IMG/VR virus record: IMGVR_UViG_3300023179_005195
Coordinates: 1-64,000 of that record
Origin: a virus
Direction: 5' to 3' (one strand)
Length of the DNA stretch: 64,000 bases
Part shown: in pieces, positions 1-64,000 of the stretch
Layout of the letters: each line of letters opens with the position of its first letter
Numbering within the stretch: position 1 is the first letter of the stretch
Translations under genes and position numbers: made by a program
Notes under the pieces: model-generated
The model's database searches: none
What the model saw: only the letters and a program-made list of their open reading frames with translations
What the model was told of the DNA's origin: nothing

Positions 1-1640
1 TTTACTTGTCCGTTTTTGAACATCATTTCATATCGTTGTTTCTTACCATTGCCTTGTAGAGCAGGGTCATACAATGGTCCCGACCATCCGCCAACGCCTT
101 CCGCCACACCTTGCTCTGGTTTTTTCTTTTCAGGTTTCTTAACAGGCTTGGCCACGTCCTTATCACTAACTGGATAATCTCTTAAATGACGAGTAGTAGC
201 ATTAGGTTTCTTCACTGCCTCTCCCACGCTTTCTGAGGGCCTAGCTCCTGTAGGATAAACTTCTACTTCTTTGCCTTTCATTTTAAGACTTCTAGCAATA
301 TTCATAGCTTGCCTTTGATCGGCAAACACTTTCCAAGGCCTACCATTTATGCTTACCTGGTAGTTATTTCTTTCATGTTCAACTCCAGCATTGCGTTCTC
401 TATTGCGAAAATCGTCGTCTCTTTCTAGTCTGCCTCCGAGGCTAAACTGATCGTCATAGCCACCTTCTGTGAACTTACCACCCTGGCCGAATATCTGTCC
501 GAACTGTTGATCACCCATTTTTGCCAGTAATTGATCACGCTGTTGTTTGCTCAATACAATTTGACTACCATCTACCTTAAAGCCCATTGAGCGTAGTTTA
601 GGACCTAGTTCTGTTTTCTTAAGTTGGTAGGTAAATGTTTTAGGTTGTTCTACAGCATGACCTCCCATTTGACTACTTGGCTTTCCTGGTATAGGCACAC
701 GACGACGCTTGCCATCTGGACCAACAACAAAATGATCTACACCTTTAGGTTTGGTCTCTGGTTCGGAACCTACTTCTGGTTCTTCATAGTTCTTAAATCT
801 TTCGTCCGCACCACTTCGAATTAGATCATTTAGTTCCCTCACCTCATCTTCTATGTCTGTTTCAAAAGCAGAATTTTTAAATACGAACTCGGCCTTTTCT
901 CCGCCGATAAAATCTACATCTGCTAGTGCTTTGTCTAATTCTGCTAGAGCCTGGCTGGCACTAGTCATTAGAAAATTAACTTTTAGAGGACGCTCTTTGC
1001 GACCTTCTTTATCCTTAATACCTACCTTGCTGGCACGGGCCTGCACTTCTGCTGGAAATGTCCCAAAGTCTCCTACTACACGAACAGATTCTGTTCTGTC
1101 TCTTAATAATATTATATAAAGTGTTCCGCTGGGTTTTTCTAATTCTGATAGAGCTTGCTCACCAATATGACCGTCCATGTCTACATCGTGATTGAGATTT
1201 TTGTAGACAGCATTGATATAGTCTGCTGCCTTTGTGATCTTAGCCTGTTGCCAACCTTCTAGACCCTGCTCTTCACTGGCACGCATTAGAATTTTATGTA
1301 GTTCTGCAGCCTGTTTGGCCAACTGGTATGTATCACTCTGCGCCATTTCCACTTCATGATCTGTATGTTGCTCATAGAAAGGCTTGCGATGTTTTTCTTT
1401 GCCCTGTTTTTGATCTCGCTTTTTATCTTTGTGTGCGCCTGCACCTGTCTGTGGGCGTAGGGGACCTTGACGTGGCTTTTGAGGCACCTTGTCATCTTTG
1501 GCTTCTTGTTGACGCTTGATAGTCTTGCCTATAGTGCCCATCGATGTGGCAATATTTGCAGAACCTGTGGCACCTGCGGTCATAGTTTCTAGAACGAAAC
1601 GAGTTAAAGTGGGTGTAGTTATTTTCTTATATTCGCTCAT
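1..1640 (-). CDS. Large hypothetical protein, C-terminus outside window
   Basis: Open frame of at least 546 codons running off the left edge; it starts with ATG at 1640 (MSEYKKITTPTLTRF) and overlaps the next upstream gene by 4 bases. I do not recognise the family. Visible features are a Lys/Arg/Gln-rich stretch near residues 40-85, an acidic and helical middle, and a low-complexity Lys/Pro linker ending in QGVAEG near residue 525, a type of linker seen in virion proteins of aquatic T4-like phages. The downstream gene at 2803-4962 has a similar AEG-rich linker. No membrane segment or signal peptide is seen. By context (Dps, DUF6267 and fibres nearby) it is probably a virion or maturation protein; that role is inference. 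Confidence 0.75.
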   Translation of the reverse strand, partial: MSEYKKITTPTLTRFVLETMTAGATGSANIATSMGTIGKTIKRQQEAKDDKVPQKPRQGPLRPQTGAGAHKDKKRDQKQGKEKHRKPFYEQHTDHEVEMAQSDTYQLAKQAAELHKILMRASEEQGLEGWQQAKITKAADYINAVYKNLNHDVDMDGHIGEQALSELEKPSGTLYIILLRDRTESVRVVGDFGTFPAEVQARASKVGIKDKEGRKERPLKVNFLMTSASQALAELDKALADVDFIGGEKAEFVFKNSAFETDIEDEVRELNDLIRSGADERFKNYEEPEVGSEPETKPKGVDHFVVGPDGKRRRVPIPGKPSSQMGGHAVEQPKTFTYQLKKTELGPKLRSMGFKVDGSQIVLSKQQRDQLLAKMGDQQFGQIFGQGGKFTEGGYDDQFSLGGRLERDDDFRNRERNAGVEHERNNYQVSINGRPWKVFADQRQAMNIARSLKMKGKEVEVYPTGARPSESVGEAVKKPNATTRHLRDYPVSDKDVAKPVKKPEKKKPEQGVAEGVGGWSGPLYDPALQGNGKKQRYEMMFKNGQV

Positions 1641-2017
1641 GATTTATTCCAATTTGGTATAGGGCTTACGGTGTTTGTATCTTTAGGTTCTTTACTTTTA
1701 TCATCAGCAATACGTGTACCTTTGACTCCCATTAATTTATCTGCCATGGAAACAACATCTGCATCTTCTGGAGTATATCCTACTATGGTTAAATTTTCAG
1801 CCCATGGACTTTCTTGTTTAAATTCTATTTCACCACTTTTATCTGCCCTTGCTGCTGCCACAGCAAGTGCATATCTATATTGCATATATGGATCAGTATT
1901 TCTTAATTGTCTTTGTACCCATACACCAGGAAGTGCCGCATCTGCGTCTGCTGATAAACTTGTAAATTTACCATGTGTTTTAGCAGATCTTTCCTGCAAA
2001 AATTCCTTTGCTCTCAT
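1637..2017 (-). CDS. Conserved small phage protein, MRAKEF family, copy 1
   Basis: 126 residues starting MRAKEFLQ. I chose the internal ATG at 2017, which overlaps the upstream stop as TAATG, over the ATG four codons earlier. It is a tandem paralogue of the gene at 2017-2358: both start MRAKEF, have a tyrosine-containing helix (YMQYRYAL versus YYDFYRLGL), then a YTPEDAD/YSDADA segment and end in TNTVSP. The family occurs in aquatic T4-like phages near virion genes; its function is unknown to me. Not membrane-bound. Confidence 0.8.
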   Translation of the reverse strand: MRAKEFLQERSAKTHGKFTSLSADADAALPGVWVQRQLRNTDPYMQYRYALAVAAARADKSGEIEFKQESPWAENLTIVGYTPEDADVVSMADKLMGVKGTRIADDKSKEPKDTNTVSPIPNWNKS

Positions 2018-2358
2018 TATCTCATCCATTGTGCTACGGGGCTAACTGTGTTTGTTGAAGGCAGTTCTTCACTCTTACCTTTTTTTATAATTACCTTACC
2101 GGTCGCACCTTGATTTTTAAGTGCTTTTTCTACCTTTTGTGCATCTGCATCGGAATATGGCCAAATAGTAGGGGAATCTTTGGCTGGACCTTCTTTCGGA
2201 GTTCCGTCTTCAGGAGCTCCTGCCATGGCCAATCCTAATCTGTAAAAATCATAATATTGATCAGATCCATCTAATCTTAGCGCATATGGTAGAGATAATC
2301 TCGATGCCATACGAATTTTCTTTTCTTTATCTTCGTTTATAAATTCTTTAGCTCTCAT
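2017..2358 (-). CDS. Conserved small phage protein, MRAKEF family, copy 2
   Basis: 113 residues, starting MRAKEFIN at 2358, where ATG overlaps the Dps stop codon as ATGA; a longer frame to 2385 would overlap the Dps gene by 31 bases and is less likely. Paralogue of the next gene downstream (same N-terminus, tyrosine helix, YSDADA and TNTVSP C-terminus). Part of a tightly coupled run with the Dps-like gene. Function unknown; probably virion-associated by context. Confidence 0.8.
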   Translation of the reverse strand: MRAKEFINEDKEKKIRMASRLSLPYALRLDGSDQYYDFYRLGLAMAGAPEDGTPKEGPAKDSPTIWPYSDADAQKVEKALKNQGATGKVIIKKGKSEELPSTNTVSPVAQWMR

Positions 2359-2792
2359 CTTTTCATTGATGCTCTTAACATCCATCCATGTTTACGATGA
2401 GCGTCCATACGTCCTGCTATAAAATCACTAAATCCATGTTCATGTTCAGCTTCACTGGCATCGAACACCTGTTTGAAAATAATTAACATTCGTTCGTTAT
2501 CTTTCATAAGTTCAGATACCATTTGATCTTTAGGAAGTATTTGATCTTCATCTTCTATTTTACTCAACATACTGTAACGTGTATAACTGCCTGGCATGTA
2601 AGACCCTAAGCTGCGAATTTTTTCTGCAAAATCATCTATACTTCCATATACTTCTTCATAAATTTTACCGAATAAGTCGTGATATTGTAAGAAATCTTCA
2701 CCCTCTACGTTCCAATGAAATTGGTGTGCTTTTAAGTAAAAACTGAATTCACTGGCAAAAGCAATTTTAGCTATTTCTATTAGTTGTTTCAT
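2355..2792 (-). CDS. dps: Dps-like ferritin-fold protein
   Basis: 145 residues, close to the usual Dps length. Dps proteins form 12-subunit shells that oxidise and store iron and protect DNA. The family signature is visible: QFHWNVEG (residues 24-31, His26 ligand), a second His at 38 in YHDLFGKIYEEV, and IDDFAEKIRSLG (residues 52-63), carrying the ferroxidase-type Asp53 and Glu57. It sits among virion-type genes, stop-overlapping the MRAKEF gene, so it may be packaged or protect DNA during infection; that is inference. No long basic tail for DNA binding is seen. Could also be a structural use of the fold. Confidence 0.8.
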   Translation of the reverse strand: MKQLIEIAKIAFASEFSFYLKAHQFHWNVEGEDFLQYHDLFGKIYEEVYGSIDDFAEKIRSLGSYMPGSYTRYSMLSKIEDEDQILPKDQMVSELMKDNERMLIIFKQVFDASEAEHEHGFSDFIAGRMDAHRKHGWMLRASMKR

Positions 2793-2802
2793 AATAATAT
2801 AT

Positions 2803-4962
2803 TTATTTTTGTTCGTTAATTAAAATTGTGTCTAATAAACTCTTGTAGATACTGGCTACATCCTCACTGAGTGGTACAAATTTATCTTCTTTAACCGCAC
2901 CCGGAAATACAGGTGCTAGTCCTTGTCCACTGCCCGGTTTATATCCTGGCGCCATAGGTGCTAGACCTGGTTTCATATTAGATTTCGCACTACCATCACT
3001 ATTCCATACTGCGTCAGGCCACCTAGACATAAAGTCTGCTTTCCATGTCTTATAGGCTTTTAACTGTTGAGCATATTCGTCGTCTGGTAAATCTTGACTA
3101 GGTGCCTTAAATTTGCCGTCTGGAGTAACAGGAATACCATACTCTAATTTCTGTCCCATGCTGTCTTTTGTAACAGGACCGGGTGCTGTGTAGTCTATTT
3201 TTTGTTGCTGTGCTATAGGAGCCGGAGCACGATAACTATCTGGGTCATCTATGTTTACTCTAGCATCTGATTTACCTGGCGCCATAGCCGCAGCAGCCGC
3301 TAATCCAAGTCCTGCTAGTTTAGATTTCCAACCTTCTTCTACACCTTCAGCAAATCCAGATACACGAGATTTGATATCACCTACAGTATAATATCCTTTT
3401 TTATCTTTGTCGAATACTGAATTTTGAGCATATAATTTTCCTTGGTTCAGACCAAACAAAGGTTTGTCACCATTCTTTACACCAATTACAAAGTCATCTG
3501 GTTTGCCCACTGCTGCCGGCATGAATGTAAACATATATAGGTCACCTATGTCTTTGGCCTTGCCTGCTATAGGTTTAAAATAACGCTCTACATAATCTAA
3601 TTGGTCTAATGCACTCATGGTGCGGAGTTCGTCTGTTGAAGTTCCTAGACTCTGCGCTGTGCGTGGCATAAACTGTATTAGTCCTGTAGCACCTGATTGC
3701 TGATTCACTGCTGCTGGATTCATACGTGATTCATGTTTCATTACACCTAATAAATCATTTGCGTTAATCTGTAGATTGTCTGCAACCTGTTTTAGTTTTT
3801 CCATGAATCCAGGTTCTTGTAAGGCATTAGACTTTTGCGGTATTGATGCTTTAGGTTTGTCTAAAGGTGCTACCTGTGCCTGTGCTCTTGCTCTTGTATC
3901 TGGCCTGATATTTGTGTTAGGACCGGATCTTACTGAACCTTTAGGATCACTGCCTTGACTAGGAACATTTAGTGTAGCGCCTGCTTGTATACGATTAGCA
4001 TCTTTTATTTGTGGATTGGCCTTCATTAGAGCATCTACCGTTGTGCCAAATTTCTTAGCCAAAGTGGATAAATTATCTCCGGGGGCAATTTTGTATGAAT
4101 CTTCTTCTATACTTTCTTGAGCATCACCTACAAGATCACCTGCTCTGGCAGGTCTTTTCATTTTACCTTTTAAATGAGCAGCAGCGCCAAGTTTGTTTTT
4201 TGGATAGCCTGCAAATGTGCTAGGTGGTAGCATACGTTCTTTTACGCCACGCTTACCAGCAGGAACCATGCTCATACGCTGTTTAGCCTTGAGCATGAGA
4301 TCCATGACTTCTTCATCACTTAAATTATCTGGCATGTCTCTGCGCCATATGGCAAATTGTTCTTGTTCACTCTTTGAGGGATCCATTAGGACCTGCCGCA
4401 TAGGTGTGGCTCTAGGTCCTTCTTGATATTCTGGACTGCCTCTCATACTGCTGGGTTCTGTAGTATCTTGCCTACTGATAATTTCTAATTGATCTATTCC
4501 TGCTTCTTTATATGGTGGAACGCCTGTTGATTTAGCAGGACGAGTTAGATATCCCATTGAGTCTTTTTGGTCTTCACCTACAACCAATATGACTTTATTA
4601 AATCCTTCACGGGCAATTTTTGCCATGACCTGTTCTAACTTAGTAGCATCTGCCGTGGCCACACTGAATACTTCTGCATTTTGTGGGAATACCTTGCGAT
4701 AAGTATTGAGTTTTTCGTCTGGTGTAAGAGGATCATCTTTGGTCTTGGTAAATGTGGGTTTATCTGCCCAGGGTTGACCTGTGCTAGGATCTACTAGACT
4801 AGTTCTACTGACCACAAAGAAAGGTTTAGCTTGATTTTCTTGAGCATGATGCAGTACAGCTTTGGCCAATAGCATATGACCTTTGTGTCCCATACCTCTA
4901 CCCCATCCTAACACTGCGGTTTTAGGTGTTGACGTATTTTCAAATAATTGTCTTAATAACAT
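2803..4962 (-). CDS. Fusion: nucleotidyltransferase-like domain, LysM, lytic transglycosylase
   Basis: 719 residues with three recognisable parts. Residues 14-165 look like an HxGH-type nucleotidyltransferase Rossmann fold (GRGMGHKGH at 21-29, then strands VVSR and ILVVGEDQ). Residues 289-335 are a LysM peptidoglycan-binding motif (YKIAPGDNLSTLAKKFG ... IQAGATLNVP). Residues about 385-540 are a lysozyme-like transglycosylase domain with the catalytic Glu411 in MKHESRMNP and the GATGLIQFMP motif. A hydrophobic Ala/Leu stretch follows near 557-575, then a Pro/Gly-rich tail. The LysM and transglycosylase parts suggest a virion-borne wall-degrading protein used at DNA injection. Joining them to a nucleotidyltransferase is odd; the HKGH motif is what I see, but the substrate cannot be told. 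Confidence 0.75.
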   Translation of the reverse strand: MLLRQLFENTSTPKTAVLGWGRGMGHKGHMLLAKAVLHHAQENQAKPFFVVSRTSLVDPSTGQPWADKPTFTKTKDDPLTPDEKLNTYRKVFPQNAEVFSVATADATKLEQVMAKIAREGFNKVILVVGEDQKDSMGYLTRPAKSTGVPPYKEAGIDQLEIISRQDTTEPSSMRGSPEYQEGPRATPMRQVLMDPSKSEQEQFAIWRRDMPDNLSDEEVMDLMLKAKQRMSMVPAGKRGVKERMLPPSTFAGYPKNKLGAAAHLKGKMKRPARAGDLVGDAQESIEEDSYKIAPGDNLSTLAKKFGTTVDALMKANPQIKDANRIQAGATLNVPSQGSDPKGSVRSGPNTNIRPDTRARAQAQVAPLDKPKASIPQKSNALQEPGFMEKLKQVADNLQINANDLLGVMKHESRMNPAAVNQQSGATGLIQFMPRTAQSLGTSTDELRTMSALDQLDYVERYFKPIAGKAKDIGDLYMFTFMPAAVGKPDDFVIGVKNGDKPLFGLNQGKLYAQNSVFDKDKKGYYTVGDIKSRVSGFAEGVEEGWKSKLAGLGLAAAAAMAPGKSDARVNIDDPDSYRAPAPIAQQQKIDYTAPGPVTKDSMGQKLEYGIPVTPDGKFKAPSQDLPDDEYAQQLKAYKTWKADFMSRWPDAVWNSDGSAKSNMKPGLAPMAPGYKPGSGQGLAPVFPGAVKEDKFVPLSEDVASIYKSLLDTILINEQK

Positions 4963-4963
4963 A

Positions 4964-6094
4964 TTAGTCTTTCCTTGGTGCCCATGTTGCTTGATCTATG
5001 GCCTTGACAAATTGCCCAGGTAGATCACTCTTGAATTTGCCACCTGGATGTGCTTGAACATAACCTTCTGGTTTAGTCTGTCTAATACCTGCATGTGTTC
5101 CTGAACTTAGTTTAGTGATTAGATCTGTTTTAGCCTTGCTCAATAACTCTACAGCATCTAGCACAGTTTCTAGACCAGGATCGTTTAGAACCTTTGCAGC
5201 TTGCGATTGGCTGAGATTTTGTGCTGCCCAAGCCTTAAACTTTTGTTTTGTTCCTTCTATGCGCAGATTTTGGTTATAGAATTTGTAAAGTATATCACCT
5301 ACCTTACTTAATCCTGGTTTGGGTGCTAGGAATTGATCTATGCGTTGACCGTTCTTTTCAATAAAACCTTCTGCTTGATCTACTAATGTATCATCTATGC
5401 CAGGTGCCTGTGCCACATAGGTAGTGCCTTGAACAATTACGTCTGGTGTAGATAGTTTTTCTGCATCTGGAAAACGTCCTTCATCTGAACTGCCTAGACT
5501 ATCATAATAACCTGTAACAGCTACCATAAGTTTGGCCTTGGAAATACGCTGTCCTAGCTCACTGTCTTTATGAATATGGAAGCTGGTAATGTTTGGAGTA
5601 AAGTCATACTCCATAGTTTTAGAATTTAGTTGAGCAGGTTTTTCTGGACTGAACAGTATACCACCTTCTACATAACCTCGAGGTGGACTGGCTTTTTCAA
5701 AGTAGGGCCATAATTCTGCCATGCTGTTGGCAAAGGCCTGTCGCTGTTTTTCTTGACCGGGTTCTACTTTGCCTGTGCCCAACACAAACTTTTTAATGTC
5801 ATCTGGACTATACATCGCAGTAGGAACACCTGGGGCAACTTCTGATTTGCCACGCTTGAGATATTCCCAGGCATTTTTAGGAATCATTGAAAAGCGACCT
5901 TGTTCATCACGCCCCCAGTAGACAACAGGGCTACCGTCCCACTTAATTTCAACAGTGCCACCAGTTGATGCCATGCTGCGCAGGCGTTCTGCGGCATGAA
6001 GTCCACCTTGACTACCATTGGTAAACACAAGGTCTTCTATGTGTTGATATTTGCGACCAACTGCTGCCGCTTCTAGTAGTTCCCTAATTCTCAT
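4964..6094 (-). CDS. DUF6267-like protein with ligase-type KxDG motif
   Basis: 376 residues. The N-terminus (AAVGRKYQHIEDLVF) followed by VEIKWDGSPVVYWGRD matches what I remember of DUF6267 proteins of T4-like phages. The KWDG at residues 51-54 is the nucleotidyl-lysine motif I of the DNA/RNA-ligase superfamily, and later EGGILF and KLMVAV resemble motifs IV and V. This suggests a covalent NMP-transferase, but no ligase activity can be claimed. ATG overlaps the stop of the upstream nucleotidyltransferase gene (ATGA), so the two are translationally coupled. Confidence 0.75.
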   Translation of the reverse strand: MRIRELLEAAAVGRKYQHIEDLVFTNGSQGGLHAAERLRSMASTGGTVEIKWDGSPVVYWGRDEQGRFSMIPKNAWEYLKRGKSEVAPGVPTAMYSPDDIKKFVLGTGKVEPGQEKQRQAFANSMAELWPYFEKASPPRGYVEGGILFSPEKPAQLNSKTMEYDFTPNITSFHIHKDSELGQRISKAKLMVAVTGYYDSLGSSDEGRFPDAEKLSTPDVIVQGTTYVAQAPGIDDTLVDQAEGFIEKNGQRIDQFLAPKPGLSKVGDILYKFYNQNLRIEGTKQKFKAWAAQNLSQSQAAKVLNDPGLETVLDAVELLSKAKTDLITKLSSGTHAGIRQTKPEGYVQAHPGGKFKSDLPGQFVKAIDQATWAPRKD

Positions 6095-6978
6095 ATTAGA
6101 TCCAGGACGATCCTAAACCATTGAGGTGTGCCCACAGCATGACTTTCTTTTAGTCTATACTGTGTGTTATATTTTTCCAGTCCAGCATTGACATTTTGTA
6201 CAACATCATTATAGTGATTAGGATGTGTCTGTTTAAATTTAGCCAGTATGGCATTAATGTTGTCTAGATCGCTGGCCTTGCCACCGAATAGGATATTGGC
6301 TACTTCATTAGGATCTTTGCTAACTACCTGTTTGGTAGCACGGTCAAATAGGCCATTCTTAAAACTCCAACTAAGGCCCTGTGGATGTTCTGGACTGATT
6401 AACTTACTACCTATGGCCGCTAGCAGAATATGACGAAAGGCACCTTTGGCACGACTGTCTTTTGGTGTGCCAGGTTCATTAGGTTCACCACGTTTGCTCC
6501 ATACTGAAAACTTACCTTCTCCAGGTTCTGCTATGTCCAGGTCTACTTGTAGCCATTCTTCTGTGCCTGGTATTTGCACACAGGCTGTGAGTCCATCTCC
6601 GGATATCTTATAGAATCTTCCTGGTTGGTCTACTGTGGCTTTCTTTTCAAGAAATTCATAACCTGCTGTCTGTAGTTTTTTGGCTAAAAATTCTCTAAAT
6701 TGATTCTGCACATCTTTAGGTTTGGCACCTTTATCTACAGGTATAAATTCTACAGGATCTAACAGTGTGTCTGCGTCACCTGTTTCTGCACCAGGATATA
6801 TAGCACTGCCTGTTTTATATTTAGGTTTGTTTTCTAGATCGTTGGCCAGTAAGTCTATGCCTATTTCTTTGCTCAATGCACCTAAGACTGCATCTACTTC
6901 TTCCGTAGACGCTGACTGTTTAGTGGCATTGCTACCATCTGCAAGTTTAAATTCATTGCCACCTTCTGCTAGAAACAT
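6091..6978 (-). CDS. Pol-beta-type nucleotidyltransferase-like protein
   Basis: 295 residues from ATG at 6978 (a GTG two codons earlier at 6984 overlaps the upstream stop). The pattern GS at residues 59-60 followed by GDAD at 69-72 fits the G[GS]...DxD active-site signature of the pol-beta nucleotidyltransferase superfamily, and LQVDLDIA near residue 150 could supply the third acidic residue. It lies immediately upstream of the KWDG ligase-like gene. Substrate unknown. Virion or DNA-end processing role is only inference. Confidence 0.65.
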   Translation of the reverse strand: MFLAEGGNEFKLADGSNATKQSASTEEVDAVLGALSKEIGIDLLANDLENKPKYKTGSAIYPGAETGDADTLLDPVEFIPVDKGAKPKDVQNQFREFLAKKLQTAGYEFLEKKATVDQPGRFYKISGDGLTACVQIPGTEEWLQVDLDIAEPGEGKFSVWSKRGEPNEPGTPKDSRAKGAFRHILLAAIGSKLISPEHPQGLSWSFKNGLFDRATKQVVSKDPNEVANILFGGKASDLDNINAILAKFKQTHPNHYNDVVQNVNAGLEKYNTQYRLKESHAVGTPQWFRIVLDLI

Positions 6979-6980
6979 AA

Positions 6981-7337
6981 TCACCCCAGCCTATATTTGC
7001 CCGCACGAACGTCTTCATAGTAGTGATCGTATAGACGTTGACAAAGCTCCTCTCTCATTTCTTGAGGAAATAATTTACTTAATCTACCCTCCATTTTTTG
7101 ATTATGATAATATTCTTTACAGCCCTTAATAACCATAGGCATAAAAATTTCTATTATTTTTTTATCTGTGTTTTCTTTTAAATGTTTTAATTTTTTTGCA
7201 ATTGGAAAAAAATAATCTTTATGCAGCTTGTCATGATCTAAAATATAATGAAACAAATCATCTTTATATGTAGACGATTCGTGGTTTTCTTTTCTATGTA
7301 AATTTATAGGATTATTAAAAAATTCGTTAAGTAACAT
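6981..7337 (-). CDS. Conserved hypothetical phage protein
   Basis: 118 residues, highly charged and helical, rich in His, Lys and Tyr (LFHYILDHDKLHKDYFF, CQRLYDHYYEDV). No signal peptide or membrane segment. The C-terminal pattern MREELCQRLYDHYYEDVRAGKY resembles short proteins next to virion genes in aquatic T4-like phages; function unknown. Located 3 bases after the next upstream stop. Confidence 0.7.
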   Translation of the reverse strand: MLLNEFFNNPINLHRKENHESSTYKDDLFHYILDHDKLHKDYFFPIAKKLKHLKENTDKKIIEIFMPMVIKGCKEYYHNQKMEGRLSKLFPQEMREELCQRLYDHYYEDVRAGKYRLG

Positions 7338-7340
7338 GAT

Positions 7341-7832
7341 TTATTCCCATGCCCTACATGACCAATAACGTGCTTTCCAACGTGGTCCGGGATTTTTGCA
7401 ATTATGACGAGCTCTAAAACTCTTTCGGCGTTTTGGATTAGACTTTTTAATTTTCATTTTCTTGTCGCCGAAATTTACCTTGACTACCCTACCACTTGGT
7501 CCCTTAACATAGACTTTAGACTTTTTGACATCCCCCGCCATAGGCTTACCTAAAGGGACATTACGACCTTGATATTCTGCTTCAGATAAGTCACTAATAT
7601 CACCACCGCCTTCCATAACTGCCAGTTCCATACTGGTAAACTTTGTGATAGATTCATTAAAAGGTTCATATTTTAGATAAGAAAGAATAACAGAGTCTCC
7701 TTGTATTACTACGCCGTCGTTCATAAATCCTACTATGGTAGATTCAATAAGTAGTCCATTATCACATTCTATAGCTAGAACATCGCCGGTTCTTAAATTG
7801 TTATCTTCTGTTAAAATATCTATTATTCTCAT
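7341..7832 (-). CDS. Conserved phage protein with SFRARHxC...YWSCxxW tail
   Basis: 163 residues. The N-terminal half (RTGDVLAIECDNGLLIESTIVGF) looks like a small beta-barrel. The C-terminal half has KVYVKGPSGRVVKVNFGD, a lysine-rich strand and SFRARHNC ... RYWSCRAW, a strongly conserved signature in T4-like phages of aquatic bacteria, possibly metal-binding through its Cys and His residues. Shine-Dalgarno AGGAAAA precedes the ATG and a late-promoter-like motif lies at 7853-7860, consistent with late virion expression. Confidence 0.75.
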   Translation of the reverse strand: MRIIDILTEDNNLRTGDVLAIECDNGLLIESTIVGFMNDGVVIQGDSVILSYLKYEPFNESITKFTSMELAVMEGGGDISDLSEAEYQGRNVPLGKPMAGDVKKSKVYVKGPSGRVVKVNFGDKKMKIKKSNPKRRKSFRARHNCKNPGPRWKARYWSCRAWE

Positions 7833-7852
7833 AATAATTTTTCCTAATATAC

Positions 7853-7860
7853 TATTTAAT
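7853..7860 (-). promoter_or_regulatory. Late-promoter-like motif ATTAAATA
   Basis: Minus-strand ATTAAATA, 20 bases before the ATG at 7832 with Shine-Dalgarno AGGAAAA in between. It resembles the T4 late promoter TATAAATA. Position upstream of virion-type genes supports the call; the AT-rich background weakens it. Confidence 0.35.
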
Positions 7861-7864
7861 GAAA

Positions 7865-8593
7865 TTATAGCCCATATGTGGATCTATAGACGTTGAAATT
7901 TTGAGCGACTTCTATTGGATTTAAGGCTCTATTATAAATCATAACCTGAGCTATGTTACCATCCCACCTTTCATAGTTTGCAGGATCGGTATAAACTTGT
8001 CTACCAACATTGGCTGTTTCCGCCACTGTGCTCCATGATCTTGAAACTGGACCTATTACTAGTTCGCCATTTACATATATACTGGCATAACTTCCATCAT
8101 ATACTCCGGTAAGATTGAACCAGGTATTTAATGGCACTATAGTATCTGAAAAAATAGCACTGGCACCAAACCCACCAAAATAAAATTCTCTATTTTTAAT
8201 TCCTATGTATCTAGCCTGATTTTCCACAGCTCTTCCATAACTTACAATTATTCTAAAAGAACTAGGTGATTTTGGCCCAGGAGTAATTATATTTGTTTTT
8301 GCCCAGGCAGATAAAGTAGAGGGTGAACTTACATAGGGAAAGTTTGTTGAACCTATAGGAGCTATATCATCAAACCCATCGAATAAAAAACTGCCACCAT
8401 TTAATGAGTTGTATACAGGACCATTAGTTAGTATAGCATGATTTCCTTGCCCGCTGATATCGTTCCAAACATTACCAGTTCCTGAATAGCTAGATAAGTT
8501 ATTCGCATTTAGATAAAAAACTAACCCCGATGCGACTACGTTAGAAGTTTTTCCTCTACCAAATTCTTTTGTGGCAACGAATCTACTATACAC
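7865..8593 (-). CDS. LamG/concanavalin-like fibre protein
   Basis: 242 residues forming essentially one LamG-type jelly-roll: VFYLNANNLSSYSG, WNDISGQGNHAIL, FLFDGFDD, then TLSAWAKT, TWFNLTGVYDG, IYVNGELV and a closing WDGNIAQVMIYNRALNPIEV. Such domains bind glycans and are found as tips or side proteins of phage tail fibres. It starts 1 base after the stop of the 889-residue fibre gene, so it is probably its partner or adhesin tip. Host receptor is unknown. Confidence 0.8.
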   Translation of the reverse strand: MYSRFVATKEFGRGKTSNVVASGLVFYLNANNLSSYSGTGNVWNDISGQGNHAILTNGPVYNSLNGGSFLFDGFDDIAPIGSTNFPYVSSPSTLSAWAKTNIITPGPKSPSSFRIIVSYGRAVENQARYIGIKNREFYFGGFGASAIFSDTIVPLNTWFNLTGVYDGSYASIYVNGELVIGPVSRSWSTVAETANVGRQVYTDPANYERWDGNIAQVMIYNRALNPIEVAQNFNVYRSTYGL

Positions 8594-8594
8594 A

Positions 8595-11264
8595 TTAGAA
8601 TCCTGAAAGTTGACCTAATACAGTATAACTTCCACCGTTATTAAAAATACTAAAAGTTACAACATCGATTCTATTTGGACTTGGGACAGGTACATAAGTA
8701 CCTTGCCAATTTATTGTTTGAGTAACACCATCTATTTGAACAACATTAGGTATATAAGCAACAGGTCCTTGTGTAATTACTACACTTACTGCTGTGACAT
8801 AACTTGTATTAAGGTTGAGATTTATAAAATTAGCAGTATAATTAGAAGTTGGTAGATTTTGTCTAAATACATGTCCTAATGAACAATTATGTGTAATTAC
8901 TCCGGTAGCTCCTGACTGTGATTGAAAGTTTTCATGTACGCCTACGTTAATTTTTAGAATATTTAAAGTTGGGCTGGTAGTAAACGCAGTGTTTTGTATG
9001 GTATTATCTGCAAACTGCATATATCCTGTAACGGTGCTATCAAATTTTACGGCACCTAGTGTGTTAATATCACCTCCGAACTTTCCGCCTGCTTGTACAA
9101 CTAACCATCCTGCATAATCTGAATTTAATCCTGCGTTGTTATTTGGTAAATTTGTTCCTACAAATAAACTACCTTCTACTCCAACACTCATGTTGCCATT
9201 GCCACTGGCTCCAAAAGTAAACAAGGCATTGGTCGAAGCTGTTAGAGTTCTATAAAATCCTGCCATGCTAATACCAGCTTGAGCAACTCCTGTTTGCCCT
9301 GCCCAGTAAAGAGAACCTAGTCCTCCATCTAAAGATATTAGAGAAGAATTTCCTAAGGTTAAGGCGTTAAATGTAGGATTAACTGTCAGTGCTACTGAAT
9401 TACCTGATCCTGAATATGCTGTAAGTGAATTACCTTGAATTTGAAAAACATTGCCTGTACTGGTTTGTATATTAATAGTTTTATTTGTTAATGTTGAAAC
9501 TGATACTGCTGTGATGTCATAATTGCTCTTGAAGGCTGTATCTTGTATAGTCCCATCTGGAAATACTAAACTACCCGATGTAGTAATAGCAATAGTATAC
9601 GTTCCGTAGGATAACGAACCTGCTTTACTAACAGGCATAGAATTTATTAATAAATCTGATCCTGAACCTGTAATATTTAAACCGTTAAGATATAAATTTC
9701 GCCATGTATTAGATGAACTACCTAGGTCATAATTATTATCTGTGTACGGAATTGCATGAGTATTGAAACTAGCCGATGATGTAGTAAGTACAGCTATTGT
9801 AGCAGATGAAACACTTTCGAATATATGTACATTTGAATTGTACGAGTGTCCATCGCTATCTAAATGGAGTCTTGTTGATAATATGGTTGTTCCACTTGTA
9901 ACAGTTCTTAATTGAAAATTAGATCCTCTTGCTGATGCTGTAGCATCTTCAAGCATGTATACCGAAAATTCAGACACAACTGAGCCTGATCCTGATGAAT
10001 TATCAGTAAATTGACTAGCAAAGGTGTAGGACCCGACTCTGTCGCCTGTTTTTAATGCATTACGACGACCAGCTACTCCACTTCGTCTGCCTGTAATGTG
10101 TCCTATCGTTGAACCGTTACTGCTATATGTATGATTATCTGGACCCGAGTATAATGTTGTTGAACTAACAGTTTGACTCTGATTTATTGTATATGTGCCT
10201 GTTAATCCCGAACCTGTTCCATACCCTGTAATAACAGTACCGACTAAGACAGATCCCCATGCTCCTGCTGCTACGGAGAATATTCTTTGACCAATGCTTA
10301 TTCTGCCTGACACCACAGATGTTACATTTAATGTTGAGTTTGAAATATCTCCTACAAATGTTGCAACTTCATTGTTTGGTGTAGAAAAAAGATAGAAATT
10401 TGAATTAACACCTTGGATGAATGTTGTTCCAAATCCAGTATGAGTAAATGATCCGGTAGATCCTACTAAGGTTGGTGTAATAGGGCTACCATTTCCTAGA
10501 ATAAGATTAGAAGTAGGAGGAGAATTTACTGTCGCCGAGTTTGTTCCAACTCCCCAAGTTAATTGCAAAATACGTTGTCTTGAAGTAGAATCTAATCTAA
10601 TATTTGGAGGTTGGAGGTTGATACCTATATTCGTGCCAACGTTTGTTGCTGTATTGCTTCCTGTTCCTAAACTATTAGTCCAGTTTTCAGATGCTGCAAA
10701 AAATATTGCTCCGGTCGGGGTAATGTTTGTAGTGGGGTTATTATCGTACTCTGTAATCCATTTATTACCGTCGTATCCCCCTACTGAAATTGATCCTAAA
10801 ACATGTGTATTACTTACAGGTAACAGGTTAGAAGGTAAACCTCTACTGCTTTCAAAATGTATAAAGGGTATGCCGTTTGTTGAAGTGGTACCTTGAGTTC
10901 TATTTTGACCATAACCTCTTATAAGTAAACCACCTTCAGTACCTGTATTATAATTGCCTACAACTAAAGTAGTTGACAGAGTGCTATAAATTGAAGGGAA
11001 AATTCCTTTATCATTTAACGGAAATCCTCCTACAACGAGACTATTGGTCACTGTTAAACTTGCAAACTTTACAGTGTTTGTAGTGTTTAGAAGTTGATCT
11101 GCACTGATACCTGCAGGTCCTTGTGGGCCAATTGGGCCTGTAGGACCTATTTTTTCACCATAAAGTTCTGTAAAATTTGAGTTTATTTTTTGAAAGGCTG
11201 AACGTAGACTTTCACCATCTCCAGTTAGTTCTCCTGATCCTACATTGATAGTTTGCTTTGACAT
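8595..11264 (-). CDS. Tail fibre protein with short collagen-like segment
   Basis: 889 residues. The N-terminus (INVGSGELTGDGESLRSAFQKINSNFTELYG) is typical of virion-anchoring domains of aquatic T4-like fibres. It is followed by a short collagen-like run, [13 protein letters not shown] (residues 41-53), then a long Ser/Thr/Asn/Gly-rich beta-rich shaft with recurring NWxxLYLNGLNITGSGS-like and DGTIQDTAF segments. DNTIQNTAF repeats the DGTIQDTAF phrase, indicating internal duplication. No S74 chaperone is seen at the C-terminus. Probably a host-recognition fibre; the LamG gene lies directly downstream. Confidence 0.8.
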   Translation of the reverse strand: MSKQTINVGSGELTGDGESLRSAFQKINSNFTELYGEKIGPTGPIGPQGPAGISADQLLNTTNTVKFASLTVTNSLVVGGFPLNDKGIFPSIYSTLSTTLVVGNYNTGTEGGLLIRGYGQNRTQGTTSTNGIPFIHFESSRGLPSNLLPVSNTHVLGSISVGGYDGNKWITEYDNNPTTNITPTGAIFFAASENWTNSLGTGSNTATNVGTNIGINLQPPNIRLDSTSRQRILQLTWGVGTNSATVNSPPTSNLILGNGSPITPTLVGSTGSFTHTGFGTTFIQGVNSNFYLFSTPNNEVATFVGDISNSTLNVTSVVSGRISIGQRIFSVAAGAWGSVLVGTVITGYGTGSGLTGTYTINQSQTVSSTTLYSGPDNHTYSSNGSTIGHITGRRSGVAGRRNALKTGDRVGSYTFASQFTDNSSGSGSVVSEFSVYMLEDATASARGSNFQLRTVTSGTTILSTRLHLDSDGHSYNSNVHIFESVSSATIAVLTTSSASFNTHAIPYTDNNYDLGSSSNTWRNLYLNGLNITGSGSDLLINSMPVSKAGSLSYGTYTIAITTSGSLVFPDGTIQDTAFKSNYDITAVSVSTLTNKTINIQTSTGNVFQIQGNSLTAYSGSGNSVALTVNPTFNALTLGNSSLISLDGGLGSLYWAGQTGVAQAGISMAGFYRTLTASTNALFTFGASGNGNMSVGVEGSLFVGTNLPNNNAGLNSDYAGWLVVQAGGKFGGDINTLGAVKFDSTVTGYMQFADNTIQNTAFTTSPTLNILKINVGVHENFQSQSGATGVITHNCSLGHVFRQNLPTSNYTANFINLNLNTSYVTAVSVVITQGPVAYIPNVVQIDGVTQTINWQGTYVPVPSPNRIDVVTFSIFNNGGSYTVLGQLSGF

Positions 11265-11274
11265 CTATCGTTCC

Positions 11275-11709
11275 TTAATAATTGTACCTGATGCCATTTA
11301 CAGATCCAGAAGTAAACTGATGAATTTTACCTCTAACCCAAACGTAATTGCCTACAAAATTAAATGCCTTTATTTCAGATGTTGCTGTATTATATACTAG
11401 TGTTGAAGTATTTCCATTTTGTATAAGGCCTGTTGTATCTACACTCATAATATTTGTGTAAAGAGTTACAGGGAACCAATCAGTAGATCCAGGGTTGAAC
11501 GCTAGACTAGCTTCTATGTCAATTTTGCCTAGAAAATTTGTAGTTTGAATTTGTACAGTGTGATTACCATCACTGCCACTGAAATATCCATCTCCTTTGA
11601 CCTTTGTGCTCAAAAGAGTAAGGGCACCTGTACCAGTATTCGGGTAGTTTACCGATACCGTACTAGTTGAATTTATTGTAAAAGTTAGATTTTGACTCTG
11701 TGCTGGCAT
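11275..11709 (-). CDS. Beta-rich virion protein, probable fibre-associated
   Basis: 144 residues, Ser/Thr/Asn-rich with strands such as LTFTINSTSTVSVNYP, VKGDGYFSGSDGNHTVQIQ and YVWVRGKIHQFTSG. No membrane segment. Composition and position immediately upstream of the large fibre gene suggest a fibre-linker or accessory virion protein. Start is ATG at 11709; no strong Shine-Dalgarno is visible, but a CATAAATA motif lies 7 bases upstream. Confidence 0.65.
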   Translation of the reverse strand: MPAQSQNLTFTINSTSTVSVNYPNTGTGALTLLSTKVKGDGYFSGSDGNHTVQIQTTNFLGKIDIEASLAFNPGSTDWFPVTLYTNIMSVDTTGLIQNGNTSTLVYNTATSEIKAFNFVGNYVWVRGKIHQFTSGSVNGIRYNY

Positions 11710-11755
11710 AATACGATATTTATGCCAGCCTAGAGTTATTCCTTACACTGAATTA

Positions 11756-14029
11756 TTATTCAATTTCCGTTGTAACGCTTTGTTTTTTAGTTTTTACAGG
11801 CATTATATCTAATATATTGAATACAATTTTATCATCTATAATATCTAATTCTACAAGCCCGCCGTTATTAAGTTTTCCGAAAAGAATTTCTTTACTAAGG
11901 GGTTTCTTGATATGTTCGTCAATAGCTCGTGACAAAGGTCTAGCTCCCATTTTTGAATTAAACCCTTTGGCGATTAAGAAATCAGTCGCAGCTAAATTAG
12001 GTCTAACATGAATATTTTTTTCTTTAATTAATACATTTAGATCATCTATAAATTTGTTTACAATTTTTACCATGGTAATTTTATCAAGTTTTCCAAATTT
12101 TACCATACCATCTAAACGGTTTCTAAATTCAGGCGCAAAAAATCTGTTCACAGCATCTTTAGGGTCGCCGTCTCTTTCTAGACTACCAAACCCTACAGAA
12201 TTGCGTTCAGCATCTGCAGCACCTAAGTTTGAAGTCATAATAATTAAAGCATTACGTCCATCTGCTTTTTTACCATTGCTGCCTGTTATAAATCCATTAT
12301 CCATAAGTTGTAATAAGATACTAAGTACGTCGGGATGTGCCTTTTCTACCTCGTCGAGCAATAGTACGCAGTTAGGATTTTCTTGTAGACTGGTAATAAG
12401 TTGACCTGCATTTTCTTCAAACCCAACATATCCTGGCGGACTGCCTAAAAATTTAGCCACTGAATGTTTTTCTTGAAACTCACTCATATCAAATCTTATT
12501 AGTTTAATCCCTAGCCCAGTGGCTAGTTGCTTTGCTGTTTCAGTTTTACCTACTCCAGTTGGCCCAACAAACAAAAAGCTACCAATAGGTTTATCAACTG
12601 CTTTAAGACCTGCTTGACTAATATAGATTTTATCAACTAAACTTTCTATGGCCTTTTCTTGCCCAAAGATTTTTTGACGTAGTGTTTTGTCCAAGTTTTC
12701 AAGATTTACTGATTCTTTAGCACCTACCTGTTCTATAGGAAGATTTGCTATCTTAGCAACTTCAAAAACAATTTCCTCATGGTCTACTACACCGTTTTCT
12801 TCGTCTTTTACCTTAAACCGAGCACAAGCACAGTCAATAAGGTCTAATGCTTTGTCTGGCAATTTTTTATCAGGAATATACTTGACTGAATAACTTACTG
12901 CATCTAACAATGCTTGATTAGTAATTTTTACACCGTGATGTTTTTCGTAATATTTTTTTACACCTTTAAGAATTTTTATACAAGTATCCTCACTAGGCTC
13001 ATCAATTACTACACGTTGAAAACGTCTCATCAATGCACGATCTTTTTCAAAATGTTTACGAAATTCTTCCCATGTAGTACTAGCAACTACTTTAATAGTT
13101 CCTTTTGTTAGTATTGGCTTTAACATATTAGCCATATCATTGCTGTTGCCGCTGGCTGCGCCTGCACCATTCATCATATGAGCTTCATCTATGAACAATA
13201 TACAATTTTTCTTTCTTTCTAAGGCAGTTAAAACAGTTTTTAATCTTTCTTCAAAATCACCTCTATATTTTGAACCGGCAAGTAGTGAACTAATATCTAA
13301 ACTGTAGACACTGTGTTCTTTAATAAAAGAGGGAACATTATCTTCTACAATATTTTTAGCAAGTCCTTCTGCTATAGCAGTTTTTCCTACTCCTGGGTCT
13401 CCTATTAAAATTACGTTACTTTTATTACGTCTTGCCAACACTAATTGAACTTCTTCAATTTCTTTTTCTCTTCCTATAACAGGATCTATTTTTTTATTTT
13501 TAGCTTTTAATGTCAAATTTACGCAAAACTGATTTAGAAGTTTTTCTAAGTGTGGATGTAATCTTGTTTCACCTGTTTCATCCTCTACCACTTCTTTTAT
13601 ATTTTCTTTTTGTAAAAAGTTAATCAATTTATCTTTATCTATTTTTGCTCGTTTAAGAAAATAATGAGCATAACTTTTCTTTTCTGTAAATATTGCAAGT
13701 AAACAATCTATTGGTTCGATGACAGTTTTTCCGCCAAAAAGAACTGTAGTAAATGTTTTGTTTAATACTCTGTCAAATGTTTGAGTTTTCCTAGGTTTTT
13801 GTATCTCGAGATTGACAATATTAGATAGTTCTTCTTCTAAATATCTATCTAAATCGCTATTTAAACTAGTTAGGTCTGCCCCAAAGTCAGTTAAAATTTT
13901 GTTAAGTTCTTGACTATTAATTAAACAATGTAAAAAATGCTCTAAAGTGATATACTCATGATGCATTTTCATAGCTTTTATTACTGCCTGTTCAAAAACT
14001 CCTTCAAGTTCTTTATTTGGTGAAATCAT
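11756..14029 (-). CDS. clpA: ClpA-like AAA+ unfoldase
   Basis: 757 residues from ATG at 14029 (Shine-Dalgarno AAGGAAA); the open frame extends to 14065 but overlaps deformylase. Two AAA+ modules are visible: Walker A GDPGVGKT with FIDEAH in D1, and GPTGVGKT with LLLDEVEKAHP in D2. A Clp N-domain (HHEYITLEHFLHCL) precedes them. There is no ClpB-type middle coiled coil and the length matches ClpA. At 12188-12199 the D2 loop reads SVGF, at the place where E. coli ClpA has the ClpP-docking IGL, so this is likely a ClpP partner; a phage clpP lies at 37901-38485. It would unfold host or phage proteins for degradation. Co-transcribed after dnaJ and def. Confidence 0.9.
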   Translation of the reverse strand: MISPNKELEGVFEQAVIKAMKMHHEYITLEHFLHCLINSQELNKILTDFGADLTSLNSDLDRYLEEELSNIVNLEIQKPRKTQTFDRVLNKTFTTVLFGGKTVIEPIDCLLAIFTEKKSYAHYFLKRAKIDKDKLINFLQKENIKEVVEDETGETRLHPHLEKLLNQFCVNLTLKAKNKKIDPVIGREKEIEEVQLVLARRNKSNVILIGDPGVGKTAIAEGLAKNIVEDNVPSFIKEHSVYSLDISSLLAGSKYRGDFEERLKTVLTALERKKNCILFIDEAHMMNGAGAASGNSNDMANMLKPILTKGTIKVVASTTWEEFRKHFEKDRALMRRFQRVVIDEPSEDTCIKILKGVKKYYEKHHGVKITNQALLDAVSYSVKYIPDKKLPDKALDLIDCACARFKVKDEENGVVDHEEIVFEVAKIANLPIEQVGAKESVNLENLDKTLRQKIFGQEKAIESLVDKIYISQAGLKAVDKPIGSFLFVGPTGVGKTETAKQLATGLGIKLIRFDMSEFQEKHSVAKFLGSPPGYVGFEENAGQLITSLQENPNCVLLLDEVEKAHPDVLSILLQLMDNGFITGSNGKKADGRNALIIMTSNLGAADAERNSVGFGSLERDGDPKDAVNRFFAPEFRNRLDGMVKFGKLDKITMVKIVNKFIDDLNVLIKEKNIHVRPNLAATDFLIAKGFNSKMGARPLSRAIDEHIKKPLSKEILFGKLNNGGLVELDIIDDKIVFNILDIMPVKTKKQSVTTEIE

Positions 14030-14031
14030 TT

Positions 14032-14520
14032 TTATTTCCTTTTCTTTTTTAATGCTAGGTCCCATTTAAGGCGACTCACACGATCTTTAAACACAATCCC
14101 ATCTAAATGATCGAGTTCGTGTTGAAAGCATTTACTACCTAAGTCAGTAAATGTACCTACTTGAAATTCTCCTTTACTATCTTGCCAAGAGCAATGTACA
14201 AACTTACTACGTTTTATTTTAACAAAAATATTCGGAAAACTCAAGCATCCTTCAGGTAAATCCTCTATTTCTTCTTCAAAATCTATAATTTTTGGATTAA
14301 AATATGCCTGGGAATCACCCTGTATAGCATAATCACCCATGACGAACACTCTGGCTTTTATCCCAACCTGATTAGCTGATAATCCTATACCCTTGTTTGT
14401 AATCATAGTTGATATTAAATTCTTTTCTAACTCTATAGGATCTACTATAGGATTAGCAAAATCGAATTCCGGCATTTTTTCAGACAGAATAGGATGCGGG
14501 AAAGATAAAATTTTGTACAT
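14032..14520 (-). CDS. def: Peptide deformylase
   Basis: 162 residues. All three deformylase motifs are present: GIGLSANQVG (residues 44-53, motif 1), EGCLSFP (90-96, metal-ligand Cys92) and QHELDHLDG (133-141, metal-ligand His134 and His138 with catalytic Glu135). The enzyme removes the N-formyl group from nascent proteins. Phage deformylases are known from marine cyanophages and usually lack the long C-terminal helix; here the end is a short Lys-rich tail. Lies between dnaJ and the ClpA-like gene, forming a protein-processing operon. Confidence 0.92.
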   Translation of the reverse strand: MYKILSFPHPILSEKMPEFDFANPIVDPIELEKNLISTMITNKGIGLSANQVGIKARVFVMGDYAIQGDSQAYFNPKIIDFEEEIEDLPEGCLSFPNIFVKIKRSKFVHCSWQDSKGEFQVGTFTDLGSKCFQHELDHLDGIVFKDRVSRLKWDLALKKKRK

Positions 14521-14523
14521 AGA

Positions 14524-15351
14524 TTATTTAAAGGCTTGTTTTAATAAAGATTTTTGTTGATCTGTAACATATGTAGGTATGGTAATTTGAACATTAATCA
14601 GAAGCCTGCCCCTCATGTTAGAGTTACTCATATTCGGCATTCCTTGATTAGGAATACTTAATAATTGGCCATGTTGTGTTCCTGGAGGGATAGCTACTTC
14701 TATTGTTTTTCCATCTATACAATCTATATCTTTAGTTTTACCTAATATAGCATCTATGCAGTTTAATTTCAAATCGTAGTATAAATCATCTTCTTCTCTT
14801 CTAAAAGTGTTATGATTTTTAATAATCACTGTTAAATGTATATCACCTTTAGGTATTCCTTGTATAGAGTCGTCACCCATGTTAGCCAAACGTAACACAG
14901 TACCAGTTCTAACACCTTTGGGAATTTTAACTTCTACGGTTTGATTTCTGCCGCTTGGTAATTGAATATTCGCAATAAGGTCTTTACTAAAAAAAGCATC
15001 TTCTAATGTAATTTCTGTTTGTAAATTTATTGTTCTGTTTCTAACGGGAGCCTGTCGTCTAAAAGGACCACCGAACATATCTCCGAATGGATGATTAGTA
15101 AAAAACTGTTCAAATCCGGGGGGAACATTGTTTGAAAATTCAAAATGAAATCCCTGAGGTTGAGGATTATCGTATTCCGCACGTTTTTGTGGATCGCTTA
15201 ATACATCATATGCTGCTTGTATTTCTTGAAATTTACCTTTGTCACCTCCTCTGTCAGGATGATGTTTTGCAGCTAATTGTCTATAGGCTCGCTTAATAGT
15301 TTCAGGATCTGCTGAGCGATCTACTCCTAGGGTTGAATATAAGTCTGTCAT
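14524..15351 (-). CDS. DnaJ/CbpA-type co-chaperone
   Basis: 275 residues. J domain at residues 1-65 with HPD at 31-33, a short Gly/Phe-containing linker ([19 protein letters not shown]), and two C-terminal beta-barrel substrate domains ending in a short dimer helix. The Cys-rich zinc finger of DnaJ is absent, so it is a class B (CbpA-like) protein. It would stimulate host DnaK. First gene downstream of an exact sigma-70 consensus promoter at 15383-15411. Confidence 0.9.
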
Positions 15352-15369
15352 AATTGTTATTAATAGAAA

Positions 15370-15398
15370 AAAGGTATAGTAAATTATACTATACCTTT
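15370..15398 (-). terminator. Rho-independent terminator overlapping a promoter
   Basis: 12-bp perfect stem (AAAGGTATAGTA / TACTATACCTTT) with a 5-base loop, followed on the minus strand by a run of T. It lies 20 bases after the stop of the gene ending at 15419. The -10 box of the dnaJ promoter occupies the loop, so RNA started there cannot form the hairpin. Confidence 0.75.
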
Positions 15399-15411
15399 AT
15401 TTAAGTGTCAA
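15383..15411 (-). promoter_or_regulatory. Sigma-70 promoter for dnaJ-def-clpA
   Basis: Minus strand TTGACA (15406-15411), 17-base spacer, TATAAT (15383-15388): an exact match to the consensus. Predicted start near 15376 gives a leader of about 25 bases to the dnaJ ATG at 15351. Consistent with early expression by host RNA polymerase. Confidence 0.85.
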
Positions 15412-15418
15412 CTAATTA

Positions 15419-15649
15419 TTACTTTTTATCTTTGGCTGGTGGAATTTCTGTTGATTCAAGCTTTTTACGAACTTTAACTTCTTTACAAACTTCTACAACT
15501 TTTCCACTTTTATCTTTCACTTCGTTTCCATCTTTATCCTTTTTTGGATGACATACTTTTTTCATCTCGCCTTTACCTGCATGATCGTCTGATGCATAGG
15601 CACCATGTGCTATTGCTAGGCTGGCTAATATTGCTATTAGGTACTTCAT
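15419..15649 (-). CDS. Small secreted lysine-rich protein
   Basis: 76 residues from ATG at 15649 (Shine-Dalgarno AAGGAG). Signal peptide MKYLIAILASLAIAHGAYA with a good AxA cleavage site, then a charged Lys/Asp/Glu-rich mature part containing two Cys (KVCHPKKDKDG, VVEVCKEVK) that could form a disulphide. The longer frame to 15703 is not needed. Last gene before the terminator. Periplasmic; function unknown, position suggests the lysis or membrane region. Confidence 0.7.
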   Translation of the reverse strand: MKYLIAILASLAIAHGAYASDDHAGKGEMKKVCHPKKDKDGNEVKDKSGKVVEVCKEVKVRKKLESTEIPPAKDKK

Positions 15650-15659
15650 TTTTCGCTCC

Positions 15660-16280
15660 TTAAATTTCTGGTTCCGGTGGTTGGACAGGCATAGGTTTTC
15701 CACCGGGTCCTACTAATACTTCATTACTGGTAAATGGAACTGCCATAGCTGCCGCAGCTCCTAGTCCTGCTGCTACGGCAACTGGCGCTGCACTACCGAA
15801 GCCACCTGCTGCTGCGCCTGTGTTACCTGCGGGTGGCTGCTGAAAACCCTGGCTAGGTGCGCCTCCAAAGCCGCTTCCGCCAAAGCCTGTTCCTGAGGAT
15901 CCAAATCCCCCTGTCGGTGCTTGGCCAAATGATGTAGGCATACTGCTTGGTGTAGGTGCTGCGCCGCCATTATTTGCTCCGTTTAATTTTTCCTGTGTAC
16001 GACCCCATGCTGCTAATCCTAGAACCGCACCCATGGCAAGGTGAAATAATCCTGCACCTTGTAAAGTTAATGGGTTCCATTGACTTGGATAACCTTGAGG
16101 CAGTTGTCCTTTGAACATTAGTGATGTCATAACTGCATACATGACAGGAAATGCTACAAAGTCTGCGAAACATACTAACATATATAGCCACCCCATCATA
16201 GGACGCCATTTGGAATTCATCCAATCTTCTTTTTTCTTTTCACTATCGCTCATTTTAGCGTAGTCATCTGCTGTTCCCAT
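15660..16280 (-). CDS. Two-helix membrane protein with Gly/Ala/Pro-rich tail
   Basis: 206 residues from ATG at 16280 (GGAG with 5-base spacing; a GTG two codons earlier is also possible). Two hydrophobic segments near residues 30-55 (WLYMLVCFADFVAFPVMYAV) and 75-97 are followed by a Gly/Ala/Ser/Phe-rich low-complexity region and a Pro-rich C-terminus. I do not recognise a named family; similar proteins sit beside endolysins in aquatic T4-like phages, so a holin or antiholin-like role is possible but unproved. Confidence 0.7.
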   Translation of the reverse strand: MGTADDYAKMSDSEKKKEDWMNSKWRPMMGWLYMLVCFADFVAFPVMYAVMTSLMFKGQLPQGYPSQWNPLTLQGAGLFHLAMGAVLGLAAWGRTQEKLNGANNGGAAPTPSSMPTSFGQAPTGGFGSSGTGFGGSGFGGAPSQGFQQPPAGNTGAAAGGFGSAAPVAVAAGLGAAAAMAVPFTSNEVLVGPGGKPMPVQPPEPEI

Positions 16281-16299
16281 GTTCACTCCTTGTTTATTC

Positions 16300-16307
16300 T
16301 ATTTAAA
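16300..16307 (-). promoter_or_regulatory. Late-promoter-like motif TTTAAATA
   Basis: Minus-strand TTTAAATA followed by G, 19 bases before ATG 16280 with AAGGAG between. It overlaps the stop codon of the upstream gene. Resembles the T4 late promoter. Confidence 0.35.
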
Positions 16308-16866
16308 ACCAAAGGTATAGTCCATTTAAACTTAATATCAATCCTGCTCCTGCTACCAGAAAACTACCATAAAATAATGGCATACTCACAGCAAGAATAC
16401 TAGCAGATAAAAGTACAATACTAAGTTGGTAGGCTGTTGAAGCATACCCAATCCATGGGCTACGTTTCTTAGCTTCATCACGTTCAGCCTCGAGTGCTTT
16501 GGCTTTTACCATGATTTCTTCTTTATCATGATGCATACGTTTGGCCTCTTCTTCAAATTTTGCTTTATTTTCAGGAATACGAGTGTCCATTGCAGAAGTT
16601 GTATAAAGAACCTCTCTAATGTTTTTAGCCTGATACCATGACCACTGATTATTTGCAGCTATTGTATTGTTTAAAACAGTTGAACTTAATTTTCCACCAT
16701 ACCATGCGTTTACGGCTAACAATAAGGCAAAGATATTAATGACAAGACCTGCCTTATCTTTAATCTTAGCTTCGCGTTCAGAACGTGAACCAGGAGGTGG
16801 TTTAGGAGCATTGGGATCCTTTGCTTCCTTGGTAAAAAATCTTAACATTGTGTCTACTGCGCTCAT
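16303..16866 (-). CDS. DUF4337-like membrane protein
   Basis: 187 residues. N-terminal hydrophobic helix (LVINIFALLLAVNAWYGG), then the characteristic NNQWSWYQAKNIREVLY, a charged helical arm (residues about 95-135) and two C-terminal membrane segments ending in LNGLYLWF. The WSWYQAK pattern and topology match DUF4337 as I remember it. Such proteins occur in bacteria and in aquatic phages; function unknown. Lies immediately downstream of the endolysin. Confidence 0.75.
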   Translation of the reverse strand: MSAVDTMLRFFTKEAKDPNAPKPPPGSRSEREAKIKDKAGLVINIFALLLAVNAWYGGKLSSTVLNNTIAANNQWSWYQAKNIREVLYTTSAMDTRIPENKAKFEEEAKRMHHDKEEIMVKAKALEAERDEAKKRSPWIGYASTAYQLSIVLLSASILAVSMPLFYGSFLVAGAGLILSLNGLYLWF

Positions 16867-16867
16867 T

Positions 16868-17491
16868 TTATGCTCCCATTATATGTAAGGCGTGTTGATA
16901 GTGTTTTGTACGATCTGCAAGGCCAATAGTGCCTCCGTTAATACGTTTAGTCGCATTAAGTACATCTCCTTGATCTGCAAAGTTATTTAACTTATTAGAT
17001 TCCCAAAACCAGCAGGCTGACTGAACTGCACCTTCGAATGTTTGCAGGTATGCAGGAATTTCTTCAATATCAGTTTCTATACTATCTGCAAATGCCTGAT
17101 AATTATTACGACCTGTCAACTGTATGAGCCCTCTTCCACAAAATTTCCAACCGTCTCCTGTATGTTCAGGACCATTGCCCATGCGACCACCATATGCTCT
17201 ATTAGCTATCATTTCTTGTTTATTAGCATACTGCTGAGCTACCTCCATGGTAGGGAAATACCTAGGCCATACTTTTACAAGACTCGCTGCTTTGTAATTT
17301 AAATTTTCTTTCAAAAATTTAAATCCTCCACTTTCGTGAATACACTGAGCTAAAAACATAGCTATTCTTTGTGGGGTGTTTATATCATAATCTGGTAAAC
17401 AACGTTCCATAGCATGATGCCAGTGATCTATATAAGGATTTCCTGGAAGTAGTTGTGCTAATTGTTCTTTAGTTAAAATAAAATCAGACAT
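16868..17491 (-). CDS. GH19 endolysin
   Basis: 207 residues, a single glycoside hydrolase 19 (chitinase-like) catalytic domain. Visible marks are FLAQCIHESGGF with catalytic Glu53, NYKAASLVKVWPRYF, the GPEHTGDGWKFCGRGLIQLTGRNNY segment split around the typical GRG-Q-TG motif, and WFWESNKLN. In phages this domain cuts peptidoglycan for lysis. No signal peptide, so it needs a holin. It heads the 15.4-17.5 kb membrane gene group and is followed upstream by spanin-type genes. Confidence 0.9.
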   Translation of the reverse strand: MSDFILTKEQLAQLLPGNPYIDHWHHAMERCLPDYDINTPQRIAMFLAQCIHESGGFKFLKENLNYKAASLVKVWPRYFPTMEVAQQYANKQEMIANRAYGGRMGNGPEHTGDGWKFCGRGLIQLTGRNNYQAFADSIETDIEEIPAYLQTFEGAVQSACWFWESNKLNNFADQGDVLNATKRINGGTIGLADRTKHYQHALHIMGA

Positions 17492-17501
17492 ATTTGCTCC
17501 G

Positions 17502-17759
17502 TTATATCATAGAAGCAATACTTATTAAACCAGTAATTGCTATATGTAATTTTTGTTTTGCATCAAAACTATCCATATGACTATCTATATTTGCCTGTCT
17601 TTGTATATCAGACATTAGACTCATATATTCTTCTTTTGAAAGTTCACCACGTTTCATCATTTCTGTAAGCTCATTAGCCTGTTGAGCAGCATTCATAATG
17701 ATAGGATCACCTGTACCTAAACACTCGTATAAACTATGTTGGTGTTGTTCTACGCTCAT
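17502..17759 (-). CDS. Small protein, GEhS/T-EEY family copy 1
   Basis: 85 residues. The core NELTEMMKRGELSKEEYMSLMSDIQ is shared in pattern with the two genes upstream (17756-18118 and 18133-18462), indicating a tandem family. C-terminus is hydrophobic (HIAITGLISIASMI) and could touch the membrane. ATGA-type overlap with the upstream gene. Function unknown; the family sits beside lysis genes. Confidence 0.7.
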   Translation of the reverse strand: MSVEQHQHSLYECLGTGDPIIMNAAQQANELTEMMKRGELSKEEYMSLMSDIQRQANIDSHMDSFDAKQKLHIAITGLISIASMI

Positions 17760-18118
17760 TGATTTCCTCCTGGAACTCCTCCGGTGATTTTTAATCTAGA
17801 TACTTTATATTCCCCAACTTTTTTAGGAAGATCGCCTTCACCGAATGGATCAGTTAAATCCCAACCCATAGCTTCACTTATATAAAGTATAAAAAATTTA
17901 TTGCACTCAGGTCTACCATCTATACCTGGTATATTTTGTAATACTCCTAATGTGTTAACCCCTAAGTCTGTAGCAATATCAAAGAATTCATCGTTAGTAA
18001 TTTCTCCGTTTGTTAAACTAATTTTTAGTTTAACAAGCTCGTTGGCTGCAAATTTAATTCTTTCGTCGGTAGAATTAATACTCTTATTATACCATTCTTG
18101 CCAAATTTCGTTACTCAT
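17756..18118 (-). CDS. Small protein, GEhS/T-EEY family copy 2
   Basis: 120 residues. Core AANELVKLKISLTNGEITNDEFFDIATDLG matches the pattern of its two neighbours, and its N-terminus MSNEIWQEWY resembles MSSEIWEENY of the next gene upstream. Soluble, helical, no Cys motif. Coupled to both neighbours. Function unknown. Confidence 0.7.
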   Translation of the reverse strand: MSNEIWQEWYNKSINSTDERIKFAANELVKLKISLTNGEITNDEFFDIATDLGVNTLGVLQNIPGIDGRPECNKFFILYISEAMGWDLTDPFGEGDLPKKVGEYKVSRLKITGGVPGGNQ

Positions 18119-18132
18119 GATTTTTACCTTAA

Positions 18133-18462
18133 CTAATTAATTTTTTTGTATTCTTCTTGAATTTTCATTAGAGCTTCGATCTTTGAAGTATATGAAATGT
18201 TTTTTACATGACATAATATTTTAATAAACAGATCAGTTACATTTTCTAAAGCTATAGGATCATGTAATTTGCCATTAGGTACGGGTTTACTGAATGTGTT
18301 TTTTGTTATATTGTCAGTTTCTAAATAAAAATCAGTTACTGAAATTTCTTGATTATCAAACTTTTGTTTTAAATTGTAAATTTCTTGGCTGGCAATTCTA
18401 ATAATTTCTATATCACAATTCATACAGTATTGATAATTTTCTTCCCAAATTTCGCTACTCAT
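18133..18462 (-). CDS. Small protein, GEhS/T-EEY family copy 3
   Basis: 109 residues starting MSSEIWEENY. Core YNLKQKFDNQEISVTDFYLETDNI aligns with the two downstream paralogues. More divergent and AT-rich than the others. Stop overlaps nothing; start overlaps the stop of the lipoprotein gene (ATGA). Function unknown. Confidence 0.65.
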   Translation of the reverse strand: MSSEIWEENYQYCMNCDIEIIRIASQEIYNLKQKFDNQEISVTDFYLETDNITKNTFSKPVPNGKLHDPIALENVTDLFIKILCHVKNISYTSKIEALMKIQEEYKKIN

Positions 18463-18863
18463 CTTGGCCTACTCCCTATTATAGATTGCATACGTTTTGA
18501 ACTATTTTCTATATTATCAAATTTTAATTTACAAAATATAATACTAACAGACCCTTTAGTATATCTTTCATGCAACTCTTTGGCTATTTCATTTAACTCT
18601 TTAGAGGCTGCTTGAACATCTTTATTTCTTGGTACGTGCTCGCTATACATCATAAACAACTCAGTTTGAGTAAAAATATGCCTAGCATGATCTTTACTTT
18701 GTTCTACATTAGCGCACTCTTCTTTATATCTATGTGCCTGTGATCGTATATCTGTAATTAATTTATATTCATTAGGATCATATTTAGTCATTAAGTATGC
18801 ATCTAATAGTACACATCCTGAAAGAAAGCTCGATAGTACTAATGCAAAAAATATTCTAATCAT
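18459..18863 (-). CDS. Phage lipoprotein
   Basis: 134 residues with a lipoprotein signal peptide: MIRIFFALVLSSFLSGC, lipobox LSGC and acylation at Cys17. The mature part is helical and charged (IRSQAHRYKEECANVEQSKDHARHIF), ending RPR. It overlaps the next lipoprotein gene by 4 bases. Near the spanin pair it may be an accessory outer-membrane lipoprotein; exact role unknown. Confidence 0.7.
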   Translation of the reverse strand: MIRIFFALVLSSFLSGCVLLDAYLMTKYDPNEYKLITDIRSQAHRYKEECANVEQSKDHARHIFTQTELFMMYSEHVPRNKDVQAASKELNEIAKELHERYTKGSVSIIFCKLKFDNIENSSKRMQSIIGSRPR

Positions 18864-19195
18864 TTTGATCCTGTTATCGCTGCCTTGCTTTTATTAACAG
18901 TTTCTTCGTAATTATTCTTTTGATCCTTATACCATTGTTGCCAACTATCGTTTTTCAAAGAACACTTATAATGTAATGTATAATTCTCAACTAAGTTATT
19001 AAGTAAATCATTTAATCGTACAGGTTCACCTTCTTTTCCAGCTTTTAGTTCTTTTAATTCTTCACATTTTTTCATTAGTTCGACACTGGCAGGTGGCCAA
19101 TCCGGAGGAGGTACTGGCACACGTATTACTTTAGGTTCAAATAACCCACAACTAGAAATTAATAAAGTGCAAAAGATAATACCAAGCATTCTCAT
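18860..19195 (-). CDS. Rz1-like outer-membrane spanin lipoprotein
   Basis: 111 residues. Lipoprotein signal MRMLGIIFCTLLISSC with a lipobox ending at Cys16, followed by a proline-rich segment VPVPPPDWPP and then LNNLVENYTLHYKC ... WQQWYKDQKNNY, the arrangement of o-spanins in aquatic T4-like phages. Gene overlaps the stop of the inner-membrane coiled-coil gene (19192-19815) by 4 bases, as Rz/Rz1 pairs often do. Would fuse inner and outer membranes at the end of lysis of a Gram-negative host. Confidence 0.75.
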   Translation of the reverse strand: MRMLGIIFCTLLISSCGLFEPKVIRVPVPPPDWPPASVELMKKCEELKELKAGKEGEPVRLNDLLNNLVENYTLHYKCSLKNDSWQQWYKDQKNNYEETVNKSKAAITGSK

Positions 19196-19815
19196 TGCTT
19201 TTCTCCCTTCACTACTTTATTAATTTGGTCAACTACGGCGTTTGGAATAGGACACTCTTGATTAGCTCTTCTAGCATCTTCAAGTTCTTTCTGATGTTTT
19301 GCTTCTTGTTCTTTAAACTTATTATTAAAAGCTTCTTTCTCTGCCGAACTCATCTTATTAAAGTTAACAGATGCTTCTGCCGCTTTTCTACGTTCTTCTG
19401 CTGCTTTAGCTTCTAAGTCTTTTGTTTTACCAAAAAGAGCGCCGACCTGATCTTTTAATTGATCTTTCTCTTTATCTATTTTTTCTTCTTCTTGTTTTAC
19501 AGTTGAGTCTGTTTCAGCGGTAATATTTTCTGCTTTTTTATTACCTTCTTCTATTATGTTTATTACTTCTTCTGAAGTTCTATAGTTCAAGGCCCCTTCA
19601 ACATAAACTGACCCCAATAGTACAACAAAACTTAATATTCTAATAGGTAATGCATAAATTCCCATAAAAGGAATTAATCGCATAACAAATGTTAAAAAAT
19701 ATCCTAAAAATCCTGCAATAACTAATAGATGCCATACACCAGCTGGTATCCAATCCATAGTTGTCTCTAACATCCATAACAAAAGGTTAACTTCAGGTTC
19801 TGATTGTTCGGACAT
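19192..19815 (-). CDS. Rz-like inner-membrane spanin candidate
   Basis: 207 residues from ATG at 19815 (Shine-Dalgarno AGGTGG; a GTG three codons earlier at 19824 is possible). Two or three hydrophobic segments at about 25-80 (WHLLVIAGFLGYFLTFVM, ILSFVVLLGSVYV), then a long charged coiled coil (about 95-190) and a C-terminal ANQECPIP ... VDQINKVV with one Cys. Coiled coil plus terminal Cys and the overlapping Rz1-like lipoprotein support an i-spanin; the extra membrane segments are unusual and could mean a fused holin-like part. Confidence 0.65.
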   Translation of the reverse strand: MSEQSEPEVNLLLWMLETTMDWIPAGVWHLLVIAGFLGYFLTFVMRLIPFMGIYALPIRILSFVVLLGSVYVEGALNYRTSEEVINIIEEGNKKAENITAETDSTVKQEEEKIDKEKDQLKDQVGALFGKTKDLEAKAAEERRKAAEASVNFNKMSSAEKEAFNNKFKEQEAKHQKELEDARRANQECPIPNAVVDQINKVVKGEKQ

Positions 19816-19817
19816 GT

Positions 19818-20561
19818 TTACCACCTATTTTTTTCTAAAACAACTGCACGATCCCCATTTCTAATTAAAAACACATTACCAATTTTGTCAATATCGTAGT
19901 TTCCGAGATACTTTGCTAAAAATATAACTTGGCTTTGACTACTTTCATCTAATCTCAAAGCACCAGGAAATGCTTTTAGTACATTATTATAATCTCCTAT
20001 TGCTAGAAAAGTTGTTTCAATGTCATTAGCAAATGGTTTTCTAAATGTTAATCTATTATTTTCTGTTAATTGTAATTCCACAGATCCTTGATCAAAAAAA
20101 TCATTTAAATCTGATTCTTTTATTTCTAACATAGCAGATTCATAGGATTGTGGTGTTAAAGGAACATTTTCTGTTAATGATTCTTTGGTAAATTCTACAC
20201 TGTGATTTGCTTTTTGGTATCTGAACCTCCAATTTTCGCAATCGCATAATTTAGTTACACCGTCTAATAGCTCTTCAAGTTGTTCAGCAAGTTGAGGAGT
20301 TCTTTGAATTTCTACAAATACTTGGTATTTGCCATCGTGCTCTTCTCCTGCGCTCATGTCTGCATCTAATATAAAATCATAACCTTTTTCTATAAATTCT
20401 ACCAGATCTATAGCAGGATGTTTTTCTTTAACTTTAAATCCTATAACAACAATATCTTTGTCTTCGCCCATCTTACTTTTATATTGGTCTACTGTAAAAA
20501 GTTTGTCTATATAATTCTTTAAATCTCCAGATCTCAATCCTTCTTTAAGATGTTTACGCAT
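19818..20561 (-). CDS. Conserved virion-type protein
   Basis: 247 residues, acidic, soluble. Segments VVIGFKVKEKHPAIDLVEFIEKGYDF and DADMSAGEEHDGKYQVFVEIQR are the kind conserved in hypothetical virion proteins of aquatic T4-like phages. Overlaps the gene upstream by 8 bases, and the two likely work together. No catalytic motif visible. Confidence 0.65.
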   Translation of the reverse strand: MRKHLKEGLRSGDLKNYIDKLFTVDQYKSKMGEDKDIVVIGFKVKEKHPAIDLVEFIEKGYDFILDADMSAGEEHDGKYQVFVEIQRTPQLAEQLEELLDGVTKLCDCENWRFRYQKANHSVEFTKESLTENVPLTPQSYESAMLEIKESDLNDFFDQGSVELQLTENNRLTFRKPFANDIETTFLAIGDYNNVLKAFPGALRLDESSQSQVIFLAKYLGNYDIDKIGNVFLIRNGDRAVVLEKNRW

Positions 20562-21075
20562 TAGCTGGTGCCTCCTGTGGTGCTTGTTGCGCTGCTGCTT
20601 CTTGAGTCATATCCATACTATTGTATTTCATTAATTCTGCTCTTCTAGCAGATTCTTTATTTTCTTGTCCAACTGCAACATCCTGCATGAGTTTTTTAGG
20701 CATCGTAATTGTAACTATCCACACTGGATGAGCATCTATTTTACCTTTACGTGTTCCGGGCCTGAAATCTCCAGGATCTTTTATTTTTCTTGGCATAAGA
20801 ATATGGTCTTTTTTATATGTAATATCGCAACCATAGTCAACTAATCGTTTTGCTCCTTTTGGATCCGGAGCAGACTTTAATGGCCACATAAATTGACAAG
20901 TAATATCATGTCTGTTAACATGCGGGCCCTCTACTAATTCTCCATCTTCCCAATTATCAAATACATAAATGTCTAATTCGTCTAATACTCTTTCAAAATC
21001 TTTGACCACAGAAAAAGCACCGTTATTTTCACTTATAACTTGTAGGTTTTTAATAATGTCTAGAACGTCATGCAT
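20554..21075 (-). CDS. Conserved virion-type protein
   Basis: 173 residues. Contains NWEDGELVEGPHVNRHDITCQFMWP and a VRP-free basic segment PGTRKGKIDAHPVWIVTITMPK, ending in an Ala/Gln-rich tail (AAAQQAPQEAPANA). Shine-Dalgarno AAGGATAA precedes the ATG, and a CTAAATA late-like motif lies 18 bases upstream. First gene of the 15.4-21.1 kb minus-strand block. Function unknown; probably structural. Confidence 0.65.
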   Translation of the reverse strand: MHDVLDIIKNLQVISENNGAFSVVKDFERVLDELDIYVFDNWEDGELVEGPHVNRHDITCQFMWPLKSAPDPKGAKRLVDYGCDITYKKDHILMPRKIKDPGDFRPGTRKGKIDAHPVWIVTITMPKKLMQDVAVGQENKESARRAELMKYNSMDMTQEAAAQQAPQEAPANA

Positions 21076-21092
21076 ATGATTATCCTTGTCTG

Positions 21093-21100
21093 TATTTAGT
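21093..21100 (-). promoter_or_regulatory. Late-promoter-like motif ACTAAATA
   Basis: Minus-strand ACTAAATA followed by C, 18 bases before the ATG at 21075 with AAGGAT between. This is in a real intergenic gap (21076-21215) and leads the lysis/virion block, so it is one of the better late candidates. Confidence 0.45.
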
Positions 21101-21185
21101 TTTTTTTTGAGTGATTATATACAATGATTAAAATTAGGCTATTTTATTGCCTTTTTAAAATCATATTTTAAATACATTTGCAGGT

Positions 21186-21205
21186 TGATCATTATATTAT
21201 GATCA
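21186..21205 (+). promoter_or_regulatory. Perfect dyad upstream of phoH
   Basis: TGATCAT, 6-base TATATT spacer, ATGATCA. The right arm abuts the Shine-Dalgarno AGGAG of phoH and the centre holds a TATATT/TATTAT -10-like sequence. It may be an operator or an RBS-masking hairpin. Confidence 0.4.
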
Positions 21206-21215
21206 GGAGAGTAAA

Positions 21216-21971
21216 TTGCCTAGAACCAAGCGTCGTGAACGGAATTCTTTTTTAGAAAAGGATCCTAGATTTTCAAAAGAAATGAGCAATAACCTTATAC
21301 AGATTAAGCCTTACCTAAAACGTAAACAGCAAGTTAGTATAATTCCCAGAAACCTGTCTCAAGAAAAATATTTTGAACTGTTAATAAATCCAAAAAAATA
21401 TATAATATTAGCTATCGGTCCTGCGGGAACAGGCAAAACGATGTTAGCTGTCCAGATGGCTATAAAATTACTTAAAGAAGGTATAACCAGTAAAATTATT
21501 GTTACCCGACCAGCTGTTTCAGTTGATGAGGAACACGGATTTTTACCAGGCACATTAATTCAAAAAATGGAACCTTGGACAAGACCAATATTTGATGTTT
21601 TCGAGGAATACTATCATCCTCGAGAAATATTAAGTATGTTGGAAGATGGAGTTATAGAAATTTCGCCGTTGGCTTATATGAGAGGGCGTACTTTTAAAAA
21701 TGCTTTTGTCATAGCAGATGAAATGCAAAATGCCACACCTTCTCAAATGAAGATGTTATTGACCAGACTCGGAGAAAATTCTAGAATGGTAGTTACGGGA
21801 GATTTATGTCAGGCAGATAGGCCTCGAGAAAACGGTTTGTTTGAATTTTGCAAATTACAAGAAGAAGGAGGTGATTTAAAAATGATCGCTATGGCAAAAT
21901 TCGAAACAAAGGATGTAGAAAGGCATCCTGTTGTAAAAGAAGTTTTAAAAATATATAAAGAAGTGGTTTGA
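21216..21971 (+). CDS. phoH: PhoH-like P-loop ATPase
   Basis: 251 residues, one of only two plus-strand genes. Start is TTG at 21216, supported by AGGAG ending 6 bases upstream. Walker A GPAGTGKT (residues 68-75), Walker B-type VIADEMQNAT and the arginine-containing VVTGDLCQAD are typical of PhoH. PhoH belongs to the Pho regulon in bacteria and is a common gene in marine phages; its reaction is uncertain, and RNA-linked ATPase or helicase-type activity is suggested for relatives. Faces the clamp-loader gene across a shared terminator. Confidence 0.92.
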   Translation: MPRTKRRERNSFLEKDPRFSKEMSNNLIQIKPYLKRKQQVSIIPRNLSQEKYFELLINPKKYIILAIGPAGTGKTMLAVQMAIKLLKEGITSKIIVTRPAVSVDEEHGFLPGTLIQKMEPWTRPIFDVFEEYYHPREILSMLEDGVIEISPLAYMRGRTFKNAFVIADEMQNATPSQMKMLLTRLGENSRMVVTGDLCQADRPRENGLFEFCKLQEEGGDLKMIAMAKFETKDVERHPVVKEVLKIYKEVV

Positions 21972-21974
21972 AAT

Positions 21975-22022
21975 AATAAATCGAGCAAACGATCAGCCTG
22001 CTTTTATACTGCTCGATTTATT
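21975..22022. terminator. Bidirectional hairpin between phoH and clamp loader
   Basis: 13-bp perfect stem (AATAAATCGAGCA / TGCTCGATTTATT) with a 22-base loop in the gap between convergent genes, whose stops are at 21971 and 22024. The A/T-rich foot gives a T run on both strands. Confidence 0.7.
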
Positions 22023-22023
22023 G

Positions 22024-22944
22024 TTATAGTCTTGACAACTTGACTAGACAGGCCGCAAGATTTATTTCTGGATCTGCAATGAGAGCATGATCTACCAGAC
22101 CTTGTTTAATAATAAGCAAGGCTTTATCTTTTGTCTCATCTGTTTTTCCAAACAATTCTAAATTATCGTACATCCAACGATAGATTTCTTCCATTTCTTC
22201 TGGTCTAACTTTACCGCAGAGTAATTTTCTAGCATCTTGTATTTTACCCTGTTTAAATAATTCAACCATGTCTATTTTATAATCACTAGACTCTCTATCG
22301 TTGGTACTTGGTAATAAAAGTTTTTGGTTAGCACAATGTTGTTGAATCATGTTTATACATTTTCTAAGATCAGGATAGGTAACCTTAACAAAAGTATCTA
22401 ATACATCTAATTCAAAATCTATTTCTTCTTCGACTAAAATTGTTGCCACCCTAGCAGTAAATTCTGTTTGGTCAGTACGTTCTACATGAAAGCCCTGACA
22501 TCGACTATGTATGGCAGGAATAATTCTGTTTGGATAGTTACATGTAAGTATGAATCTACTATGGTTGCTGTAAGTTTCCATTACACCACGAAGTATGGCT
22601 TGAGCATTTGGAGTTAGATAATCTGCTTCATCTAACAAAACAATTTTAAAAGGACCAAACGGAATCATTTGAACAAAATTAATAATTTTGTCTCTTACTG
22701 TCTCTACATTGTTTTCTCGTGATGCATTAATTTCTAATACATCGTAATCTTCGATCCCGAGCTCATTTATGAGAACTTTTGCCAATGTTGTTTTGCCAAT
22801 GCCTGCCGCACCACTTAGTAACAGATGAGGAATAGACTTTTCTTTGATCCATAATTGAACTTGTCGTTTTTGTGCTTTATCTTTAAAGACATACTGATCT
22901 ACTGTTTTAGGTCTATAACGCTCTGTCCAAAGTTCTTTAGCCAC
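22024..22944 (-). CDS. 44: Sliding-clamp loader large subunit, gp44-like
   Basis: 306 residues of the RFC small-subunit/T4 gp44 type. N-terminal LWTERYRPKTVDQYVF, Walker A GAAGIGKTT (45-53), Walker B LLDEADYL (about 104-111) and the SRC box with arginine finger (IHSRCQGF). The protein loads the sliding clamp on DNA with ATP. The small subunit (gp62) and clamp (gp45) are not in this window. Start overlaps the upstream gene by 8 bases. Confidence 0.92.
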   Translation of the reverse strand: MAKELWTERYRPKTVDQYVFKDKAQKRQVQLWIKEKSIPHLLLSGAAGIGKTTLAKVLINELGIEDYDVLEINASRENNVETVRDKIINFVQMIPFGPFKIVLLDEADYLTPNAQAILRGVMETYSNHSRFILTCNYPNRIIPAIHSRCQGFHVERTDQTEFTARVATILVEEEIDFELDVLDTFVKVTYPDLRKCINMIQQHCANQKLLLPSTNDRESSDYKIDMVELFKQGKIQDARKLLCGKVRPEEMEEIYRWMYDNLELFGKTDETKDKALLIIKQGLVDHALIADPEINLAACLVKLSRL

Positions 22945-23302
22945 GTAATGACTCCATAGTTACAATCTTGCTTAGACTTTCTCCTAGGTTTTGTTCATGA
23001 GTGACAATATGTAGGTTTTGGTTATTTCGATCTTTAAGACGATCATAGGTTCGTGTTTCTACGACCATACCACCTGCTGCTCTGTGAATAGTAATACGCA
23101 TAGGCTGATTTGAGTCTAATTCTGTAGAATCCACTAGTCTTGAGCCTGATAATGCCTCTACTTGCTCTTCATTGAGCCAGTTGCGAATCCAGCGTTTAAA
23201 TTTTGATTTCATGGTTGCCTTTTGTTTTGTTACATTTCGTCGTCTATTATATTCTGCACTATTGTTAATGGTAAGTATAGTTATGGGATTACTTGATGTC
23301 AT
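22937..23302 (-). CDS. Conserved hypothetical protein upstream of clamp loader
   Basis: 121 residues, basic N-terminal half (KSKFKRWIRNWLNEE) and a strand-rich C-terminal half (MRITIHRAAGGMVVETRTY, IVTHEQNLGESLSKIVTMESLRG). The WLN...RAAGG...VVETR pattern occurs in T4-like phages of aquatic hosts. First gene behind an exact sigma-70 promoter. Function unknown. Confidence 0.7.
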   Translation of the reverse strand: MTSSNPITILTINNSAEYNRRRNVTKQKATMKSKFKRWIRNWLNEEQVEALSGSRLVDSTELDSNQPMRITIHRAAGGMVVETRTYDRLKDRNNQNLHIVTHEQNLGESLSKIVTMESLRG

Positions 23303-23309
23303 TTCTAAC

Positions 23310-23326
23310 CTATTATCATATAATAG
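23310..23326 (-). promoter_or_regulatory. Inverted repeat at transcription start
   Basis: CTATTAT, 3-base CAT, ATAATAG: perfect 7-bp dyad directly downstream of the -10 box at 23327-23332 and straddling the predicted start near 23320. Possible operator, or a hairpin present only in read-through RNA. Confidence 0.4.
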
Positions 23327-23355
23327 ATTATAAGATTTTCTTTAATAGTTGTCAA
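23327..23355 (-). promoter_or_regulatory. Sigma-70 promoter for 22937 gene and clamp loader
   Basis: Minus strand TTGACA (23350-23355), 17 bases, TATAAT (23327-23332): exact consensus. Predicted start near 23320, 18 bases ahead of the ATG at 23302. Confidence 0.85.
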
Positions 23356-23375
23356 ATGATATTATTAAATTCTGA

Positions 23376-23708
23376 TTAATTTCGTAGTACATCAGAAGGT
23401 GGATTTTCTGATACTGCAAGTATAGATTTACCTTCGATCATTCTTAATTCTTTTGTGTTACCGTCTTTATCTTCCCATTCTACTGTTCTTGTCCACCGAC
23501 CGTGTTCTACCAATACCCATTCCCCAATTATCACATCTTTTTGATCTTTTCCGATAGCAAATACTCTTCCCCATCTAGGATGTATACCAGATGTTTTACC
23601 GTTGTCACTGGCTATGAATAATCCGCTTTTTGTAATTTCATGATCAAAATTCATGTCGCTAACAATAATGTTATCCCTCAATGGAATAACTTTTCCTTTA
23701 AGTTTCAT
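23376..23708 (-). CDS. GroES-like co-chaperonin (gp31-like)
   Basis: 110 residues, usual GroES size. N-terminal VIPLRDNIIVSDM, glycine-containing mobile-loop region (TKSGLFIASDNGKTSGIHPRWGRVFAIG) and VIIGEWVLVEHGRWTRTVEW give the GroES barrel. T4 gp31 replaces host GroES to fold the capsid protein; the same is likely here, since no GroEL is present. Sits with replication genes, downstream of a Pol III alpha-like fragment. Confidence 0.88.
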   Translation of the reverse strand: MKLKGKVIPLRDNIIVSDMNFDHEITKSGLFIASDNGKTSGIHPRWGRVFAIGKDQKDVIIGEWVLVEHGRWTRTVEWEDKDGNTKELRMIEGKSILAVSENPPSDVLRN

Positions 23709-23718
23709 ATTTTTCCTC

Positions 23719-23967
23719 TTATACTCCTGTTGGTTTTTTATCTTTTTTTTCTATTGGTTTAATTTCTTCACGTTGTTTAGCAGGTGTTTTTTCGTAATAA
23801 TCTGCTACAATTTGTTCTCTTTTTCTTATTATCTTTCCACCTGGACCTAGCTCATCGCCTCTTGCATTAACACGTACGTTACCTACAGCAGGCATAAGTT
23901 CATTATTGCGCATGATTTTTTCCATGTCAACTTCTTTTCCTTGAAACGATTTATATGTTTTATTCAT
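23719..23967 (-). CDS. Conserved small basic protein
   Basis: 82 residues with MRNNELMPAVGNVRVNARGDELGPGGKIIRKREQIVADYYE, a signature I associate with T4-like phages of aquatic bacteria, and a Lys/Pro-rich tail. No membrane segment. Overlaps the upstream gene by 8 bases. Function unknown. Confidence 0.7.
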   Translation of the reverse strand: MNKTYKSFQGKEVDMEKIMRNNELMPAVGNVRVNARGDELGPGGKIIRKREQIVADYYEKTPAKQREEIKPIEKKDKKPTGV

Positions 23968-24490
23968 TTTTTAACTCCTTTAGAAATTCATTTATATCTA
24001 ACTGATACTTCAAAGAATCTATTTTATGTACTCCTATTAAGTATAATACATAACTGGCAACGCAACTACCTCTGCCTACACCCCACACAATATTGTTTTC
24101 TCGCATGGTATCTACCAAGTATTTAAGGTAATATAATAGGTCATACATTTTATGCTGAGTAAATAATTTTAATTCTTTTTCTACTCTATTACGTTTTTCT
24201 TCAGTGTCACAAGACTGATATAACATTTCAATAAGATTCGGACAATAATTTTTTGGCATAAACCAATGGCCTTGATTATGTAGATCAAATTCTTCCATTG
24301 TTAAGTTATTCGATTGGATGGACCTTATACATGCAATATTATCTTTATTTTTGTTTAACGCATGATTAAACTGTGATACTACAGATTCTTCAAAGAAGAA
24401 CCTGCCTAAATCTTGTGTTTTTGTTGAATATATAACTTGAACAGCTTCATCCTCGCTTAAAGTAACCTGACCATATGAATTTATTTCCAT
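23960..24490 (-). CDS. DNA polymerase III alpha-like fragment
   Basis: 176 residues. The C-terminal part, VWGVGRGSCVASYVLYLIGVHKIDSLKYQLDINEFL, matches the family C polymerase palm segment (GRGSxxGS...hxxIDPL). The gene ends just before the point where DnaE carries its first catalytic Asp pair, so polymerase activity is not expected. N-terminal half (SEDEAVQVIYS, FDLHNQGHWFMP) is unlike the PHP domain. Perhaps a DNA- or nucleotide-binding relic kept by T4-like phages. The ATG at 24490 coincides with the predicted transcription start of its promoter. Confidence 0.7.
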   Translation of the reverse strand: MEINSYGQVTLSEDEAVQVIYSTKTQDLGRFFFEESVVSQFNHALNKNKDNIACIRSIQSNNLTMEEFDLHNQGHWFMPKNYCPNLIEMLYQSCDTEEKRNRVEKELKLFTQHKMYDLLYYLKYLVDTMRENNIVWGVGRGSCVASYVLYLIGVHKIDSLKYQLDINEFLKELKNE

Positions 24491-24495
24491 AATTT

Positions 24496-24524
24496 ATTAT
24501 ATTATAGATAGGGCTAAATGTCAA
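24496..24524 (-). promoter_or_regulatory. Sigma-70 promoter for Pol III-like/GroES genes
   Basis: Minus strand TTGACA (24519-24524), 17 bases, TATAAT (24496-24501): exact consensus. The TGA inside TTGACA is the stop codon of the upstream gene. Start would fall at 24489-24490, i.e. on the ATG, implying a leaderless message. Confidence 0.8.
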
Positions 24525-24763
24525 CGGTCTATGTTAATTAAGTCGTCAAAATCTTTATTTTTTTCTTGTAGTTTTTTGTGATTTTCTATGTGCCTATTGG
24601 CTTGCTCATTTCTATAATGTGATATGGCAATATTGAGCTGTTCGCAAACTAAGCCTTGACCCATTTTAGCAGCTATTGTGTATTTTTTAAAAAGTTCTGC
24701 TATTTTTAGTTCTATATCATCGTCTTTTAATTTGCTCAGATCTTTTATTAATGGGTTATACAT
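24521..24763 (-). CDS. Conserved small helical protein
   Basis: 80 residues from ATG at 24763 (TAATG overlap with the upstream stop; a TTG start at 24787 is possible). MYNPLIKDLSKLKDDDIELKIAELFKKYTIAAKMGQG and a C-terminal NKDFDDLINID are conserved in T4-like phages. Probably helical; function unknown. Confidence 0.7.
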   Translation of the reverse strand: MYNPLIKDLSKLKDDDIELKIAELFKKYTIAAKMGQGLVCEQLNIAISHYRNEQANRHIENHKKLQEKNKDFDDLINIDR

Positions 24764-25518
24764 TAACTTAATCCAACTTGTTTCCAACTTCCGTTATAAA
24801 CATAAATCTTGTTATTGGTAGAATCGTAATATAAAGGAACTGTTCCTGCTATACTAGTTGGTACACCTGTTGGTGCCCCAGCAGCAGACGGTATGCGAAT
24901 AAATCCGTCCTTCATTGCTGTCGTGCCGGATTTGGTATACACATTGCCATTACCGTCTGTTTTAATTGCCATATTCACCAATTCAGCTGCAAATACAGTA
25001 TTACCGCTGTCATAACTCCATAAATTCCAAATCACAGGAGTAGTTTGAGTATAGCTTACAGGAAATCCTGTTCTTGTTAATAATGTTGTAATACCGCCTA
25101 AGTTAATGTTTATAACACTGGAAGTACTTGGAGTTATTTCTAAAGTTACCACACCACATTTATTGTCACTTGGCCAATTTACCACAGTGAATGTATGGGT
25201 ATTCACGTTAACTGAATATTTTTGGTAACTACCAGTTTGATAATCTACTTCTACTACTCCACTGACTGATCCATTGTTAACAGTTAATAAACTTGGGGCC
25301 TGTAAAGTTGCTCTTTTTACAATATTTTCACCAAAGTCATTTGTTGTGGTTAGGCTAACTGATCCATTTTGTAGCCCTGTTATTTCTTTGCTAGCAACTC
25401 CTAGAGCAGACTGTATTTTAGAAAAGTTGTTCCTAAACCCCTGTGAGTCATTATCTTCTCCTGGAACAGGAAAATTAACATTTATAGAATTGCTATAATT
25501 TGTAATAGTACTAGCCAA
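24763..25518 (-). CDS. Tail-fibre-associated virion protein
   Basis: 251 residues, start TTG at 25518 supported by GGAG 9 bases upstream. The N-terminus (NYSNSINVNFPVPGEDNDSQGFRNNFSKIQSAL) is a typical virion-anchor domain of aquatic T4-like fibres, the middle is beta-rich, and the C-terminus (GTVPLYYDSTNNKIYVYNGSWKQVG) is a small beta motif often ending fibre or hinge proteins. Follows the 1145-residue fibre gene. Confidence 0.75.
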   Translation of the reverse strand: MASTITNYSNSINVNFPVPGEDNDSQGFRNNFSKIQSALGVASKEITGLQNGSVSLTTTNDFGENIVKRATLQAPSLLTVNNGSVSGVVEVDYQTGSYQKYSVNVNTHTFTVVNWPSDNKCGVVTLEITPSTSSVININLGGITTLLTRTGFPVSYTQTTPVIWNLWSYDSGNTVFAAELVNMAIKTDGNGNVYTKSGTTAMKDGFIRIPSAAGAPTGVPTSIAGTVPLYYDSTNNKIYVYNGSWKQVGLS

Positions 25519-25531
25519 AGTCTAACTCCGC

Positions 25532-28500
25532 TTATTTCTTTAAGTTATTTTTTAAATTTTCTACTTCTGACGCAAGATATTTAACTGATTCAATAAGTAA
25601 TGGAATAATTTTTCCATATTGAATAGCTTTATGCCCGTTTGGTTTCGTAGCGACAAGTTGCGGAAGTATTTTTTCTATCTCTTGAGCAATAACACCAACA
25701 TCTTGCTTTCTTACAAAGAACCCGTCTTCTCCGCCACGACTTTCAATAAAATCTTCCTTCCAGTCAAAATAGTAACCGTGAATTTGGTTTATCAGTGTAA
25801 TTGGGTTGTCAATTAATCTTATGTTTTCTTTCAAACTGGCATCTGAAGTATAATAGGCTGTGACATCTCCAGTGGCTCTGATTTCACCATTAACATATAA
25901 TGAACCATTTATTGATGCTGTTGATCCTGCTTGTGGACTGGTATAACCTACTTGGAAAGTTCCTGTGGTAATATAAACTTGATCATATTTTGCCACAAGT
26001 ATATCATTAGTAATATATGTGCCGTAGGTACGTTTAAATCTAAATCTTATAGATTCATTCTGATCGTAATCGTTTTCTGATTGTAAAATAAAGTTACTTG
26101 TTTCGTTTCCTGCCGGGCTTTCGCCATAGATTTTCCAGCCGTCTGTGTTACCAACAGTTTGACCAATATAATATGTTGGTTCACCCGAAACTCCGAAGTA
26201 ATTTGTACCTACAGTATTTTGTGGTAAAGAAACTCCATTGGCTGTGAAAAATCCACTGTTTGGGTTAACAGAAACACTGCTAGTAGTATATAATAATTCA
26301 CCACTAGAAGAAGCATTGTTTGAATCTACAAAAGTTGGATAATATGTACCTGAAATAGGTAATGAAACTGTATTAACCTGGCTGGCTGTATTTACAGCTA
26401 CACCAAGGTTACCTACAATATTGCCACCTACATATAAATTACCACCTATGCCTACGCCACCTTGTGTAACTAAGTCGCCTGTTATAGTTGATGTAGCTTG
26501 TGTACCAAAAACTGTTCGCATACGACTAGCATATAAATCTCCTCCTATGCCAGCTCCACCCCTTACTTGAAAAGCCCCTGTCAAAGTACTTACAGAAACA
26601 GTTAATCCATCCAACGTCAGTGTATTAAAAAATGCAGGTCCTCCTGATCCTCTACTGACCATTACTTCGCCGGCATTACCTGGACCTGTGAAAACGGTTC
26701 TTCCGGGACTTTGTTGATAAGGTGTCTGTCCGGCTACCCCACCATTTAAATTTGTAGCTGTTGAAATAATACCACTGGCATTACCATAGATGGTTCCTCC
26801 TACAAATATGTCTCCGCCAACTCCTACTCCGCCAAACACATTAAATGCACCAGTTATTGTTGAAGTAGCTGATGTAATATTAGTAATAGTCGTGCGTCCG
26901 CCTACAACTAAACTTTGACCTATTCCAACTCCTCCTACTACCTGTAGTGCGCCTGAATTGGTAGAGCCTGCATTTGTTGCATTTACTACGGTGTTAATTC
27001 CTGCTAGATTAGTCTGTCCACCTACGTATAAATTTGCGCCAATACCAACTCCACCGGTTACAATAACTGCACCACTGTTAGTAGAACTTGCATTAGCACC
27101 GTTGGCAAATAATCCTTGCCCGCCAACTGCTACGTTTTGTGCTATGCCTACTCCTCCCAAAACTCTTAAAGATCCTGTGTTGGGTGAAGGAGAACCAATA
27201 GTGCCATTTATAACAACATTTGTTACACTGAATAAATTATCGTTGTACCAATATTCAAACCCGTATTCAAATGTTGTACTACCTGGACCTGTTTGGTAGG
27301 GGATTAAGTATTGGTCACCAAATGACAAGTTAGAAGCCGTTGTACTTGCGCCAGAACTTAAGTTGTTAGGATTTAACCATGTTGCTGTACTACCGTTTGA
27401 AACTAGGATATAACTACTTGTGCCTATTGGAATAAATGCTGTTTGACCTATGTTAGTCTGGTAAGGTATACTTCCTTGGGCACCACCTGATAAATTAGCT
27501 GCTGAAGTGGCATTGGTAGCTGTACCAAATATAGTACCTCCGACATATAAATTTCTACCTATACCAGCACCGCCCGCTACTTTTAATGCTCCCGTCGTGG
27601 TGCTTATTGCCTGTGTTGAATTCGTAGTTTCTATAACGTCGTCTGTTACTACCAACGTGGTAGTAACAGTGGTGTATTGAATAGTTAATTTATCTGCTAC
27701 GATCTCACCAGCTACATATAGATTACCACCAATTCCTGCACCCCCAGATACTACTAATGCGCCTGTTAATGTAGATGTAGCTTGGTCCGTGCTTAAAGAA
27801 ACAATTTTACCGCCTACCCACAGAGCTTGACCTATTCCTGCACCACCTCTAACTTGAAAAGCACCGGTAAACTGATTAGTAGAATTTGCTAAACCGAATA
27901 ATGTTAATGTATTATTAAACGTCGGCATAGCTGAGCCATTGGCAACTAAAACATTACCGTTACTACCCGGACCAAAAAAGCTAGTTTGTCCTGTTGATGT
28001 TTGATATGGTATAGCTCCTGCTACACCTCCTGCCAAATTAGTAGATGTATTAACATTATTAACGCTAAGATTAGTTCCTATGTTTAATGCACCTAGTATA
28101 CTTACATTTCCGCCAATGAATACATCTTTCGCCACTGCCATACCACCAGAAACTGTAAATGCGCCTGTAGTGGTACTGGTAGAATTTGTTGTTGATGTTA
28201 CTGATACTACTCCGACTGAAAGTTTCTGTTTAGAAAGGTCGTAAAATAAATTTGCGTTAACAGAGACATCGTCAAACGCATTTGGTCCTGCCGAAAGCGC
28301 CGGATATCTTACAGCAGGTATAGCATCATCTAAAACATTATTAATATATAATTGTTTGGCTTGTGTAGCAAATCCAACTTGTACAGTGCCACTTGATGCC
28401 CAGGTTGGTATACTTCCGTTAGATCTTAAAATTGCATTATTAGCGCCGATACCTAAAAATACTGTAACACTAGATGCATTTTGATATGGAATGCTACCTA

Positions 28501-28969
28501 GGGCTCCTCCTTCTAGGTTGTTGGTTACTGTACTATACGGACCTGTTGGTCCTGTAACACCTGCTCCTGTGGGACCTTGTGGTCCTATTGGGCCCTGTGG
28601 TCCTGTAACTCCAATTGGACCTTGTGGTCCAGTCACGCCTTGTGGTCCACTTGGACCCTGTGGTCCAGTTACGCCTTGTGGACCTTGTGGACCTTGTGGT
28701 CCAGTTACGCCTTGTGGACCTTGTGGTCCAGTTATACCAATTGGTCCCTGCGGCCCTGTTATACCCTGAGGACCACTTGGTCCTGTAGGGCCAGTAATAC
28801 CTTGTGGACCCTGAGGCCCTGTAGGACCTTTTTGTGCTAGTAAAGTTTGTGCTAAAGTTACAGATAAGGTTTGATTAACTGCTGAATCCTGCACAATAAA
28901 CAGCGTTGTAGCCGGATCTGGATCAGTTAAAACAGGTAAATCAACAAGATTAGGACGGGCGTTACTCAT
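25532..28969 (-). CDS. Large tail fibre with collagen-like repeat and S74 chaperone
   Basis: 1145 residues. Order: N-terminal anchor (1-47), 29 uninterrupted Gly-X-Y triplets rich in GPQ (48-134), a shaft with about ten copies of a TGAhxVxGGxGIGxxLxVGG module, a short globular part, and a C-terminal S74 intramolecular chaperone ([53 protein letters not shown]). S74 domains trimerise the fibre and then cleave themselves at the conserved Ser of the DASLKE motif. It is probably the main receptor-binding fibre. A late-promoter-like motif lies 21 bases upstream. Confidence 0.9.
26413..28190 (-). repeat. About ten degenerate TGA-GG-GIG shaft modules
   Basis: Ten copies of a ~22-residue phrase (for example [20 protein letters not shown]) separated by variable linkers in the fibre shaft. 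Copies differ, so this is old duplication with possible ongoing recombination rather than a fresh tandem repeat. Boundaries approximate. Confidence 0.75.
28568..28828 (-). repeat. Collagen-like Gly-X-Y coding repeat
   Basis: 29 perfect triplets, mostly GPQ, GPI, GVT and GIT, encoded by 9-base-phased repeats (GGACCACAAGG-like). Expected to form a short trimeric collagen rod in the fibre. The repeat makes spurious plus-strand frames. Confidence 0.9.
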
Positions 28970-28989
28970 AATATAGTTATTGGATAAAC

Positions 28990-28997
28990 TATTTATT
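28990..28997 (-). promoter_or_regulatory. Late-promoter-like motif AATAAATA
   Basis: Minus-strand AATAAATA followed by G, 20 bases before the ATG of the fibre gene, within the 70-base gap 28970-29039. No strong Shine-Dalgarno follows. Confidence 0.4.
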
Positions 28998-29039
28998 TGA
29001 ATAAAATAAAATCATGATTAGGGCTAATTTACTTTTTTA

Positions 29040-29243
29040 TTAGTGTAGAGTCCTTGGTTCTAATTGATTTAGATCTTTTATGCCGAAGATTTTACAAATA
29101 CGTTTAACTTGTCTAGGTGGTTCGTCAAATAGATCTTCAGGAAACATTATAGATTTTAATTGTCCATTGGCACTGATAATAAACCCAAAATCTCCATCTT
29201 CCATTTCATCATAGTCCTCAAAGTTTTCGTATTGCTCGGACAT
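29040..29243 (-). CDS. Small acidic conserved protein
   Basis: 67 residues, very acidic N-terminus (ENFEDYDEMEDGDFGFIISANGQLKSIMFPEDLFDEPPRQV). Good Shine-Dalgarno AGGAG and an AATAAATA motif upstream. GFIISANGQLKS...PP...V..I.KIFGI is a pattern seen in T4-like phages near fibre genes; function unknown. Confidence 0.7.
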   Translation of the reverse strand: MSEQYENFEDYDEMEDGDFGFIISANGQLKSIMFPEDLFDEPPRQVKRICKIFGIKDLNQLEPRTLH

Positions 29244-29265
29244 CTCATTCTCCTAAATAACAATG

Positions 29266-29273
29266 TATTTATT
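29266..29273 (-). promoter_or_regulatory. Late-promoter-like motif AATAAATA
   Basis: Minus-strand AATAAATA followed by C, then TTTAGGAG and ATG 29243: promoter-like box, Shine-Dalgarno and start in ideal order within the divergent gap 29244-29309. Best late-promoter candidate in the window. Confidence 0.5.
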
Positions 29274-29309
29274 GGTTAAATATATAATCAACCTTAAAGG
29301 ATTTATTTT

Positions 29310-29702
29310 ATGGAAATTATTATTTTAATAGTAGGTATTGTTGCAGGAGCAGTTTGGTGGTTTTATAACAAAAATCCAAAAATACAAGAAGCAACTTCAA
29401 GTTTAATTAACAAAGCCGGAGAAGTTATACCTAATACAATGGACGTAAACAAGGACGGAAAGGTAAATTTATCTGACGTAAAGGCTTTAACGTCCAAAGC
29501 GGAAGAAGAAGCCAAACAAATCGCCACAAAAGTAGAAGAAACTGTTAAAAAGACTAGAGGCAGAGCTAAAAAACTTGCAGATTTAGACGGTGATGGTAAA
29601 GTGACTCTTTCAGATGCTAGAGTAGCAGCTAAAAGAGCCAAGACTAAAGTCGAGGAAACTGTGGTTAAGAAAACTCGTGGCAGGACGAAAAAGGCTCAAT
29701 AA
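29310..29702 (+). CDS. Membrane-anchored protein with two dockerin/EF-hand-like loops
   Basis: 130 residues on the plus strand, start ATG with AAGGA upstream. N-terminal anchor MEIIILIVGIVAGAVWWFY, then two calcium-loop motifs DVNKDGKVNLSD (about 48-59) and DLDGDGKVTLSD (about 90-101), each followed by an Ala/Lys helix, and two KKTRGR basic repeats. The loops fit the DxNxDGxxxxxD consensus of dockerin type I and EF-hands. The C-terminal half duplicates the first. Role unknown; could bind calcium or nucleic acid at the membrane. Ends base-to-base against the convergent UVDE gene. Confidence 0.75.
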   Translation: MEIIILIVGIVAGAVWWFYNKNPKIQEATSSLINKAGEVIPNTMDVNKDGKVNLSDVKALTSKAEEEAKQIATKVEETVKKTRGRAKKLADLDGDGKVTLSDARVAAKRAKTKVEETVVKKTRGRTKKAQ

Positions 29703-30731
29703 TTAAATTAAGCCATTGGTTTCGGCAAACTCAAACAAGGCAAAACTGGCAATATTTTTACCTTTACTTTCGCACATGATATCGAATTGATCAGCGAATC
29801 TAAGAACATATCTATTCACTGTGTGATTCCAGAAAAAATCACTGTGAGCACGTAATTTTTGTTTTGTTATACCTCGTCTTAGTATTGATTCCATAAAAGG
29901 AGCTCCGCCCGGATCGTGTCCTACCAATACATCTTCTCTACTTATACTGTAATGAAGAACAGGCCTTTCTCCTCGCCAACTTTCTAATACTTTGTAAACA
30001 AGAGGATCTTCTGGTTGAATATACTCTCCTTCTCTAACCCAAAAATGATGTACATCTAGTACAATAGGCAAGATATCTGCTAATTCTAAACAATCAGCTA
30101 GGCCGTACTTTATTTCTTCATTTTCGATGGTAATTGTGTTACGTGCTTCTGGAGACAATCTTGAAAAGACGTTTCTAATGCCTTGGGGACCGGCGCGACC
30201 CGCGATGTGGACATTGATTTTAAAGTCTTGAAATTTCTTACCGTATCCCATCCAACGGGCCATATCCACATGATATTCAAATTCCTCTATTGACCTATTA
30301 ACAATTTCTGGATTATCAGAAGCAAGCACAGTATACTGGCCAGGATGAAAAGACAAGCGAATATTATCCCTACGAGCAATATCCCCAATAGTGAGAAAAT
30401 GGCGTTCAAGATACTGGCGAACGGTGTTATCTCTATAGAAATAGCTCCAACTTGGTTCAGTATAAACAGGGAGAATGTCACTGCTAAGACGTACCATACG
30501 AAGTTTTTCATTTAATTTCCCAACCCTTTCAACTAATAAACGTGTAGATTCAATATTGTTTTTAAGTAGATCCCACAGTTTTTTTTCAGCAACATCTTTA
30601 CTTTGTCTATTTAACCAAGCTACGGTAGTCGTGCCTGTATTATATTTTTTACAGTCGTCTTTAGCCTTAATTCCGTTTACTTGATCAGGCCTATCAATCC
30701 ACTTACACGCAAAACCAATTTTTTTTGTCAT
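29703..30731 (-). CDS. uvdE: UV-damage endonuclease (UvdE/UvsE family)
   Basis: 342 residues, usual length. TIM-barrel family that nicks DNA 5' of UV photoproducts. Visible are MVRLSSDILPVY, LSFHPGQYTVLAS, WARWMGYGKKFQDFKINVHIAG, ITIENEE, VLDVHHFWV, and the metal-site acidic and His residues in these blocks. ATG has GGAG 10 bases upstream and a sigma-70-like promoter at 30751-30779. Gives the phage excision repair independent of host photolyase. Confidence 0.9.
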   Translation of the reverse strand: MTKKIGFACKWIDRPDQVNGIKAKDDCKKYNTGTTTVAWLNRQSKDVAEKKLWDLLKNNIESTRLLVERVGKLNEKLRMVRLSSDILPVYTEPSWSYFYRDNTVRQYLERHFLTIGDIARRDNIRLSFHPGQYTVLASDNPEIVNRSIEEFEYHVDMARWMGYGKKFQDFKINVHIAGRAGPQGIRNVFSRLSPEARNTITIENEEIKYGLADCLELADILPIVLDVHHFWVREGEYIQPEDPLVYKVLESWRGERPVLHYSISREDVLVGHDPGGAPFMESILRRGITKQKLRAHSDFFWNHTVNRYVLRFADQFDIMCESKGKNIASFALFEFAETNGLI

Positions 30732-30750
30732 GTTATCTCCGATTTATATT

Positions 30751-30779
30751 ATTATAGCATTATTTTTCATATTTTACAA
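30751..30779 (-). promoter_or_regulatory. Sigma-70-like promoter for uvdE
   Basis: Minus strand TTGTAA (30774-30779), 17 bases, TATAAT (30751-30756). -35 matches 4 of 6, -10 exactly. Leader of about 13 bases carrying GGAG. Confidence 0.65.
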
Positions 30780-30791
30780 GTACAAATGGTA

Positions 30792-31463
30792 TTATCCGTG
30801 CCATTCTATTGTAGGAAACACTTCAATATTACTAACATATGTATTATCATTTAAATTTAATATTAAATCTATTATTTTTACGATTTCGGTTTTTGATAAT
30901 GCTTTGTTATGATCACCAAGAGGGTATGGATTAGATTCGTTCCACAACGGTGTATTAATTCCTCCTGGATGAATACTGAATACTTTTATTTTATCTTTTC
31001 TTAATTCTTTACCAATGATCTTGGCAAAAGATGTAAGAGCGTGTTTACTTGCACAATACACTGACTGATTATCTAAATTATAGAGTCCTGCTACACTGTT
31101 TATAAAGATAATATGACTGTTTTTACTTATATAGGGTAAAAGTAGTTTAGTAAGTATTACAGGTGATTTGATATTGACATTTAATATATTACAAATTTCT
31201 TCTATGGACAGATTTTCTAGTGTTGACTGTTTAAATCTTGCTGCATTATGTATAACCAAATCTACCTGATAAGGAAAGTTATTGAACAACTTAGCTAACT
31301 GATCATGGCATGACAAGTCTATTGGAATATGAATAAAGTTTTTATGTTCAATATTGCCAACAGTTCTAGAAAGTCCTATCACCTTAAAGTTATTTTGTAA
31401 AAAGTATTGGGCTATATCCTTGCCCAGTCCTTGACTAGTTCCTGTGATTAATGCTGTTTTCAT
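30792..31463 (-). CDS. Short-chain dehydrogenase/reductase
   Basis: 223 residues, classical SDR. TGTSQGLG cofactor loop (residues 8-15), NAA at about 74-76, the catalytic Ser in NSVAGLY and Tyr/Lys in YCASK. It overlaps the cyclase-like gene by 29 bases, so it probably works on the same pathway, as a cyclitol reductase/dehydrogenase; AcbL/AcbN-like steps in C7-cyclitol pathways use related enzymes. Substrate is inference. Last gene of the operon. Confidence 0.85.
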   Translation of the reverse strand: MKTALITGTSQGLGKDIAQYFLQNNFKVIGLSRTVGNIEHKNFIHIPIDLSCHDQLAKLFNNFPYQVDLVIHNAARFKQSTLENLSIEEICNILNVNIKSPVILTKLLLPYISKNSHIIFINSVAGLYNLDNQSVYCASKHALTSFAKIIGKELRKDKIKVFSIHPGGINTPLWNESNPYPLGDHNKALSKTEIVKIIDLILNLNDNTYVSNIEVFPTIEWHG

Positions 31464-32529
31464 ATTCTAAGAATATTTCAATGGTTTTTTTTAAGTCGTC
31501 TGAAGTGACACCATTAGTAATGATATTCTTTCCTAAAGTTTTTGGTAAAGGAATATTTTGATAACCGTCTCTATGTAGTGTTGTCTCTTCTAGTGACATT
31601 AGAATTAAATTTATGTCTGCGAAATCCGAATGAAAAGTTGGCAGTTTGTATTTTCTTATACAATTGTATATACGATTTAGGTCTTGTTTGGTTATAAAGT
31701 TTTTATAATAACTTAAGCAACAGGAAAAAAAGCAATCTAACATTACTGCTTCACCATGTAACATAGAAGGTAGATTTTTCATTTCAATCATAGGACTAAA
31801 TGTATGTCCAAAATCTACTGGTCGTTTTAAGTTTCTTTCATACAGATTGTTTTGTAGTTCGTTAACCATGGTATCTATAGATTGAAATAATATTTCATCG
31901 CTATTTTGTAATGAGTTTGAAACGATATTATTACCTTGTTCAATAAGTTCGAATAATTTTAAATTGCTAATAATAGCGAGTTTTAAAATTTCACCAATTC
32001 CATTTATAATCTGTTTTTCTTCTTGAGTTTTGAAGAACTTTTTGTCTAATAAGACTTTAGAAGGGGGATAATAGCTACCCAATCTATTTCTTTTACCTAA
32101 GTAATTAATTCCAACCTTAGTACCTATACTTGCATCTACGTAGGCAAGTAAAGTAGTAGGAATTTTTATATACGGAATTCCTCTTCTATATATACTACAT
32201 GCAAATCCTACCAAATCCAATAACACTCCTCCTCCTATTGCAATTACTTCTTCTCTTCTTAAAAGATTATTATGGTTGAAAAAATTAATAATCTTTTCAA
32301 TACTTTGCAAATTTTTTTGAGTTTCTTCGATTTGAAGTTTTAGTATTACAGCATCTGGAAATATATCAAGAAAGTCGGAATATAATAAACTAATTTTTTT
32401 ATCTACAATAATAATTTGTCTTTTATTAAAATCTATATGGTTTTTTAAAAAATTATTATTAGTAAGATCATATGTTTCTATTATCGAAAATTCTTGTTCT
32501 AATTGGCAATTTATATTCCAAGTATTCAT
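31435..32529 (-). CDS. Sedoheptulose-7-phosphate cyclase/DHQ-synthase-like
   Basis: 364 residues, dehydroquinate-synthase fold. NAD-binding GGGVLLDLVGF (about 98-108), then IPTTLLAYVDASIGTKVGIN and KRNRLGSYYPPSKVLLD, metal ligands in GIGEILKLAII (Glu), VDFGHTFSP (His) and LHGEAVMLD (His). DHQ synthases read NFGHTFGH at the second site; the FGHTFSP and KRNRLGSYYPP forms are those I recall from 2-epi-5-epi-valiolone synthases and related sedoheptulose-7-phosphate cyclases. So it likely makes a C7 cyclitol from a pentose-phosphate intermediate. A divergent DHQ synthase remains possible. Coupled by ATGA to the upstream kinase-fold gene. Confidence 0.8.
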   Translation of the reverse strand: MNTWNINCQLEQEFSIIETYDLTNNNFLKNHIDFNKRQIIIVDKKISLLYSDFLDIFPDAVILKLQIEETQKNLQSIEKIINFFNHNNLLRREEVIAIGGGVLLDLVGFACSIYRRGIPYIKIPTTLLAYVDASIGTKVGINYLGKRNRLGSYYPPSKVLLDKKFFKTQEEKQIINGIGEILKLAIISNLKLFELIEQGNNIVSNSLQNSDEILFQSIDTMVNELQNNLYERNLKRPVDFGHTFSPMIEMKNLPSMLHGEAVMLDCFFSCCLSYYKNFITKQDLNRIYNCIRKYKLPTFHSDFADINLILMSLEETTLHRDGYQNIPLPKTLGKNIITNGVTSDDLKKTIEIFLEYENSINHRN

Positions 32530-33485
32530 TTAAAAATCTTATTAAATAGGTAACAAGCATGTACGAAGAAATATTTAGCCTTGTCTATTTCTCCTGCATA
32601 ACATTTAAATGGCAACATTCTTATAAATTGACTAGCTTCTAAAATATCTATAAATGTTAAATCTTTTTTATTAATATTATTAAGAAAACATTCTGTAAAT
32701 TTCAAATAATTTTTTGGAACTACTTGGTTATAAAATACTGAGTTACCATTGATATTGACTTCTCTATCATTAATAAATCCATAAAAGCTTCTAGAACATT
32801 GTAATACCTGACTATAGTCTAAAAACTTACTATCTATTATACTTTCTTCATATAAATCTATAAATTTTATTTTGTCTTCATCTATTGAATACATGGTGTT
32901 TTCAAGTGTGGGATTGCCATGAATAAAGTTTTCATATTCTAAATCTATAGATGAAAAATATTTTTCTAATACATGCAGCTCATTTACAATATTAGGAACT
33001 TTTTGACCATTATAAAAATATGAATTATGTTTAAGAAAATTGTTAAATCCTTCATTTTTTCTTGCATCTAAAATTTTTTGAAATATTTCTTCTTGAAAGT
33101 AAAGAAAAGTTGCTCCTTTGTTTGCAATTAACTTATTTGCATGAATTTTATTAAATGCTTGCCAAAGTGAATTATTAATTTTTAAAATGAGATTATCTGA
33201 TATATGATCTCTTGAAAAAATAGTTTTTATGTCTGTATATCCCTGTAAAAATTCTAAATCAAAATAAGCGTTGCCATTTTCTACTCCAACGCTTAAAACT
33301 TTAGGGACAAGATTTGGCCACATTGTCGTAAATCTCTGCAACTTTTTTAACTGAGAATACCATCTTACATACCCGTATTCTCTAGACGATGAAAGATTAA
33401 TGGTTTTCCTTACAAATTCAAAATTATTATCTTTATGATGATTAGTTGAACTTAAACTTCCTCCTTTTAGCGGTATAATTTGCAT
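32526..33485 (-). CDS. APH/choline-kinase-fold protein, catalytic Asp replaced
   Basis: 319 residues. Kinase-like features: N-lobe SSTNHHKDNNFEFVRKTIN with the Lys of the VRK strand, a DLEFLQGY hinge, catalytic loop NFIHGNPTLENTMY and metal loop IKFIDLYEE. The usual HGDxxxxN reads HGNxxxxN here (AAT at 32913-32915), so the catalytic base is Asn and phosphotransfer may be weak or lost. The pairing with the cyclase suggests a cyclitol kinase or a derived binding protein. Confidence 0.65.
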   Translation of the reverse strand: MQIIPLKGGSLSSTNHHKDNNFEFVRKTINLSSSREYGYVRWYSQLKKLQRFTTMWPNLVPKVLSVGVENGNAYFDLEFLQGYTDIKTIFSRDHISDNLILKINNSLWQAFNKIHANKLIANKGATFLYFQEEIFQKILDARKNEGFNNFLKHNSYFYNGQKVPNIVNELHVLEKYFSSIDLEYENFIHGNPTLENTMYSIDEDKIKFIDLYEESIIDSKFLDYSQVLQCSRSFYGFINDREVNINGNSVFYNQVVPKNYLKFTECFLNNINKKDLTFIDILEASQFIRMLPFKCYAGEIDKAKYFFVHACYLFNKIFK

Positions 33486-33487
33486 AT

Positions 33488-33685
33488 TCAGTCTGCAAGG
33501 TGCTGAGTCAATAACACTATTTCTTCTTTGGTCAAGAAGAAACTATAGGTACTGGTAAAAGTTTTGTCTCTAATTTGCTGCCCCTCTAATTCTATATGAT
33601 ATAGATTTTTAGGGGAGTCGCACAAAGTTTTTTTTAAAATTAAACGAAAATCTTCAGTTTGTCTAATAATTTTTTCAGTTTTCAT
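33488..33685 (-). CDS. Small conserved protein
   Basis: 65 residues, LYHIELEGQQIRDKTFTSTYSFFLTKEEIVLLTQHL: one beta sheet and a C-terminal helix. ATGA overlap with the upstream gene. Known to me only as a hypothetical of T4-like phages. Confidence 0.6.
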   Translation of the reverse strand: MKTEKIIRQTEDFRLILKKTLCDSPKNLYHIELEGQQIRDKTFTSTYSFFLTKEEIVLLTQHLAD

Positions 33686-33876
33686 TTTGAAAAATCCTCG
33701 AACATTAATTTTCTTCCTCGTGTACCTATTTCTTGATCTAGTAAATCTTTACAGGTAATCATTAAACAGCTAGCTAACATTATAAGTTCGTTTCTATCAT
33801 CGCACATCATTATTTGACGATCTATGGGCCCCATTAGTTCTTTCATACGGTTTTTTATATCATCGTTATTCATCAT
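33682..33876 (-). CDS. Small conserved protein
   Basis: 64 residues, helical, NELIMLASCLMITCKDLLDQEIGTRGRKLMFEDF. Pattern LASCxMIT...DhhxxxhGxxGxKxMF is recurrent in aquatic T4-like phages. Function unknown. Confidence 0.65.
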   Translation of the reverse strand: MMNNDDIKNRMKELMGPIDRQIMMCDDRNELIMLASCLMITCKDLLDQEIGTRGRKLMFEDFSK

Positions 33877-34163
33877 GTTCTCTTTAATAAGACAAATAAA
33901 TCTTTTTTATTTTTAGGTGACCAAAATTTTCCTTCCGGCCCACATCTAGTTTCATCTTGAAAAATTTTTAATCTTTCAAATCTTGCTGACCTATATCTTC
34001 CTGGTTCGTACCTTATACCTACTACAGGATCGTGTTCTTCGGTCGCTTCTGTATATGCTTTTTTACAATACAAATAACTGGATTTATCAAACCATGCCAT
34101 GGGATAATCTTGCCATCTAAAAAATCCATGAATACAGTCTTTGCATAAAACATTATCTGACAT
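33873..34163 (-). CDS. Small Cys-containing conserved protein
   Basis: 96 residues from ATG at 34163 (a GTG at 34178 gives five more residues). CKDCIHGFF and LYCKKAY could bind zinc with Cys pairs; PGRYRSARFERL and FQDETRCGPEGKFWSPK resemble the end of small phage zinc-ribbon-like proteins (CGxxGkxWxPK). Function unknown. Confidence 0.65.
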   Translation of the reverse strand: MSDNVLCKDCIHGFFRWQDYPMAWFDKSSYLYCKKAYTEATEEHDPVVGIRYEPGRYRSARFERLKIFQDETRCGPEGKFWSPKNKKDLFVLLKRT

Positions 34164-34164
34164 A

Positions 34165-34383
34165 TCAAATTCTATCACTTAGTAATAGTTTACACATGAA
34201 GGCATCATGCTCATCTTCGAACTCAAATAGCATGTAATCATACTCTGGCTTATAAATGAACTTATCGCCGGGTAGTCCGAATACTTCAAGGACCATGGCA
34301 CAGGTTTCATTCCACCAGATATTTCCCTGATCGTCGGACCAGTTCACTCTGATTTTGTGCTGATACTTTTTTCCAATGTCCAA
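34165..34383 (-). CDS. Small conserved protein
   Basis: 72 residues; VNWSDDQGNIWWNETCAMVLEVFGLPGDKFIYKPEYDYMLFEFEDEHDAFMCKLLL. A compact alpha/beta fold conserved in T4-like phages. Overlaps the AbrB-like gene by 40 bases. Confidence 0.65.
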   Translation of the reverse strand: MDIGKKYQHKIRVNWSDDQGNIWWNETCAMVLEVFGLPGDKFIYKPEYDYMLFEFEDEHDAFMCKLLLSDRI

Positions 34384-34532
34384 GAACCATCTCCGTTATC
34401 CTGCCATTTTATGGTGTCTCCCTCATTCCACCCAGTTTTAGCTAAAAAATCTGGAGGAAATTGAATCATAGCATCACCTGTTTGAGGGTCTTCTTGTACT
34501 TCCAATGTCCATTTATAATTTAAATTATTCAT
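34344..34532 (-). CDS. AbrB-like small protein
   Basis: 62 residues: MIQFPPDFLAKTGWNEGDTIKWQDNGDGSWTLEK has the SpoVT/AbrB swapped-hairpin pattern (hP..hh...GW..GD.h.h....). In T4-like phages such proteins are frequent and could be DNA-binding regulators. First gene behind its own promoter at 34553-34581, which also serves the cyclase cassette. Confidence 0.6.
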   Translation of the reverse strand: MNNLNYKWTLEVQEDPQTGDAMIQFPPDFLAKTGWNEGDTIKWQDNGDGSWTLEKSISTKSE

Positions 34533-34552
34533 ATTTTCTCATCTATAAGTCT

Positions 34553-34581
34553 ATTTTACAGTCTATATTTAAAATAGTCAA
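34553..34581 (-). promoter_or_regulatory. Sigma-70 promoter for small genes and cyclitol cassette
   Basis: Minus strand TTGACT (34576-34581), 17 bases, TAAAAT (34553-34558), inside the last codons of the upstream epimerase gene. One mismatch per box. Start near 34546 gives a 14-base leader. Confidence 0.65.
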
Positions 34582-35488
34582 TGGTATATGATAATCCTGT
34601 ACCTAAATCAATACTAGGTTCCCATTTTAATATCTTTTTGGCCATGTCTATATTTGGTCTACGTTGCAATGGATCGTCATCCGGTAGTTTTTTATATACT
34701 ATTTTGCTTACACTATGAGTCTTTTCTAAAATAATCTTGGCTAATTCCAGTATTGTAAATTCACCGGGGTTACCTAAATTTATCGGCCCGCAGGTATAAA
34801 AATCGGTGTCCATCATAGATACCATGCCACGTATTAGATCATCTACATAACAAAAGCTCCTGGTCTGGTTACCGTTACCATATATGGTAATATCTTCTCC
34901 TCTTAACGCTTGTACTATGAAATTACTGATCACACGGCCGTCGTCAATACCAACTCTTGGTCCGTATGTATTAAAAATTCTAACAATTTTTGTATCCACG
35001 TGATGTTTGCGTCTATAGTCCATAAACAGAGTTTCTGCTGAACGTTTGCCTTCATCATAACAAGCACGAGTCCCAATAGGGTTAACATTGCCCCAATAAT
35101 CTTCTGTCTGTGGGTGAATTTGAGGATCACCATAGACTTCACTAGTACTGGCTTGTAAAATTTTCGCACCTGTGCGTTTGGCCAATCCCAACATATTGTA
35201 AGCACCTAATATGCTGGTCTTCATGGTCTGTATAGGATCTAGCTGATAATACTTAGGACTAGCAGGGCAGGCCAAGTTATAGATTTCATCTACTTCTACA
35301 TACAATGGAAAACAGATATCTTGTCTTAAAAATTCAAAATAGGGATTAGGTAATAAGTGCTGGATATTTTGTATACTTCCAGTAAAATAATTATCTACAC
35401 ACAATACGTGATTACCTTTTTTTAAAAGATATTCACATAAATGGCTACCTAAAAAACCTGCTCCACCTGTTACTAATATTTTTTTCAT
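34556..35488 (-). CDS. UDP-glucuronate decarboxylase-like (UDP-xylose synthase)
   Basis: 310 residues, extended [13 protein letters not shown] cofactor loop (8-17), [19 protein letters not shown], catalytic Tyr/Lys in CYDEGKR, and [21 protein letters not shown], closely matching UXS enzymes that make UDP-xylose from UDP-glucuronate. It overlaps the DadA-like gene at its start (ATGA). May feed the phage glycosyltransferases; an ArnA-type decarboxylase for the same substrate lies at 60583-61581. Confidence 0.88.
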
Positions 35489-36669
35489 TATGTTCCTTTA
35501 ACAATTCTTACTAATTCTTTAGCAGTAGCACTGGCTAATGTCCATCCTAAATGGCCATGGCCTACATGATAAAATATCTTAGGATTTTTACCTTGTTTTA
35601 CAATAGGCAGCATGTTAGGGGTCATGGGTCTAAGACAAGCCCAAGGTTTGTAATATCTTGTTGAAATATCAGGAAAATTATTGTTAACCCATTTCAATAG
35701 TGGATTGATTCTATCTTGCCTTATGTCCCAATTATCACCTATTATTTCTGCTGTACCCGCTACCCTGAGATGATTACCCAGTCTGCTGGTTACTATTTTA
35801 GATTCGTCGTCTAAAAGGCTTACGAATGGAGCAGATTCTGATGAGCTCAAAGTATCTAACTTAATTGTTATACTATAGCCTTTTACTGGATAGATAGGTA
35901 AATTATCACCTAGCATTTTACTGGTATGTCTAGCATGACTGCCGTTGGCTATGATGATATGATCGTAATCTAATAATTTTTCAATAGATAGTATTTCAGT
36001 ATTAAAGAAAAATTTAACATCATATTTTTCTTCTAATTTTTTGTATAATTCGAAACAAAATTTATGAATATCTCCGGTATAATCGCTAGGCGTATATATA
36101 CCTCCAACTAGGTTATCAAATTTTTCAAGTGCGGGTTCAATTTTAAGTAATTTACTATAATCGTTAATAATTTGCCATTCGCACCCATTGTGGGCATAAA
36201 GTTCTTGTAACATCATGGCTTCATTGAAATAATTTGCATTTTTATAGATATGTAAAATACCCTTGTTCAACCGATCATATTTTATATTTTCTTCTTTTTC
36301 GATCTCACTATACAATTTACGTGATTCTAATCCTAGTGTAATTGTTTTAATTGTATTTCTAGCGAATTCATTATTTGCTGTATGATATAAAAACTTAGCT
36401 AGCCATTTGGCTTTATCCCAATCTAAACTAGGTCTTAATAAAAGCGGAGCATCTTTACGAGCCAACCATTTAATACCCTTATAGACATTTGACCAAGTAT
36501 TCCATGTTTGGCTATTACTTACAGAGATTTGCCCGCCATTTGCATAACTACATTCCATAGCAGGATAAGATTCTTTTTCATAAACTTTAACATTGTAACC
36601 TGCTTGTGTCAAATAATAAGCAGCGGTTATTCCTGCTATTCCTGCTCCAATTACTGCTACATTTTTCAT
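35488..36669 (-). CDS. D-amino-acid dehydrogenase (DadA-like)
   Basis: 393 residues, FAD-dependent oxidoreductase. N-terminal [15 protein letters not shown] (GxGxxG) with the acidic end of beta-2 (VKVYEKE), [10 protein letters not shown] near the flavin, KGYSITIKL, and C-terminal [15 protein letters not shown] and [12 protein letters not shown], all as in DadA. Oxidises D-amino acids such as D-alanine to keto acids. Unusual in a phage; wall-derived D-Ala is a plausible substrate but that is inference. Slightly shorter than bacterial DadA. Confidence 0.87.
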
Positions 36670-36679
36670 ATTTGCCTAA

Positions 36680-36859
36680 TTATTTTGTTTTACGCCACCA
36701 ACGTTCTGTATCTGCCCATGATTTATCACTGCAATCTCTGCACTCGTAAAAACCATTAGGCAGATCTGGTGTAATTACAATATTCAGCCAAAATCCTATA
36801 ACACATCCAAGGATTACGAGTATTACTGCACCTATTAATGAGAAAATAAAATCCTTCAT
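36680..36859 (-). CDS. Small membrane protein with CxxC
   Basis: 59 residues, below the usual gene-finding cutoff. One N-terminal membrane helix (FIFSLIGAVILVILGCVIGFWL) then YECRDCSDKSW, a CxxC pair. ATG overlaps the stop of the QueD-like gene as ATGA, the same coupling used throughout, which supports reality. Function unknown. Confidence 0.65.
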   Translation of the reverse strand: MKDFIFSLIGAVILVILGCVIGFWLNIVITPDLPNGFYECRDCSDKSWADTERWWRKTK

Positions 36860-37419
36860 TCAAAGCCTGCAAATAAATCCTCATTCCATTCTCTATGACC
36901 TTCTCTAAAAGCCATGTTAGCCTGAGTTTCTCTTACTTCCACACGATAACACCATAGTCTGTCTGCTTCGCCTGGACCCCACATATCAGGAATATAAACA
37001 GCGTTGACATACTTGTAAAGCATGTCTGCTAGACTTTCGCAACCTAATTTAGGTAATATTGTAAGTTTCGCTAATTTTTTCTCCTGAAGTAATTTAAATG
37101 TTTGAAATTCCGGATCATCTTGTGCCACCAGTAATGTATGATCGAATTTATCTTCTAAAAATTTTTTTAATTCTTTTAATCCGCCATAATCAGCAGCCCA
37201 GTTCCTTACATCTAAATCATTAGTTCCAAAATAGAATTTCATAGAAAATGAATAACCGTGTATCATATTACAATGGCTGTCAGCTCGCCATTGACGATAT
37301 GCACAAGGAAATGCGTCATGATATTCTTTTGTACTGGTATATTTGTATGTTACAGGATAATATGTTGAAAAGCTTGTTTCAGAATTTTGTTTTAGTTCTA
37401 ATGTTGATGATCTTGTCAT
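36856..37419 (-). CDS. 6-pyruvoyl-tetrahydropterin synthase/QueD-like
   Basis: 187 residues, T-fold pterin enzyme family. DAFPCAYRQW, DSHCNMIHGYSFSM, WAADYGGLKELK and KFDHTLLVAQDD align with the QueD core (FSAAH, C-HGHxY, DF..hK, LDH..L). Two of the three usual zinc histidines read Tyr (CAY and HGY), and only MIH and nearby SHC remain, so metal binding must differ. A FolE that could supply its substrate is at 53327-54016. First gene of a long operon behind an exact promoter; Shine-Dalgarno AAGGAGG. Confidence 0.75.
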   Translation of the reverse strand: MTRSSTLELKQNSETSFSTYYPVTYKYTSTKEYHDAFPCAYRQWRADSHCNMIHGYSFSMKFYFGTNDLDVRNWAADYGGLKELKKFLEDKFDHTLLVAQDDPEFQTFKLLQEKKLAKLTILPKLGCESLADMLYKYVNAVYIPDMWGPGEADRLWCYRVEVRETQANMAFREGHREWNEDLFAGFE

Positions 37420-37493
37420 CTCTTGCCTCCTTGAGTAAGTTTGATGACATGCAGAATATTTAAAGTGGGGTGAATGTCTAAGTCCACTGAGTA

Positions 37494-37841
37494 CTAATTA
37501 TATGTATCTTTTATATGTTTGTCAATACTCATGTTTTGATGAACTGATTTTTTAATATCTCTAATATCAGCAATTAGCATCTTAAGTAATTCAGTCTCGT
37601 AATATTTATGGTTAATAATTTCTTTAACAACTTGCATTGTCCAATACCACCAAATCACTGCTATGATAAATCCCGAACTTATTAAAAAGTAATGAAAATG
37701 ACTAGTATCTTTTAAAAAATAGTCTAGCAATATTATACTTACAATTATAACAACTAATATACTTAATCTAATCCATACTCCTCTTTGTCTATTAAATTGT
37801 TGTAGTTTTTCTATGTGCCTATTCAAAATAAAGTTGACCAT
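37494..37841 (-). CDS. Two-helix membrane protein
   Basis: 115 residues from ATG at 37841, chosen because GGGAG lies 8 bases ahead. Membrane helices at about 25-43 (LSILVVIIVSIILLDYF) and 52-73, then a charged C-terminal helix. Its 3' end contains the promoter of the next transcription unit (37497-37525). Function unknown. Confidence 0.7.
   Translation of the reverse strand: MVNFILNRHIEKLQQFNRQRGVWIRLSILVVIIVSIILLDYFLKDTSHFHYFLISSGFIIAVIWWYWTMQVVKEIINHKYYETELLKMLIADIRDIKKSVHQNMSIDKHIKDTYN
37497..37525 (-). promoter_or_regulatory. Sigma-70 promoter for the accessory operon
   Basis: Minus strand TTGACA (37520-37525), 17 bases, TATAAT (37497-37502): exact consensus, inside the end of the upstream gene. 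Start near 37490 gives a ~70-base leader to the QueD-like ATG with a small AGTGG/CCACT stem and an AAGGAGG Shine-Dalgarno. Confidence 0.85.
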
Positions 37842-37900
37842 GATGTTCTCCCATAAGCACAATTATTTAATTACTCTTAGAGGAGAATTTTCTTGTAAGT

Positions 37901-38485
37901 TTATCTGGAGGCTACGATCCTATCACATAGTCCATAAACAAATGCTTCTTCTGCACTCATAAACTTATCGCGATCCATGTCACGCTCAAAGTCTTCATAG
38001 GTCTTACCTGCGGTATTATGTTTCACATACAGGTTGGTTAACATATGTTTCATGGCCATAATTTCTTTATAGGAAATTTCAATATCTGATGCCATACCTC
38101 TAGCACCTCCACTGGGCTGGTGAATCATATGGCGTGCATGGGGCAACATATAGCGTTTACCCGCAGTGCCTGCCTGTGCTAAAAATGACCCCATAGAACA
38201 GGCTTGCCCTAAAACATATGTGGCAATGTCTGGTTTAACAAACTGCATGACATCATAGATAGCCATGCCTGCTGTAATTATACCGCCTGGGCTATTGATA
38301 TAAAAATTAATATCTTTGTCAGAGTCTTGACTTTCTAAGTGTAGAATTTGAGCGATGATTAAATTACTTACATTGTCGTCTACTGGACCATTTAGAAAAA
38401 CAATACGTTCGTTTAAAAGTCTACTGTAAATGTCAAAGGCACGTTCACCTTGACTGGTCCGTTCAATTACCATAGGTACTAGCAT
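37901..38485 (-). CDS. clpP: ClpP protease subunit
   Basis: 194 residues, normal ClpP size. Oxyanion GG in [13 protein letters not shown], catalytic Ser97 in [10 protein letters not shown] and His122 in HMIHQPSGG, with Asp in the C-terminal [11 protein letters not shown] region. Forms the tetradecameric chamber fed by Clp ATPases. The phage also encodes a ClpA-like partner with an SVGF loop. It lies in the operon starting with the secreted subtilisin. Confidence 0.92.
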
Positions 38486-38494
38486 TTTTTATCC

Positions 38495-38842
38495 TTATGT
38501 TATTAATGGTTGTTGAGTGCGTCTTGCTGAAAAGAGTTTGTGTCCACGTTCTCTAATAATGTCTGCCATGGCCTGCGGATCTTCTGCCCAAGATCTACGC
38601 CAGAATTTTTCATCCATTTCCTTTTCACAGTCTATGGCATATATTTCATAATGCCGTTGGGCGTTGACCTGAGCACGAAGTATGAGATTGCGAACTATGA
38701 GGTCTAATGGATTACGCCGTCTAGGTTTATCTTTCAACATTTCCATTAGTTGCTGCTTGTCCCAGTGTTCGTATTCGGTAATGGGCACAATGCTTTCAAT
38801 ACCGAATTCATCCCAGGCAAAGATAAAAGCATTAGTTGTCAT
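38495..38842 (-). CDS. Conserved hypothetical phage protein
   Basis: 115 residues, NAFIFAWDEFGIESIVPITEYEHWDKQQL then NLILRAQVNAQRHYEIYAID and FWRRSWAEDPQAMADIIRERG. This order of blocks is a common unnamed family of T4-like phages. Soluble. Function unknown. Confidence 0.7.
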   Translation of the reverse strand: MTTNAFIFAWDEFGIESIVPITEYEHWDKQQLMEMLKDKPRRRNPLDLIVRNLILRAQVNAQRHYEIYAIDCEKEMDEKFWRRSWAEDPQAMADIIRERGHKLFSARRTQQPLIT

Positions 38843-38845
38843 AAA

Positions 38846-39142
38846 TTACCAGTTTAAATTTTCTTGGTTGTGAGGGTCTTTAGGTTGTGTTACTTCTTCA
38901 TTAAGTTCTTGTTCACGCTGTTTGACCATGCGATATAGTGGCTCCATTTCTTTGGCAAAGTCATGAGGCATGTCTATGGTCATCTTTTCTAAATGGTAGT
39001 TATCGGGCCAGTGTCTCAATAACGAACGAGCACGTTCACGGATCACTCGTGGAACTTTTGGAGTTGCATGTGGACTAAGAAGTGTCATAAGAAACTTCTT
39101 AGTTTCAACGAGACTGCGATAACGTTCGTCTGCAAGTGTCAC
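38846..39142 (-). CDS. BPSL0761-like small protein
   Basis: 98 residues from GTG at 39142, placed 4 bases after the upstream stop with GAGG ahead; a longer ATG frame to 39181 would overlap. The start (M)TLADERYRSLVETKKFL and PKVPRVIRERARSLLRHWP match the BPSL0761 family pattern (DERxRAh...hL...TPxVP..hR..AR.LLRHYP). Function unknown. Confidence 0.65.
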   Translation of the reverse strand: MTLADERYRSLVETKKFLMTLLSPHATPKVPRVIRERARSLLRHWPDNYHLEKMTIDMPHDFAKEMEPLYRMVKQREQELNEEVTQPKDPHNQENLNW

Positions 39143-39146
39143 TGGT

Positions 39147-39677
39147 TTAAACCTCGAGTTTGCCAGCAGTCTTTTTTTCACGATCTATAGCAGCCTGTAT
39201 GGCCTCACGGCAAAGTTGATTAAAGGTAATGTCTCGTTCGTGAGCCATTTTCATCAGAGCGAATAGTTCATCATCATCTAACTCTAACGGAAGAATGACA
39301 TCAGTGCTGTATTCCTTGTCAGCAACAATGCTACGGGCCTTTTCAATCCAATCTTCTTCAACTTCTAGGTCTGTAAAGTCAACATTGTCCCAGGCTTGAT
39401 TGTAGTAGTCTGCATGTTTGGTCTTACCATAGGTAATATAGGTTTCACGATGATCTGGATTGAGATAACGATATGCACGTTTACGCTTATAGTCACAGGC
39501 TTCTACTGAATAAACAGTTTGGTCACGAGTATCGAACACCATGTTAAAACTCCAACCATCGTGATCTCCATTCCATGCGCTGAGGTTGTAGGCATGCTCA
39601 CCAAAGCAGGTCCAACCAAATGTGTCACCTTCTGTGATACGATAGTTAACCACTTCTAAATAGTCTTTAATGTTCAT
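39147..39677 (-). CDS. Conserved hypothetical phage protein
   Basis: 176 residues. N-terminal domain with GWTCFGEHAYNLSAWNGDHDGWSFNMVFDTR, then LNPDHRETY, and a C-terminal ribbon-helix-helix-like end (LDDDELFALMKMAHERDITFNQLCREAIQAAI). The last part could bind DNA. Recurrent in aquatic T4-like phages; function unknown. Confidence 0.65.
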   Translation of the reverse strand: MNIKDYLEVVNYRITEGDTFGWTCFGEHAYNLSAWNGDHDGWSFNMVFDTRDQTVYSVEACDYKRKRAYRYLNPDHRETYITYGKTKHADYYNQAWDNVDFTDLEVEEDWIEKARSIVADKEYSTDVILPLELDDDELFALMKMAHERDITFNQLCREAIQAAIDREKKTAGKLEV

Positions 39678-39695
39678 AAGATTCCTTTGTGTAGT

Positions 39696-39902
39696 TTAGA
39701 TAATTTTGTGATGTTGACGTTCAAATCTAGTAGAAGCCTTACGCCATTTTATCTGTATAGGCCTAGGAGCATGTCTACTTTTATAGTGTAACATACTAAA
39801 CACATGAAGTAAATAGTCTTTGGGCGACCATTTAGATCTAGGTTGCCAGTTACTATGCTTAATACTAAATTTTCTATGAAGCTGTTGAGGTCTAAACTTC
39901 AT
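39696..39902 (-). CDS. Small basic protein
   Basis: 68 residues from MKFRPQQL at 39902; the longer frame to 40046 lies over a better gene and is rejected. Basic, Trp- and His-rich (HSNWQPRSKWSPKDYLLHVFSMLHYKSRH). Starts inside the last codons of its upstream neighbour. Function unknown. Confidence 0.5.
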   Translation of the reverse strand: MKFRPQQLHRKFSIKHSNWQPRSKWSPKDYLLHVFSMLHYKSRHAPRPIQIKWRKASTRFERQHHKII

Positions 39903-40179
39903 CCCTGGGTTTGAGTCCATTGCTGTGCCTATCGTTTGGAGTATCTGCGTCTTGAAATAGTCTGCGTTCTTGTGCAGTAGGTTCTTTAAATATTTTCCTT
40001 GGGTTAGCACACATATGACATTTAGGGTTACCGCAGTTGGTGGCATGATGTTTTGCTAACTTGTGAGGTTCTTCTACAGGAATATTATATGCTTTGGCTA
40101 TCTTAACCTGTTTAGCCACAGCATTTTCATCTTTTTGACGTCTAATACTGTTCTTGATTTTGTCTAATTGATTGCTCAT
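39892..40179 (-). CDS. Conserved protein with CxxPKCHMC motif
   Basis: 95 residues. KHHATNCGNPKCHMCANPRKIFKEPTAQERRLFQD carries His and Cys that could hold zinc; the CxNPxCxxCxNPRk..kepT.QE pattern is common in phages of aquatic and other bacteria. Function unknown. Confidence 0.7.
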   Translation of the reverse strand: MSNQLDKIKNSIRRQKDENAVAKQVKIAKAYNIPVEEPHKLAKHHATNCGNPKCHMCANPRKIFKEPTAQERRLFQDADTPNDRHSNGLKPRDEV

Positions 40180-40312
40180 CGGCTAATACCTTTCTTTTCT
40201 TTTTGTCTTGAGCTTTAAGATCGTAATAAATTTTTGGTAAAGTCTCCGTACTAAACAACTTAGATTGGGTTATTCTTGGATCTGTTGTAAAAACTTGATT
40301 ATCTTGTTTCAT
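40142..40312 (-). CDS. Small charged protein
   Basis: 56 residues (MKQDNQVFTTDPR ... KIYYDLKAQDKKKRK). ATG overlaps the stop of the upstream gene as ATGA; its end overlaps the next gene by 38 bases. No recognised family. Moderately supported by coupling and by filling an otherwise empty gap. Confidence 0.5.
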   Translation of the reverse strand: MKQDNQVFTTDPRITQSKLFSTETLPKIYYDLKAQDKKKRKVLADEQSIRQNQEQY

Positions 40313-40533
40313 TCTATCGGTTTGGTTAATAAAAAAAGAGCATCAGCACTGAGAGTTATAATTGCTGCTGGATGTACCTGAATAGGTACGTGAACAGGTG
40401 CATTTATATCAGTGTAACTTTTATTCAATGGAGCAGATCCTATATCGTTTACCAGTGTGTCTTGACTAAAAACCATGTAATCATACCTATGTATTAGACT
40501 AGGATAGTAATGGCTGATAGGTAATATGCGCAT
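40309..40533 (-). CDS. Hypothetical protein
   Basis: 74 residues, His/Tyr-rich N-terminus then HVPIQVHPAAIITLSADALFLLTKP. No signal peptide. Lies between the subtilisin gene and a small charged gene. Resembles short beta-rich proteins of phages but no name can be given. Confidence 0.5.
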   Translation of the reverse strand: MRILPISHYYPSLIHRYDYMVFSQDTLVNDIGSAPLNKSYTDINAPVHVPIQVHPAAIITLSADALFLLTKPIE

Positions 40534-40554
40534 ATTGTATTTAAAAGATTATAA

Positions 40555-42528
40555 TTATTTGAATATATAATTATAAAATAATCCCATTTTATAAGAATCT
40601 GAAGAACCAGACCAAGATATGCCGATATTGCTTACATGTGATAAAGATCGTTTATAACTTAAAGATAGTATTGGCTTTATATTATTTTGAGCTAAATTTA
40701 TGCGCTCTTTTCCAATAACAGGTGATGCTGTAAAATTGCCTTCTGCATCTTCCTCATAAGTATATCCTGTTACTGCCGTAATCTGTGCATAGCCCTTAAC
40801 GATATGCACAGGATTAGCTATTTTCAATTGTAAAACATCTTGCTCATAAAATATATTATTAGATTTGAGCCCGACACTCCATGTTGCAGATCGTAATCCA
40901 GGTTCGGTATAAATCATGCTGTAAGTTGAATTCAAAATATCTGTCATACCTTGACCATAGTTTGCTACTAGATTAGTTGTATCAGTTAACTTTCTTTCTA
41001 TGCCTAACATCATCCAATTTGTATAACTACTGCCCAAGGATAGAGATCCATATCCAGAATTACCTAGATAGCCATTGAAATCTTGCTGATTACCTACCTG
41101 TAGGTTATAAAACCAGTTATGCTGATAAATGTTCAGTTCAGTAGCTAATCCATTATAAGACTTATGTATGGTTAAGTCTTTATTTTTATCAATCGGTAAT
41201 TTAATCATGCTAGAAAATGATAACCAAGGACTATCTGGATTATACACAACAGGTAATTTGGCAATAGCTCGAGTAAAGTCTGCTGTATAATTTCTATCAT
41301 AGCTGTCTATCACCTGAGCAGTCTTAAGTATATTGCTTGAAACCAGTAATGATGTAAAATTACCCTGACCTAATAATTTTGTTCCGTCAATATTATTAAT
41401 AACATTACTAGGTTGCGGTATATCGGATCCTAGTTTCATATTAGCAGAGGCTAGTTTTATTATACCTTGAGATTTAGCAGCATTGGCAAAGTCTACCATA
41501 CCTCTGCCATATATATTATCTGTGCCAGGAGCTCCGAGATCTTTAGTTGTACTCAATACTAATTTAACTAATTGTTCAGAGCGTAGTTGAGGCCATGCTT
41601 GCCTTAATAATGCTATACCACCAGTGACTAATGCTGCACTTTCACTGGTTCCAGATCCATAAATTGTAGAATTTCCTAAAGCCTGTGCCTGGGGAATTTT
41701 GTTTCCAGGTGCTACAACAAAAAAATCAGTAGTTTTAACAAGATCTAAGCAAGTATTAGCAACAGGCATTGAACAAATGTGGCCAGCTCTATTGCTAAAA
41801 GTGCTGATTGTTCCGTCATCAGAAACACTGCCTACCACTAACATTTTTCCACCTAAGATTAGATTACCGTAGATATCTAGTCTCGAAGCAAACTGCGCAG
41901 GAAAACTAGCATATGGTAATGATTGGTTGCCTGCGCTGATAACAATAATAGAATTACGGCCTGTTGCCACGGCCAATGAATCAGTCTTAGTTACAGTTCT
42001 TAGCAGAGATTGGTCTACAATATAAGTATTTGTCTTAGTATCATATCGGGCTGATTTAATAAAATTATCATCATATGCATACCCTAGACTAGCATTAATC
42101 ACAGAAGCACTCCATGAGCTAGCCCAATTTAGTGCTAAATTAAATGCTGCCGTGCTCATAAGTGGACTGTACTGGCCAGCGCCTATTTGCGCTAACCATA
42201 GATGTGATTCTGGCGCTACACCTACTACTCCACCATTGCCTGCCTTAGCTCCAATAATACTAGCCATGCCAGTTCCATGGCCTGCCCATTTAACATTACT
42301 AGTAAGATCATAAAAATTGCTTGCTTTCCAAAATCTTCCTTCAAGATCTTTATGATTTAAATCAAAACCGTTATCAATAACTGCAACTCTTACTCCAGAA
42401 CCTTTGTACCCATATTGCCAGACTGTGTCTATTCCTACGACCTTATAACTATTTGGTAAAGATTCTACCTGTGAATATGCTACTGAATTAAACAAAAGTA
42501 AAGCAGGCAAAAGTTTTTTTAAGTTCAC
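40555..42528 (-). CDS. Secreted subtilisin-like protease with barrel-like C-terminus
   Basis: 657 residues, GTG start with AAGGAAG ahead. Signal peptide MNLKKLLPALLLFNSVAYSQ (AYS|Q). Peptidase S8 domain about 30-350 with Asp52 in AVIDNGF, His84 in GHGTGMAS, oxyanion Asn201 in SAGNQ and Ser295 in GSGTSESAA: the full triad. Residues about 370-657 are alternating amphipathic strands ending FYNYIFK, like an outer-membrane barrel or autotransporter translocator. A bacterial-type secreted or surface protease is very unusual in a phage. It has its own promoter and heads the operon that contains clpP. Confidence 0.85.
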   Translation of the reverse strand: MNLKKLLPALLLFNSVAYSQVESLPNSYKVVGIDTVWQYGYKGSGVRVAVIDNGFDLNHKDLEGRFWKASNFYDLTSNVKWAGHGTGMASIIGAKAGNGGVVGVAPESHLWLAQIGAGQYSPLMSTAAFNLALNWASSWSASVINASLGYAYDDNFIKSARYDTKTNTYIVDQSLLRTVTKTDSLAVATGRNSIIVISAGNQSLPYASFPAQFASRLDIYGNLILGGKMLVVGSVSDDGTISTFSNRAGHICSMPVANTCLDLVKTTDFFVVAPGNKIPQAQALGNSTIYGSGTSESAALVTGGIALLRQAWPQLRSEQLVKLVLSTTKDLGAPGTDNIYGRGMVDFANAAKSQGIIKLASANMKLGSDIPQPSNVINNIDGTKLLGQGNFTSLLVSSNILKTAQVIDSYDRNYTADFTRAIAKLPVVYNPDSPWLSFSSMIKLPIDKNKDLTIHKSYNGLATELNIYQHNWFYNLQVGNQQDFNGYLGNSGYGSLSLGSSYTNWMMLGIERKLTDTTNLVANYGQGMTDILNSTYSMIYTEPGLRSATWSVGLKSNNIFYEQDVLQLKIANPVHIVKGYAQITAVTGYTYEEDAEGNFTASPVIGKERINLAQNNIKPILSLSYKRSLSHVSNIGISWSGSSDSYKMGLFYNYIFK

Positions 42529-42561
42529 AGAACTTCCTTAATTATAAATTAATATAATTTT

Positions 42562-42590
42562 ATTATACAGATTTTTTATTTTAAAGTCAA
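42562..42590 (-). promoter_or_regulatory. Sigma-70 promoter for the subtilisin operon
   Basis: Minus strand TTGACT (42585-42590), 17 bases, TATAAT (42562-42567). The TGA within the -35 is the stop of the upstream gene. Leader of about 27 bases with AAGGAAG. Confidence 0.8.
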
Positions 42591-42913
42591 GGCCATACCC
42601 TATGACGTTCGGCTATCCATTCTCTACCATCGTATTCTTCTATACACCATTCTACATCATTGGGTATTTCTACAACCAAAAGTTCAGCAAATTCTCCAAA
42701 CGATTTTTCCTTTAACATCTCTACAGCTACTACGAGATCAGGATCATCCCGTGGAATATCATAATCAGTAATCTCTCCTCCATCTGGTGACATAAGTGAA
42801 TAATGTCTAGATTTCAAAATACGAGTCCATCCTTTACGATTAGCGATTTCAAGCATGGCTAAATCGCTCAAACCAAAACCACCAAAGCAACGATTAATAA
42901 CAATTTTGGTCAT
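42587..42913 (-). CDS. Conserved hypothetical phage protein
   Basis: 108 residues from ATG at 42913 (ATGA overlap; the longer frame is rejected). KIVINRCFGGFGLSDLAMLEIANRKG is the start of a widespread unnamed phage family; DIPRDDPDLVVAVEMLKEKSFGEFAELLVVEIP and WCIEEYDGREWIAE follow as usual. Function unknown. Confidence 0.75.
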   Translation of the reverse strand: MTKIVINRCFGGFGLSDLAMLEIANRKGWTRILKSRHYSLMSPDGGEITDYDIPRDDPDLVVAVEMLKEKSFGEFAELLVVEIPNDVEWCIEEYDGREWIAERHRVWP

Positions 42914-43359
42914 GCTGTTTCCTTCAAATATTTCCAACCTGTAAATTGTTCCCACTCTGATTCCAAGGCTTGAATCTGTTTGCGCATTTCTGTCTGCTTC
43001 CAGTTACGCCATTCTTGAGCGATTCGAGCAGTTTTTTCACTCTGCACCACATCTGCCACAAAGCCATCAATGCTACCATAGGTCACGGCCCGTCGAATCC
43101 ACTCGTGATCCACCAGCATACTCTTTGAGTAGTCAAAGCCCCAATGACCGTTATCCACTTCGATCTGTGCGTTAAGTTCATCTTTACGAGTAAAACTTTT
43201 AGGCCCACCCAAGCAACTAAGCACACGGAATTTATCACCTTCCTTGTTCACTATGACAAAGTAGGGACAGAACATTTCGTGCCAATAGTCTCCAATCTGT
43301 GGAAATGCCAAGGCTTTTTGATTTTTCAAGTCTTGTTCTCTAATTTGTTCATTAGTCAT
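42910..43359 (-). CDS. Conserved hypothetical protein
   Basis: 149 residues. QIGDYWHEMFCPYFVIVNKEGDKFRVLSCL, then NGHWGFDYSKSMLVDHEWIRRAVTYGSIDGFVADVV and a charged helical end. Blocks typical of T4-like aquatic phages; function unknown. Coupled on both sides by ATGA overlaps. Confidence 0.7.
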   Translation of the reverse strand: MTNEQIREQDLKNQKALAFPQIGDYWHEMFCPYFVIVNKEGDKFRVLSCLGGPKSFTRKDELNAQIEVDNGHWGFDYSKSMLVDHEWIRRAVTYGSIDGFVADVVQSEKTARIAQEWRNWKQTEMRKQIQALESEWEQFTGWKYLKETA

Positions 43360-43445
43360 TTTCTATCTGCTATTAGTGTCAAAATAATTAGTAACCCAAA
43401 AAATATCACGATTGAGATATTAATAACGATGTCTAAAGTGTTCAT
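43356..43445 (-). CDS. 29-residue membrane peptide
   Basis: MNTLDIVINISIVIFFGLLI then LTLIADRK: a single membrane helix with charged ends. ATG and stop overlap both neighbours as ATGA. Too short for routine gene finding; the exact coupling supports it. Confidence 0.5.
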   Translation of the reverse strand: MNTLDIVINISIVIFFGLLIILTLIADRK

Positions 43446-43537
43446 TTAAATTTACTATATTTCCAAAGGAATACAAATATTAACAATATTAATACAAAAA
43501 ATAACGCATTACCTATCATTACCTCAATAGTATCCAC
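43442..43537 (-). CDS. 31-residue membrane peptide
   Basis: GTG start at 43537 overlapping the upstream TAG, with AGGAAGG ahead. VDTIEVMIGNALFFVLILL then IFVFLWKYSKFK: single membrane helix, basic C-terminus. Stop overlaps the next ATG. Confidence 0.5.
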   Translation of the reverse strand: MDTIEVMIGNALFFVLILLIFVFLWKYSKFK

Positions 43538-43965
43538 TACAGCCCTTCCTCTCTTTTCCAACTGTAATCAGCTAAACATTGCCTAGGAGTAATTTTTTTA
43601 TCTACAGTAATTACTACAATATATTCACACATTCTTTTTAAAAGTTCTGTATGAGCCTGTATTCTCTTTTCTAACTGTTTATTGGCTGTGATAAGTGTTT
43701 CTTGTTCTGTAATTAATTTTTTGTTTTGTAATATTTGTTTTTGTAGTTCTAAGTTATTTTCTAAAGTTGTTTTTTCTAATTTGTCTAATTTAGTGTTTAA
43801 TACAGATAATTCATTTGCAGTTTGATCAATATTTTTAACTTCGTTCAAATATATAGTTTTATAAATTGTAAAAATTACTGCAAAAAATAAAATTATAAAA
43901 TAGATAAACATCCAATATTTTTGAGTATTTCTACACCGTGAGAAAAGATTTTTTATGAAATTCAT
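43537..43965 (-). CDS. Membrane-anchored coiled-coil protein, second Rz-like candidate
   Basis: 142 residues. N-terminal membrane helix (YWMFIYFIILFFAVIFTIY), then a long Gln/Glu/Lys/Leu coiled coil (about 45-110) and a C-terminal MCEYIVVITVDKK ... PRQCLADYSW with two Cys. Topology is that of an i-spanin or phage tether. No Rz1-type lipoprotein is encoded inside or beside it. Function unknown. Confidence 0.6.
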   Translation of the reverse strand: MNFIKNLFSRCRNTQKYWMFIYFIILFFAVIFTIYKTIYLNEVKNIDQTANELSVLNTKLDKLEKTTLENNLELQKQILQNKKLITEQETLITANKQLEKRIQAHTELLKRMCEYIVVITVDKKITPRQCLADYSWKREEGL

Positions 43966-44087
43966 TATTCTATCTCTATTTCAACTTTAGTTTTAGGTGC
44001 AATATATGGCTGAACTACATAAGCATCTGCCACACCCCAACCTATGGCTGTAAAAAACCCTACAGCAACTAATTTTAGTATCCACAT
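43965..44087 (-). CDS. 40-residue membrane protein
   Basis: MWILKLVAVGFFTAIGWG then VADAYVVQPYIAP: one membrane helix and a short periplasmic or cytoplasmic tail. TAATG overlap with the next gene. The GFFTAIGWG..A..YV..P pattern is common in short phage membrane proteins; function unknown. Confidence 0.6.
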   Translation of the reverse strand: MWILKLVAVGFFTAIGWGVADAYVVQPYIAPKTKVEIEIE

Positions 44088-44095
44088 ATTATATC

Positions 44096-44341
44096 CTAAG
44101 TTTTAGTATCACATACATCAGATTTAAATTCTTTATAATCCAACAACATACGGCTACATCTTCCATCGATTTTGGAAAATGTTTTTTCTTTGTTTGAACG
44201 TAATCGATCTTCCATCGTTCCTAGTTCTTGGCGACATTCTTCATCGCTCCTTAGAGGATTAGATGTAGTTATCATACCACAGTCGTTTCCGCTACAGAAA
44301 TATATAATTGCAGTATAAAGTGCAAGTTTTTCAATTATCAT
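44096..44341 (-). CDS. Small secreted Cys-rich protein
   Basis: 81 residues. Hydrophobic N-terminus (LALYTAIIYFCSGNDCG) and six Cys in all, spaced as expected for disulphides in the periplasm, with an EECRQELGTMEDRL helix. Function unknown. Confidence 0.6.
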   Translation of the reverse strand: MIIEKLALYTAIIYFCSGNDCGMITTSNPLRSDEECRQELGTMEDRLRSNKEKTFSKIDGRCSRMLLDYKEFKSDVCDTKT

Positions 44342-44468
44342 TATGATGCTCTTTATTTTCGTCTAAATGGTGATTTAAAATTCTGGCTATTTTTTCTAAC
44401 TCATGTATTACACCAAGTCCAATCATTGCTATTACAAATAGCATAACTCCTTCTTGAAACCAACTCAT
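44331..44468 (-). CDS. 45-residue membrane protein
   Basis: MSWFQEGVMLFVIAMIGLG then VIHELEKIARILNHHLDENKEHH. One membrane helix and a His-rich charged helix. Good AGGAG Shine-Dalgarno 9 bases ahead, and the first gene downstream of a sigma-70 promoter, which supports it strongly. Confidence 0.65.
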   Translation of the reverse strand: MSWFQEGVMLFVIAMIGLGVIHELEKIARILNHHLDENKEHHNDN

Positions 44469-44481
44469 AATATCTCCTATG

Positions 44482-44503
44482 TATAGTATATTTCTTTACT
44501 ATA
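44482..44503 (-). promoter_or_regulatory. TATAGTA/TACTATA dyad on the promoter
   Basis: 7-bp perfect arms with 8 bases between, covering the -10 box and the first bases of the transcript of the 44498 promoter. The same heptamer occurs in the dyads at 15370 and 48330. Confidence 0.4.
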
Positions 44504-44526
44504 ATATAAATCCGTATTTGTGTCAA
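44498..44526 (-). promoter_or_regulatory. Sigma-70 promoter for the tiny membrane gene cluster
   Basis: Minus strand TTGACA (44521-44526), 17 bases, TATAGT (44498-44503). Lies in the 88-base gap 44469-44556. Leader of about 23 bases carrying AGGAG. Confidence 0.8.
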
Positions 44527-44556
44527 TGTTAAATGAGAAAATAAAAAAACTATAGA

Positions 44557-44757
44557 TTAGGCCTTAAAATTTACCAATACCTGTAGGCATTCCCACTGCC
44601 CCCAAGTGTATGAAACAATACGATTGTTTATAGTCACATCAAATCCTTCACCATTGTGCCATTCGCAGACTTCCATAAAGTCATCTTTGTCGGCAAATGG
44701 ATCATATGGCTTTAGTTCAGCAAAACGAGCCTTGCGGTTGTAAGTATCAATAGTCAT
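44557..44757 (-). CDS. Small conserved protein
   Basis: 66 residues: ARFAELKPYDPFADKDDFMEVCEWHNGEGFDVTINNRIVSYTWGQWECLQVLV. This pattern is common among small phage genes; beta-rich and soluble. Last gene of the paralogue array operon. Function unknown. Confidence 0.7.
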   Translation of the reverse strand: MTIDTYNRKARFAELKPYDPFADKDDFMEVCEWHNGEGFDVTINNRIVSYTWGQWECLQVLVNFKA

Positions 44758-44994
44758 TTATTTTTCCAGTCCAAAATGGTTTTTTAGTATAAAGCCACAA
44801 GTCACCTGTGGAGTAGTAACGTTGACAATTCTATTATCACAATCCAATCTGTTAGCACATTCGTTTATTATTAGTTCTGCGAATCGAATTAGGTCAATTA
44901 AACTGGGTTCACTATGAACTCCATATTTAGGAGCAGCATATTCAGTTCTCAGCACATTTGCTTCACGAGCCAGTTCTATAATTTTGCCATTCAT
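44758..44994 (-). CDS. HFG-family small protein A
   Basis: 78 residues. Member of a local family: N-terminal NGKIIELAREAN, core IRFAELIINECAN and C-terminal ILKNHFGLEK. ATGA coupled to its neighbour. Family function unknown. Confidence 0.75.
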   Translation of the reverse strand: MNGKIIELAREANVLRTEYAAPKYGVHSEPSLIDLIRFAELIINECANRLDCDNRIVNVTTPQVTCGFILKNHFGLEK

Positions 44995-45230
44995 TGTTCA
45001 ATTCCAAAATGTCTTTTAATTTTTTTAGCACTGCGACGATAGAACTTTTCTTCCACATCATAGTCTATCTCCGGTGCCATGGAATCAGGTTCAAGTGCTA
45101 ATAGGCAATCTTGTATAATGAGGTCAGCAAACTTTTCTATAGCCCTGTGATCATAGTCGTCCATGCTATCCCAACAACCCTGGGCGGTTAGTCCTGCTCG
45201 ATACATTAAATCCTCTAGGCGATTGTTCAT
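44991..45230 (-). CDS. HFG-family small protein B
   Basis: 79 residues. MNNRLEDLMYRAGLTAQ, core EKFADLIIQDCLLAL, C-terminal KKIKRHFGIEQ, as in the other family copies. Function unknown. Confidence 0.75.
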   Translation of the reverse strand: MNNRLEDLMYRAGLTAQGCWDSMDDYDHRAIEKFADLIIQDCLLALEPDSMAPEIDYDVEEKFYRRSAKKIKRHFGIEQ

Positions 45231-45231
45231 A

Positions 45232-45444
45232 TTACCAATCTCTGTGGTCAGTTATTGTCACAGTAAATTCACCATCTGTGTCTTTGTGAGTAATCTGGAA
45301 GGTGGCTCTAAGTTCATAACCAATACCAGAGTCTTCATCATTTTGCGTAAGAAGGACAAATCCAACATTACCGGTTTGGTGTATGGTATCAAACAGTTCT
45401 TTAATTCGTTCTACTTCTCTCTTACATAATCTAATAGTGTTCAT
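45232..45444 (-). CDS. Small beta-rich protein
   Basis: 70 residues from ATG at 45444 (ATGA overlap with the 32-residue gene upstream); the frame to 45546 is read in the wrong frame over that gene. MNTIRLCKREVERIKELFDTIHQ then GYELRATFQITHKDTDGEFTVTITD. Not an HFG-family member. Function unknown. Confidence 0.65.
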   Translation of the reverse strand: MNTIRLCKREVERIKELFDTIHQTGNVGFVLLTQNDEDSGIGYELRATFQITHKDTDGEFTVTITDHRDW

Positions 45445-45539
45445 TCTTCTAATCCTAATTCTTTTTGCCAGCCCCAAACAAAACCAGTGACAAAACCTAT
45501 CACATAACAGGCCAGCAGTGCCAAACCAATCTCGTTCAT
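45441..45539 (-). CDS. 32-residue membrane peptide
   Basis: MNEIGLALLACYVIGFVTG then FVWGWQKELGLEE: one membrane helix and an acidic tail. Both ends overlap neighbours as ATGA, supporting it despite its size. Confidence 0.55.
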   Translation of the reverse strand: MNEIGLALLACYVIGFVTGFVWGWQKELGLEE

Positions 45540-45769
45540 TCTTCAACTCCGAAATGTAGTCTAATCGCTAGCCCACAAGTTCTACTTCCGCGATGGATGT
45601 AATTCTCATCGGCGACATTAGCACATTCTTCTACAATCAACTCGGCGAACTTTTCTAAGTCAACCTTAATGCTGCTATAGTAATCACCATTCTTCAAAGC
45701 ATCGTAAGGGTCGCATAGACTGTCATAAATGCCGCTAGAAACGGCTAATTCTTCAATACGTTTATTCAT
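45536..45769 (-). CDS. HFG-family small protein C
   Basis: 77 residues. MNKRIEELAVSSG, core EKFAELIVEECANVA, C-terminal AIRLHFGVEE. Clear copy of the local family. Overlaps its upstream neighbour by 8 bases. Confidence 0.75.
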   Translation of the reverse strand: MNKRIEELAVSSGIYDSLCDPYDALKNGDYYSSIKVDLEKFAELIVEECANVADENYIHRGSRTCGLAIRLHFGVEE

Positions 45770-45995
45770 AATCTAGTTCCAAGAAATTAGTGGTCTCGGG
45801 CATGAGTTGTATGGTAGAGGTAGTGTTGTTTTTCTGAAGATCAGTAAGAATGGAGCCAGTAAGATAATTTGTACGATACGAGTTCTTATGAACTCTGTAA
45901 CGACTACCACTTGACCCAGTAAACACCAGGAAATCGCCATCTGCATTTACTTTCAATCCAGCCTGTCGAGCAAGTTCTCGAATTCGTTCGTTCAT
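45762..45995 (-). CDS. Chimeric HFG-family-like small protein
   Basis: 77 residues. The first 13 residues MNERIRELARQAG match the family start, but the rest (FLVFTGSSGSRYRVHKNSYRTNYLTGS) is a different beta-rich body and lacks FAELIV and HFG. Looks like a recombinant that kept the family's start and ribosome site. Confidence 0.65.
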   Translation of the reverse strand: MNERIRELARQAGLKVNADGDFLVFTGSSGSRYRVHKNSYRTNYLTGSILTDLQKNNTTSTIQLMPETTNFLELDYE

Positions 45996-46129
45996 TCCTT
46001 ATCTCCATATAGAGCATGATGTAATCTTTCCATTCTTTCAGCCGCCATAATCAATAACATCTTCAATGCTATGTTATCTTGGCTTTCACTGGCCTTACGC
46101 AGGGTATTAATTAGTTCTTGATTGGTCAT
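45992..46129 (-). CDS. 45-residue helical protein
   Basis: MTNQELINTLRKASESQDN then MLLIMAAERMERLHHAL. ATGA-coupled to the next gene. Pattern of small helical phage proteins (hh..LR.a......hhh.hAAerhE.L). Confidence 0.55.
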   Translation of the reverse strand: MTNQELINTLRKASESQDNIALKMLLIMAAERMERLHHALYGDKE

Positions 46130-46340
46130 ATTTCTCTACCTCTAACTCTACAAGTTTAGTATAATAGGCATCCCTATATATGGCACCCGCTATGACTAAA
46201 ACAAACATTAATGTAACCACAACGAACAAATAAAATAGATCGATGTAGCCTATAACAAATAAGGTGGCTATGATGCTGATGTATACCAAGATTAACTTTA
46301 GGGCATACCACCTTGCCTGTCGTTCAAAATCACTGTTCAT
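46107..46340 (-). CDS. Two-helix small membrane protein
   Basis: 77 residues. Membrane helices LKLILVYISIIATLFVIGYI and LFYLFVVVTLMFVLVIAGAIY, then a short acidic tail. Function unknown. Embedded in the small-gene array. Confidence 0.65.
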   Translation of the reverse strand: MNSDFERQARWYALKLILVYISIIATLFVIGYIDLFYLFVVVTLMFVLVIAGAIYRDAYYTKLVELEVEKYDQSRTN

Positions 46341-46546
46341 TTCTCTAATCCAAAGTGTTTACGAATACGATATTTGGCCCAATCACCGTCACTGTATTGA
46401 CCACGGTCATATAGTTGTGAGCAGCATTCTTCTACAATCAATTCAGCAAACCTACTCATAAAGTTTTCTTTAGTCTGCCAACTTGTGTCAGCCTGTTCAT
46501 GACTTGATGCTGCCTTGTTCCAAATGGCTTTAACTATTTCGTTCAT
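46337..46546 (-). CDS. HFG-family small protein D
   Basis: 69 residues from ATG at 46546 (GGGAG ahead; frame to 46573 rejected). MNEIVKAIWNKAASS, core SRFAELIVEECCSQL, C-terminal YRIRKHFGLEK. Family copy. Confidence 0.75.
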   Translation of the reverse strand: MNEIVKAIWNKAASSHEQADTSWQTKENFMSRFAELIVEECCSQLYDRGQYSDGDWAKYRIRKHFGLEK

Positions 46547-46565
46547 AATACTTCTCCCAACAAGG

Positions 46566-46778
46566 TCACACACCGTATCGTTTTTTAATCTCTTCCGAAA
46601 CTGCTTTTACAGCCCGTTCCCAACCTTCATCATCGCCCATCCATTTGACCTTGGCGAATTCTGCGGTAAGGTCTTTGACGATGTGTTTGACAATAGCATT
46701 TGGAAAAGCATCTCCGGGGTAGGCAAGATCAATATCTCTAGCGGCTCGTTCTGCTAATGACCTAAGATGACTGTTCAT
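46566..46778 (-). CDS. Divergent HFG-array member
   Basis: 70 residues. MNSHLRSLAERAARDIDLA resembles the family start; the rest (LTAEFAKVKWMGDDEGWERAVKAVSEEIKKRYGV) keeps only a weak C-terminal IKKRYGV for IKKHFGV. Probably a distant copy. Confidence 0.65.
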   Translation of the reverse strand: MNSHLRSLAERAARDIDLAYPGDAFPNAIVKHIVKDLTAEFAKVKWMGDDEGWERAVKAVSEEIKKRYGV

Positions 46779-47118
46779 CTGGTAATTTGCCTTCTTTAAT
46801 TATTTTCATTAATTGTTTGTTGCGTAGATCTTGTTCTTTGCGTTCTCTATTTTTGTCATGTTTGACACCAAACAGCATACGATCATATCTACGAGCCCAC
46901 TCCAAGCCCATGAGCCACGATTCTAACTCTGAGAGTGTGCCTACAAATACCTCGGCATCACGACTGAATACAGGTAGACTTTCCAAATCTTTGGGCTTTA
47001 GGGCGACTACATCACCAAATTCTTTACTATATATGCGAGCATGGCACATGGTAAAGCCCAATCTATCACACTCTGTTTCCAGATGTTTGACTTTACGAAC
47101 TAAGGTATAACCACTCAT
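46762..47118 (-). CDS. Conserved hypothetical protein
   Basis: 118 residues. VRKVKHLETECDRLGFTMCHARIYSKEFGDVVALKPKD, VGTLSELESWLMGLEWARRYDRMLFG, then RNKQLMKIIKEG. The block ...LGFxh......FGDhhuLKP.D...LPhhSRDAE.F.Ghh.El..hL.GhcWAR.YD.hLfG is common in T4-like aquatic phages. Function unknown. Confidence 0.75.
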   Translation of the reverse strand: MSGYTLVRKVKHLETECDRLGFTMCHARIYSKEFGDVVALKPKDLESLPVFSRDAEVFVGTLSELESWLMGLEWARRYDRMLFGVKHDKNRERKEQDLRNKQLMKIIKEGKLPDEQSS

Positions 47119-47127
47119 TGTTGTCTC

Positions 47128-48309
47128 TTATTTAAAAACTTTTAAAATTACGGTATCTTCATTTAATCTGCCATTTAACTTAATTGCAGTGGTTTTAATT
47201 ACTTTATCAAACCAATTTTCTACTCTTTTTTGGGTGTTCAATTCCTTGAGCTCTTTTAACTGTTCTAAAGGTTTACGTAACGTTTTTTGTACACTTTTTT
47301 CTGTAAAGTTTTCAAGAGTAGTTCCTTTAACAGATAGTCCTTCTAAGTTTTTAGCTATATAATAACCCATTTTACGTGTTTTTACATTATAAATCAATAC
47401 ACTTTGCGATTTAATAATTTGTCCAGGGGGAACACTAACAATACCAAGTTTGTCATCACTGGTTTTAAATTTAAGTTTTTTAACTAGATCTTCTGCAGGT
47501 TTGACTTTTTTAGCACGCGGTTTTTTGTTAATTTTTGCCTCTGCACTAATTTGGTCACAACTATCCATTATAATTTGGTAAAATTCTATTAACTTCTTTA
47601 CATGTTTACGTGGCAGATGCTTATATGCTTCTCGCAATTGTTCGTCAGCTTGGCCAGAGGCAAGTTCCAACAATTCAGAATGACCAAATTCATAAAACCC
47701 CTTTATATATCTAGCATGAGCACTTTTTACACCTTTACCGCGGAATACCTTGACTAAACTAAATTGTTTTGGGTCAAAAGCCTCTGGATTAGTAATAAAT
47801 GAATCGATAGCAATATCTATTTCTTCCGCCATTGCTCCTGCTTGTTCTCTTATACGATCTTGTATAGTAACAATTGGGTTATGAACTTTTACAACCGTCG
47901 TTTCACGTTCTTCTTCAAAATCTCCAGTGTTAATTACCTCCATTATCTGGGCCTTTAACCATATTCCGCTATCTTTACCATTATTGAATTCAGGATGTAA
48001 AGCTGGCATGCCACGCATCATACAAGATGCTAGAGCACACATGGTCATTCCGCTACGAGAATCTTTGGTTTTTTTGTATTGGGCTATTGTTTCTTTTGTA
48101 AACCCTTCACGAGCCATCCAATTAATTACCTGTGGTTTTAGGTCCTTACTGGTTTTATTTTGGCTATACCACATCATAGAATCACGAAAATGTTTGGTGA
48201 ATTTCTCGCCTGACCAAGCATCTGAACCATCCCATTTTGGGCTGTTATCTTTATTTGCTTTGGTTAAGGCAGCATGGTTTTTAACACGCTTGGCAGTAGT
48301 TGTAGCCAC
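47128..48309 (-). CDS. Large conserved hypothetical phage protein
   Basis: 393 residues, GTG start with TTTAGGAG ahead. Contains FRDSMMWYSQNKTSKDLKPQVINWM, GKDSGIWLKAQIMEVINTG, a middle helical part and a Lys-rich linker (NKKPRAKKVKPAEDLVKKLKFK) before a beta-rich C-terminal domain (VLIYNVKTRKMGYYIAK ... LEGLSVKGTTL). Recognised only as a large hypothetical of aquatic T4-like phages, perhaps with DNA- or RNA-linked function. Its ribosome site is part of a long inverted repeat and its promoter lies in the hairpin. Confidence 0.7.
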   Translation of the reverse strand: MATTTAKRVKNHAALTKANKDNSPKWDGSDAWSGEKFTKHFRDSMMWYSQNKTSKDLKPQVINWMAREGFTKETIAQYKKTKDSRSGMTMCALASCMMRGMPALHPEFNNGKDSGIWLKAQIMEVINTGDFEEERETTVVKVHNPIVTIQDRIREQAGAMAEEIDIAIDSFITNPEAFDPKQFSLVKVFRGKGVKSAHARYIKGFYEFGHSELLELASGQADEQLREAYKHLPRKHVKKLIEFYQIIMDSCDQISAEAKINKKPRAKKVKPAEDLVKKLKFKTSDDKLGIVSVPPGQIIKSQSVLIYNVKTRKMGYYIAKNLEGLSVKGTTLENFTEKSVQKTLRKPLEQLKELKELNTQKRVENWFDKVIKTTAIKLNGRLNEDTVILKVFK

Positions 48310-48315
48310 AAATTG

Positions 48316-48361
48316 CTCCTAAAAATTTACTATACTTATAGTATACTATCATTTTTAGGAG
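48316..48361 (-). promoter_or_regulatory. Long hairpin masking the 48309 ribosome site
   Basis: 11-bp perfect arms CTCCTAAAAAT / ATTTTTAGGAG enclose an inner 7-bp dyad TACTATA/TATAGTA. In read-through RNA the right arm contains the AGGAG of the GTG-started gene and would be paired. RNA starting at about 48333 lacks the left arm and leaves the site free. Confidence 0.65.
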
Positions 48362-48368
48362 ATGTCAA
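48340..48368 (-). promoter_or_regulatory. Sigma-70 promoter inside the hairpin
   Basis: Minus strand TTGACA (48363-48368), 17 bases, TATACT (48340-48345). Start near 48333 gives a 24-base leader with AGGAG. Drives the small-gene array down to 44557. Confidence 0.8.
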
Positions 48369-48630
48369 TGTTATACTTGTTCAATATTTCAGAAAATTTA
48401 AGTATAAACATGGTTTTCTTTTTAGTGTCGTAAAAATCCAACACTATATATTCATTAAAATGAACCATATTAGGTTCCCAATCTCTGTAAGTTCTAACGG
48501 TAAACCCTAATACCTCTTTCATTTTATTTCTTAAAAGAATTACACTAGATGGATACTCTTTAGATAACCTTTTGTGTATAACTGGCCAAACACTTAACGG
48601 TAAACAGATACTTTTAATTGTTTGATTCAA
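48355..48630 (-). CDS. Small hypothetical protein
   Basis: 91 residues, TTG start at 48630 within the end of its upstream neighbour. IKSICLPLSVWPVIHKRLSKEYPSSVILLRNKMKEVLGFTVRTYRD and a beta-rich end. Conserved pattern of T4-like phages (hhR.kMkevLGFTVR.y). Its 3' end contains the next promoter. Confidence 0.65.
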   Translation of the reverse strand: MNQTIKSICLPLSVWPVIHKRLSKEYPSSVILLRNKMKEVLGFTVRTYRDWEPNMVHFNEYIVLDFYDTKKKTMFILKFSEILNKYNIDIS

Positions 48631-49150
48631 TTACGATCCATCCTAGGCGTGTTAGGTCTTTACGTATTTCATCTGTAACGACACTTTCATTTACCCAGGT
48701 AGGATGTGGATCCTCTTCAATGCCACCACCAAGATCTATGTCGCCCTTAATACCAGAGCAATACCAATCTATGTAGTCACCTTTCTCTCTCATATCAGCC
48801 ACTATACCACCTGCGTATCTCCATGAGCAGTGCCAGCGCTTATCTGTAAGAATGGGCCAGGTATCTAACTTTTGAAAGTCATTGTTACACATTGCCGCAT
48901 ACAAATTTTGAGCATATGACTCGCTGGCCTTTGCCTTATCACAGATCCATTTAGTAGAGCGTAGATCGTATTCTAGGTTATCTTTTTGCCATTCTGGGTT
49001 CTGTTCTTGTTCTCTGCGTTGCTCTAACTCCGAGGTGAGAAAAGTGATGTATTCATTTTGGTCAGGATCTTCACCTTTTTCCTCTGATCTACGGCGAGCA
49101 TTATTCATAGCAAAAGAATTGCGTTCCGGGCTTTTGTTTAGATTACTCAT
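48614..49150 (-). CDS. Conserved hypothetical protein
   Basis: 178 residues, charged N-terminal helix then LRSTKWICDKAKASESYAQNLYAAMCNNDFQK, WHCSWRYAGGIVADMREKGDYIDWYCSG and a closing VTDEIRKDLTRLGWIV. WxCSWRxAGGIVAxhRxxGDYhDWYCSG is a well-conserved unnamed phage block. Function unknown. Confidence 0.75.
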   Translation of the reverse strand: MSNLNKSPERNSFAMNNARRRSEEKGEDPDQNEYITFLTSELEQRREQEQNPEWQKDNLEYDLRSTKWICDKAKASESYAQNLYAAMCNNDFQKLDTWPILTDKRWHCSWRYAGGIVADMREKGDYIDWYCSGIKGDIDLGGGIEEDPHPTWVNESVVTDEIRKDLTRLGWIVIESNN

Positions 49151-49151
49151 T

Positions 49152-49994
49152 TTAAGTCCAAAGACTATCGCGGATCTTAATCAAACGAATCATCATTTGG
49201 GTATCTTCGTCTTTTTGCTCTTGCTCAATTTTGTGGCATAGGTCCAAAATTTGCATAGTTTCCTTACGTTCATCTTCGGTTTCGCTTTCGCTACCCAAAA
49301 ATGCCAAATCATCTAAACCTTGCGCTCTGGCCTTCTCTCTACCCAATTCACAGCGAGCACTCCAACCACTGGCATCGTGTGGGTCTGGACGGTTGGGATA
49401 GACTTCCTTCCACCAAGTGTATAGTTCAAGGATTTCCTTTGCGGATATTGCTTGCTGGGTTGGTTCTTCCTTTTGGCCTTCTTCAATAAAGTCTTTATTG
49501 GTCAATGTCATTGCCCATTTAAGATGATCTACACCGGCTTCTGGACAACGCCAAGTACGCCAACGAAACCATCCTGTAGCATACCAAGGGCTTTTATATT
49601 TGTCACGAGCCTCCTTGTCCCAGGCTATGTGACTCCAAGCAGACTCAACTTCAACAAAATCAACGAGCTCATTGAAAAGGCAAGGGAGAAAACGATAGCC
49701 CACATCGCGCCATTGACCTCTAGGAATATCTCGTGGGTGAGCAGTAAGGCAGTGAGTTCTAGTGACCCAACGATTATTAATATAATACTTAATGTCATAA
49801 ACACGATCAATGGGCCACCATAGGAAATTTTGTACATAGTCTAACCCTTCCTCGGCGATCCAATATCTAATGGGATGTGTTTCCTTTGAGGCCTTATGCC
49901 ATTTAGCCCAACCCAAACTGGTCTCCGCACTAGGCTTATCTGTGCCACGTAGCCAATCAGCGAACCTGCTACAACTCCAGTAATGTTTCCTCAT
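49152..49994 (-). CDS. Conserved hypothetical protein
   Basis: 280 residues from ATG at 49994, beginning MRKHYWSCSRFADWLRG; the open frame to 50060 overlaps the next gene. Very Trp-rich: WRDVGYRFLPCLFNELVDFVEVE, WFRWRTWRCPEAGVDHLKWA, then an acidic C-terminal helix. Pattern of aquatic T4-like hypotheticals; function unknown. Confidence 0.75.
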   Translation of the reverse strand: MRKHYWSCSRFADWLRGTDKPSAETSLGWAKWHKASKETHPIRYWIAEEGLDYVQNFLWWPIDRVYDIKYYINNRWVTRTHCLTAHPRDIPRGQWRDVGYRFLPCLFNELVDFVEVESAWSHIAWDKEARDKYKSPWYATGWFRWRTWRCPEAGVDHLKWAMTLTNKDFIEEGQKEEPTQQAISAKEILELYTWWKEVYPNRPDPHDASGWSARCELGREKARAQGLDDLAFLGSESETEDERKETMQILDLCHKIEQEQKDEDTQMMIRLIKIRDSLWT

Positions 49995-49995
49995 G

Positions 49996-50280
49996 TTACG
50001 CCTTTTCGTATGTCTGCCAAAAAATATCGGGTTTACAGGGATAGAACTCTCCTTGGACACCTTTTATTATGTAATCACCTTCTGTGGCAATATGCTTAAC
50101 GGTAAGATGAACACCATCTTCTAATGTGCCAATTTCTGCTTCACCTAGAGCGTCTGGGTGACGTTCTTTGTGCGTATTACCCAAAGCAGATCCACAGAAT
50201 TCGCGGAGTTGTTCTATCCCTTCTTTACTATAAACAAATTCTAATGCTTCTATTGTAACAGGTTTCTTTCTATATTTCAA
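49996..50280 (-). CDS. Small phage protein, MKYRKKPVTIEA family
   Basis: 94 residues. Start MKYRKKPVTIEALEF and end EGDYIIKGVQGEFYPCKPDIFWQTYE are hallmarks of a very widespread phage family of unknown function. Stop lies just before the next ATG. Confidence 0.85.
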   Translation of the reverse strand: MKYRKKPVTIEALEFVYSKEGIEQLREFCGSALGNTHKERHPDALGEAEIGTLEDGVHLTVKHIATEGDYIIKGVQGEFYPCKPDIFWQTYEKA

Positions 50281-50975
50281 TCTTTCTTCTCGCCAAATAG
50301 TTGTAGTAGATTTAAAAATAAGTTTATAAAATCCAAATAGAGTGTTAGAGCGCCACTAATTTCCACTGCATCTGAGGTATCTACACTTAGCATTTCTCTT
50401 ATCTTTTGAGTATCGTAAGCAGTTAGTCCCAAAAATATAATGATAGCAAGAGCGCTAATGACCATGCCGAGTACACTGCTACCAATGAAAATATTGACAA
50501 TACTGGCAAGAATAATAGCGATAAGACCAACAAACATAAACTTTCCGACACTATCCAAGCTCTTCTTTGTGAAGTATCCGTATCCACTCATAACTCCAAA
50601 TAAAATTGCAGCACCCATAAAGGCACCAAATATACTACCCATTTTAAATATTATAAAGATAGTAGCAAAACTAAGCCCCATTAACGCAGCAAATCCGTGA
50701 AGTAAAGCAATAGCCACAAGCTTACTAGGCTCATTATTCAATGCGTATGAAATACCAAATACTGCAACTAATGGTAAGAACATGGTTATCCATTTCATCC
50801 AGCCTGTGAAGAAAAAGGCCATTAATGCTGGACTAGAACTTACAAATAAACTAACTATCATACTTGTCAAAACTGCTAGTGCCATATGTCCATAGACACG
50901 GCCCATGGCAGAATTAATCTCTTCCGCACTTCTATATGTAAAACTATTGTATGTTAAAATGTCTGTTCCAAACAT
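50277..50975 (-). CDS. Bax-inhibitor-1/YccA-like membrane protein
   Basis: 232 residues from ATG at 50975, chosen for AAAGGAG ahead; the frame to 51020 overlaps mazG. Seven membrane segments, N-terminal YMxHhahAhL-like MGRVYGHMALAVLTSM, middle GLSFATIFIIFKMGSIFGAFMGAAILFGVMSGYGY and C-terminal LTAYDTQKIREML...ALTLYLDFINLFLNLLQLFG with the conserved Asp residues, as in BI-1 channels (YccA/YbhL group). In bacteria YccA modulates FtsH; a phage might guard its membrane proteins. That role is inference. Confidence 0.88.
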   Translation of the reverse strand: MFGTDILTYNSFTYRSAEEINSAMGRVYGHMALAVLTSMIVSLFVSSSPALMAFFFTGWMKWITMFLPLVAVFGISYALNNEPSKLVAIALLHGFAALMGLSFATIFIIFKMGSIFGAFMGAAILFGVMSGYGYFTKKSLDSVGKFMFVGLIAIILASIVNIFIGSSVLGMVISALAIIIFLGLTAYDTQKIREMLSVDTSDAVEISGALTLYLDFINLFLNLLQLFGEKKD

Positions 50976-50977
50976 GA

Positions 50978-51346
50978 TTACTCCTTTGGTAAAAATGGTT
51001 GTAGATGAGGAGGACTCCAACCATCGGGTTTCAATACTTTGCCATCCTCTCTCTTATTTACTTTTCCAGAGTTTACATCTATTTTTGATAGATTACTACG
51101 CATGACTTCTCGCCATGCACCTTCTGCATCTGCTCCCATTGAATGAATAGCACCGATGGTAACAACCAAAATGTCAATCAATGCATCTAATTGGTCTAAC
51201 TGTGTTTTAGATTCTTGCAGTTCAAGAAACTCTTCTGTTATTAATTTAAGATAGAGAGTAAACTGGCGCGAATTTATTTCGCCAACAGTTTGATCACAGG
51301 CTAACATAAATCGTTCTTGATCTTTAAAAGGATTAGACACGGTCAA
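50978..51346 (-). CDS. mazG: MazG-like nucleotide pyrophosphohydrolase
   Basis: 122 residues. Metal-binding ITEEFLELQES and DQLDALIDILVVTIGAIHSMG form the EExxE...ExxD-like core of the MazG superfamily; ends with SKIDVNSGKVNKREDGKVLKPDGWSPPHL, as in phage MazG of marine T4-like phages. Hydrolyses NTPs or (p)ppGpp-type substrates in relatives; specificity unknown here. Confidence 0.85.
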   Translation of the reverse strand: MTVSNPFKDQERFMLACDQTVGEINSRQFTLYLKLITEEFLELQESKTQLDQLDALIDILVVTIGAIHSMGADAEGAWREVMRSNLSKIDVNSGKVNKREDGKVLKPDGWSPPHLQPFLPKE

Positions 51347-51641
51347 TTTTCCCCCATCTTAAATAGTATTCTGCTAGTTTTTTCTTTTCTAACTCACACA
51401 TTATAACACATTTATATCCATAGGCGTTATAGTCTACGCCAATTTGATAATTGACATCTTTACCATGTTCCATAATGAATTTTCCTTTATCTGTTTGCTG
51501 CCATTCCCATAGAGCAGCACCTGCATATATTTCTGGATCTTCTACATCACCCATATTGAAACGGTGAACACGAATCTTGTGCCACTCTTTCATCACATAT
51601 TGATCTTCCTCAAAGGTTTCAACCCAAATTATTTTGCCCAT
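51333..51641 (-). CDS. Conserved hypothetical protein
   Basis: 102 residues: MKEWHKIRVHRFNMGDVEDPEIYAGAALWEWQQTDKGKFIMEH and the TxDxxxYGYxhhhhAEL-like DYNAYGYKCVIMCELEKKKLAEY. Known block of T4-like phages; function unknown. Confidence 0.7.
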   Translation of the reverse strand: MGKIIWVETFEEDQYVMKEWHKIRVHRFNMGDVEDPEIYAGAALWEWQQTDKGKFIMEHGKDVNYQIGVDYNAYGYKCVIMCELEKKKLAEYYLRWGKIDRV

Positions 51642-51958
51642 TTTAAATTAAACAAAGTGACAAATTTCTCTGCATCTTTCTTAGTTTTAAAATTCCACTG
51701 ATCCCAGGCCATCCTGCGAACATTTTTCCAATTACGTAGTTCATCTTGAACATGGGAAACGATGTCGTCGAATCTAACTGTGTGCTGATCAACATCCAGT
51801 ATCTCTTTGCGATGCTCATAGTGTTCAACCAGTACCAACCTAGTTTCTCTACCTTCTTTAGATAATTCGCATCTAATCGATGGACCGTTTATAAGCATTC
51901 GTCTAAGTTCATCATAATCTGGATTAAATGCCTGCAGGATATGAGTCCACGTAGTCAA
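51629..51958 (-). CDS. Conserved hypothetical protein
   Basis: 109 residues, TTG start at 51958. DYDELRRMLINGPSIRCELSKEG, RFDDIVSHVQDELRNWKNVRRMAWDQWNFKTKKDAEKFVTLFNL. Conserved pattern in aquatic phages. Function unknown. Confidence 0.65.
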   Translation of the reverse strand: MTTWTHILQAFNPDYDELRRMLINGPSIRCELSKEGRETRLVLVEHYEHRKEILDVDQHTVRFDDIVSHVQDELRNWKNVRRMAWDQWNFKTKKDAEKFVTLFNLKWAK

Positions 51959-52404
51959 GTTTTTTTCTTCCTATTGTAGAACTTACGTTTAGGTTTTTCC
52001 GGTTTAATCATTAACGGAGTATGCTTGTTTGCCTTTTGTGATTTTTCAATAGCTGCATGTATCTGTTCGGCAGTGGGTTCTTCTAAGTCTTCAGGATTTG
52101 TATCTGAGGAAAAATTATATCCTACCTTTTTCATAAATCTATCAGTAACCGATTTACTTGTACCAAGACTTCTATACATGCCAATTGGACCATGTTGATC
52201 TTGACTCATATTTTCCCATTGTCTTATTTCTAGTAATGGTTCTATATGAGTTGGAATTTCTACAATATAGTAATAATCATTTGAGTAATTAGGATGATCC
52301 ATGACAAACTTCTTAATAACTTCACCTTTTACCAGTCTATTATCTCTGTGGATACCATGTATCCATACTGGATCACCTAAAATGTAATCTTTTTTAATAT
52401 CCAT
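51955..52404 (-). CDS. Conserved hypothetical protein
   Basis: 149 residues; GDPVWIHGIHRDNRLVKGEVIKKFVM, then YYYIVEIPTHIEPLLEIRQWENMSQDQHGPIGMYRS and a Lys-rich tail. Looks like an SH3-like small barrel plus basic tail; common in T4-like phages. Function unknown. Confidence 0.7.
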   Translation of the reverse strand: MDIKKDYILGDPVWIHGIHRDNRLVKGEVIKKFVMDHPNYSNDYYYIVEIPTHIEPLLEIRQWENMSQDQHGPIGMYRSLGTSKSVTDRFMKKVGYNFSSDTNPEDLEEPTAEQIHAAIEKSQKANKHTPLMIKPEKPKRKFYNRKKKT

Positions 52405-52413
52405 ATTTCAATA

Positions 52414-52578
52414 CTAACCTTGCGGTTGAATGTCTTTATTTTTAGCCTCTAATAAATCTTTGACAAATTTTATGGCTTTCCTAGCACTATCATAGACATA
52501 TTCTTCATCTTCATCTTCAGTCCGCAATACAACAATGACACCGTTCATACATTTGCGAATTTCAATAGATTCGAACAT
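52414..52578 (-). CDS. 54-residue acidic protein
   Basis: MFESIEIRKCMNGVIVVLRTEDEDEEYVYDS then ARKAIKFVKDLLEAKN. Beta hairpin plus helix with a strongly acidic turn. Short phage family pattern (hE.hei.kh.nGhhh.h......e..y.f.s...hhkhlkell). Function unknown. Confidence 0.65.
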   Translation of the reverse strand: MFESIEIRKCMNGVIVVLRTEDEDEEYVYDSARKAIKFVKDLLEAKNKDIQPQG

Positions 52579-52589
52579 AATTTTACCTT

Positions 52590-53312
52590 TTAATTTTTTG
52601 GCACACTTAAGTTATAATTAAAGTGGAAGATACCTATATGAGCAACTTCTTTACTTAATTCTTGATCACACCAAATTTCATATCCTGCCTTTTGTGCCTG
52701 TTGACAGAAAAATATATCTTCTCCAATTTCTAAATTTAAACTGGGAATATATTCCTGTAAATAATGTGGTTGTGGTATACGTTCGTATACTTCCCTATGA
52801 ACTAAAACTAATCCATGCGGCAAAACGTCGATTAACTCCATCGGAGGACTGTTGTCAGTGGTATGAAATTCACTAAACTGTCCTGCATTACCCATCATCC
52901 CTGTGAAGTTTGGATTAGGAAATCTACGTCTACGATAGTTACAGCCTACAATGGCCTTGTTTCTTTTTAGTAGTCTAAGGGGAGTATCAACAGGAAATTT
53001 CATATCTGAATCTACCCACCAGATATAATCAAAATCGCTCTTTAGAAAAATGTCAACTAAGTTTCTACGTGCAATTGTTATAACGCTTCCAATGTTAAAT
53101 GCACAATTAATACGAACGCCGTGTGCAACCATATTAGCACAGGCCATGGCTAAGTGTTGTGCGAATTCGGCATTTACCATTTCCATTGCAGGTACTGCTA
53201 CCATTACACTTGGTGGACGACCTTGTGAATCTGTTTGTGCTGGTGTTTGATTGATATTAGCTGATGCCGGAGTCTGAATTCGACTGGGAATATTTAATTT
53301 ACCTTTTTTCAT
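52590..53312 (-). CDS. GT-A family glycosyltransferase-like protein
   Basis: 240 residues. Pro/Gln-rich N-terminal linker, then VMVAVPAMEMVNAEFAQHL, IGSVITIARRNLVDIFLKSDFDYIWWVDSDMKFP with the DxD-type VDSDM metal motif, VGCNYRRRRFPNPNFTG and EDIFFCQQAQKAG. Shine-Dalgarno AAAGG. Acceptor unknown; could modify DNA bases, virion or host surface. Precedes folE in transcription order (folE is upstream). Confidence 0.75.
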   Translation of the reverse strand: MKKGKLNIPSRIQTPASANINQTPAQTDSQGRPPSVMVAVPAMEMVNAEFAQHLAMACANMVAHGVRINCAFNIGSVITIARRNLVDIFLKSDFDYIWWVDSDMKFPVDTPLRLLKRNKAIVGCNYRRRRFPNPNFTGMMGNAGQFSEFHTTDNSPPMELIDVLPHGLVLVHREVYERIPQPHYLQEYIPSLNLEIGEDIFFCQQAQKAGYEIWCDQELSKEVAHIGIFHFNYNLSVPKN

Positions 53313-53326
53313 TTGTTACCTTTAAG

Positions 53327-54016
53327 TTATCGTTTCTGGCAAGAATTTACAATATTCATAAATTCTAATCGTACACTGGGATCTGATTTAAATACTCCTC
53401 CCAATTTACTAGTTGTAGTAGATGAACCTGTGTCCTCAACTCCTCTACTTTTGACACAATAATGTTGGGCGTCGATAACTACCGCAATATTTTCTGTATC
53501 TAAAATATAGGATAACGCATGATATATCTGTTCAGTAAGTCTTTCTTGAATTTGAGGACGTTTACTAAAATATTCTACTACTCTATTAATTTTACTCAAT
53601 CCTAGTACTTTTGTTCTTGGTATGTATGCTACTGTGGCCAATCCGTCAATAACAACAAAATGATGCTCACAATTGGATTGAACATTAATATTACGTTCTA
53701 CGACCATTTCATCGTATTTCATTTTATTGTCCACTGTGGTACATTTAGGAAATGCTTCCCAATCTAACCCCCAGAAGATTTCATTTACATACATCTTGGC
53801 CACACGCTTTGGTGTTTCTGCTAGACTATCATCTGATAAATCTAGATCAAGAGCCTTCATTATTTGAGAAAACAATTGCTCAATTACTTCAATTTTACCT
53901 TTACGATCTATTATAAAGGTTCGTTCACTAGTAGGAGTTTCTACTCCGCATTTTACCAAATGTTCATGAATACGACGACCAAGATCAGGGTCTGTTTTAG
54001 TTTTATTATAAGACAT
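53327..54016 (-). CDS. folE: GTP cyclohydrolase I
   Basis: 229 residues from ATG at 54016 (GGAAGG ahead; the longer frame to 54067 is rejected). Zinc ligands in NCEHHF and HYCVKSRG, IPRTKVLGLSKINRVVEYFSKRPQ, TEQIYHAL, and VEDTGSSTTTSKLGG. Converts GTP to dihydroneopterin triphosphate, the entry to folate, biopterin and 7-deazaguanine routes. A QueD-like gene is 16 kb away; QueE/QueC are not in this window. Confidence 0.93.
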   Translation of the reverse strand: MSYNKTKTDPDLGRRIHEHLVKCGVETPTSERTFIIDRKGKIEVIEQLFSQIMKALDLDLSDDSLAETPKRVAKMYVNEIFWGLDWEAFPKCTTVDNKMKYDEMVVERNINVQSNCEHHFVVIDGLATVAYIPRTKVLGLSKINRVVEYFSKRPQIQERLTEQIYHALSYILDTENIAVVIDAQHYCVKSRGVEDTGSSTTTSKLGGVFKSDPSVRLEFMNIVNSCQKR

Positions 54017-54049
54017 TATATTTCCTTCCTTACGCGGTACGCTTAATTT

Positions 54050-54065
54050 GTCACCGTTATGTGAC
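54050..54065. promoter_or_regulatory. Small dyad GTCAC-N6-GTGAC upstream of folE
   Basis: Perfect 5-bp arms with 6-base centre CGTTAT, 34 bases before the folE start, near a weak CTGACA-17-CATAAC promoter-like pair and an AATAAATA box at 54071-54078. Possible operator. Confidence 0.3.
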
Positions 54066-54085
54066 ATTCATATTTATTTGTCAGA

Positions 54086-54319
54086 TTAATAGTCATTCAG
54101 TAATCCTGAAATCATCATCTCACGTTCTGTCATATGTGCGACAGGTCGAAGCCAACCTTTACCAAGACATTCTAAAATTATGTCTTTATATTTCTCTGGA
54201 CATTTTCGGGCGATTTCAAAACTTGCTCTTGGAGACACTGTCATTTCATCATTGATTAAAAATGCAGGGTTATCTGTCTTGATTGAAATAATCTGAGATT
54301 GATAAGTTTTAAAGTTCAT
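54086..54319 (-). CDS. Small conserved phage protein
   Basis: 77 residues from ATG at 54319, MNFKTYQSQIISIKTDNPAF. RASFEIARKCPEKYKDIILECLGKGWLRPVAHMTEREMM is the typical family core (pRA.FEI...CP..Yk.ii..ci..GWL.PVA.h...E). The ATG falls at the predicted transcription start, implying a leaderless message. Function unknown. Confidence 0.8.
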   Translation of the reverse strand: MNFKTYQSQIISIKTDNPAFLINDEMTVSPRASFEIARKCPEKYKDIILECLGKGWLRPVAHMTEREMMISGLLNDY

Positions 54320-54339
54320 ACTTGATTGTAACATCAAGT
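54320..54339 (-). promoter_or_regulatory. Dyad ACTTGAT-N6-ATCAAGT on the promoter
   Basis: Perfect 7-bp arms centred on the -10 box of the 54325 promoter and ending right before the ATG at 54319. Likely operator or read-through hairpin. Confidence 0.4.
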
Positions 54340-54353
54340 TATATGAGTGTCAA
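54325..54353 (-). promoter_or_regulatory. Sigma-70 promoter for 54319 gene, folE and downstream
   Basis: Minus strand TTGACA (54348-54353), 17 bases, TACAAT (54325-54330). -35 exact, -10 one mismatch. Confidence 0.8.
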
Positions 54354-55063
54354 TACCAGATATAAAAATTATTTTTAAACGGCTTTCCATTTTTTGCCTT
54401 ATTGAGATTTTTTTGAATTTGCTTTTTGAGTCGTTGCATCACAGGATGGTTCCAATCTTTTTTAAAAACCTGTAAGTATTTCCTTAAACATGGCATTTTG
54501 GTTGTATGGCATTTAATTTTACCATCTAAAAAATCTATAATACGTAGATTATCATTTTTAAACTTCATTAGTAGTTCACAGGCAATGTTAAAACTGTAGG
54601 CATCTATCTCATCTCTATGTCCAAGATAATTTTGTTCTTCTCTTAATTCAGTATGTTTTACTACACTTATATAATTAGGAATGTCTTTATAATTTCTTTT
54701 TCTATATTGCCTCATATGGATAATTTCGTGTAACATAACATCACTTATTAAACTAGCTAAAGAAAATAAATTCGATGTGCATATGCTGATTTTTTTATAT
54801 CTTTTAGCATAATAACAATCTATTGTGATAGATTTTTTTCCTAATTGATCTGATTCGGCACAATAAGAGCCCCCTATATAAATTTCATTTTTTGGAACTT
54901 TAGGTGTATAGTGAGCTTTTACAATAACTGGTGCAATTGACTTTATATGCCTAGATAGACGTTTATGAAATAAGGTTACAGGTAGATCATCATCCTGCAA
55001 ATTATATGTTTGATATATACTGTCTATAATATGGTTTCTAGATAAATTAGCCCAGATAAACAT
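54350..55063 (-). CDS. SprT-like zinc metalloprotease-fold protein
   Basis: 237 residues from ATG at 55063 (frame to 55108 overlaps the next gene). HExxH motif in MLHEIIHMRQYRKR and a downstream Glu in HRDEIDAYSFNIACELL suggest a gluzincin-like/SprT metallopeptidase. C-terminus is Lys-rich (KKQIQKNLNKAKNGK). AT-rich. Sits at the end of the glycosyltransferase operon; substrate unknown. Confidence 0.7.
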   Translation of the reverse strand: MFIWANLSRNHIIDSIYQTYNLQDDDLPVTLFHKRLSRHIKSIAPVIVKAHYTPKVPKNEIYIGGSYCAESDQLGKKSITIDCYYAKRYKKISICTSNLFSLASLISDVMLHEIIHMRQYRKRNYKDIPNYISVVKHTELREEQNYLGHRDEIDAYSFNIACELLMKFKNDNLRIIDFLDGKIKCHTTKMPCLRKYLQVFKKDWNHPVMQRLKKQIQKNLNKAKNGKPFKNNFYIWY

Positions 55064-55071
55064 CAAAATAT

Positions 55072-55773
55072 TTATAATATTAATTTTTTTGGAATCATAT
55101 ATAACCAATTCATTACACCAGGCCTACCTTCACTCAATAGCAAATTTTTTTCTTCTTTGGTTAGATCTTTAATAGCATGATGATCCGATGTTTTGTTTAA
55201 ATCATCTAAGATATTAAAGACATGATGTGAATCATTAAATCTTTCATTTAAAATTTGCGTAATAGGAATACCTTGAAAATCGTGGCATTCAACAATAATA
55301 CACGATTTTACCAATTCGCTGTTTATGTTTTGATCTAAAAAAGTTATCTCATACCCTTCAACATCTATGAATAAAAAAGGTTTCTTGTACTTGCGCATAA
55401 TATATTGTATTACATCTATATCAGCATAGTTCCATAATTCTACATTAGATAACTTATTTGATTGAAGATTATACAAAGCATTAATTAGCTCGTGTTCTGC
55501 ATTATCTATAAGAATGTTTCTGACATTGGGGAGTCGTTTAGCTAACCCTAACCCGTAATATCCTTCACCACACCCTAAATTTATAACTAAATCTGGTTGG
55601 TAGTTTATTGTCTGTTCAATGGCAGCGTAAAGTTGCGATTCATAACTTCCTAATAATTTATTTCCTAAACATCCATTGTCGTAATTGCATAATTTTAAAC
55701 CAGTAAAGGGTCCTTGTTGAACAATCCCTTGTGTTCTTTCATGTACAATATTATTTAAATATGTTCTATTCAT
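55072..55773 (-). CDS. FkbM-type methyltransferase
   Basis: 233 residues from ATG at 55773, overlapping the upstream stop by 8 bases. SAM motif VINLGCGEGYYGLGLA, then NILIDNAEHELI and PFLFIDVEGYEITFL, the FkbM signature. Probably O-methylates a sugar. Neighbours are glycosyltransferases. Confidence 0.8.
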   Translation of the reverse strand: MNRTYLNNIVHERTQGIVQQGPFTGLKLCNYDNGCLGNKLLGSYESQLYAAIEQTINYQPDLVINLGCGEGYYGLGLAKRLPNVRNILIDNAEHELINALYNLQSNKLSNVELWNYADIDVIQYIMRKYKKPFLFIDVEGYEITFLDQNINSELVKSCIIVECHDFQGIPITQILNERFNDSHHVFNILDDLNKTSDHHAIKDLTKEEKNLLLSEGRPGVMNWLYMIPKKLIL

Positions 55774-56524
55774 ACAATAATCTTCCATCTTTACTGGTAT
55801 ATCTTTTATTAGGGTCAAAATGACCGTATGTTTCAAACCCAGGTTCTCCTGGTAATATACGTTTGCCTGTGAACCATTCACCGATATGGTTTATAAGTTT
55901 AAGTCCAAAAAAGTTTTTAACATTGGCAGATACCATGCCGTATTTGTCATTTAAAATTTTACCAATTGTCCCTTCATTAATATTATGAGAAATTAATTCT
56001 TTCCAGGGATACTTAATTATATTATGGCTATAAAGACTGGCCATAGGTGAAAATATGCAACTATTTTTTTGGTACCTAAAATTCTTGTAAATTATATCAT
56101 CGTTGTTTGCACTAGGATCTTGCTCATTACTGTACCAAGCCTGTCTAGATAATGTAACCTGACTGATTTGTTTGTCTTTTTCTAAAATTTCAATTAAATC
56201 ACTTATACAAATAGGTTCTAGAAAGACCACATCATCCTCTTGATGAAATATATAATCATACTCTCTATCTCTTATCATATTCCAAAATTCTGTCCAGGTA
56301 GCACTTAGACCAATATTGTTCTTATGAAAAATTATTTCGTTATAGTTATAGTAAGTTAAAAATGATCTTAACATAAGATCATTTCTTGTCCTGGGATAAT
56401 CATCTATAAAAATCTTATCAACTTTACATCCGTACCAATTTAACATTCTTTGACTATTCAAACTTGGGATTAGATATTCTAGTCTGTTAGTGCTAAAAAT
56501 GATGTGACAAATTTTATAACTCAT
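55766..56524 (-). CDS. Family-2-like glycosyltransferase
   Basis: 252 residues. HIIFSTNRLEYLIPSL, nucleotide-binding KIFIDDYPR, NNIGLSATWTEFWNMI and the metal motif FHQEDDVVFLEP (EDD). Overlap-coupled to its neighbours on both sides. Adds an unknown sugar in a multi-step glycan pathway. Confidence 0.8.
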   Translation of the reverse strand: MSYKICHIIFSTNRLEYLIPSLNSQRMLNWYGCKVDKIFIDDYPRTRNDLMLRSFLTYYNYNEIIFHKNNIGLSATWTEFWNMIRDREYDYIFHQEDDVVFLEPICISDLIEILEKDKQISQVTLSRQAWYSNEQDPSANNDDIIYKNFRYQKNSCIFSPMASLYSHNIIKYPWKELISHNINEGTIGKILNDKYGMVSANVKNFFGLKLINHIGEWFTGKRILPGEPGFETYGHFDPNKRYTSKDGRLLYE

Positions 56525-57063
56525 TATGTATCAAAGAAAAAAGTTTGAAAAAGTCTTCCATTGTGTAGATTATCACCAAAATAATCTATACTCGCATGAA
56601 ATAAGTCTCCTCTATACAAGATTAATCTATTATACCTATTTCCTATTTTATCGAACAGATCCCATTTGGTAAAATCATACCCTTCATAGTCGGTATCTAC
56701 TCTTCTATAATTTTTAGATAGTTTGTGTTGGTAAAGAGCAGTTCCTGCACTTACAGGAGCATCTGGGCTAAGATAACATACTCCTGCCCATTTGTTAAAG
56801 TAGTCACTGTGTATCCAAGTTCTATCTTGTGCAGTAGCTATTTGAAAAGCCCCTGTATATCCGTAATTTTCAAACCAATTAGTAATACGTCCTACAGGAT
56901 TCATCCAATGTTGGATTGAAAATTTTACATCTTCGGGCAAATATGGTCTTGTTCTAGCACCCGGAAAATTACCAGTGACATTAAAAGGCAGGCTCAACGC
57001 ATAATTTCTAACTATATCAGGATTGGTATAGAAATTATCTACAATAATTAAGGTAAGATCCAT
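56524..57063 (-). CDS. DUF6445-like 2-oxoglutarate/Fe(II) oxygenase-fold protein
   Basis: 179 residues. NFYTNPDIVRNYAL, FPGARTRPYLP, WIHSDYFNKWAGVCYLSPD with the HxD pair His85/Asp87, and a distal His in DLFHASIDYFG, ending RLFQTFFF. This order matches DUF6445, a cupin/2OG-oxygenase-like family common in aquatic phages. May hydroxylate a glycan or protein; unknown. Confidence 0.75.
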   Translation of the reverse strand: MDLTLIIVDNFYTNPDIVRNYALSLPFNVTGNFPGARTRPYLPEDVKFSIQHWMNPVGRITNWFENYGYTGAFQIATAQDRTWIHSDYFNKWAGVCYLSPDAPVSAGTALYQHKLSKNYRRVDTDYEGYDFTKWDLFDKIGNRYNRLILYRGDLFHASIDYFGDNLHNGRLFQTFFFDT

Positions 57064-57824
57064 TAATATTTTAAATACCTTCCATTAACACCGTCCCATC
57101 CATTTACGGTCCATGGAACATGAATTATATCTTGTTCAAATTCTCTTGTAAAGAAATATAATAAAGTTTCTATATCGTAATGTGTTGAATTTTCTTTGCC
57201 TGTTATTTCGCAGATTACTCGATTTATGTCTAGCATTTTATCTAGATATTGTGATCCCCAACCATATAATACACTAGAGTATTGATAAAGTTTATTATCA
57301 CCTTGTAAAGCTCTTCTATCTACCATTTGATAACCCCAGTTATCATTCCAGTCAAAGCTAAGATGATTTTTAAAGAATAGTTTATCTGTGTTTTCTGGTG
57401 TAAAATATTCTAAGCTAAAAGATCCATCTATAAAATACCTACCACTAAGTTTACATATATAATCGTAATGTCTAAGTTCGTCATAAAATTTTTCCATAAA
57501 TGTTTTTACTATTGTTGTTTCGCAATGACTTTTATTATTATGAGTCCTTACCTTGTGATATATTTCTGGAAATAATTTTTTTACACTGATAAATTTACAG
57601 CGTCTTTGCCAGTTTATCACGCCTTCATAAGAGTCGTAATTATCTGACGCATCTATTACAAAAATATCTAGTTCGGGATTTCTTACTAGGTCTAAAGAAT
57701 TAACAGTGAATAGTGTTTGTCGAAGTCTTTCTTCTGATGAGAAATGAGACCTAACCTGGCTATAAGTTAATGGATACTGATTGTCAACATCTATACTACT
57801 TGTTACTATAAAAGCAATTTTCAT
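57063..57824 (-). CDS. Glycosyltransferase-like protein, family uncertain
   Basis: 253 residues. Starts MKIAFIVTSSIDVD, with DIFVIDASDNYDSYE, YDYICKLSGRYFI and VPWTVNGWDGVNGRYLKY. The Rossmann-like start and KhSGRYF (found in WavE-like transferases) suggest a glycosyltransferase; no clear DxD. ATGA coupled on both sides. Confidence 0.55.
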   Translation of the reverse strand: MKIAFIVTSSIDVDNQYPLTYSQVRSHFSSEERLRQTLFTVNSLDLVRNPELDIFVIDASDNYDSYEGVINWQRRCKFISVKKLFPEIYHKVRTHNNKSHCETTIVKTFMEKFYDELRHYDYICKLSGRYFIDGSFSLEYFTPENTDKLFFKNHLSFDWNDNWGYQMVDRRALQGDNKLYQYSSVLYGWGSQYLDKMLDINRVICEITGKENSTHYDIETLLYFFTREFEQDIIHVPWTVNGWDGVNGRYLKY

Positions 57825-58840
57825 CTATAGAAATCTTTTGATTGTAATTTGACCAAATAGTCATGATATTTTTTATATATCACTTCTTCTCCGTAATTAT
57901 CTTCAGCAAATTTTCTGCAAACATGTGGGTCAATAGTATGTATATTTTTCAAAGCATCTACGAACTCTCTCATTTCTCTACATCTAAATCCTGTAACACC
58001 ATGTACTACTGTATCTATAAAACCACCCCAATCAGTGGTTATCGATGGTGTACCAGATAAGTATCCTTCAATTACCATATTTCCAAAAGGTTCTATATAG
58101 TATGTAGGTCCAAATATTGCTTTGGCATTTTTCATTAGTTCTTTTCTTTGTCGTGCGTCGCACAATCCTACACAGGTAACATGTTCGGGTATTTCTTTAT
58201 ATCCTAGATCTTCTAGAGAACCTGGTCCTGCTATTATTAATTTATCACCCGATAATTGAGTAGCCTGTATACAAACATTTATTCCTTTACTTTCTATTAC
58301 TCTTCCAAAATAAAGAACATAGTTTTCTTTTTTGGCTGTAAATTCAAATTCGCTTGGAGTAAATCCATTAGATATTACAGCATCAAACCAGCTAGGAGTC
58401 ATTAACATCTTATGATGCCCATAGTACATATGTTGTACAGCATAAGAAGAGAACACTCTAAAAGGGGCAAATACAGCAGTATGATCATAGGCTATGTATG
58501 GTTCTACAATAGTTAAGTCAATGTTCATTTCTGCTGCTTGCTGGTTGCCCCATCCATGAAAACACATGATCATGTCTCCAGGTTTTTTACGTTGTTGAAT
58601 TTCTTTACCTGCGTTGACATTGTATACTCTCATGTTTTCCTGGTAGTCATTATAGATAAAAGGTAACGCCATGACAGTTTCGCAATTAACTTGGCAACCT
58701 GGTATTCCATAATGTATACAATCCCAACCGTATTTCATCATGTTGTCAATAAACTTAACGGCTCCTACAGCAAACGCATCTATACGATTATCAATGTGTA
58801 CAGGTTTGTCTGGAGCAGAAAGTATGTGTAATGTAGTCAT
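57821..58840 (-). CDS. GT4-family glycosyltransferase
   Basis: 339 residues, GT-B fold. YVLYFGRVIESKGINV, LIIAGPGS, ARQRKELMKNAKAIFGPTYYIEPFGNMVIEGYLSGTPSITTDWGGF with the EPFG...E...G motif of group 1 transferases. First glycosyltransferase of the operon behind PsiE. Transfers a sugar from an unknown donor. Confidence 0.88.
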   Translation of the reverse strand: MTTLHILSAPDKPVHIDNRIDAFAVGAVKFIDNMMKYGWDCIHYGIPGCQVNCETVMALPFIYNDYQENMRVYNVNAGKEIQQRKKPGDMIMCFHGWGNQQAAEMNIDLTIVEPYIAYDHTAVFAPFRVFSSYAVQHMYYGHHKMLMTPSWFDAVISNGFTPSEFEFTAKKENYVLYFGRVIESKGINVCIQATQLSGDKLIIAGPGSLEDLGYKEIPEHVTCVGLCDARQRKELMKNAKAIFGPTYYIEPFGNMVIEGYLSGTPSITTDWGGFIDTVVHGVTGFRCREMREFVDALKNIHTIDPHVCRKFAEDNYGEEVIYKKYHDYLVKLQSKDFYR

Positions 58841-58874
58841 ATTATTAATTATCTTAATACTTAATTACAAAAAA

Positions 58875-59054
58875 TTATTCTGGTCTCCATTCTACTCGAC
58901 CCCATTGATCGACTTTGGCAATACTAGAGATACGTTTGATTTCAACATAATCTTTTTTCTCAACAATTATAACGCCTCCTCTTTTTACTAGGTCTTCTAT
59001 TTTTTGAGTAGCATTAAAATTTAACGGTTCAAATTTTTTTAATTTTTTATTCAC
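58875..59054 (-). CDS. 59-residue hypothetical protein
   Basis: GTG start with GGAG 6 bases ahead; length just below usual cutoffs. VNKKLKKFEPLNFNATQKIEDLVKRGG then VIIVEKKDYVEIKRISSIAKVDQWGRVEW. Fills the gap between the GT4 and phosphoesterase genes. Function unknown. Confidence 0.65.
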   Translation of the reverse strand: MNKKLKKFEPLNFNATQKIEDLVKRGGVIIVEKKDYVEIKRISSIAKVDQWGRVEWRPE

Positions 59055-59063
59055 AATATTCTC

Positions 59064-59666
59064 CTACATTATAGGCGCATTGCCGTTACGAAATCCTACA
59101 TGCCCTCCTTGTGCTACAATCCTAGCATTAACTTCTTCAAGACTAATTGGAGCAAAGTCAATTTGTTCAACACTTACGTTGAAATAACGTGGGTCGATCT
59201 CGTCACCATATTCAAATTCTCCGGACTTTCGATTAACACCCGTGATCTTCATCACACGGTTGGCGTGAAGGTGTCCGTGAATGTTGGTGCCAAACCTACC
59301 AAGACTTTCTGGATGAATGGGAACGTGACTAAAGATCATACCGTTCTTAACGTCAAAGGCACGAATGTCTCTAAAGTATTGGCTGTAGTCCTCCAGTTTA
59401 AAGATATCGTGGTTACCGCGTATAAGCACTTTGTCTCCATTAAGCCTACCAAGAATGTGTAGGAACTTGCGATTGATAACCACATCGCCACAGTGGTATA
59501 CCTTGTCATTTGGACGAACACGTTCGTTCCAAGCCTTTACCATAAACTCGTCCATTTCTTCAGCACAACTGAAGGGACGAAGTGGTGAGCCGTCTGCCCG
59601 TTTGAATACGGTGCAGGTTTTCTCGTGTCCGAAATGTGTGTCACTGATAAAAAAAGTTGCTGGCAT
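59064..59666 (-). CDS. Calcineurin-like metallophosphoesterase
   Basis: 200 residues. All blocks are present: FISDTHFGH, HCGDVVI, LIRGNHD, FSHVPIHP and NIHGHLH, giving the two-metal site. Phage members of this family are common; substrate (nucleotide, sugar phosphate or protein) is unknown. Overlaps its upstream neighbour by one base. Confidence 0.9.
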   Translation of the reverse strand: MPATFFISDTHFGHEKTCTVFKRADGSPLRPFSCAEEMDEFMVKAWNERVRPNDKVYHCGDVVINRKFLHILGRLNGDKVLIRGNHDIFKLEDYSQYFRDIRAFDVKNGMIFSHVPIHPESLGRFGTNIHGHLHANRVMKITGVNRKSGEFEYGDEIDPRYFNVSVEQIDFAPISLEEVNARIVAQGGHVGFRNGNAPIM

Positions 59667-59917
59667 TATTTTGCTCCTGATGATTTCTTCAATATATACA
59701 TACTAACTACTGGTCCTTCTATCTTTACCAAATCAGATGGATATCTATTGTATGTTAGCGATTGCCACTTTCTTGGAGGTTCTATTTTCTTAATTTTTAC
59801 CATTTTTGGATTTATTTTAACGACTATTCCCAAATCTAAAGAATTATGTAGTGAATATACTACACAATCGCCTATCTTGATTTCTTGGTCAAGTTTATCT
59901 CTAAATAATTCTGTCAT
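59666..59917 (-). CDS. Small hypothetical protein
   Basis: 83 residues, IKIGDCVVYSLHNSLDLGIVVKINPKMVKIKKI: a small KOW/SH3-like barrel pattern. WQSLTYNRYPSDLVKIEG follows. Common phage type; function unknown. ATGA overlap with psiE. Confidence 0.65.
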   Translation of the reverse strand: MTELFRDKLDQEIKIGDCVVYSLHNSLDLGIVVKINPKMVKIKKIEPPRKWQSLTYNRYPSDLVKIEGPVVSMYILKKSSGAK

Positions 59918-60330
59918 TGAATTTCTTCTTTTGAGGTGCTGGGGAATTTACTACTACCATATCTTATTATTAACAAACTTATTGCTAAGATTAGGGTAGT
60001 ACCGCCAAGGGCTATAATTTCAATTAGATTATCTTTACTATGGGCGACGATATCAACCAAATGCCGTGTCAACGCTGTTATAGCAATATAAATTAAAAAT
60101 CTTACAGGCATATGATTTGTTTTAAAATATATGCCAACCATAGCACCGATTTCAAGATAGATAAACATTAACAAAAGATCTTGTATACTAGCATGGTGTT
60201 TTTTGAACATTTCAAAAAATTCCCATCCCGCTGCATAAACTGTAGCCGCACCGATTGAAAATAATGCCAATCTATGGAAAATTCCAACTAGATCATTACC
60301 TACTTTATCCAAAAGAGAAAATTGTTTCAT
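59914..60330 (-). CDS. psiE: PsiE-like phosphate-starvation membrane protein
   Basis: 138 residues from ATG at 60330 with GGAGG 5 bases ahead. Four membrane segments; LLLMFIYLEIGAMVGIYFKTNHMPVRFLIYIAITALTRHLVDI is the PsiE core. PsiE is a phosphate-starvation-induced bacterial membrane protein of unclear action. It opens the glycosyltransferase operon behind a strong promoter. Together with phoH it suggests response to phosphate-poor hosts. Confidence 0.85.
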   Translation of the reverse strand: MKQFSLLDKVGNDLVGIFHRLALFSIGAATVYAAGWEFFEMFKKHHASIQDLLLMFIYLEIGAMVGIYFKTNHMPVRFLIYIAITALTRHLVDIVAHSKDNLIEIIALGGTTLILAISLLIIRYGSSKFPSTSKEEIQ

Positions 60331-60346
60331 GTTCACCTCCTTGTTT

Positions 60347-60375
60347 ATTTTAACAGATTTTTCAAATTATGTCAA
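60347..60375 (-). promoter_or_regulatory. Sigma-70 promoter for psiE-glycosyltransferase operon
   Basis: Minus strand TTGACA (60370-60375), 17 bases, TAAAAT (60347-60352). Start at 60340-60342 would place GGAGG almost at the 5' end of the message. Confidence 0.8.
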
Positions 60376-60378
60376 GAA

Positions 60379-60401
60379 AAATGCAGGACTAGCCTGCATT
60401 T
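60379..60401 (-). terminator. Rho-independent terminator
   Basis: Perfect 9-bp stem AAATGCAGG / CCTGCATTT with a 5-base loop and T run on the minus strand, 26 bases after the stop of the 60427 gene. Immediately followed by the psiE promoter. Confidence 0.8.
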
Positions 60402-60426
60402 AAGTTAATTTCATGTATGAATTACA

Positions 60427-60564
60427 CTATTTGCCCTGTCCTCGATATGATTTGTAACTTCTACGTTTAGACTTATTCATTGTACTTGTTTTTGGTGCAG
60501 ACCCGCCTTGACTGGTACTTTTTTTAATAGATTTCCTTTGACTTTGTTCTTTTGCTTTAGCCAT
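60427..60564 (-). CDS. 45-residue basic protein, STMNKxKRRSYKxYRGQGK family
   Basis: MAKAKEQSQRKSIKKS then STMNKSKRRSYKSYRGQGK. The basic C-terminus is strongly conserved in small proteins of T4-like cyanophages and relatives. GGAG ahead of the ATG. Probably binds nucleic acid; function unknown. Followed by a terminator. Confidence 0.75.
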   Translation of the reverse strand: MAKAKEQSQRKSIKKSTSQGGSAPKTSTMNKSKRRSYKSYRGQGK

Positions 60565-60582
60565 ATATAGTCTCCGTTTGTA

Positions 60583-61581
60583 TTATTTAAGCGATGATAA
60601 AATATTATGTAAACTTTGCTCAAATGTATACTGTGGTGTCCAGTTCAAATCATTACCAATGTTGTTTATACTAGGTACTCTATTACTAACATCTTCATAC
60701 CCAGCACCGTAAAATTCTCCACTGCTTTTTACTTTAATCTGTACGTCAGTTACTAACTTGTGTTCCTTCATTTTTTCAATTAACATCATTGCCACTTCTC
60801 TCACACTGAAATTGTTCCAAGGATTACCAACATTGTAAATTTTTTGGTTACTTATATCTTCATTTAATATCATAGCCTTTAGAGCTGAAACTCCGTCTCT
60901 TACATCAGTAAAACACCGTTTCTGATTGCCTCCATCTACTAAAGTAACTTCTCCTTTAATTTGAGCGTCGTTTATGAGTTGAGTAATTAGTCTACTAGAT
61001 CCTTCTGAGCTTGACTCTAAACTGTCCAGGTATGGGCCTACCCAATTAAAAGGCCTGAACAAAGTAAAACGAAATGGTGACTTTTGATGCATGGCAAATA
61101 CCACCCTGTCCAATAGCTGTTTACTACAGGCATAAATCCATCGGCTATATTTAATTGGGCCATAGGTTAAATCTGTGGTATTTTCGTCAAATGGTGCAAT
61201 TCCTTTACCATATACTTCGCTGGTGCTAGGAAAAATTACACGTTTGTTTAGTTTGTGACATAGTTTCAATATTCTTAAATTTTCTTCAAAATCTAGTTCA
61301 AATACATCCATTGGACGTTCGACATATATTTTTGGTGTAGCAATGGCTACTAGCGGTAATACAATGTCTGTATCTTGTATTAAAGAATCTATGTATTGTC
61401 TAGACTGTAAAATATTAGCTTTATGAAACTGGAACCTGTTAGACGACGGAAGCATGTCTGTGCGCAGTTTATTGGCATCTATTCCTGTAATTGTATATTC
61501 TGCAAATTTTTCATCTTGTAGGATTGAATCAGTTAAATGATAGCCTATAAACCCATCAGACCCTAAAATTAATATTTTCAT
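60583..61581 (-). CDS. ArnA-type UDP-glucuronate C4-decarboxylase
   Basis: 332 residues, extended SDR. GSDGFIGYHL, then the near-diagnostic run LPLVAIATPKIYVERPMDVF / ELDFEENLRI, FPSTSEVYGKG, YACSKQLLDR (Tyr/Lys) and FTLFRPFNWVGPYLDSL ... GSSRLITQLI ... LVDGGNQKRCFTDV, all as in the ArnA dehydrogenase domain. It oxidises and decarboxylates UDP-glucuronate to UDP-4-keto-arabinose. No formyltransferase domain. Works with the downstream sugar genes; acts beside the UXS-like gene at 34556. Confidence 0.88.
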   Translation of the reverse strand: MKILILGSDGFIGYHLTDSILQDEKFAEYTITGIDANKLRTDMLPSSNRFQFHKANILQSRQYIDSLIQDTDIVLPLVAIATPKIYVERPMDVFELDFEENLRILKLCHKLNKRVIFPSTSEVYGKGIAPFDENTTDLTYGPIKYSRWIYACSKQLLDRVVFAMHQKSPFRFTLFRPFNWVGPYLDSLESSSEGSSRLITQLINDAQIKGEVTLVDGGNQKRCFTDVRDGVSALKAMILNEDISNQKIYNVGNPWNNFSVREVAMMLIEKMKEHKLVTDVQIKVKSSGEFYGAGYEDVSNRVPSINNIGNDLNWTPQYTFEQSLHNILSSLK

Positions 61582-62298
61582 TTATAACCTTTCTAACTTT
61601 TCTTTTTTATCATTTATTATATGCGAAATTTGTTCACCGAGACAATCTTCGTTGTTTACTACGGTCAAAACAGTTGAACCTCTTTTTAAAGAATTAGTAT
61701 TTCCTAGTTCAATGGTATAATCTGCGGTAGTTGTTTCTATTTCTATAATGAGAGATCTAATCTTGCTCTTGATAATGTTGACCTGGCTGATTGAATCTAT
61801 AACGTAATGTCCAAACTGTTCTACATATAAATCAGAATTATTATTTTTCAAATAATTATCTATAGAAACAATATGGTACATCCATTCTTGAGCTGAATGC
61901 TGTTCTACAGCCCAATTGTATTTTATTCCACAGATTGTTTCTTGTTGTTCTAAAAAGTCTGTAAATATTTCACTAAATCTGTATTGACTTAAAAAAAATA
62001 CCGGAATATCTCCAACTAATTCTTTAGCCTTACGCCTTTCGTTGGCGGAAGCAAATCCTTTTTCTATATAAATTTCTTTAGGTAAATGTGGTAGGCAATC
62101 TTTTAAATCATTTAAATGATTTTCAGTTTTAGAAAGGATAAACAAAGGATATCCCTGAGTAAATTTGGGATATTGAGATCTTGAAAATAACGCTAATCTG
62201 TCATCAGATCCGATATGAACTGGTAAAAGTCCATGGTTCTTAATCTTATTTCCTAATAGCCTGGCCCATTTGCCAGTGCCGTATACTACTGCATACAG
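61582..62298 (-). CDS. NAD-binding protein with CTG start
   Basis: 238 residues if started at CTG 62298: LYAVVYGTGKWARLLGNKI gives a Rossmann GxGxxA nucleotide-binding start. AGGAG lies 7 bases ahead, and no ATG, GTG or TTG occurs in frame between the upstream TAA and the TTG at 62145. A start at TTG 62145 would cut off the whole binding motif. It overlaps the methyltransferase end by 13 bases. It resembles Gfo/Idh-type oxidoreductases but is short. Probable sugar oxidoreductase; identity uncertain. Confidence 0.65.
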   Translation of the reverse strand: MYAVVYGTGKWARLLGNKIKNHGLLPVHIGSDDRLALFSRSQYPKFTQGYPLFILSKTENHLNDLKDCLPHLPKEIYIEKGFASANERRKAKELVGDIPVFFLSQYRFSEIFTDFLEQQETICGIKYNWAVEQHSAQEWMYHIVSIDNYLKNNNSDLYVEQFGHYVIDSISQVNIIKSKIRSLIIEIETTTADYTIELGNTNSLKRGSTVLTVVNNEDCLGEQISHIINDKKEKLERL

Positions 62299-63437
62299 AC
62301 AATTTCTCCTTTGTGTCCACGAGACATTAACTTATTCTTAATTTCTTCAAAGAAATTCCAAGCAGTAACAACTACAAGACAATCTTTATTCATTTTTTCA
62401 GGACTTTCTATTACTATGTTTGTTCCTGGGAAATAAAATCCTTGTTTTAGTTCATTGTCATCGTACACCCCAAACAATGAATTTGAAACTAAATCTAACA
62501 TGTATAAACTTGTTACAGCTTTAGCCGCTGCACCGTAGGCTACAAAAGGTCTTCCTAAAATAATAGAGTTCATGTTATTCTTACGTTGAACTATATAATT
62601 TTCTACCTTCGTACGTTGTATATCTATGTTTACAGGTTCAAATGTTGTAATAGATGGTTTATCTACTTTTCTAGCAATTAATCTAAAACTTAAACCATGT
62701 GAGTTTATAAGCTCAAATTCTTCAACAGTCAGGCCATGTTTTGCTAATAATGTGCCAAATGAATGGGGGCTATAATAGTCAATATGCTCATGATAAACAT
62801 TATCTAAATGTGTTCCTTGTAATATAGCATCACGATGGCCGCATTCGACCATTAGAACTCCGCCATCCTTTAACGATCGTGATATGCCCTTTATTACATC
62901 GTCTGTATCTGGAATATGCGCCAATACATTATTAGCACAAACTAAATCAAATTTAGCAGTCCATTCACGTTTATTGACCAGTGCAGTGGTAAAAAACCCG
63001 TTTACCAATGGCATGTTATTTTCTACGTATTCATTTACAAGATATGCACTCGGCTCAACTCCTTGGACCTGGCATCCTTTTTCTTTAAATTGGAGTAACA
63101 AGAATCCATCATTGCTGCCGATTTCTAAAACTTTACTATTATTAGAAAGATTGAATTTTTCAAAAGCATAATTTGCCAAAGCGGTAAAATGATTTCTAAA
63201 TGATTTAGAAACCGCAGATTTATATCTGTAACTGGCAAAAACCTTGTCTGGATCAGGTGCTGCTGCCAATTGCAAATGACCACACTGTTCACAGTAGTTT
63301 AAATCTAAAGGATACTTTGTGAAATTCGGTATCTCAAACAATGCATTAGCTACAGGACTAGATGGCAATGATAACCAGGGATTAATATTATTATTGCCGC
63401 AACATCTACAAGATTGGTACTTAAACATATTGCTCAT
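62286..63437 (-). CDS. Sugar C-methyltransferase
   Basis: 383 residues. N-terminal zinc domain CRCCGNNN with CEQCGHLQL, SAM domain VLEIGSNDGFLLLQF and VEPSAYLV, NNVLAHIPD, the conserved YHEHIDYYS, and a C-terminal Rossmann-like part (VAYGAAAKAVTSLY). This is the three-domain layout of TylC3/NovU-type C-methyltransferases acting on dTDP- or GDP-4-keto sugars. Overlaps the cupin gene by 17 bases. Confidence 0.88.
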   Translation of the reverse strand: MSNMFKYQSCRCCGNNNINPWLSLPSSPVANALFEIPNFTKYPLDLNYCEQCGHLQLAAAPDPDKVFASYRYKSAVSKSFRNHFTALANYAFEKFNLSNNSKVLEIGSNDGFLLLQFKEKGCQVQGVEPSAYLVNEYVENNMPLVNGFFTTALVNKREWTAKFDLVCANNVLAHIPDTDDVIKGISRSLKDGGVLMVECGHRDAILQGTHLDNVYHEHIDYYSPHSFGTLLAKHGLTVEEFELINSHGLSFRLIARKVDKPSITTFEPVNIDIQRTKVENYIVQRKNNMNSIILGRPFVAYGAAAKAVTSLYMLDLVSNSLFGVYDDNELKQGFYFPGTNIVIESPEKMNKDCLVVVTAWNFFEEIKNKLMSRGHKGEIVCMQ

Positions 63438-63807
63438 GTAACGGACGAATTCTTACAATGTCTTCATCATAACTTACAGCATCACGCTTATGTTCACTAA
63501 TAACAACCATTACAGATGGACTTGTAAATACCATTTCATGGTCGATTAATGGTCCAGTTTTAAACAACTCCCCTGCAACTATACGTTCTTTATGAATTTT
63601 TGTTTCACCGTGGTCACGCCAATAATAATCCATATCTCCGCTGACTAAGAAACAAACATGAGTGTCTGTTTTATGATAATGGTTGGCCCTAATGGCACCT
63701 GTTTCAGACCAAATCATTTGTACATTGGCCATGTCATGTACTATAGGTAAAATTTTTCCTCTAGCATCGGTATATCCGAGTTCTAGTGGTAATTTATGAG
63801 TTGGCAT
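63421..63807 (-). CDS. Cupin, sugar isomerase/epimerase-like
   Basis: 128 residues, single cupin: RANHYHKTDTHVCFLVSGDMDYYW with metal-type His residues, then ERIVAGELFKTGPLIDHEMVFTSPSVMVVISE. Resembles WxcM/FdtA-like or dTDP-sugar cupin enzymes found next to C-methyltransferases. Shine-Dalgarno AAGGAT and a late-like ATTAAATA upstream. Confidence 0.75.
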   Translation of the reverse strand: MPTHKLPLELGYTDARGKILPIVHDMANVQMIWSETGAIRANHYHKTDTHVCFLVSGDMDYYWRDHGETKIHKERIVAGELFKTGPLIDHEMVFTSPSVMVVISEHKRDAVSYDEDIVRIRPLHEQYV

Positions 63808-63832
63808 TTTTTATCCTTGTTAATTAAGTATG

Positions 63833-63840
63833 TATTTAAT
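63833..63840 (-). promoter_or_regulatory. Late-promoter-like motif ATTAAATA
   Basis: Minus-strand ATTAAATA followed by C, 25 bases before the cupin ATG in the 40-base gap, with AAGGAT between. Confidence 0.35.
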
Positions 63841-63847
63841 AAACTTC

Positions 63848-64000
63848 TTAAAAGCCTCTATTTCTTTTGACGTTCCATGCTATAGCAGTTTCTAATCCAG
63901 AAGGTTTAGTATCGTTAATTACAATTCTTTCACCAACAGGCAAATCAAAGATAATCTTATCGTATCTTAGATTAAATTTCTTGAGTGCTTGTTTTGTTTG
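63848..64000 (-). CDS. C-terminal part of HAD-like phosphatase, start outside window
   Basis: 50 residues plus stop reach the right edge. ALKKFNLRYDKIIFDLPVGERIVINDTKPSG followed by TAIAWNVKRNRGF resembles the C-terminal end of HAD-family sugar-phosphate or capsule phosphatases (LxYDxhhhG.P.G..hhINDh). The rest lies beyond the window. Confidence 0.55.
   Translation of the reverse strand, partial: QTKQALKKFNLRYDKIIFDLPVGERIVINDTKPSGLETAIAWNVKRNRGF

Follow-up and report, generated by a model that had tools for sequence, protein, structure and literature searches.

The window analyzed here, that is, the whole stretch of 64,000 nucleotides, is part of a 73,210-base virus record and carries three overlapping genes on the minus strand at 30792-33485, in agreement with the preliminary description of this DNA. 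All three frames are intact; those of the kinase and the cyclase overlap by 4 bases, and those of the cyclase and the short-chain dehydrogenase/reductase (SDR) by 29 bases. The genes and their motifs are as follows:

32526..33485, minus strand: APH-like small-molecule kinase (predicted cyclitol kinase), operon gene 1, 319 aa, assigned from its predicted structure
31435..32529, minus strand: sedoheptulose-7-phosphate-cyclase-type enzyme, 364 aa, closest to ValA/EEVS by sequence, residues, and predicted structure
30792..31463, minus strand: short-chain dehydrogenase/reductase (predicted ring-ketone reductase), 223 aa, with an adh_short match
32913..32921, minus strand: HGN motif of the kinase, residues 189-191, where HGD is expected of the fold
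32062..32094, minus strand: KRNRLGSYYPP motif of the cyclase, residues 146-156
31792..31812, minus strand: FGHTFSP motif of the cyclase, residues 240-246, with metal ligand H242 and with P246 where DHQ synthases (DHQS) have His

On the 3' side, the operon is followed by UvdE, a UV-repair gene, and on the 5' side there are small genes, an NDP-sugar epimerase, and a D-amino-acid-dehydrogenase-like gene. No glycosyltransferase was recognized adjoining the operon; those recognized in the window lie about 20 kb away, and a separate island at 52.6-63.8 kb holds glycosyltransferases, an epimerase, and a C-methyltransferase-like gene. Elsewhere the window has matches to a baseplate hub, tail fibres, an endolysin, and a phage ATP-dependent protease. 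A viral contig of 138,457 bases encodes 100% identical copies of the kinase, the cyclase, and the SDR. Both this 138 kb relative and the 73 kb record of the window are classed as linear and may be incomplete. Among 13 virus records tested, a terminase family was matched in five and a tail-sheath family in five (four of them over the cut-off), with both families matched in four records of 133-162 kb and neither in the window record or its 138 kb relative.

The product of the central gene matched the Pfam models DHQ_synthase (E 6.9e-36) and DHQS_C (1e-22) and scored 215.7 bits with the NCBIfam model aroB, under the model cut-off of 305. No PHROG family was matched by this cyclase or by that of locus L073. 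Its best sequence match in the PDB was ValA (4P53, 231.7 bits), followed by a DDGS (5TPR, 192.4 bits), and the best DHQS reached 152.3 bits (3CLH). The predicted structure (mean pLDDT 91.2) was likewise closest to ValA (Z 49.4, rmsd 1.5 Å over 346 residues, 34% identity), with Z scores of 49.0 for DDGS and 41.7 for the best DHQS. By alignment, the enzyme keeps the DHQ-synthase metal ligands (E180, H242, and H258) reported in the preliminary description, and the two motifs quoted there, FGHTFSP and KRNRLGSYYPP, are both present in the translation.

That a residue fingerprint for such cyclases exists is stated in an excerpt of PMC4426668; our own comparison used an alignment of 58 cyclases and 36 self-chosen columns around the active site. 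The window cyclase has the ValA residue in 31 of these 36 columns, D321 included, and differs from it at S134, K146, S152, Y154, and T243. Where the ValA letter is absent from the five DHQS compared, the window agrees with ValA in 12 of 15 columns. These ValA-type residues include N228, V238, D239, P246, D265, and H319, and DHQS have N instead of D239, H instead of P246, and G instead of D265. The earlier view of the enzyme as EEVS-like rather than a DHQS is supported by mostly ValA-type residues, with the exceptions of S134 and T243, which are the letters of all five DHQS and unlike ValA. Similarly, the window agrees with ValA in seven of the ten columns where the ValA letter is absent from both DDGS compared, among them D239 (A in DDGS) and H319 (T in DDGS). 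A DDGS reading was rejected, the equivalents of Ala239 and Thr319 being absent. Judged by its sequence, the window cyclase is not a 3-dehydroquinate synthase, and its predicted substrate is sedoheptulose 7-phosphate.

A position inside the DHQS clade together with DHQS active-site residues had been named beforehand as a refutation of this view, but phylogeny grouped the window cyclase with ValA/EEVS and DDGS, outside DHQS. In a careful tree of 56 rows, from which L118 and L111 were dropped because of their long branches (both were kept in a quick tree), all 42 operon cyclases formed one clade (100/99) beside EEVS and DDGS. This clade joined the group of ValA, Streptomyces clavuligerus, and DDGS at 91/74, and at this deeper join the tree does not appear to separate a position nearer EEVS from one nearer DDGS. 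The window cyclase was placed on a long branch (1.6 changes per column) within a phage-only clade of 28 rows (100/99). Since five other phage rows fall among the bacterial cyclases, the tree suggests transfer of these genes between phages and bacteria. Forcing the window cyclase together with DHQS cost 47 log units and was rejected (p-AU 0.0011), and forcing all operon cyclases with DHQS gave a p of 0.023.

The window kinase matched no Pfam, NCBIfam, or PHROG model at E 0.001, and its relative in Polynucleobacter (L107) matched Pfam APH at E 1.5e-4 with 22.0 bits (cut-off 23.2). Its model was confident (mean pLDDT 94.0) and agrees with the kinase-fold assignment made earlier. Among the structures listed as matches, APH(4)-Ia led with a Z of 19.0; 5-methylthioribose kinase reached 18.3, a choline-kinase family protein reached 18.2, and fructosamine kinases reached 17.9, so that the protein is predicted to be APH/fructosamine-kinase-like. 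It would share its fold with the APH, fructosamine-3-kinase, methylthioribose kinase, and choline kinase structures (Z 17-19), but at 9-16% identity and with HGN where they have HGD. An HGD motif with a catalytic Asp is expected of the APH-type fold. HGN replaces it in all 37 aligned kinase members (N191), which weakens the kinase assignment; K27, N196, and D210 are kept in all 37. A ROK kinase reading found no support, as judged by just the absent Pfam match (E 0.001) and the APH-like predicted fold. Queries with the window and L007 kinases detected no close relatives among plasmids or cultured phages. The L096 kinase retrieved distant relatives in Bacillus phage G (gp311), which is not one of the 14 phage records with a match to the cyclase, and in a fecal phage scaffold. 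Distant relatives that bear HGD and are fused to another domain occur in three genomes of the Polynucleobacter group, with no cyclase found within the ~3-4 kb seen around them. The third gene of the operon encodes an ordinary adh_short protein (Pfam E 6.2e-37). The classical SDR motifs are TGxxxGxG and YxxxK, and both were found in it.

When viral contigs were searched with nothing but the kinase alignment, 92 relatives were retrieved, and the analysis kept the best 80; one of these 80 loci is a 100% identical copy of the window genes. The cyclase lies directly downstream of the kinase in 76 of the 80 kept loci, the remaining four running into the edge of their contig, and the SDR is next in 72, with all exceptions at contig ends (L034, L035, L037, L056, L092, L094, L097, and L099). 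A separate viral search with the cyclase alignment gave 15 loci. For gene order, 47 representatives at 90% kinase identity (38 viral and nine from bacterial or archaeal bins or isolates) stand for 90 loci; L105 and L112, which have no kinase call there, are omitted from the count. Kinase and cyclase are adjacent in 46 of these representatives, with a 4-base overlap in 26, and the 47th ends 182 bases past the kinase. Median dN/dS was 0.086 for the kinase (87 pairs), 0.060 for the cyclase (158 pairs), 0.083 for the SDR (71 pairs), and 0.038 for a nucleotidyltransferase often found beside them (70 pairs); these pairs are non-independent, and the window was omitted because its sole near copy is identical. 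The operon is therefore under purifying selection in the phage relatives, and this together with the adjacency in 76 of the 80 loci indicates that the pairing of kinase and cyclase is more than chance.

The nucleotidyltransferase, of one broad family, occurs within the locus in 74 of the 80 kept kinase loci and directly upstream in 58. The six without it are the window's own phage, L023, L071, L081, L083, and L086. The enzyme of L012-L014 and of many of L073-L088 is encoded 1-2 kb upstream and shares just 22-25% identity with the reference; Pfam NTP_transferase was matched in L002 and L007. Among the 47 representatives it is directly upstream in 30 and follows the SDR in others. Within 7 kb of the kinase in these representatives, we also found a 238-aa family (A238, 31 of 47) that matches only families of unknown function, a Nucleotid_trans-like family that also matches a glycosyltransferase PHROG (B280, 21), a 236-aa family without a family match (C236, 18), a methyltransferase (E230, 16), and an NDP-sugar epimerase (13, the window included). 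By our reading, A238 and C236 may be glycosyltransferase-like. Homologs of A238, B280, C236, E230, or the RuBisCO-like protein of some relatives were not found in the window (tblastn, E 0.01).

A single scan of genome contigs with the kinase retrieved 11 loci, ten of them with the cyclase. These cyclase-bearing loci come from bins of Fibrobacteria, Balneolaceae, Myxococcales, Holophagaceae, Bacteroidetes, and Woesearchaeota and from the isolate Polynucleobacter sp. 80A-SIGWE (L107). The SDR is present in eight of the ten; at L104 and L105 no SDR of the operon family was seen. In Polynucleobacter the order is kinase-cyclase-SDR-nucleotidyltransferase, in a setting that, as read from the sequences, may be a polysaccharide locus. 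The distribution of the kinase family in bacteria is sporadic: it was matched in five of 186 Polynucleobacter genomes, with just two full-length members accompanied by cyclase and SDR, and in three of 52 genomes of the class of one Myxococcales bin. In several genome bins the nearest cassette genes (three) could be misbinned phage DNA. The Polynucleobacter locus is the sole carrier from an isolate with a long contig.

Taken together, we consider it probable that the operon encodes a phage pathway that converts host sedoheptulose 7-phosphate into a C7 cyclitol, which in most relatives would be nucleotide-activated for glycosylation. Computed support comes from the intact and conserved genes, their strict linkage, the predicted folds, and the largely ValA-type active site, as well as from the fourth gene and the glycosylation-type neighbours in relatives; from these we infer the substrate, step order, stereochemistry, product, and acceptor. 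Specifically, the cyclase would close sedoheptulose 7-phosphate to 2-epi-5-epi-valiolone (EEV) or a stereoisomer, the SDR would reduce the ring ketone, and the APH-like kinase would phosphorylate the newly formed hydroxyl. In most relatives the nucleotidyltransferase would then yield an NDP-cyclitol, and a neighbouring glycosyltransferase could move the cyclitol onto a phage or host acceptor. The main objection comes from the window phage itself: with the phage enzyme, PF00483, PF01467, or PF02348 as query, neither the 73 kb nor the 138 kb record yielded a nucleotidyltransferase, nor did the 138 kb contig with PF12804, a weak result since that search also overlooked the enzyme known on the L002 contig. 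The activating enzyme in this phage would have to be supplied by the host, be unrecognized, or lie in unsequenced DNA, or the pathway could stop at a cyclitol phosphate. Also against this reading are the HGN motif of the kinase, the DHQS letters at S134 and T243, the long cyclase branch, the lack of a recognized glycosyltransferase beside the window operon, the distant kinase relatives seen where no cyclase was found, and the two bacterial loci in which the SDR was not seen.

Actinobacterial drugs, sunscreens, and some plant symbionts are the main settings in which C7 cyclitols are known. The combination of cyclase, kinase, and SDR expected from C7N-type pathways in the preliminary description is all present, but with a kinase predicted to be APH-like, not of the ROK type to which the validamycin and acarbose kinases (ValC/AcbM) belong. 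The window cyclase has in common with ValA the fold (Z 49.4), the metal ligands, and 31 of the 36 chosen columns, and differs in its 34% identity, its separate clade, its location in a phage, and the kind of its partner kinase. Plasmid clusters of Rhizobium rhizogenes, Agrobacterium vitis, and S. clavuligerus encode a 'sedoheptulose 7-phosphate cyclase' of the same wider clade, and in each of these three clusters the kinase annotated next to it is a ROK family protein. The ebo operon enzyme EboD, which an excerpt of PMC5133447 covers, is likewise a non-DHQS sugar phosphate cyclase, but it belongs to a far clade, has His at the Pro246 position in both sequences compared, and has other neighbours.

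In the acarbose route, as outlined in an excerpt of PMC9200736, EEV is phosphorylated and epimerised and leads to valienone and valienol phosphates, after which a second phosphorylation, a dephosphorylation, and a nucleotidylation yield GDP-valienol; the genes named for this are AcbC, AcbM, AcbO, AcbL, AcbN, AcbU, AcbJ, and AcbR. Going by that excerpt, the two systems share a cyclase, a kinase, a dehydrogenase, and a nucleotidyltransferase leading to an activated cyclitol. They differ in gene number (eight versus four in the phage relatives), in kinase type (ROK versus APH-like), and in setting (an antibiotic cluster versus viral and polysaccharide-type surroundings), and no epimerase, dehydratase, or phosphatase was recognized inside the phage operon. 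Four enzymes might suffice for a simpler donor, made by cyclising, reducing, phosphorylating, and nucleotidylating. A nucleotidyltransferase among glycosyltransferases is also found in the nucleotide-sugar island of Synechococcus phage S-CAM9, as here in relatives, but with no cyclase annotated in the stretch compared; S-CAM9 is absent from the 14 phage records that the cyclase search hit.

Of the alternatives, the best placed, which we still regard as unlikely, is that the cyclase uses another sugar phosphate or makes another ring isomer, giving a cyclitol outside EEV/EVS/DDG and leaving the operon logic unchanged. The operon cyclases do form a clade of their own apart from ValA and DDGS, and they vary at active-site columns: Q stands at residue 260 in seven of ten bacterial and four of 32 phage rows, and among the 32 phage rows N replaces the ValA D at residue 321 in 31 and S replaces the ValA G at residue 134 in all. 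In one phage group a RuBisCO-like gene joins the operon. Against this stands the window enzyme itself, with its 31 of 36 ValA-type columns and D321 among them.

Less likely still is a product that acts as a free small molecule, either a glycosidase inhibitor or a gadusol-like sunscreen, rather than as a glycosyl donor. Such compounds are what known EEVS pathways yield, according to excerpts of PMC4426668 and PMC5133447; moreover, UvdE adjoins the operon and the window phage has no recognized nucleotidyltransferase. However, the presence of the nucleotidyltransferase in 74 of 80 kept kinase loci, the glycosylation-type genes often nearby, and the apparent polysaccharide locus of Polynucleobacter argue against a free product. 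Among the roles suggested earlier, that of a free inhibitor thus loses ground and attachment gains it, as the relatives' nucleotidyltransferase points to an NDP-cyclitol that would serve glycosyl transfer.

We give equally little credence to the idea that the window operon is a decaying remnant that lost its nucleotidyltransferase and makes no useful product. The lack of a recognized nucleotidyltransferase in both records and the long cyclase branch would fit such decay, but the three overlapping frames are intact, keep the invariant family residues, and recur as an identical copy in a second record. Finally, a divergent 3-dehydroquinate synthase aiding the host shikimate pathway is highly improbable: the Pfam and NCBIfam DHQ synthase models match, and S134 and T243 are DHQS letters, but the aroB score is under its cut-off, most DHQS residues are missing (including the equivalents of Asn239, His246, and Gly265), and a clade with DHQS was rejected.

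If the operon, conserved across the 80 viral loci kept and also present in bins from several bacterial phyla, does make an activated cyclitol, such compounds would enter phage-host glycobiology. Tentatively, many environmental phages might synthesize a nucleotide-activated carba-sugar of their own and incorporate it into the glycans of the virion, DNA, or infected-cell surface. The product would resemble the cyclic sugar mimic that occurs in acarbose, and, as a carba-sugar has no ring oxygen, its linkage would withstand glycosidases and go unnoticed by receptors for ordinary sugars. If true, this would be an unrecognized class of surface sugar mimic moving between phages and bacteria, given that the same four genes occur in bacteria, at least once in a polysaccharide-type locus. 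It would also provide a shorter enzymatic route to carba-sugar donors by a small and directly testable enzyme set. Cyclitol activation itself is already known from antibiotic clusters. No title or abstract was found that described a phage cyclitol pathway or such an operon, and an APH-like kinase or polysaccharide-type setting for cyclitol activation was likewise not met; with incomplete literature coverage, this is weak evidence of absence. A viral '3-dehydroquinate synthase' is mentioned for an algal virus and a gut virome. On one cassette-bearing contig (L028), a neighbour gene had its best matches in phages of Methylophilales, Stenotrophomonas, and Synechococcus.

Directly upstream of the predicted cyclitol kinase gene, six representative phage loci (L071, L073, L075, L076, L077, and L085) carry a gene for a RuBisCO-large-chain-like protein, and the motif DFIKEDE is present in four of these six proteins. 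The L071 gene lies at positions 881-2119 and its product matches PF00016 (E 2.2e-43). This protein might carry out the isomerisation or enolisation of the cyclitol or of a cyclitol precursor. A viral RbcL-like protein has been reported in a landfill study (PMC12607003). In a Woesearchaeota bin, too, a RuBisCO-like gene of the same cluster as the L071 group lies close to the cassette (L106:1820-3115).

Distant relatives of the kinase were found in the following sequences:

L129, 358-2310: ORF of ~650 aa, Polynucleobacter group, with a distant kinase part
L131, 340-2283: ORF of ~650 aa, Polynucleobacter group, with a distant kinase part
JN638751.1, 227152-228102: Bacillus phage G gp311, 26.6% identical to the kinase of locus L096 (E 1e-12)

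The distant kinase of the L129 ORF has HGD, and the region preceding the kinase in both Polynucleobacter-group ORFs is read as a membrane domain. A nucleotidyltransferase of the same family adjoins both ORFs, and no cyclase was found around them within the 3-4 kb of sequence seen. Bacillus phage G, a cultured giant phage, was absent among the records matched in the cyclase search.

Other genes and proteins of the window include:

35488-36669: FAD enzyme resembling D-amino acid dehydrogenase (score 462.6 bits, cut-off 494)
52590-63807: sugar island with a GT1 glycosyltransferase, a GT2-like protein, an epimerase, a C-methyltransferase-like protein, a second methyltransferase, and a polysaccharide-synthesis C-terminal domain
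36856-37419: QueD-like gene
53327-54067: GTP cyclohydrolase I gene
11756-14065: phage-encoded ClpA-like ATPase
37901-38485: phage-encoded ClpP protease
40555-42528: subtilase-domain protein of 657 aa (domain match E 5.2e-37)
50277-51020: phage-borne Bax1-I family protein (E 5.8e-51)

Upstream of the operon, the D-amino acid dehydrogenase-like gene adjoins an NDP-sugar epimerase gene. The QueD-like and GTP cyclohydrolase I genes are of kinds known in 7-deazaguanine pathways.
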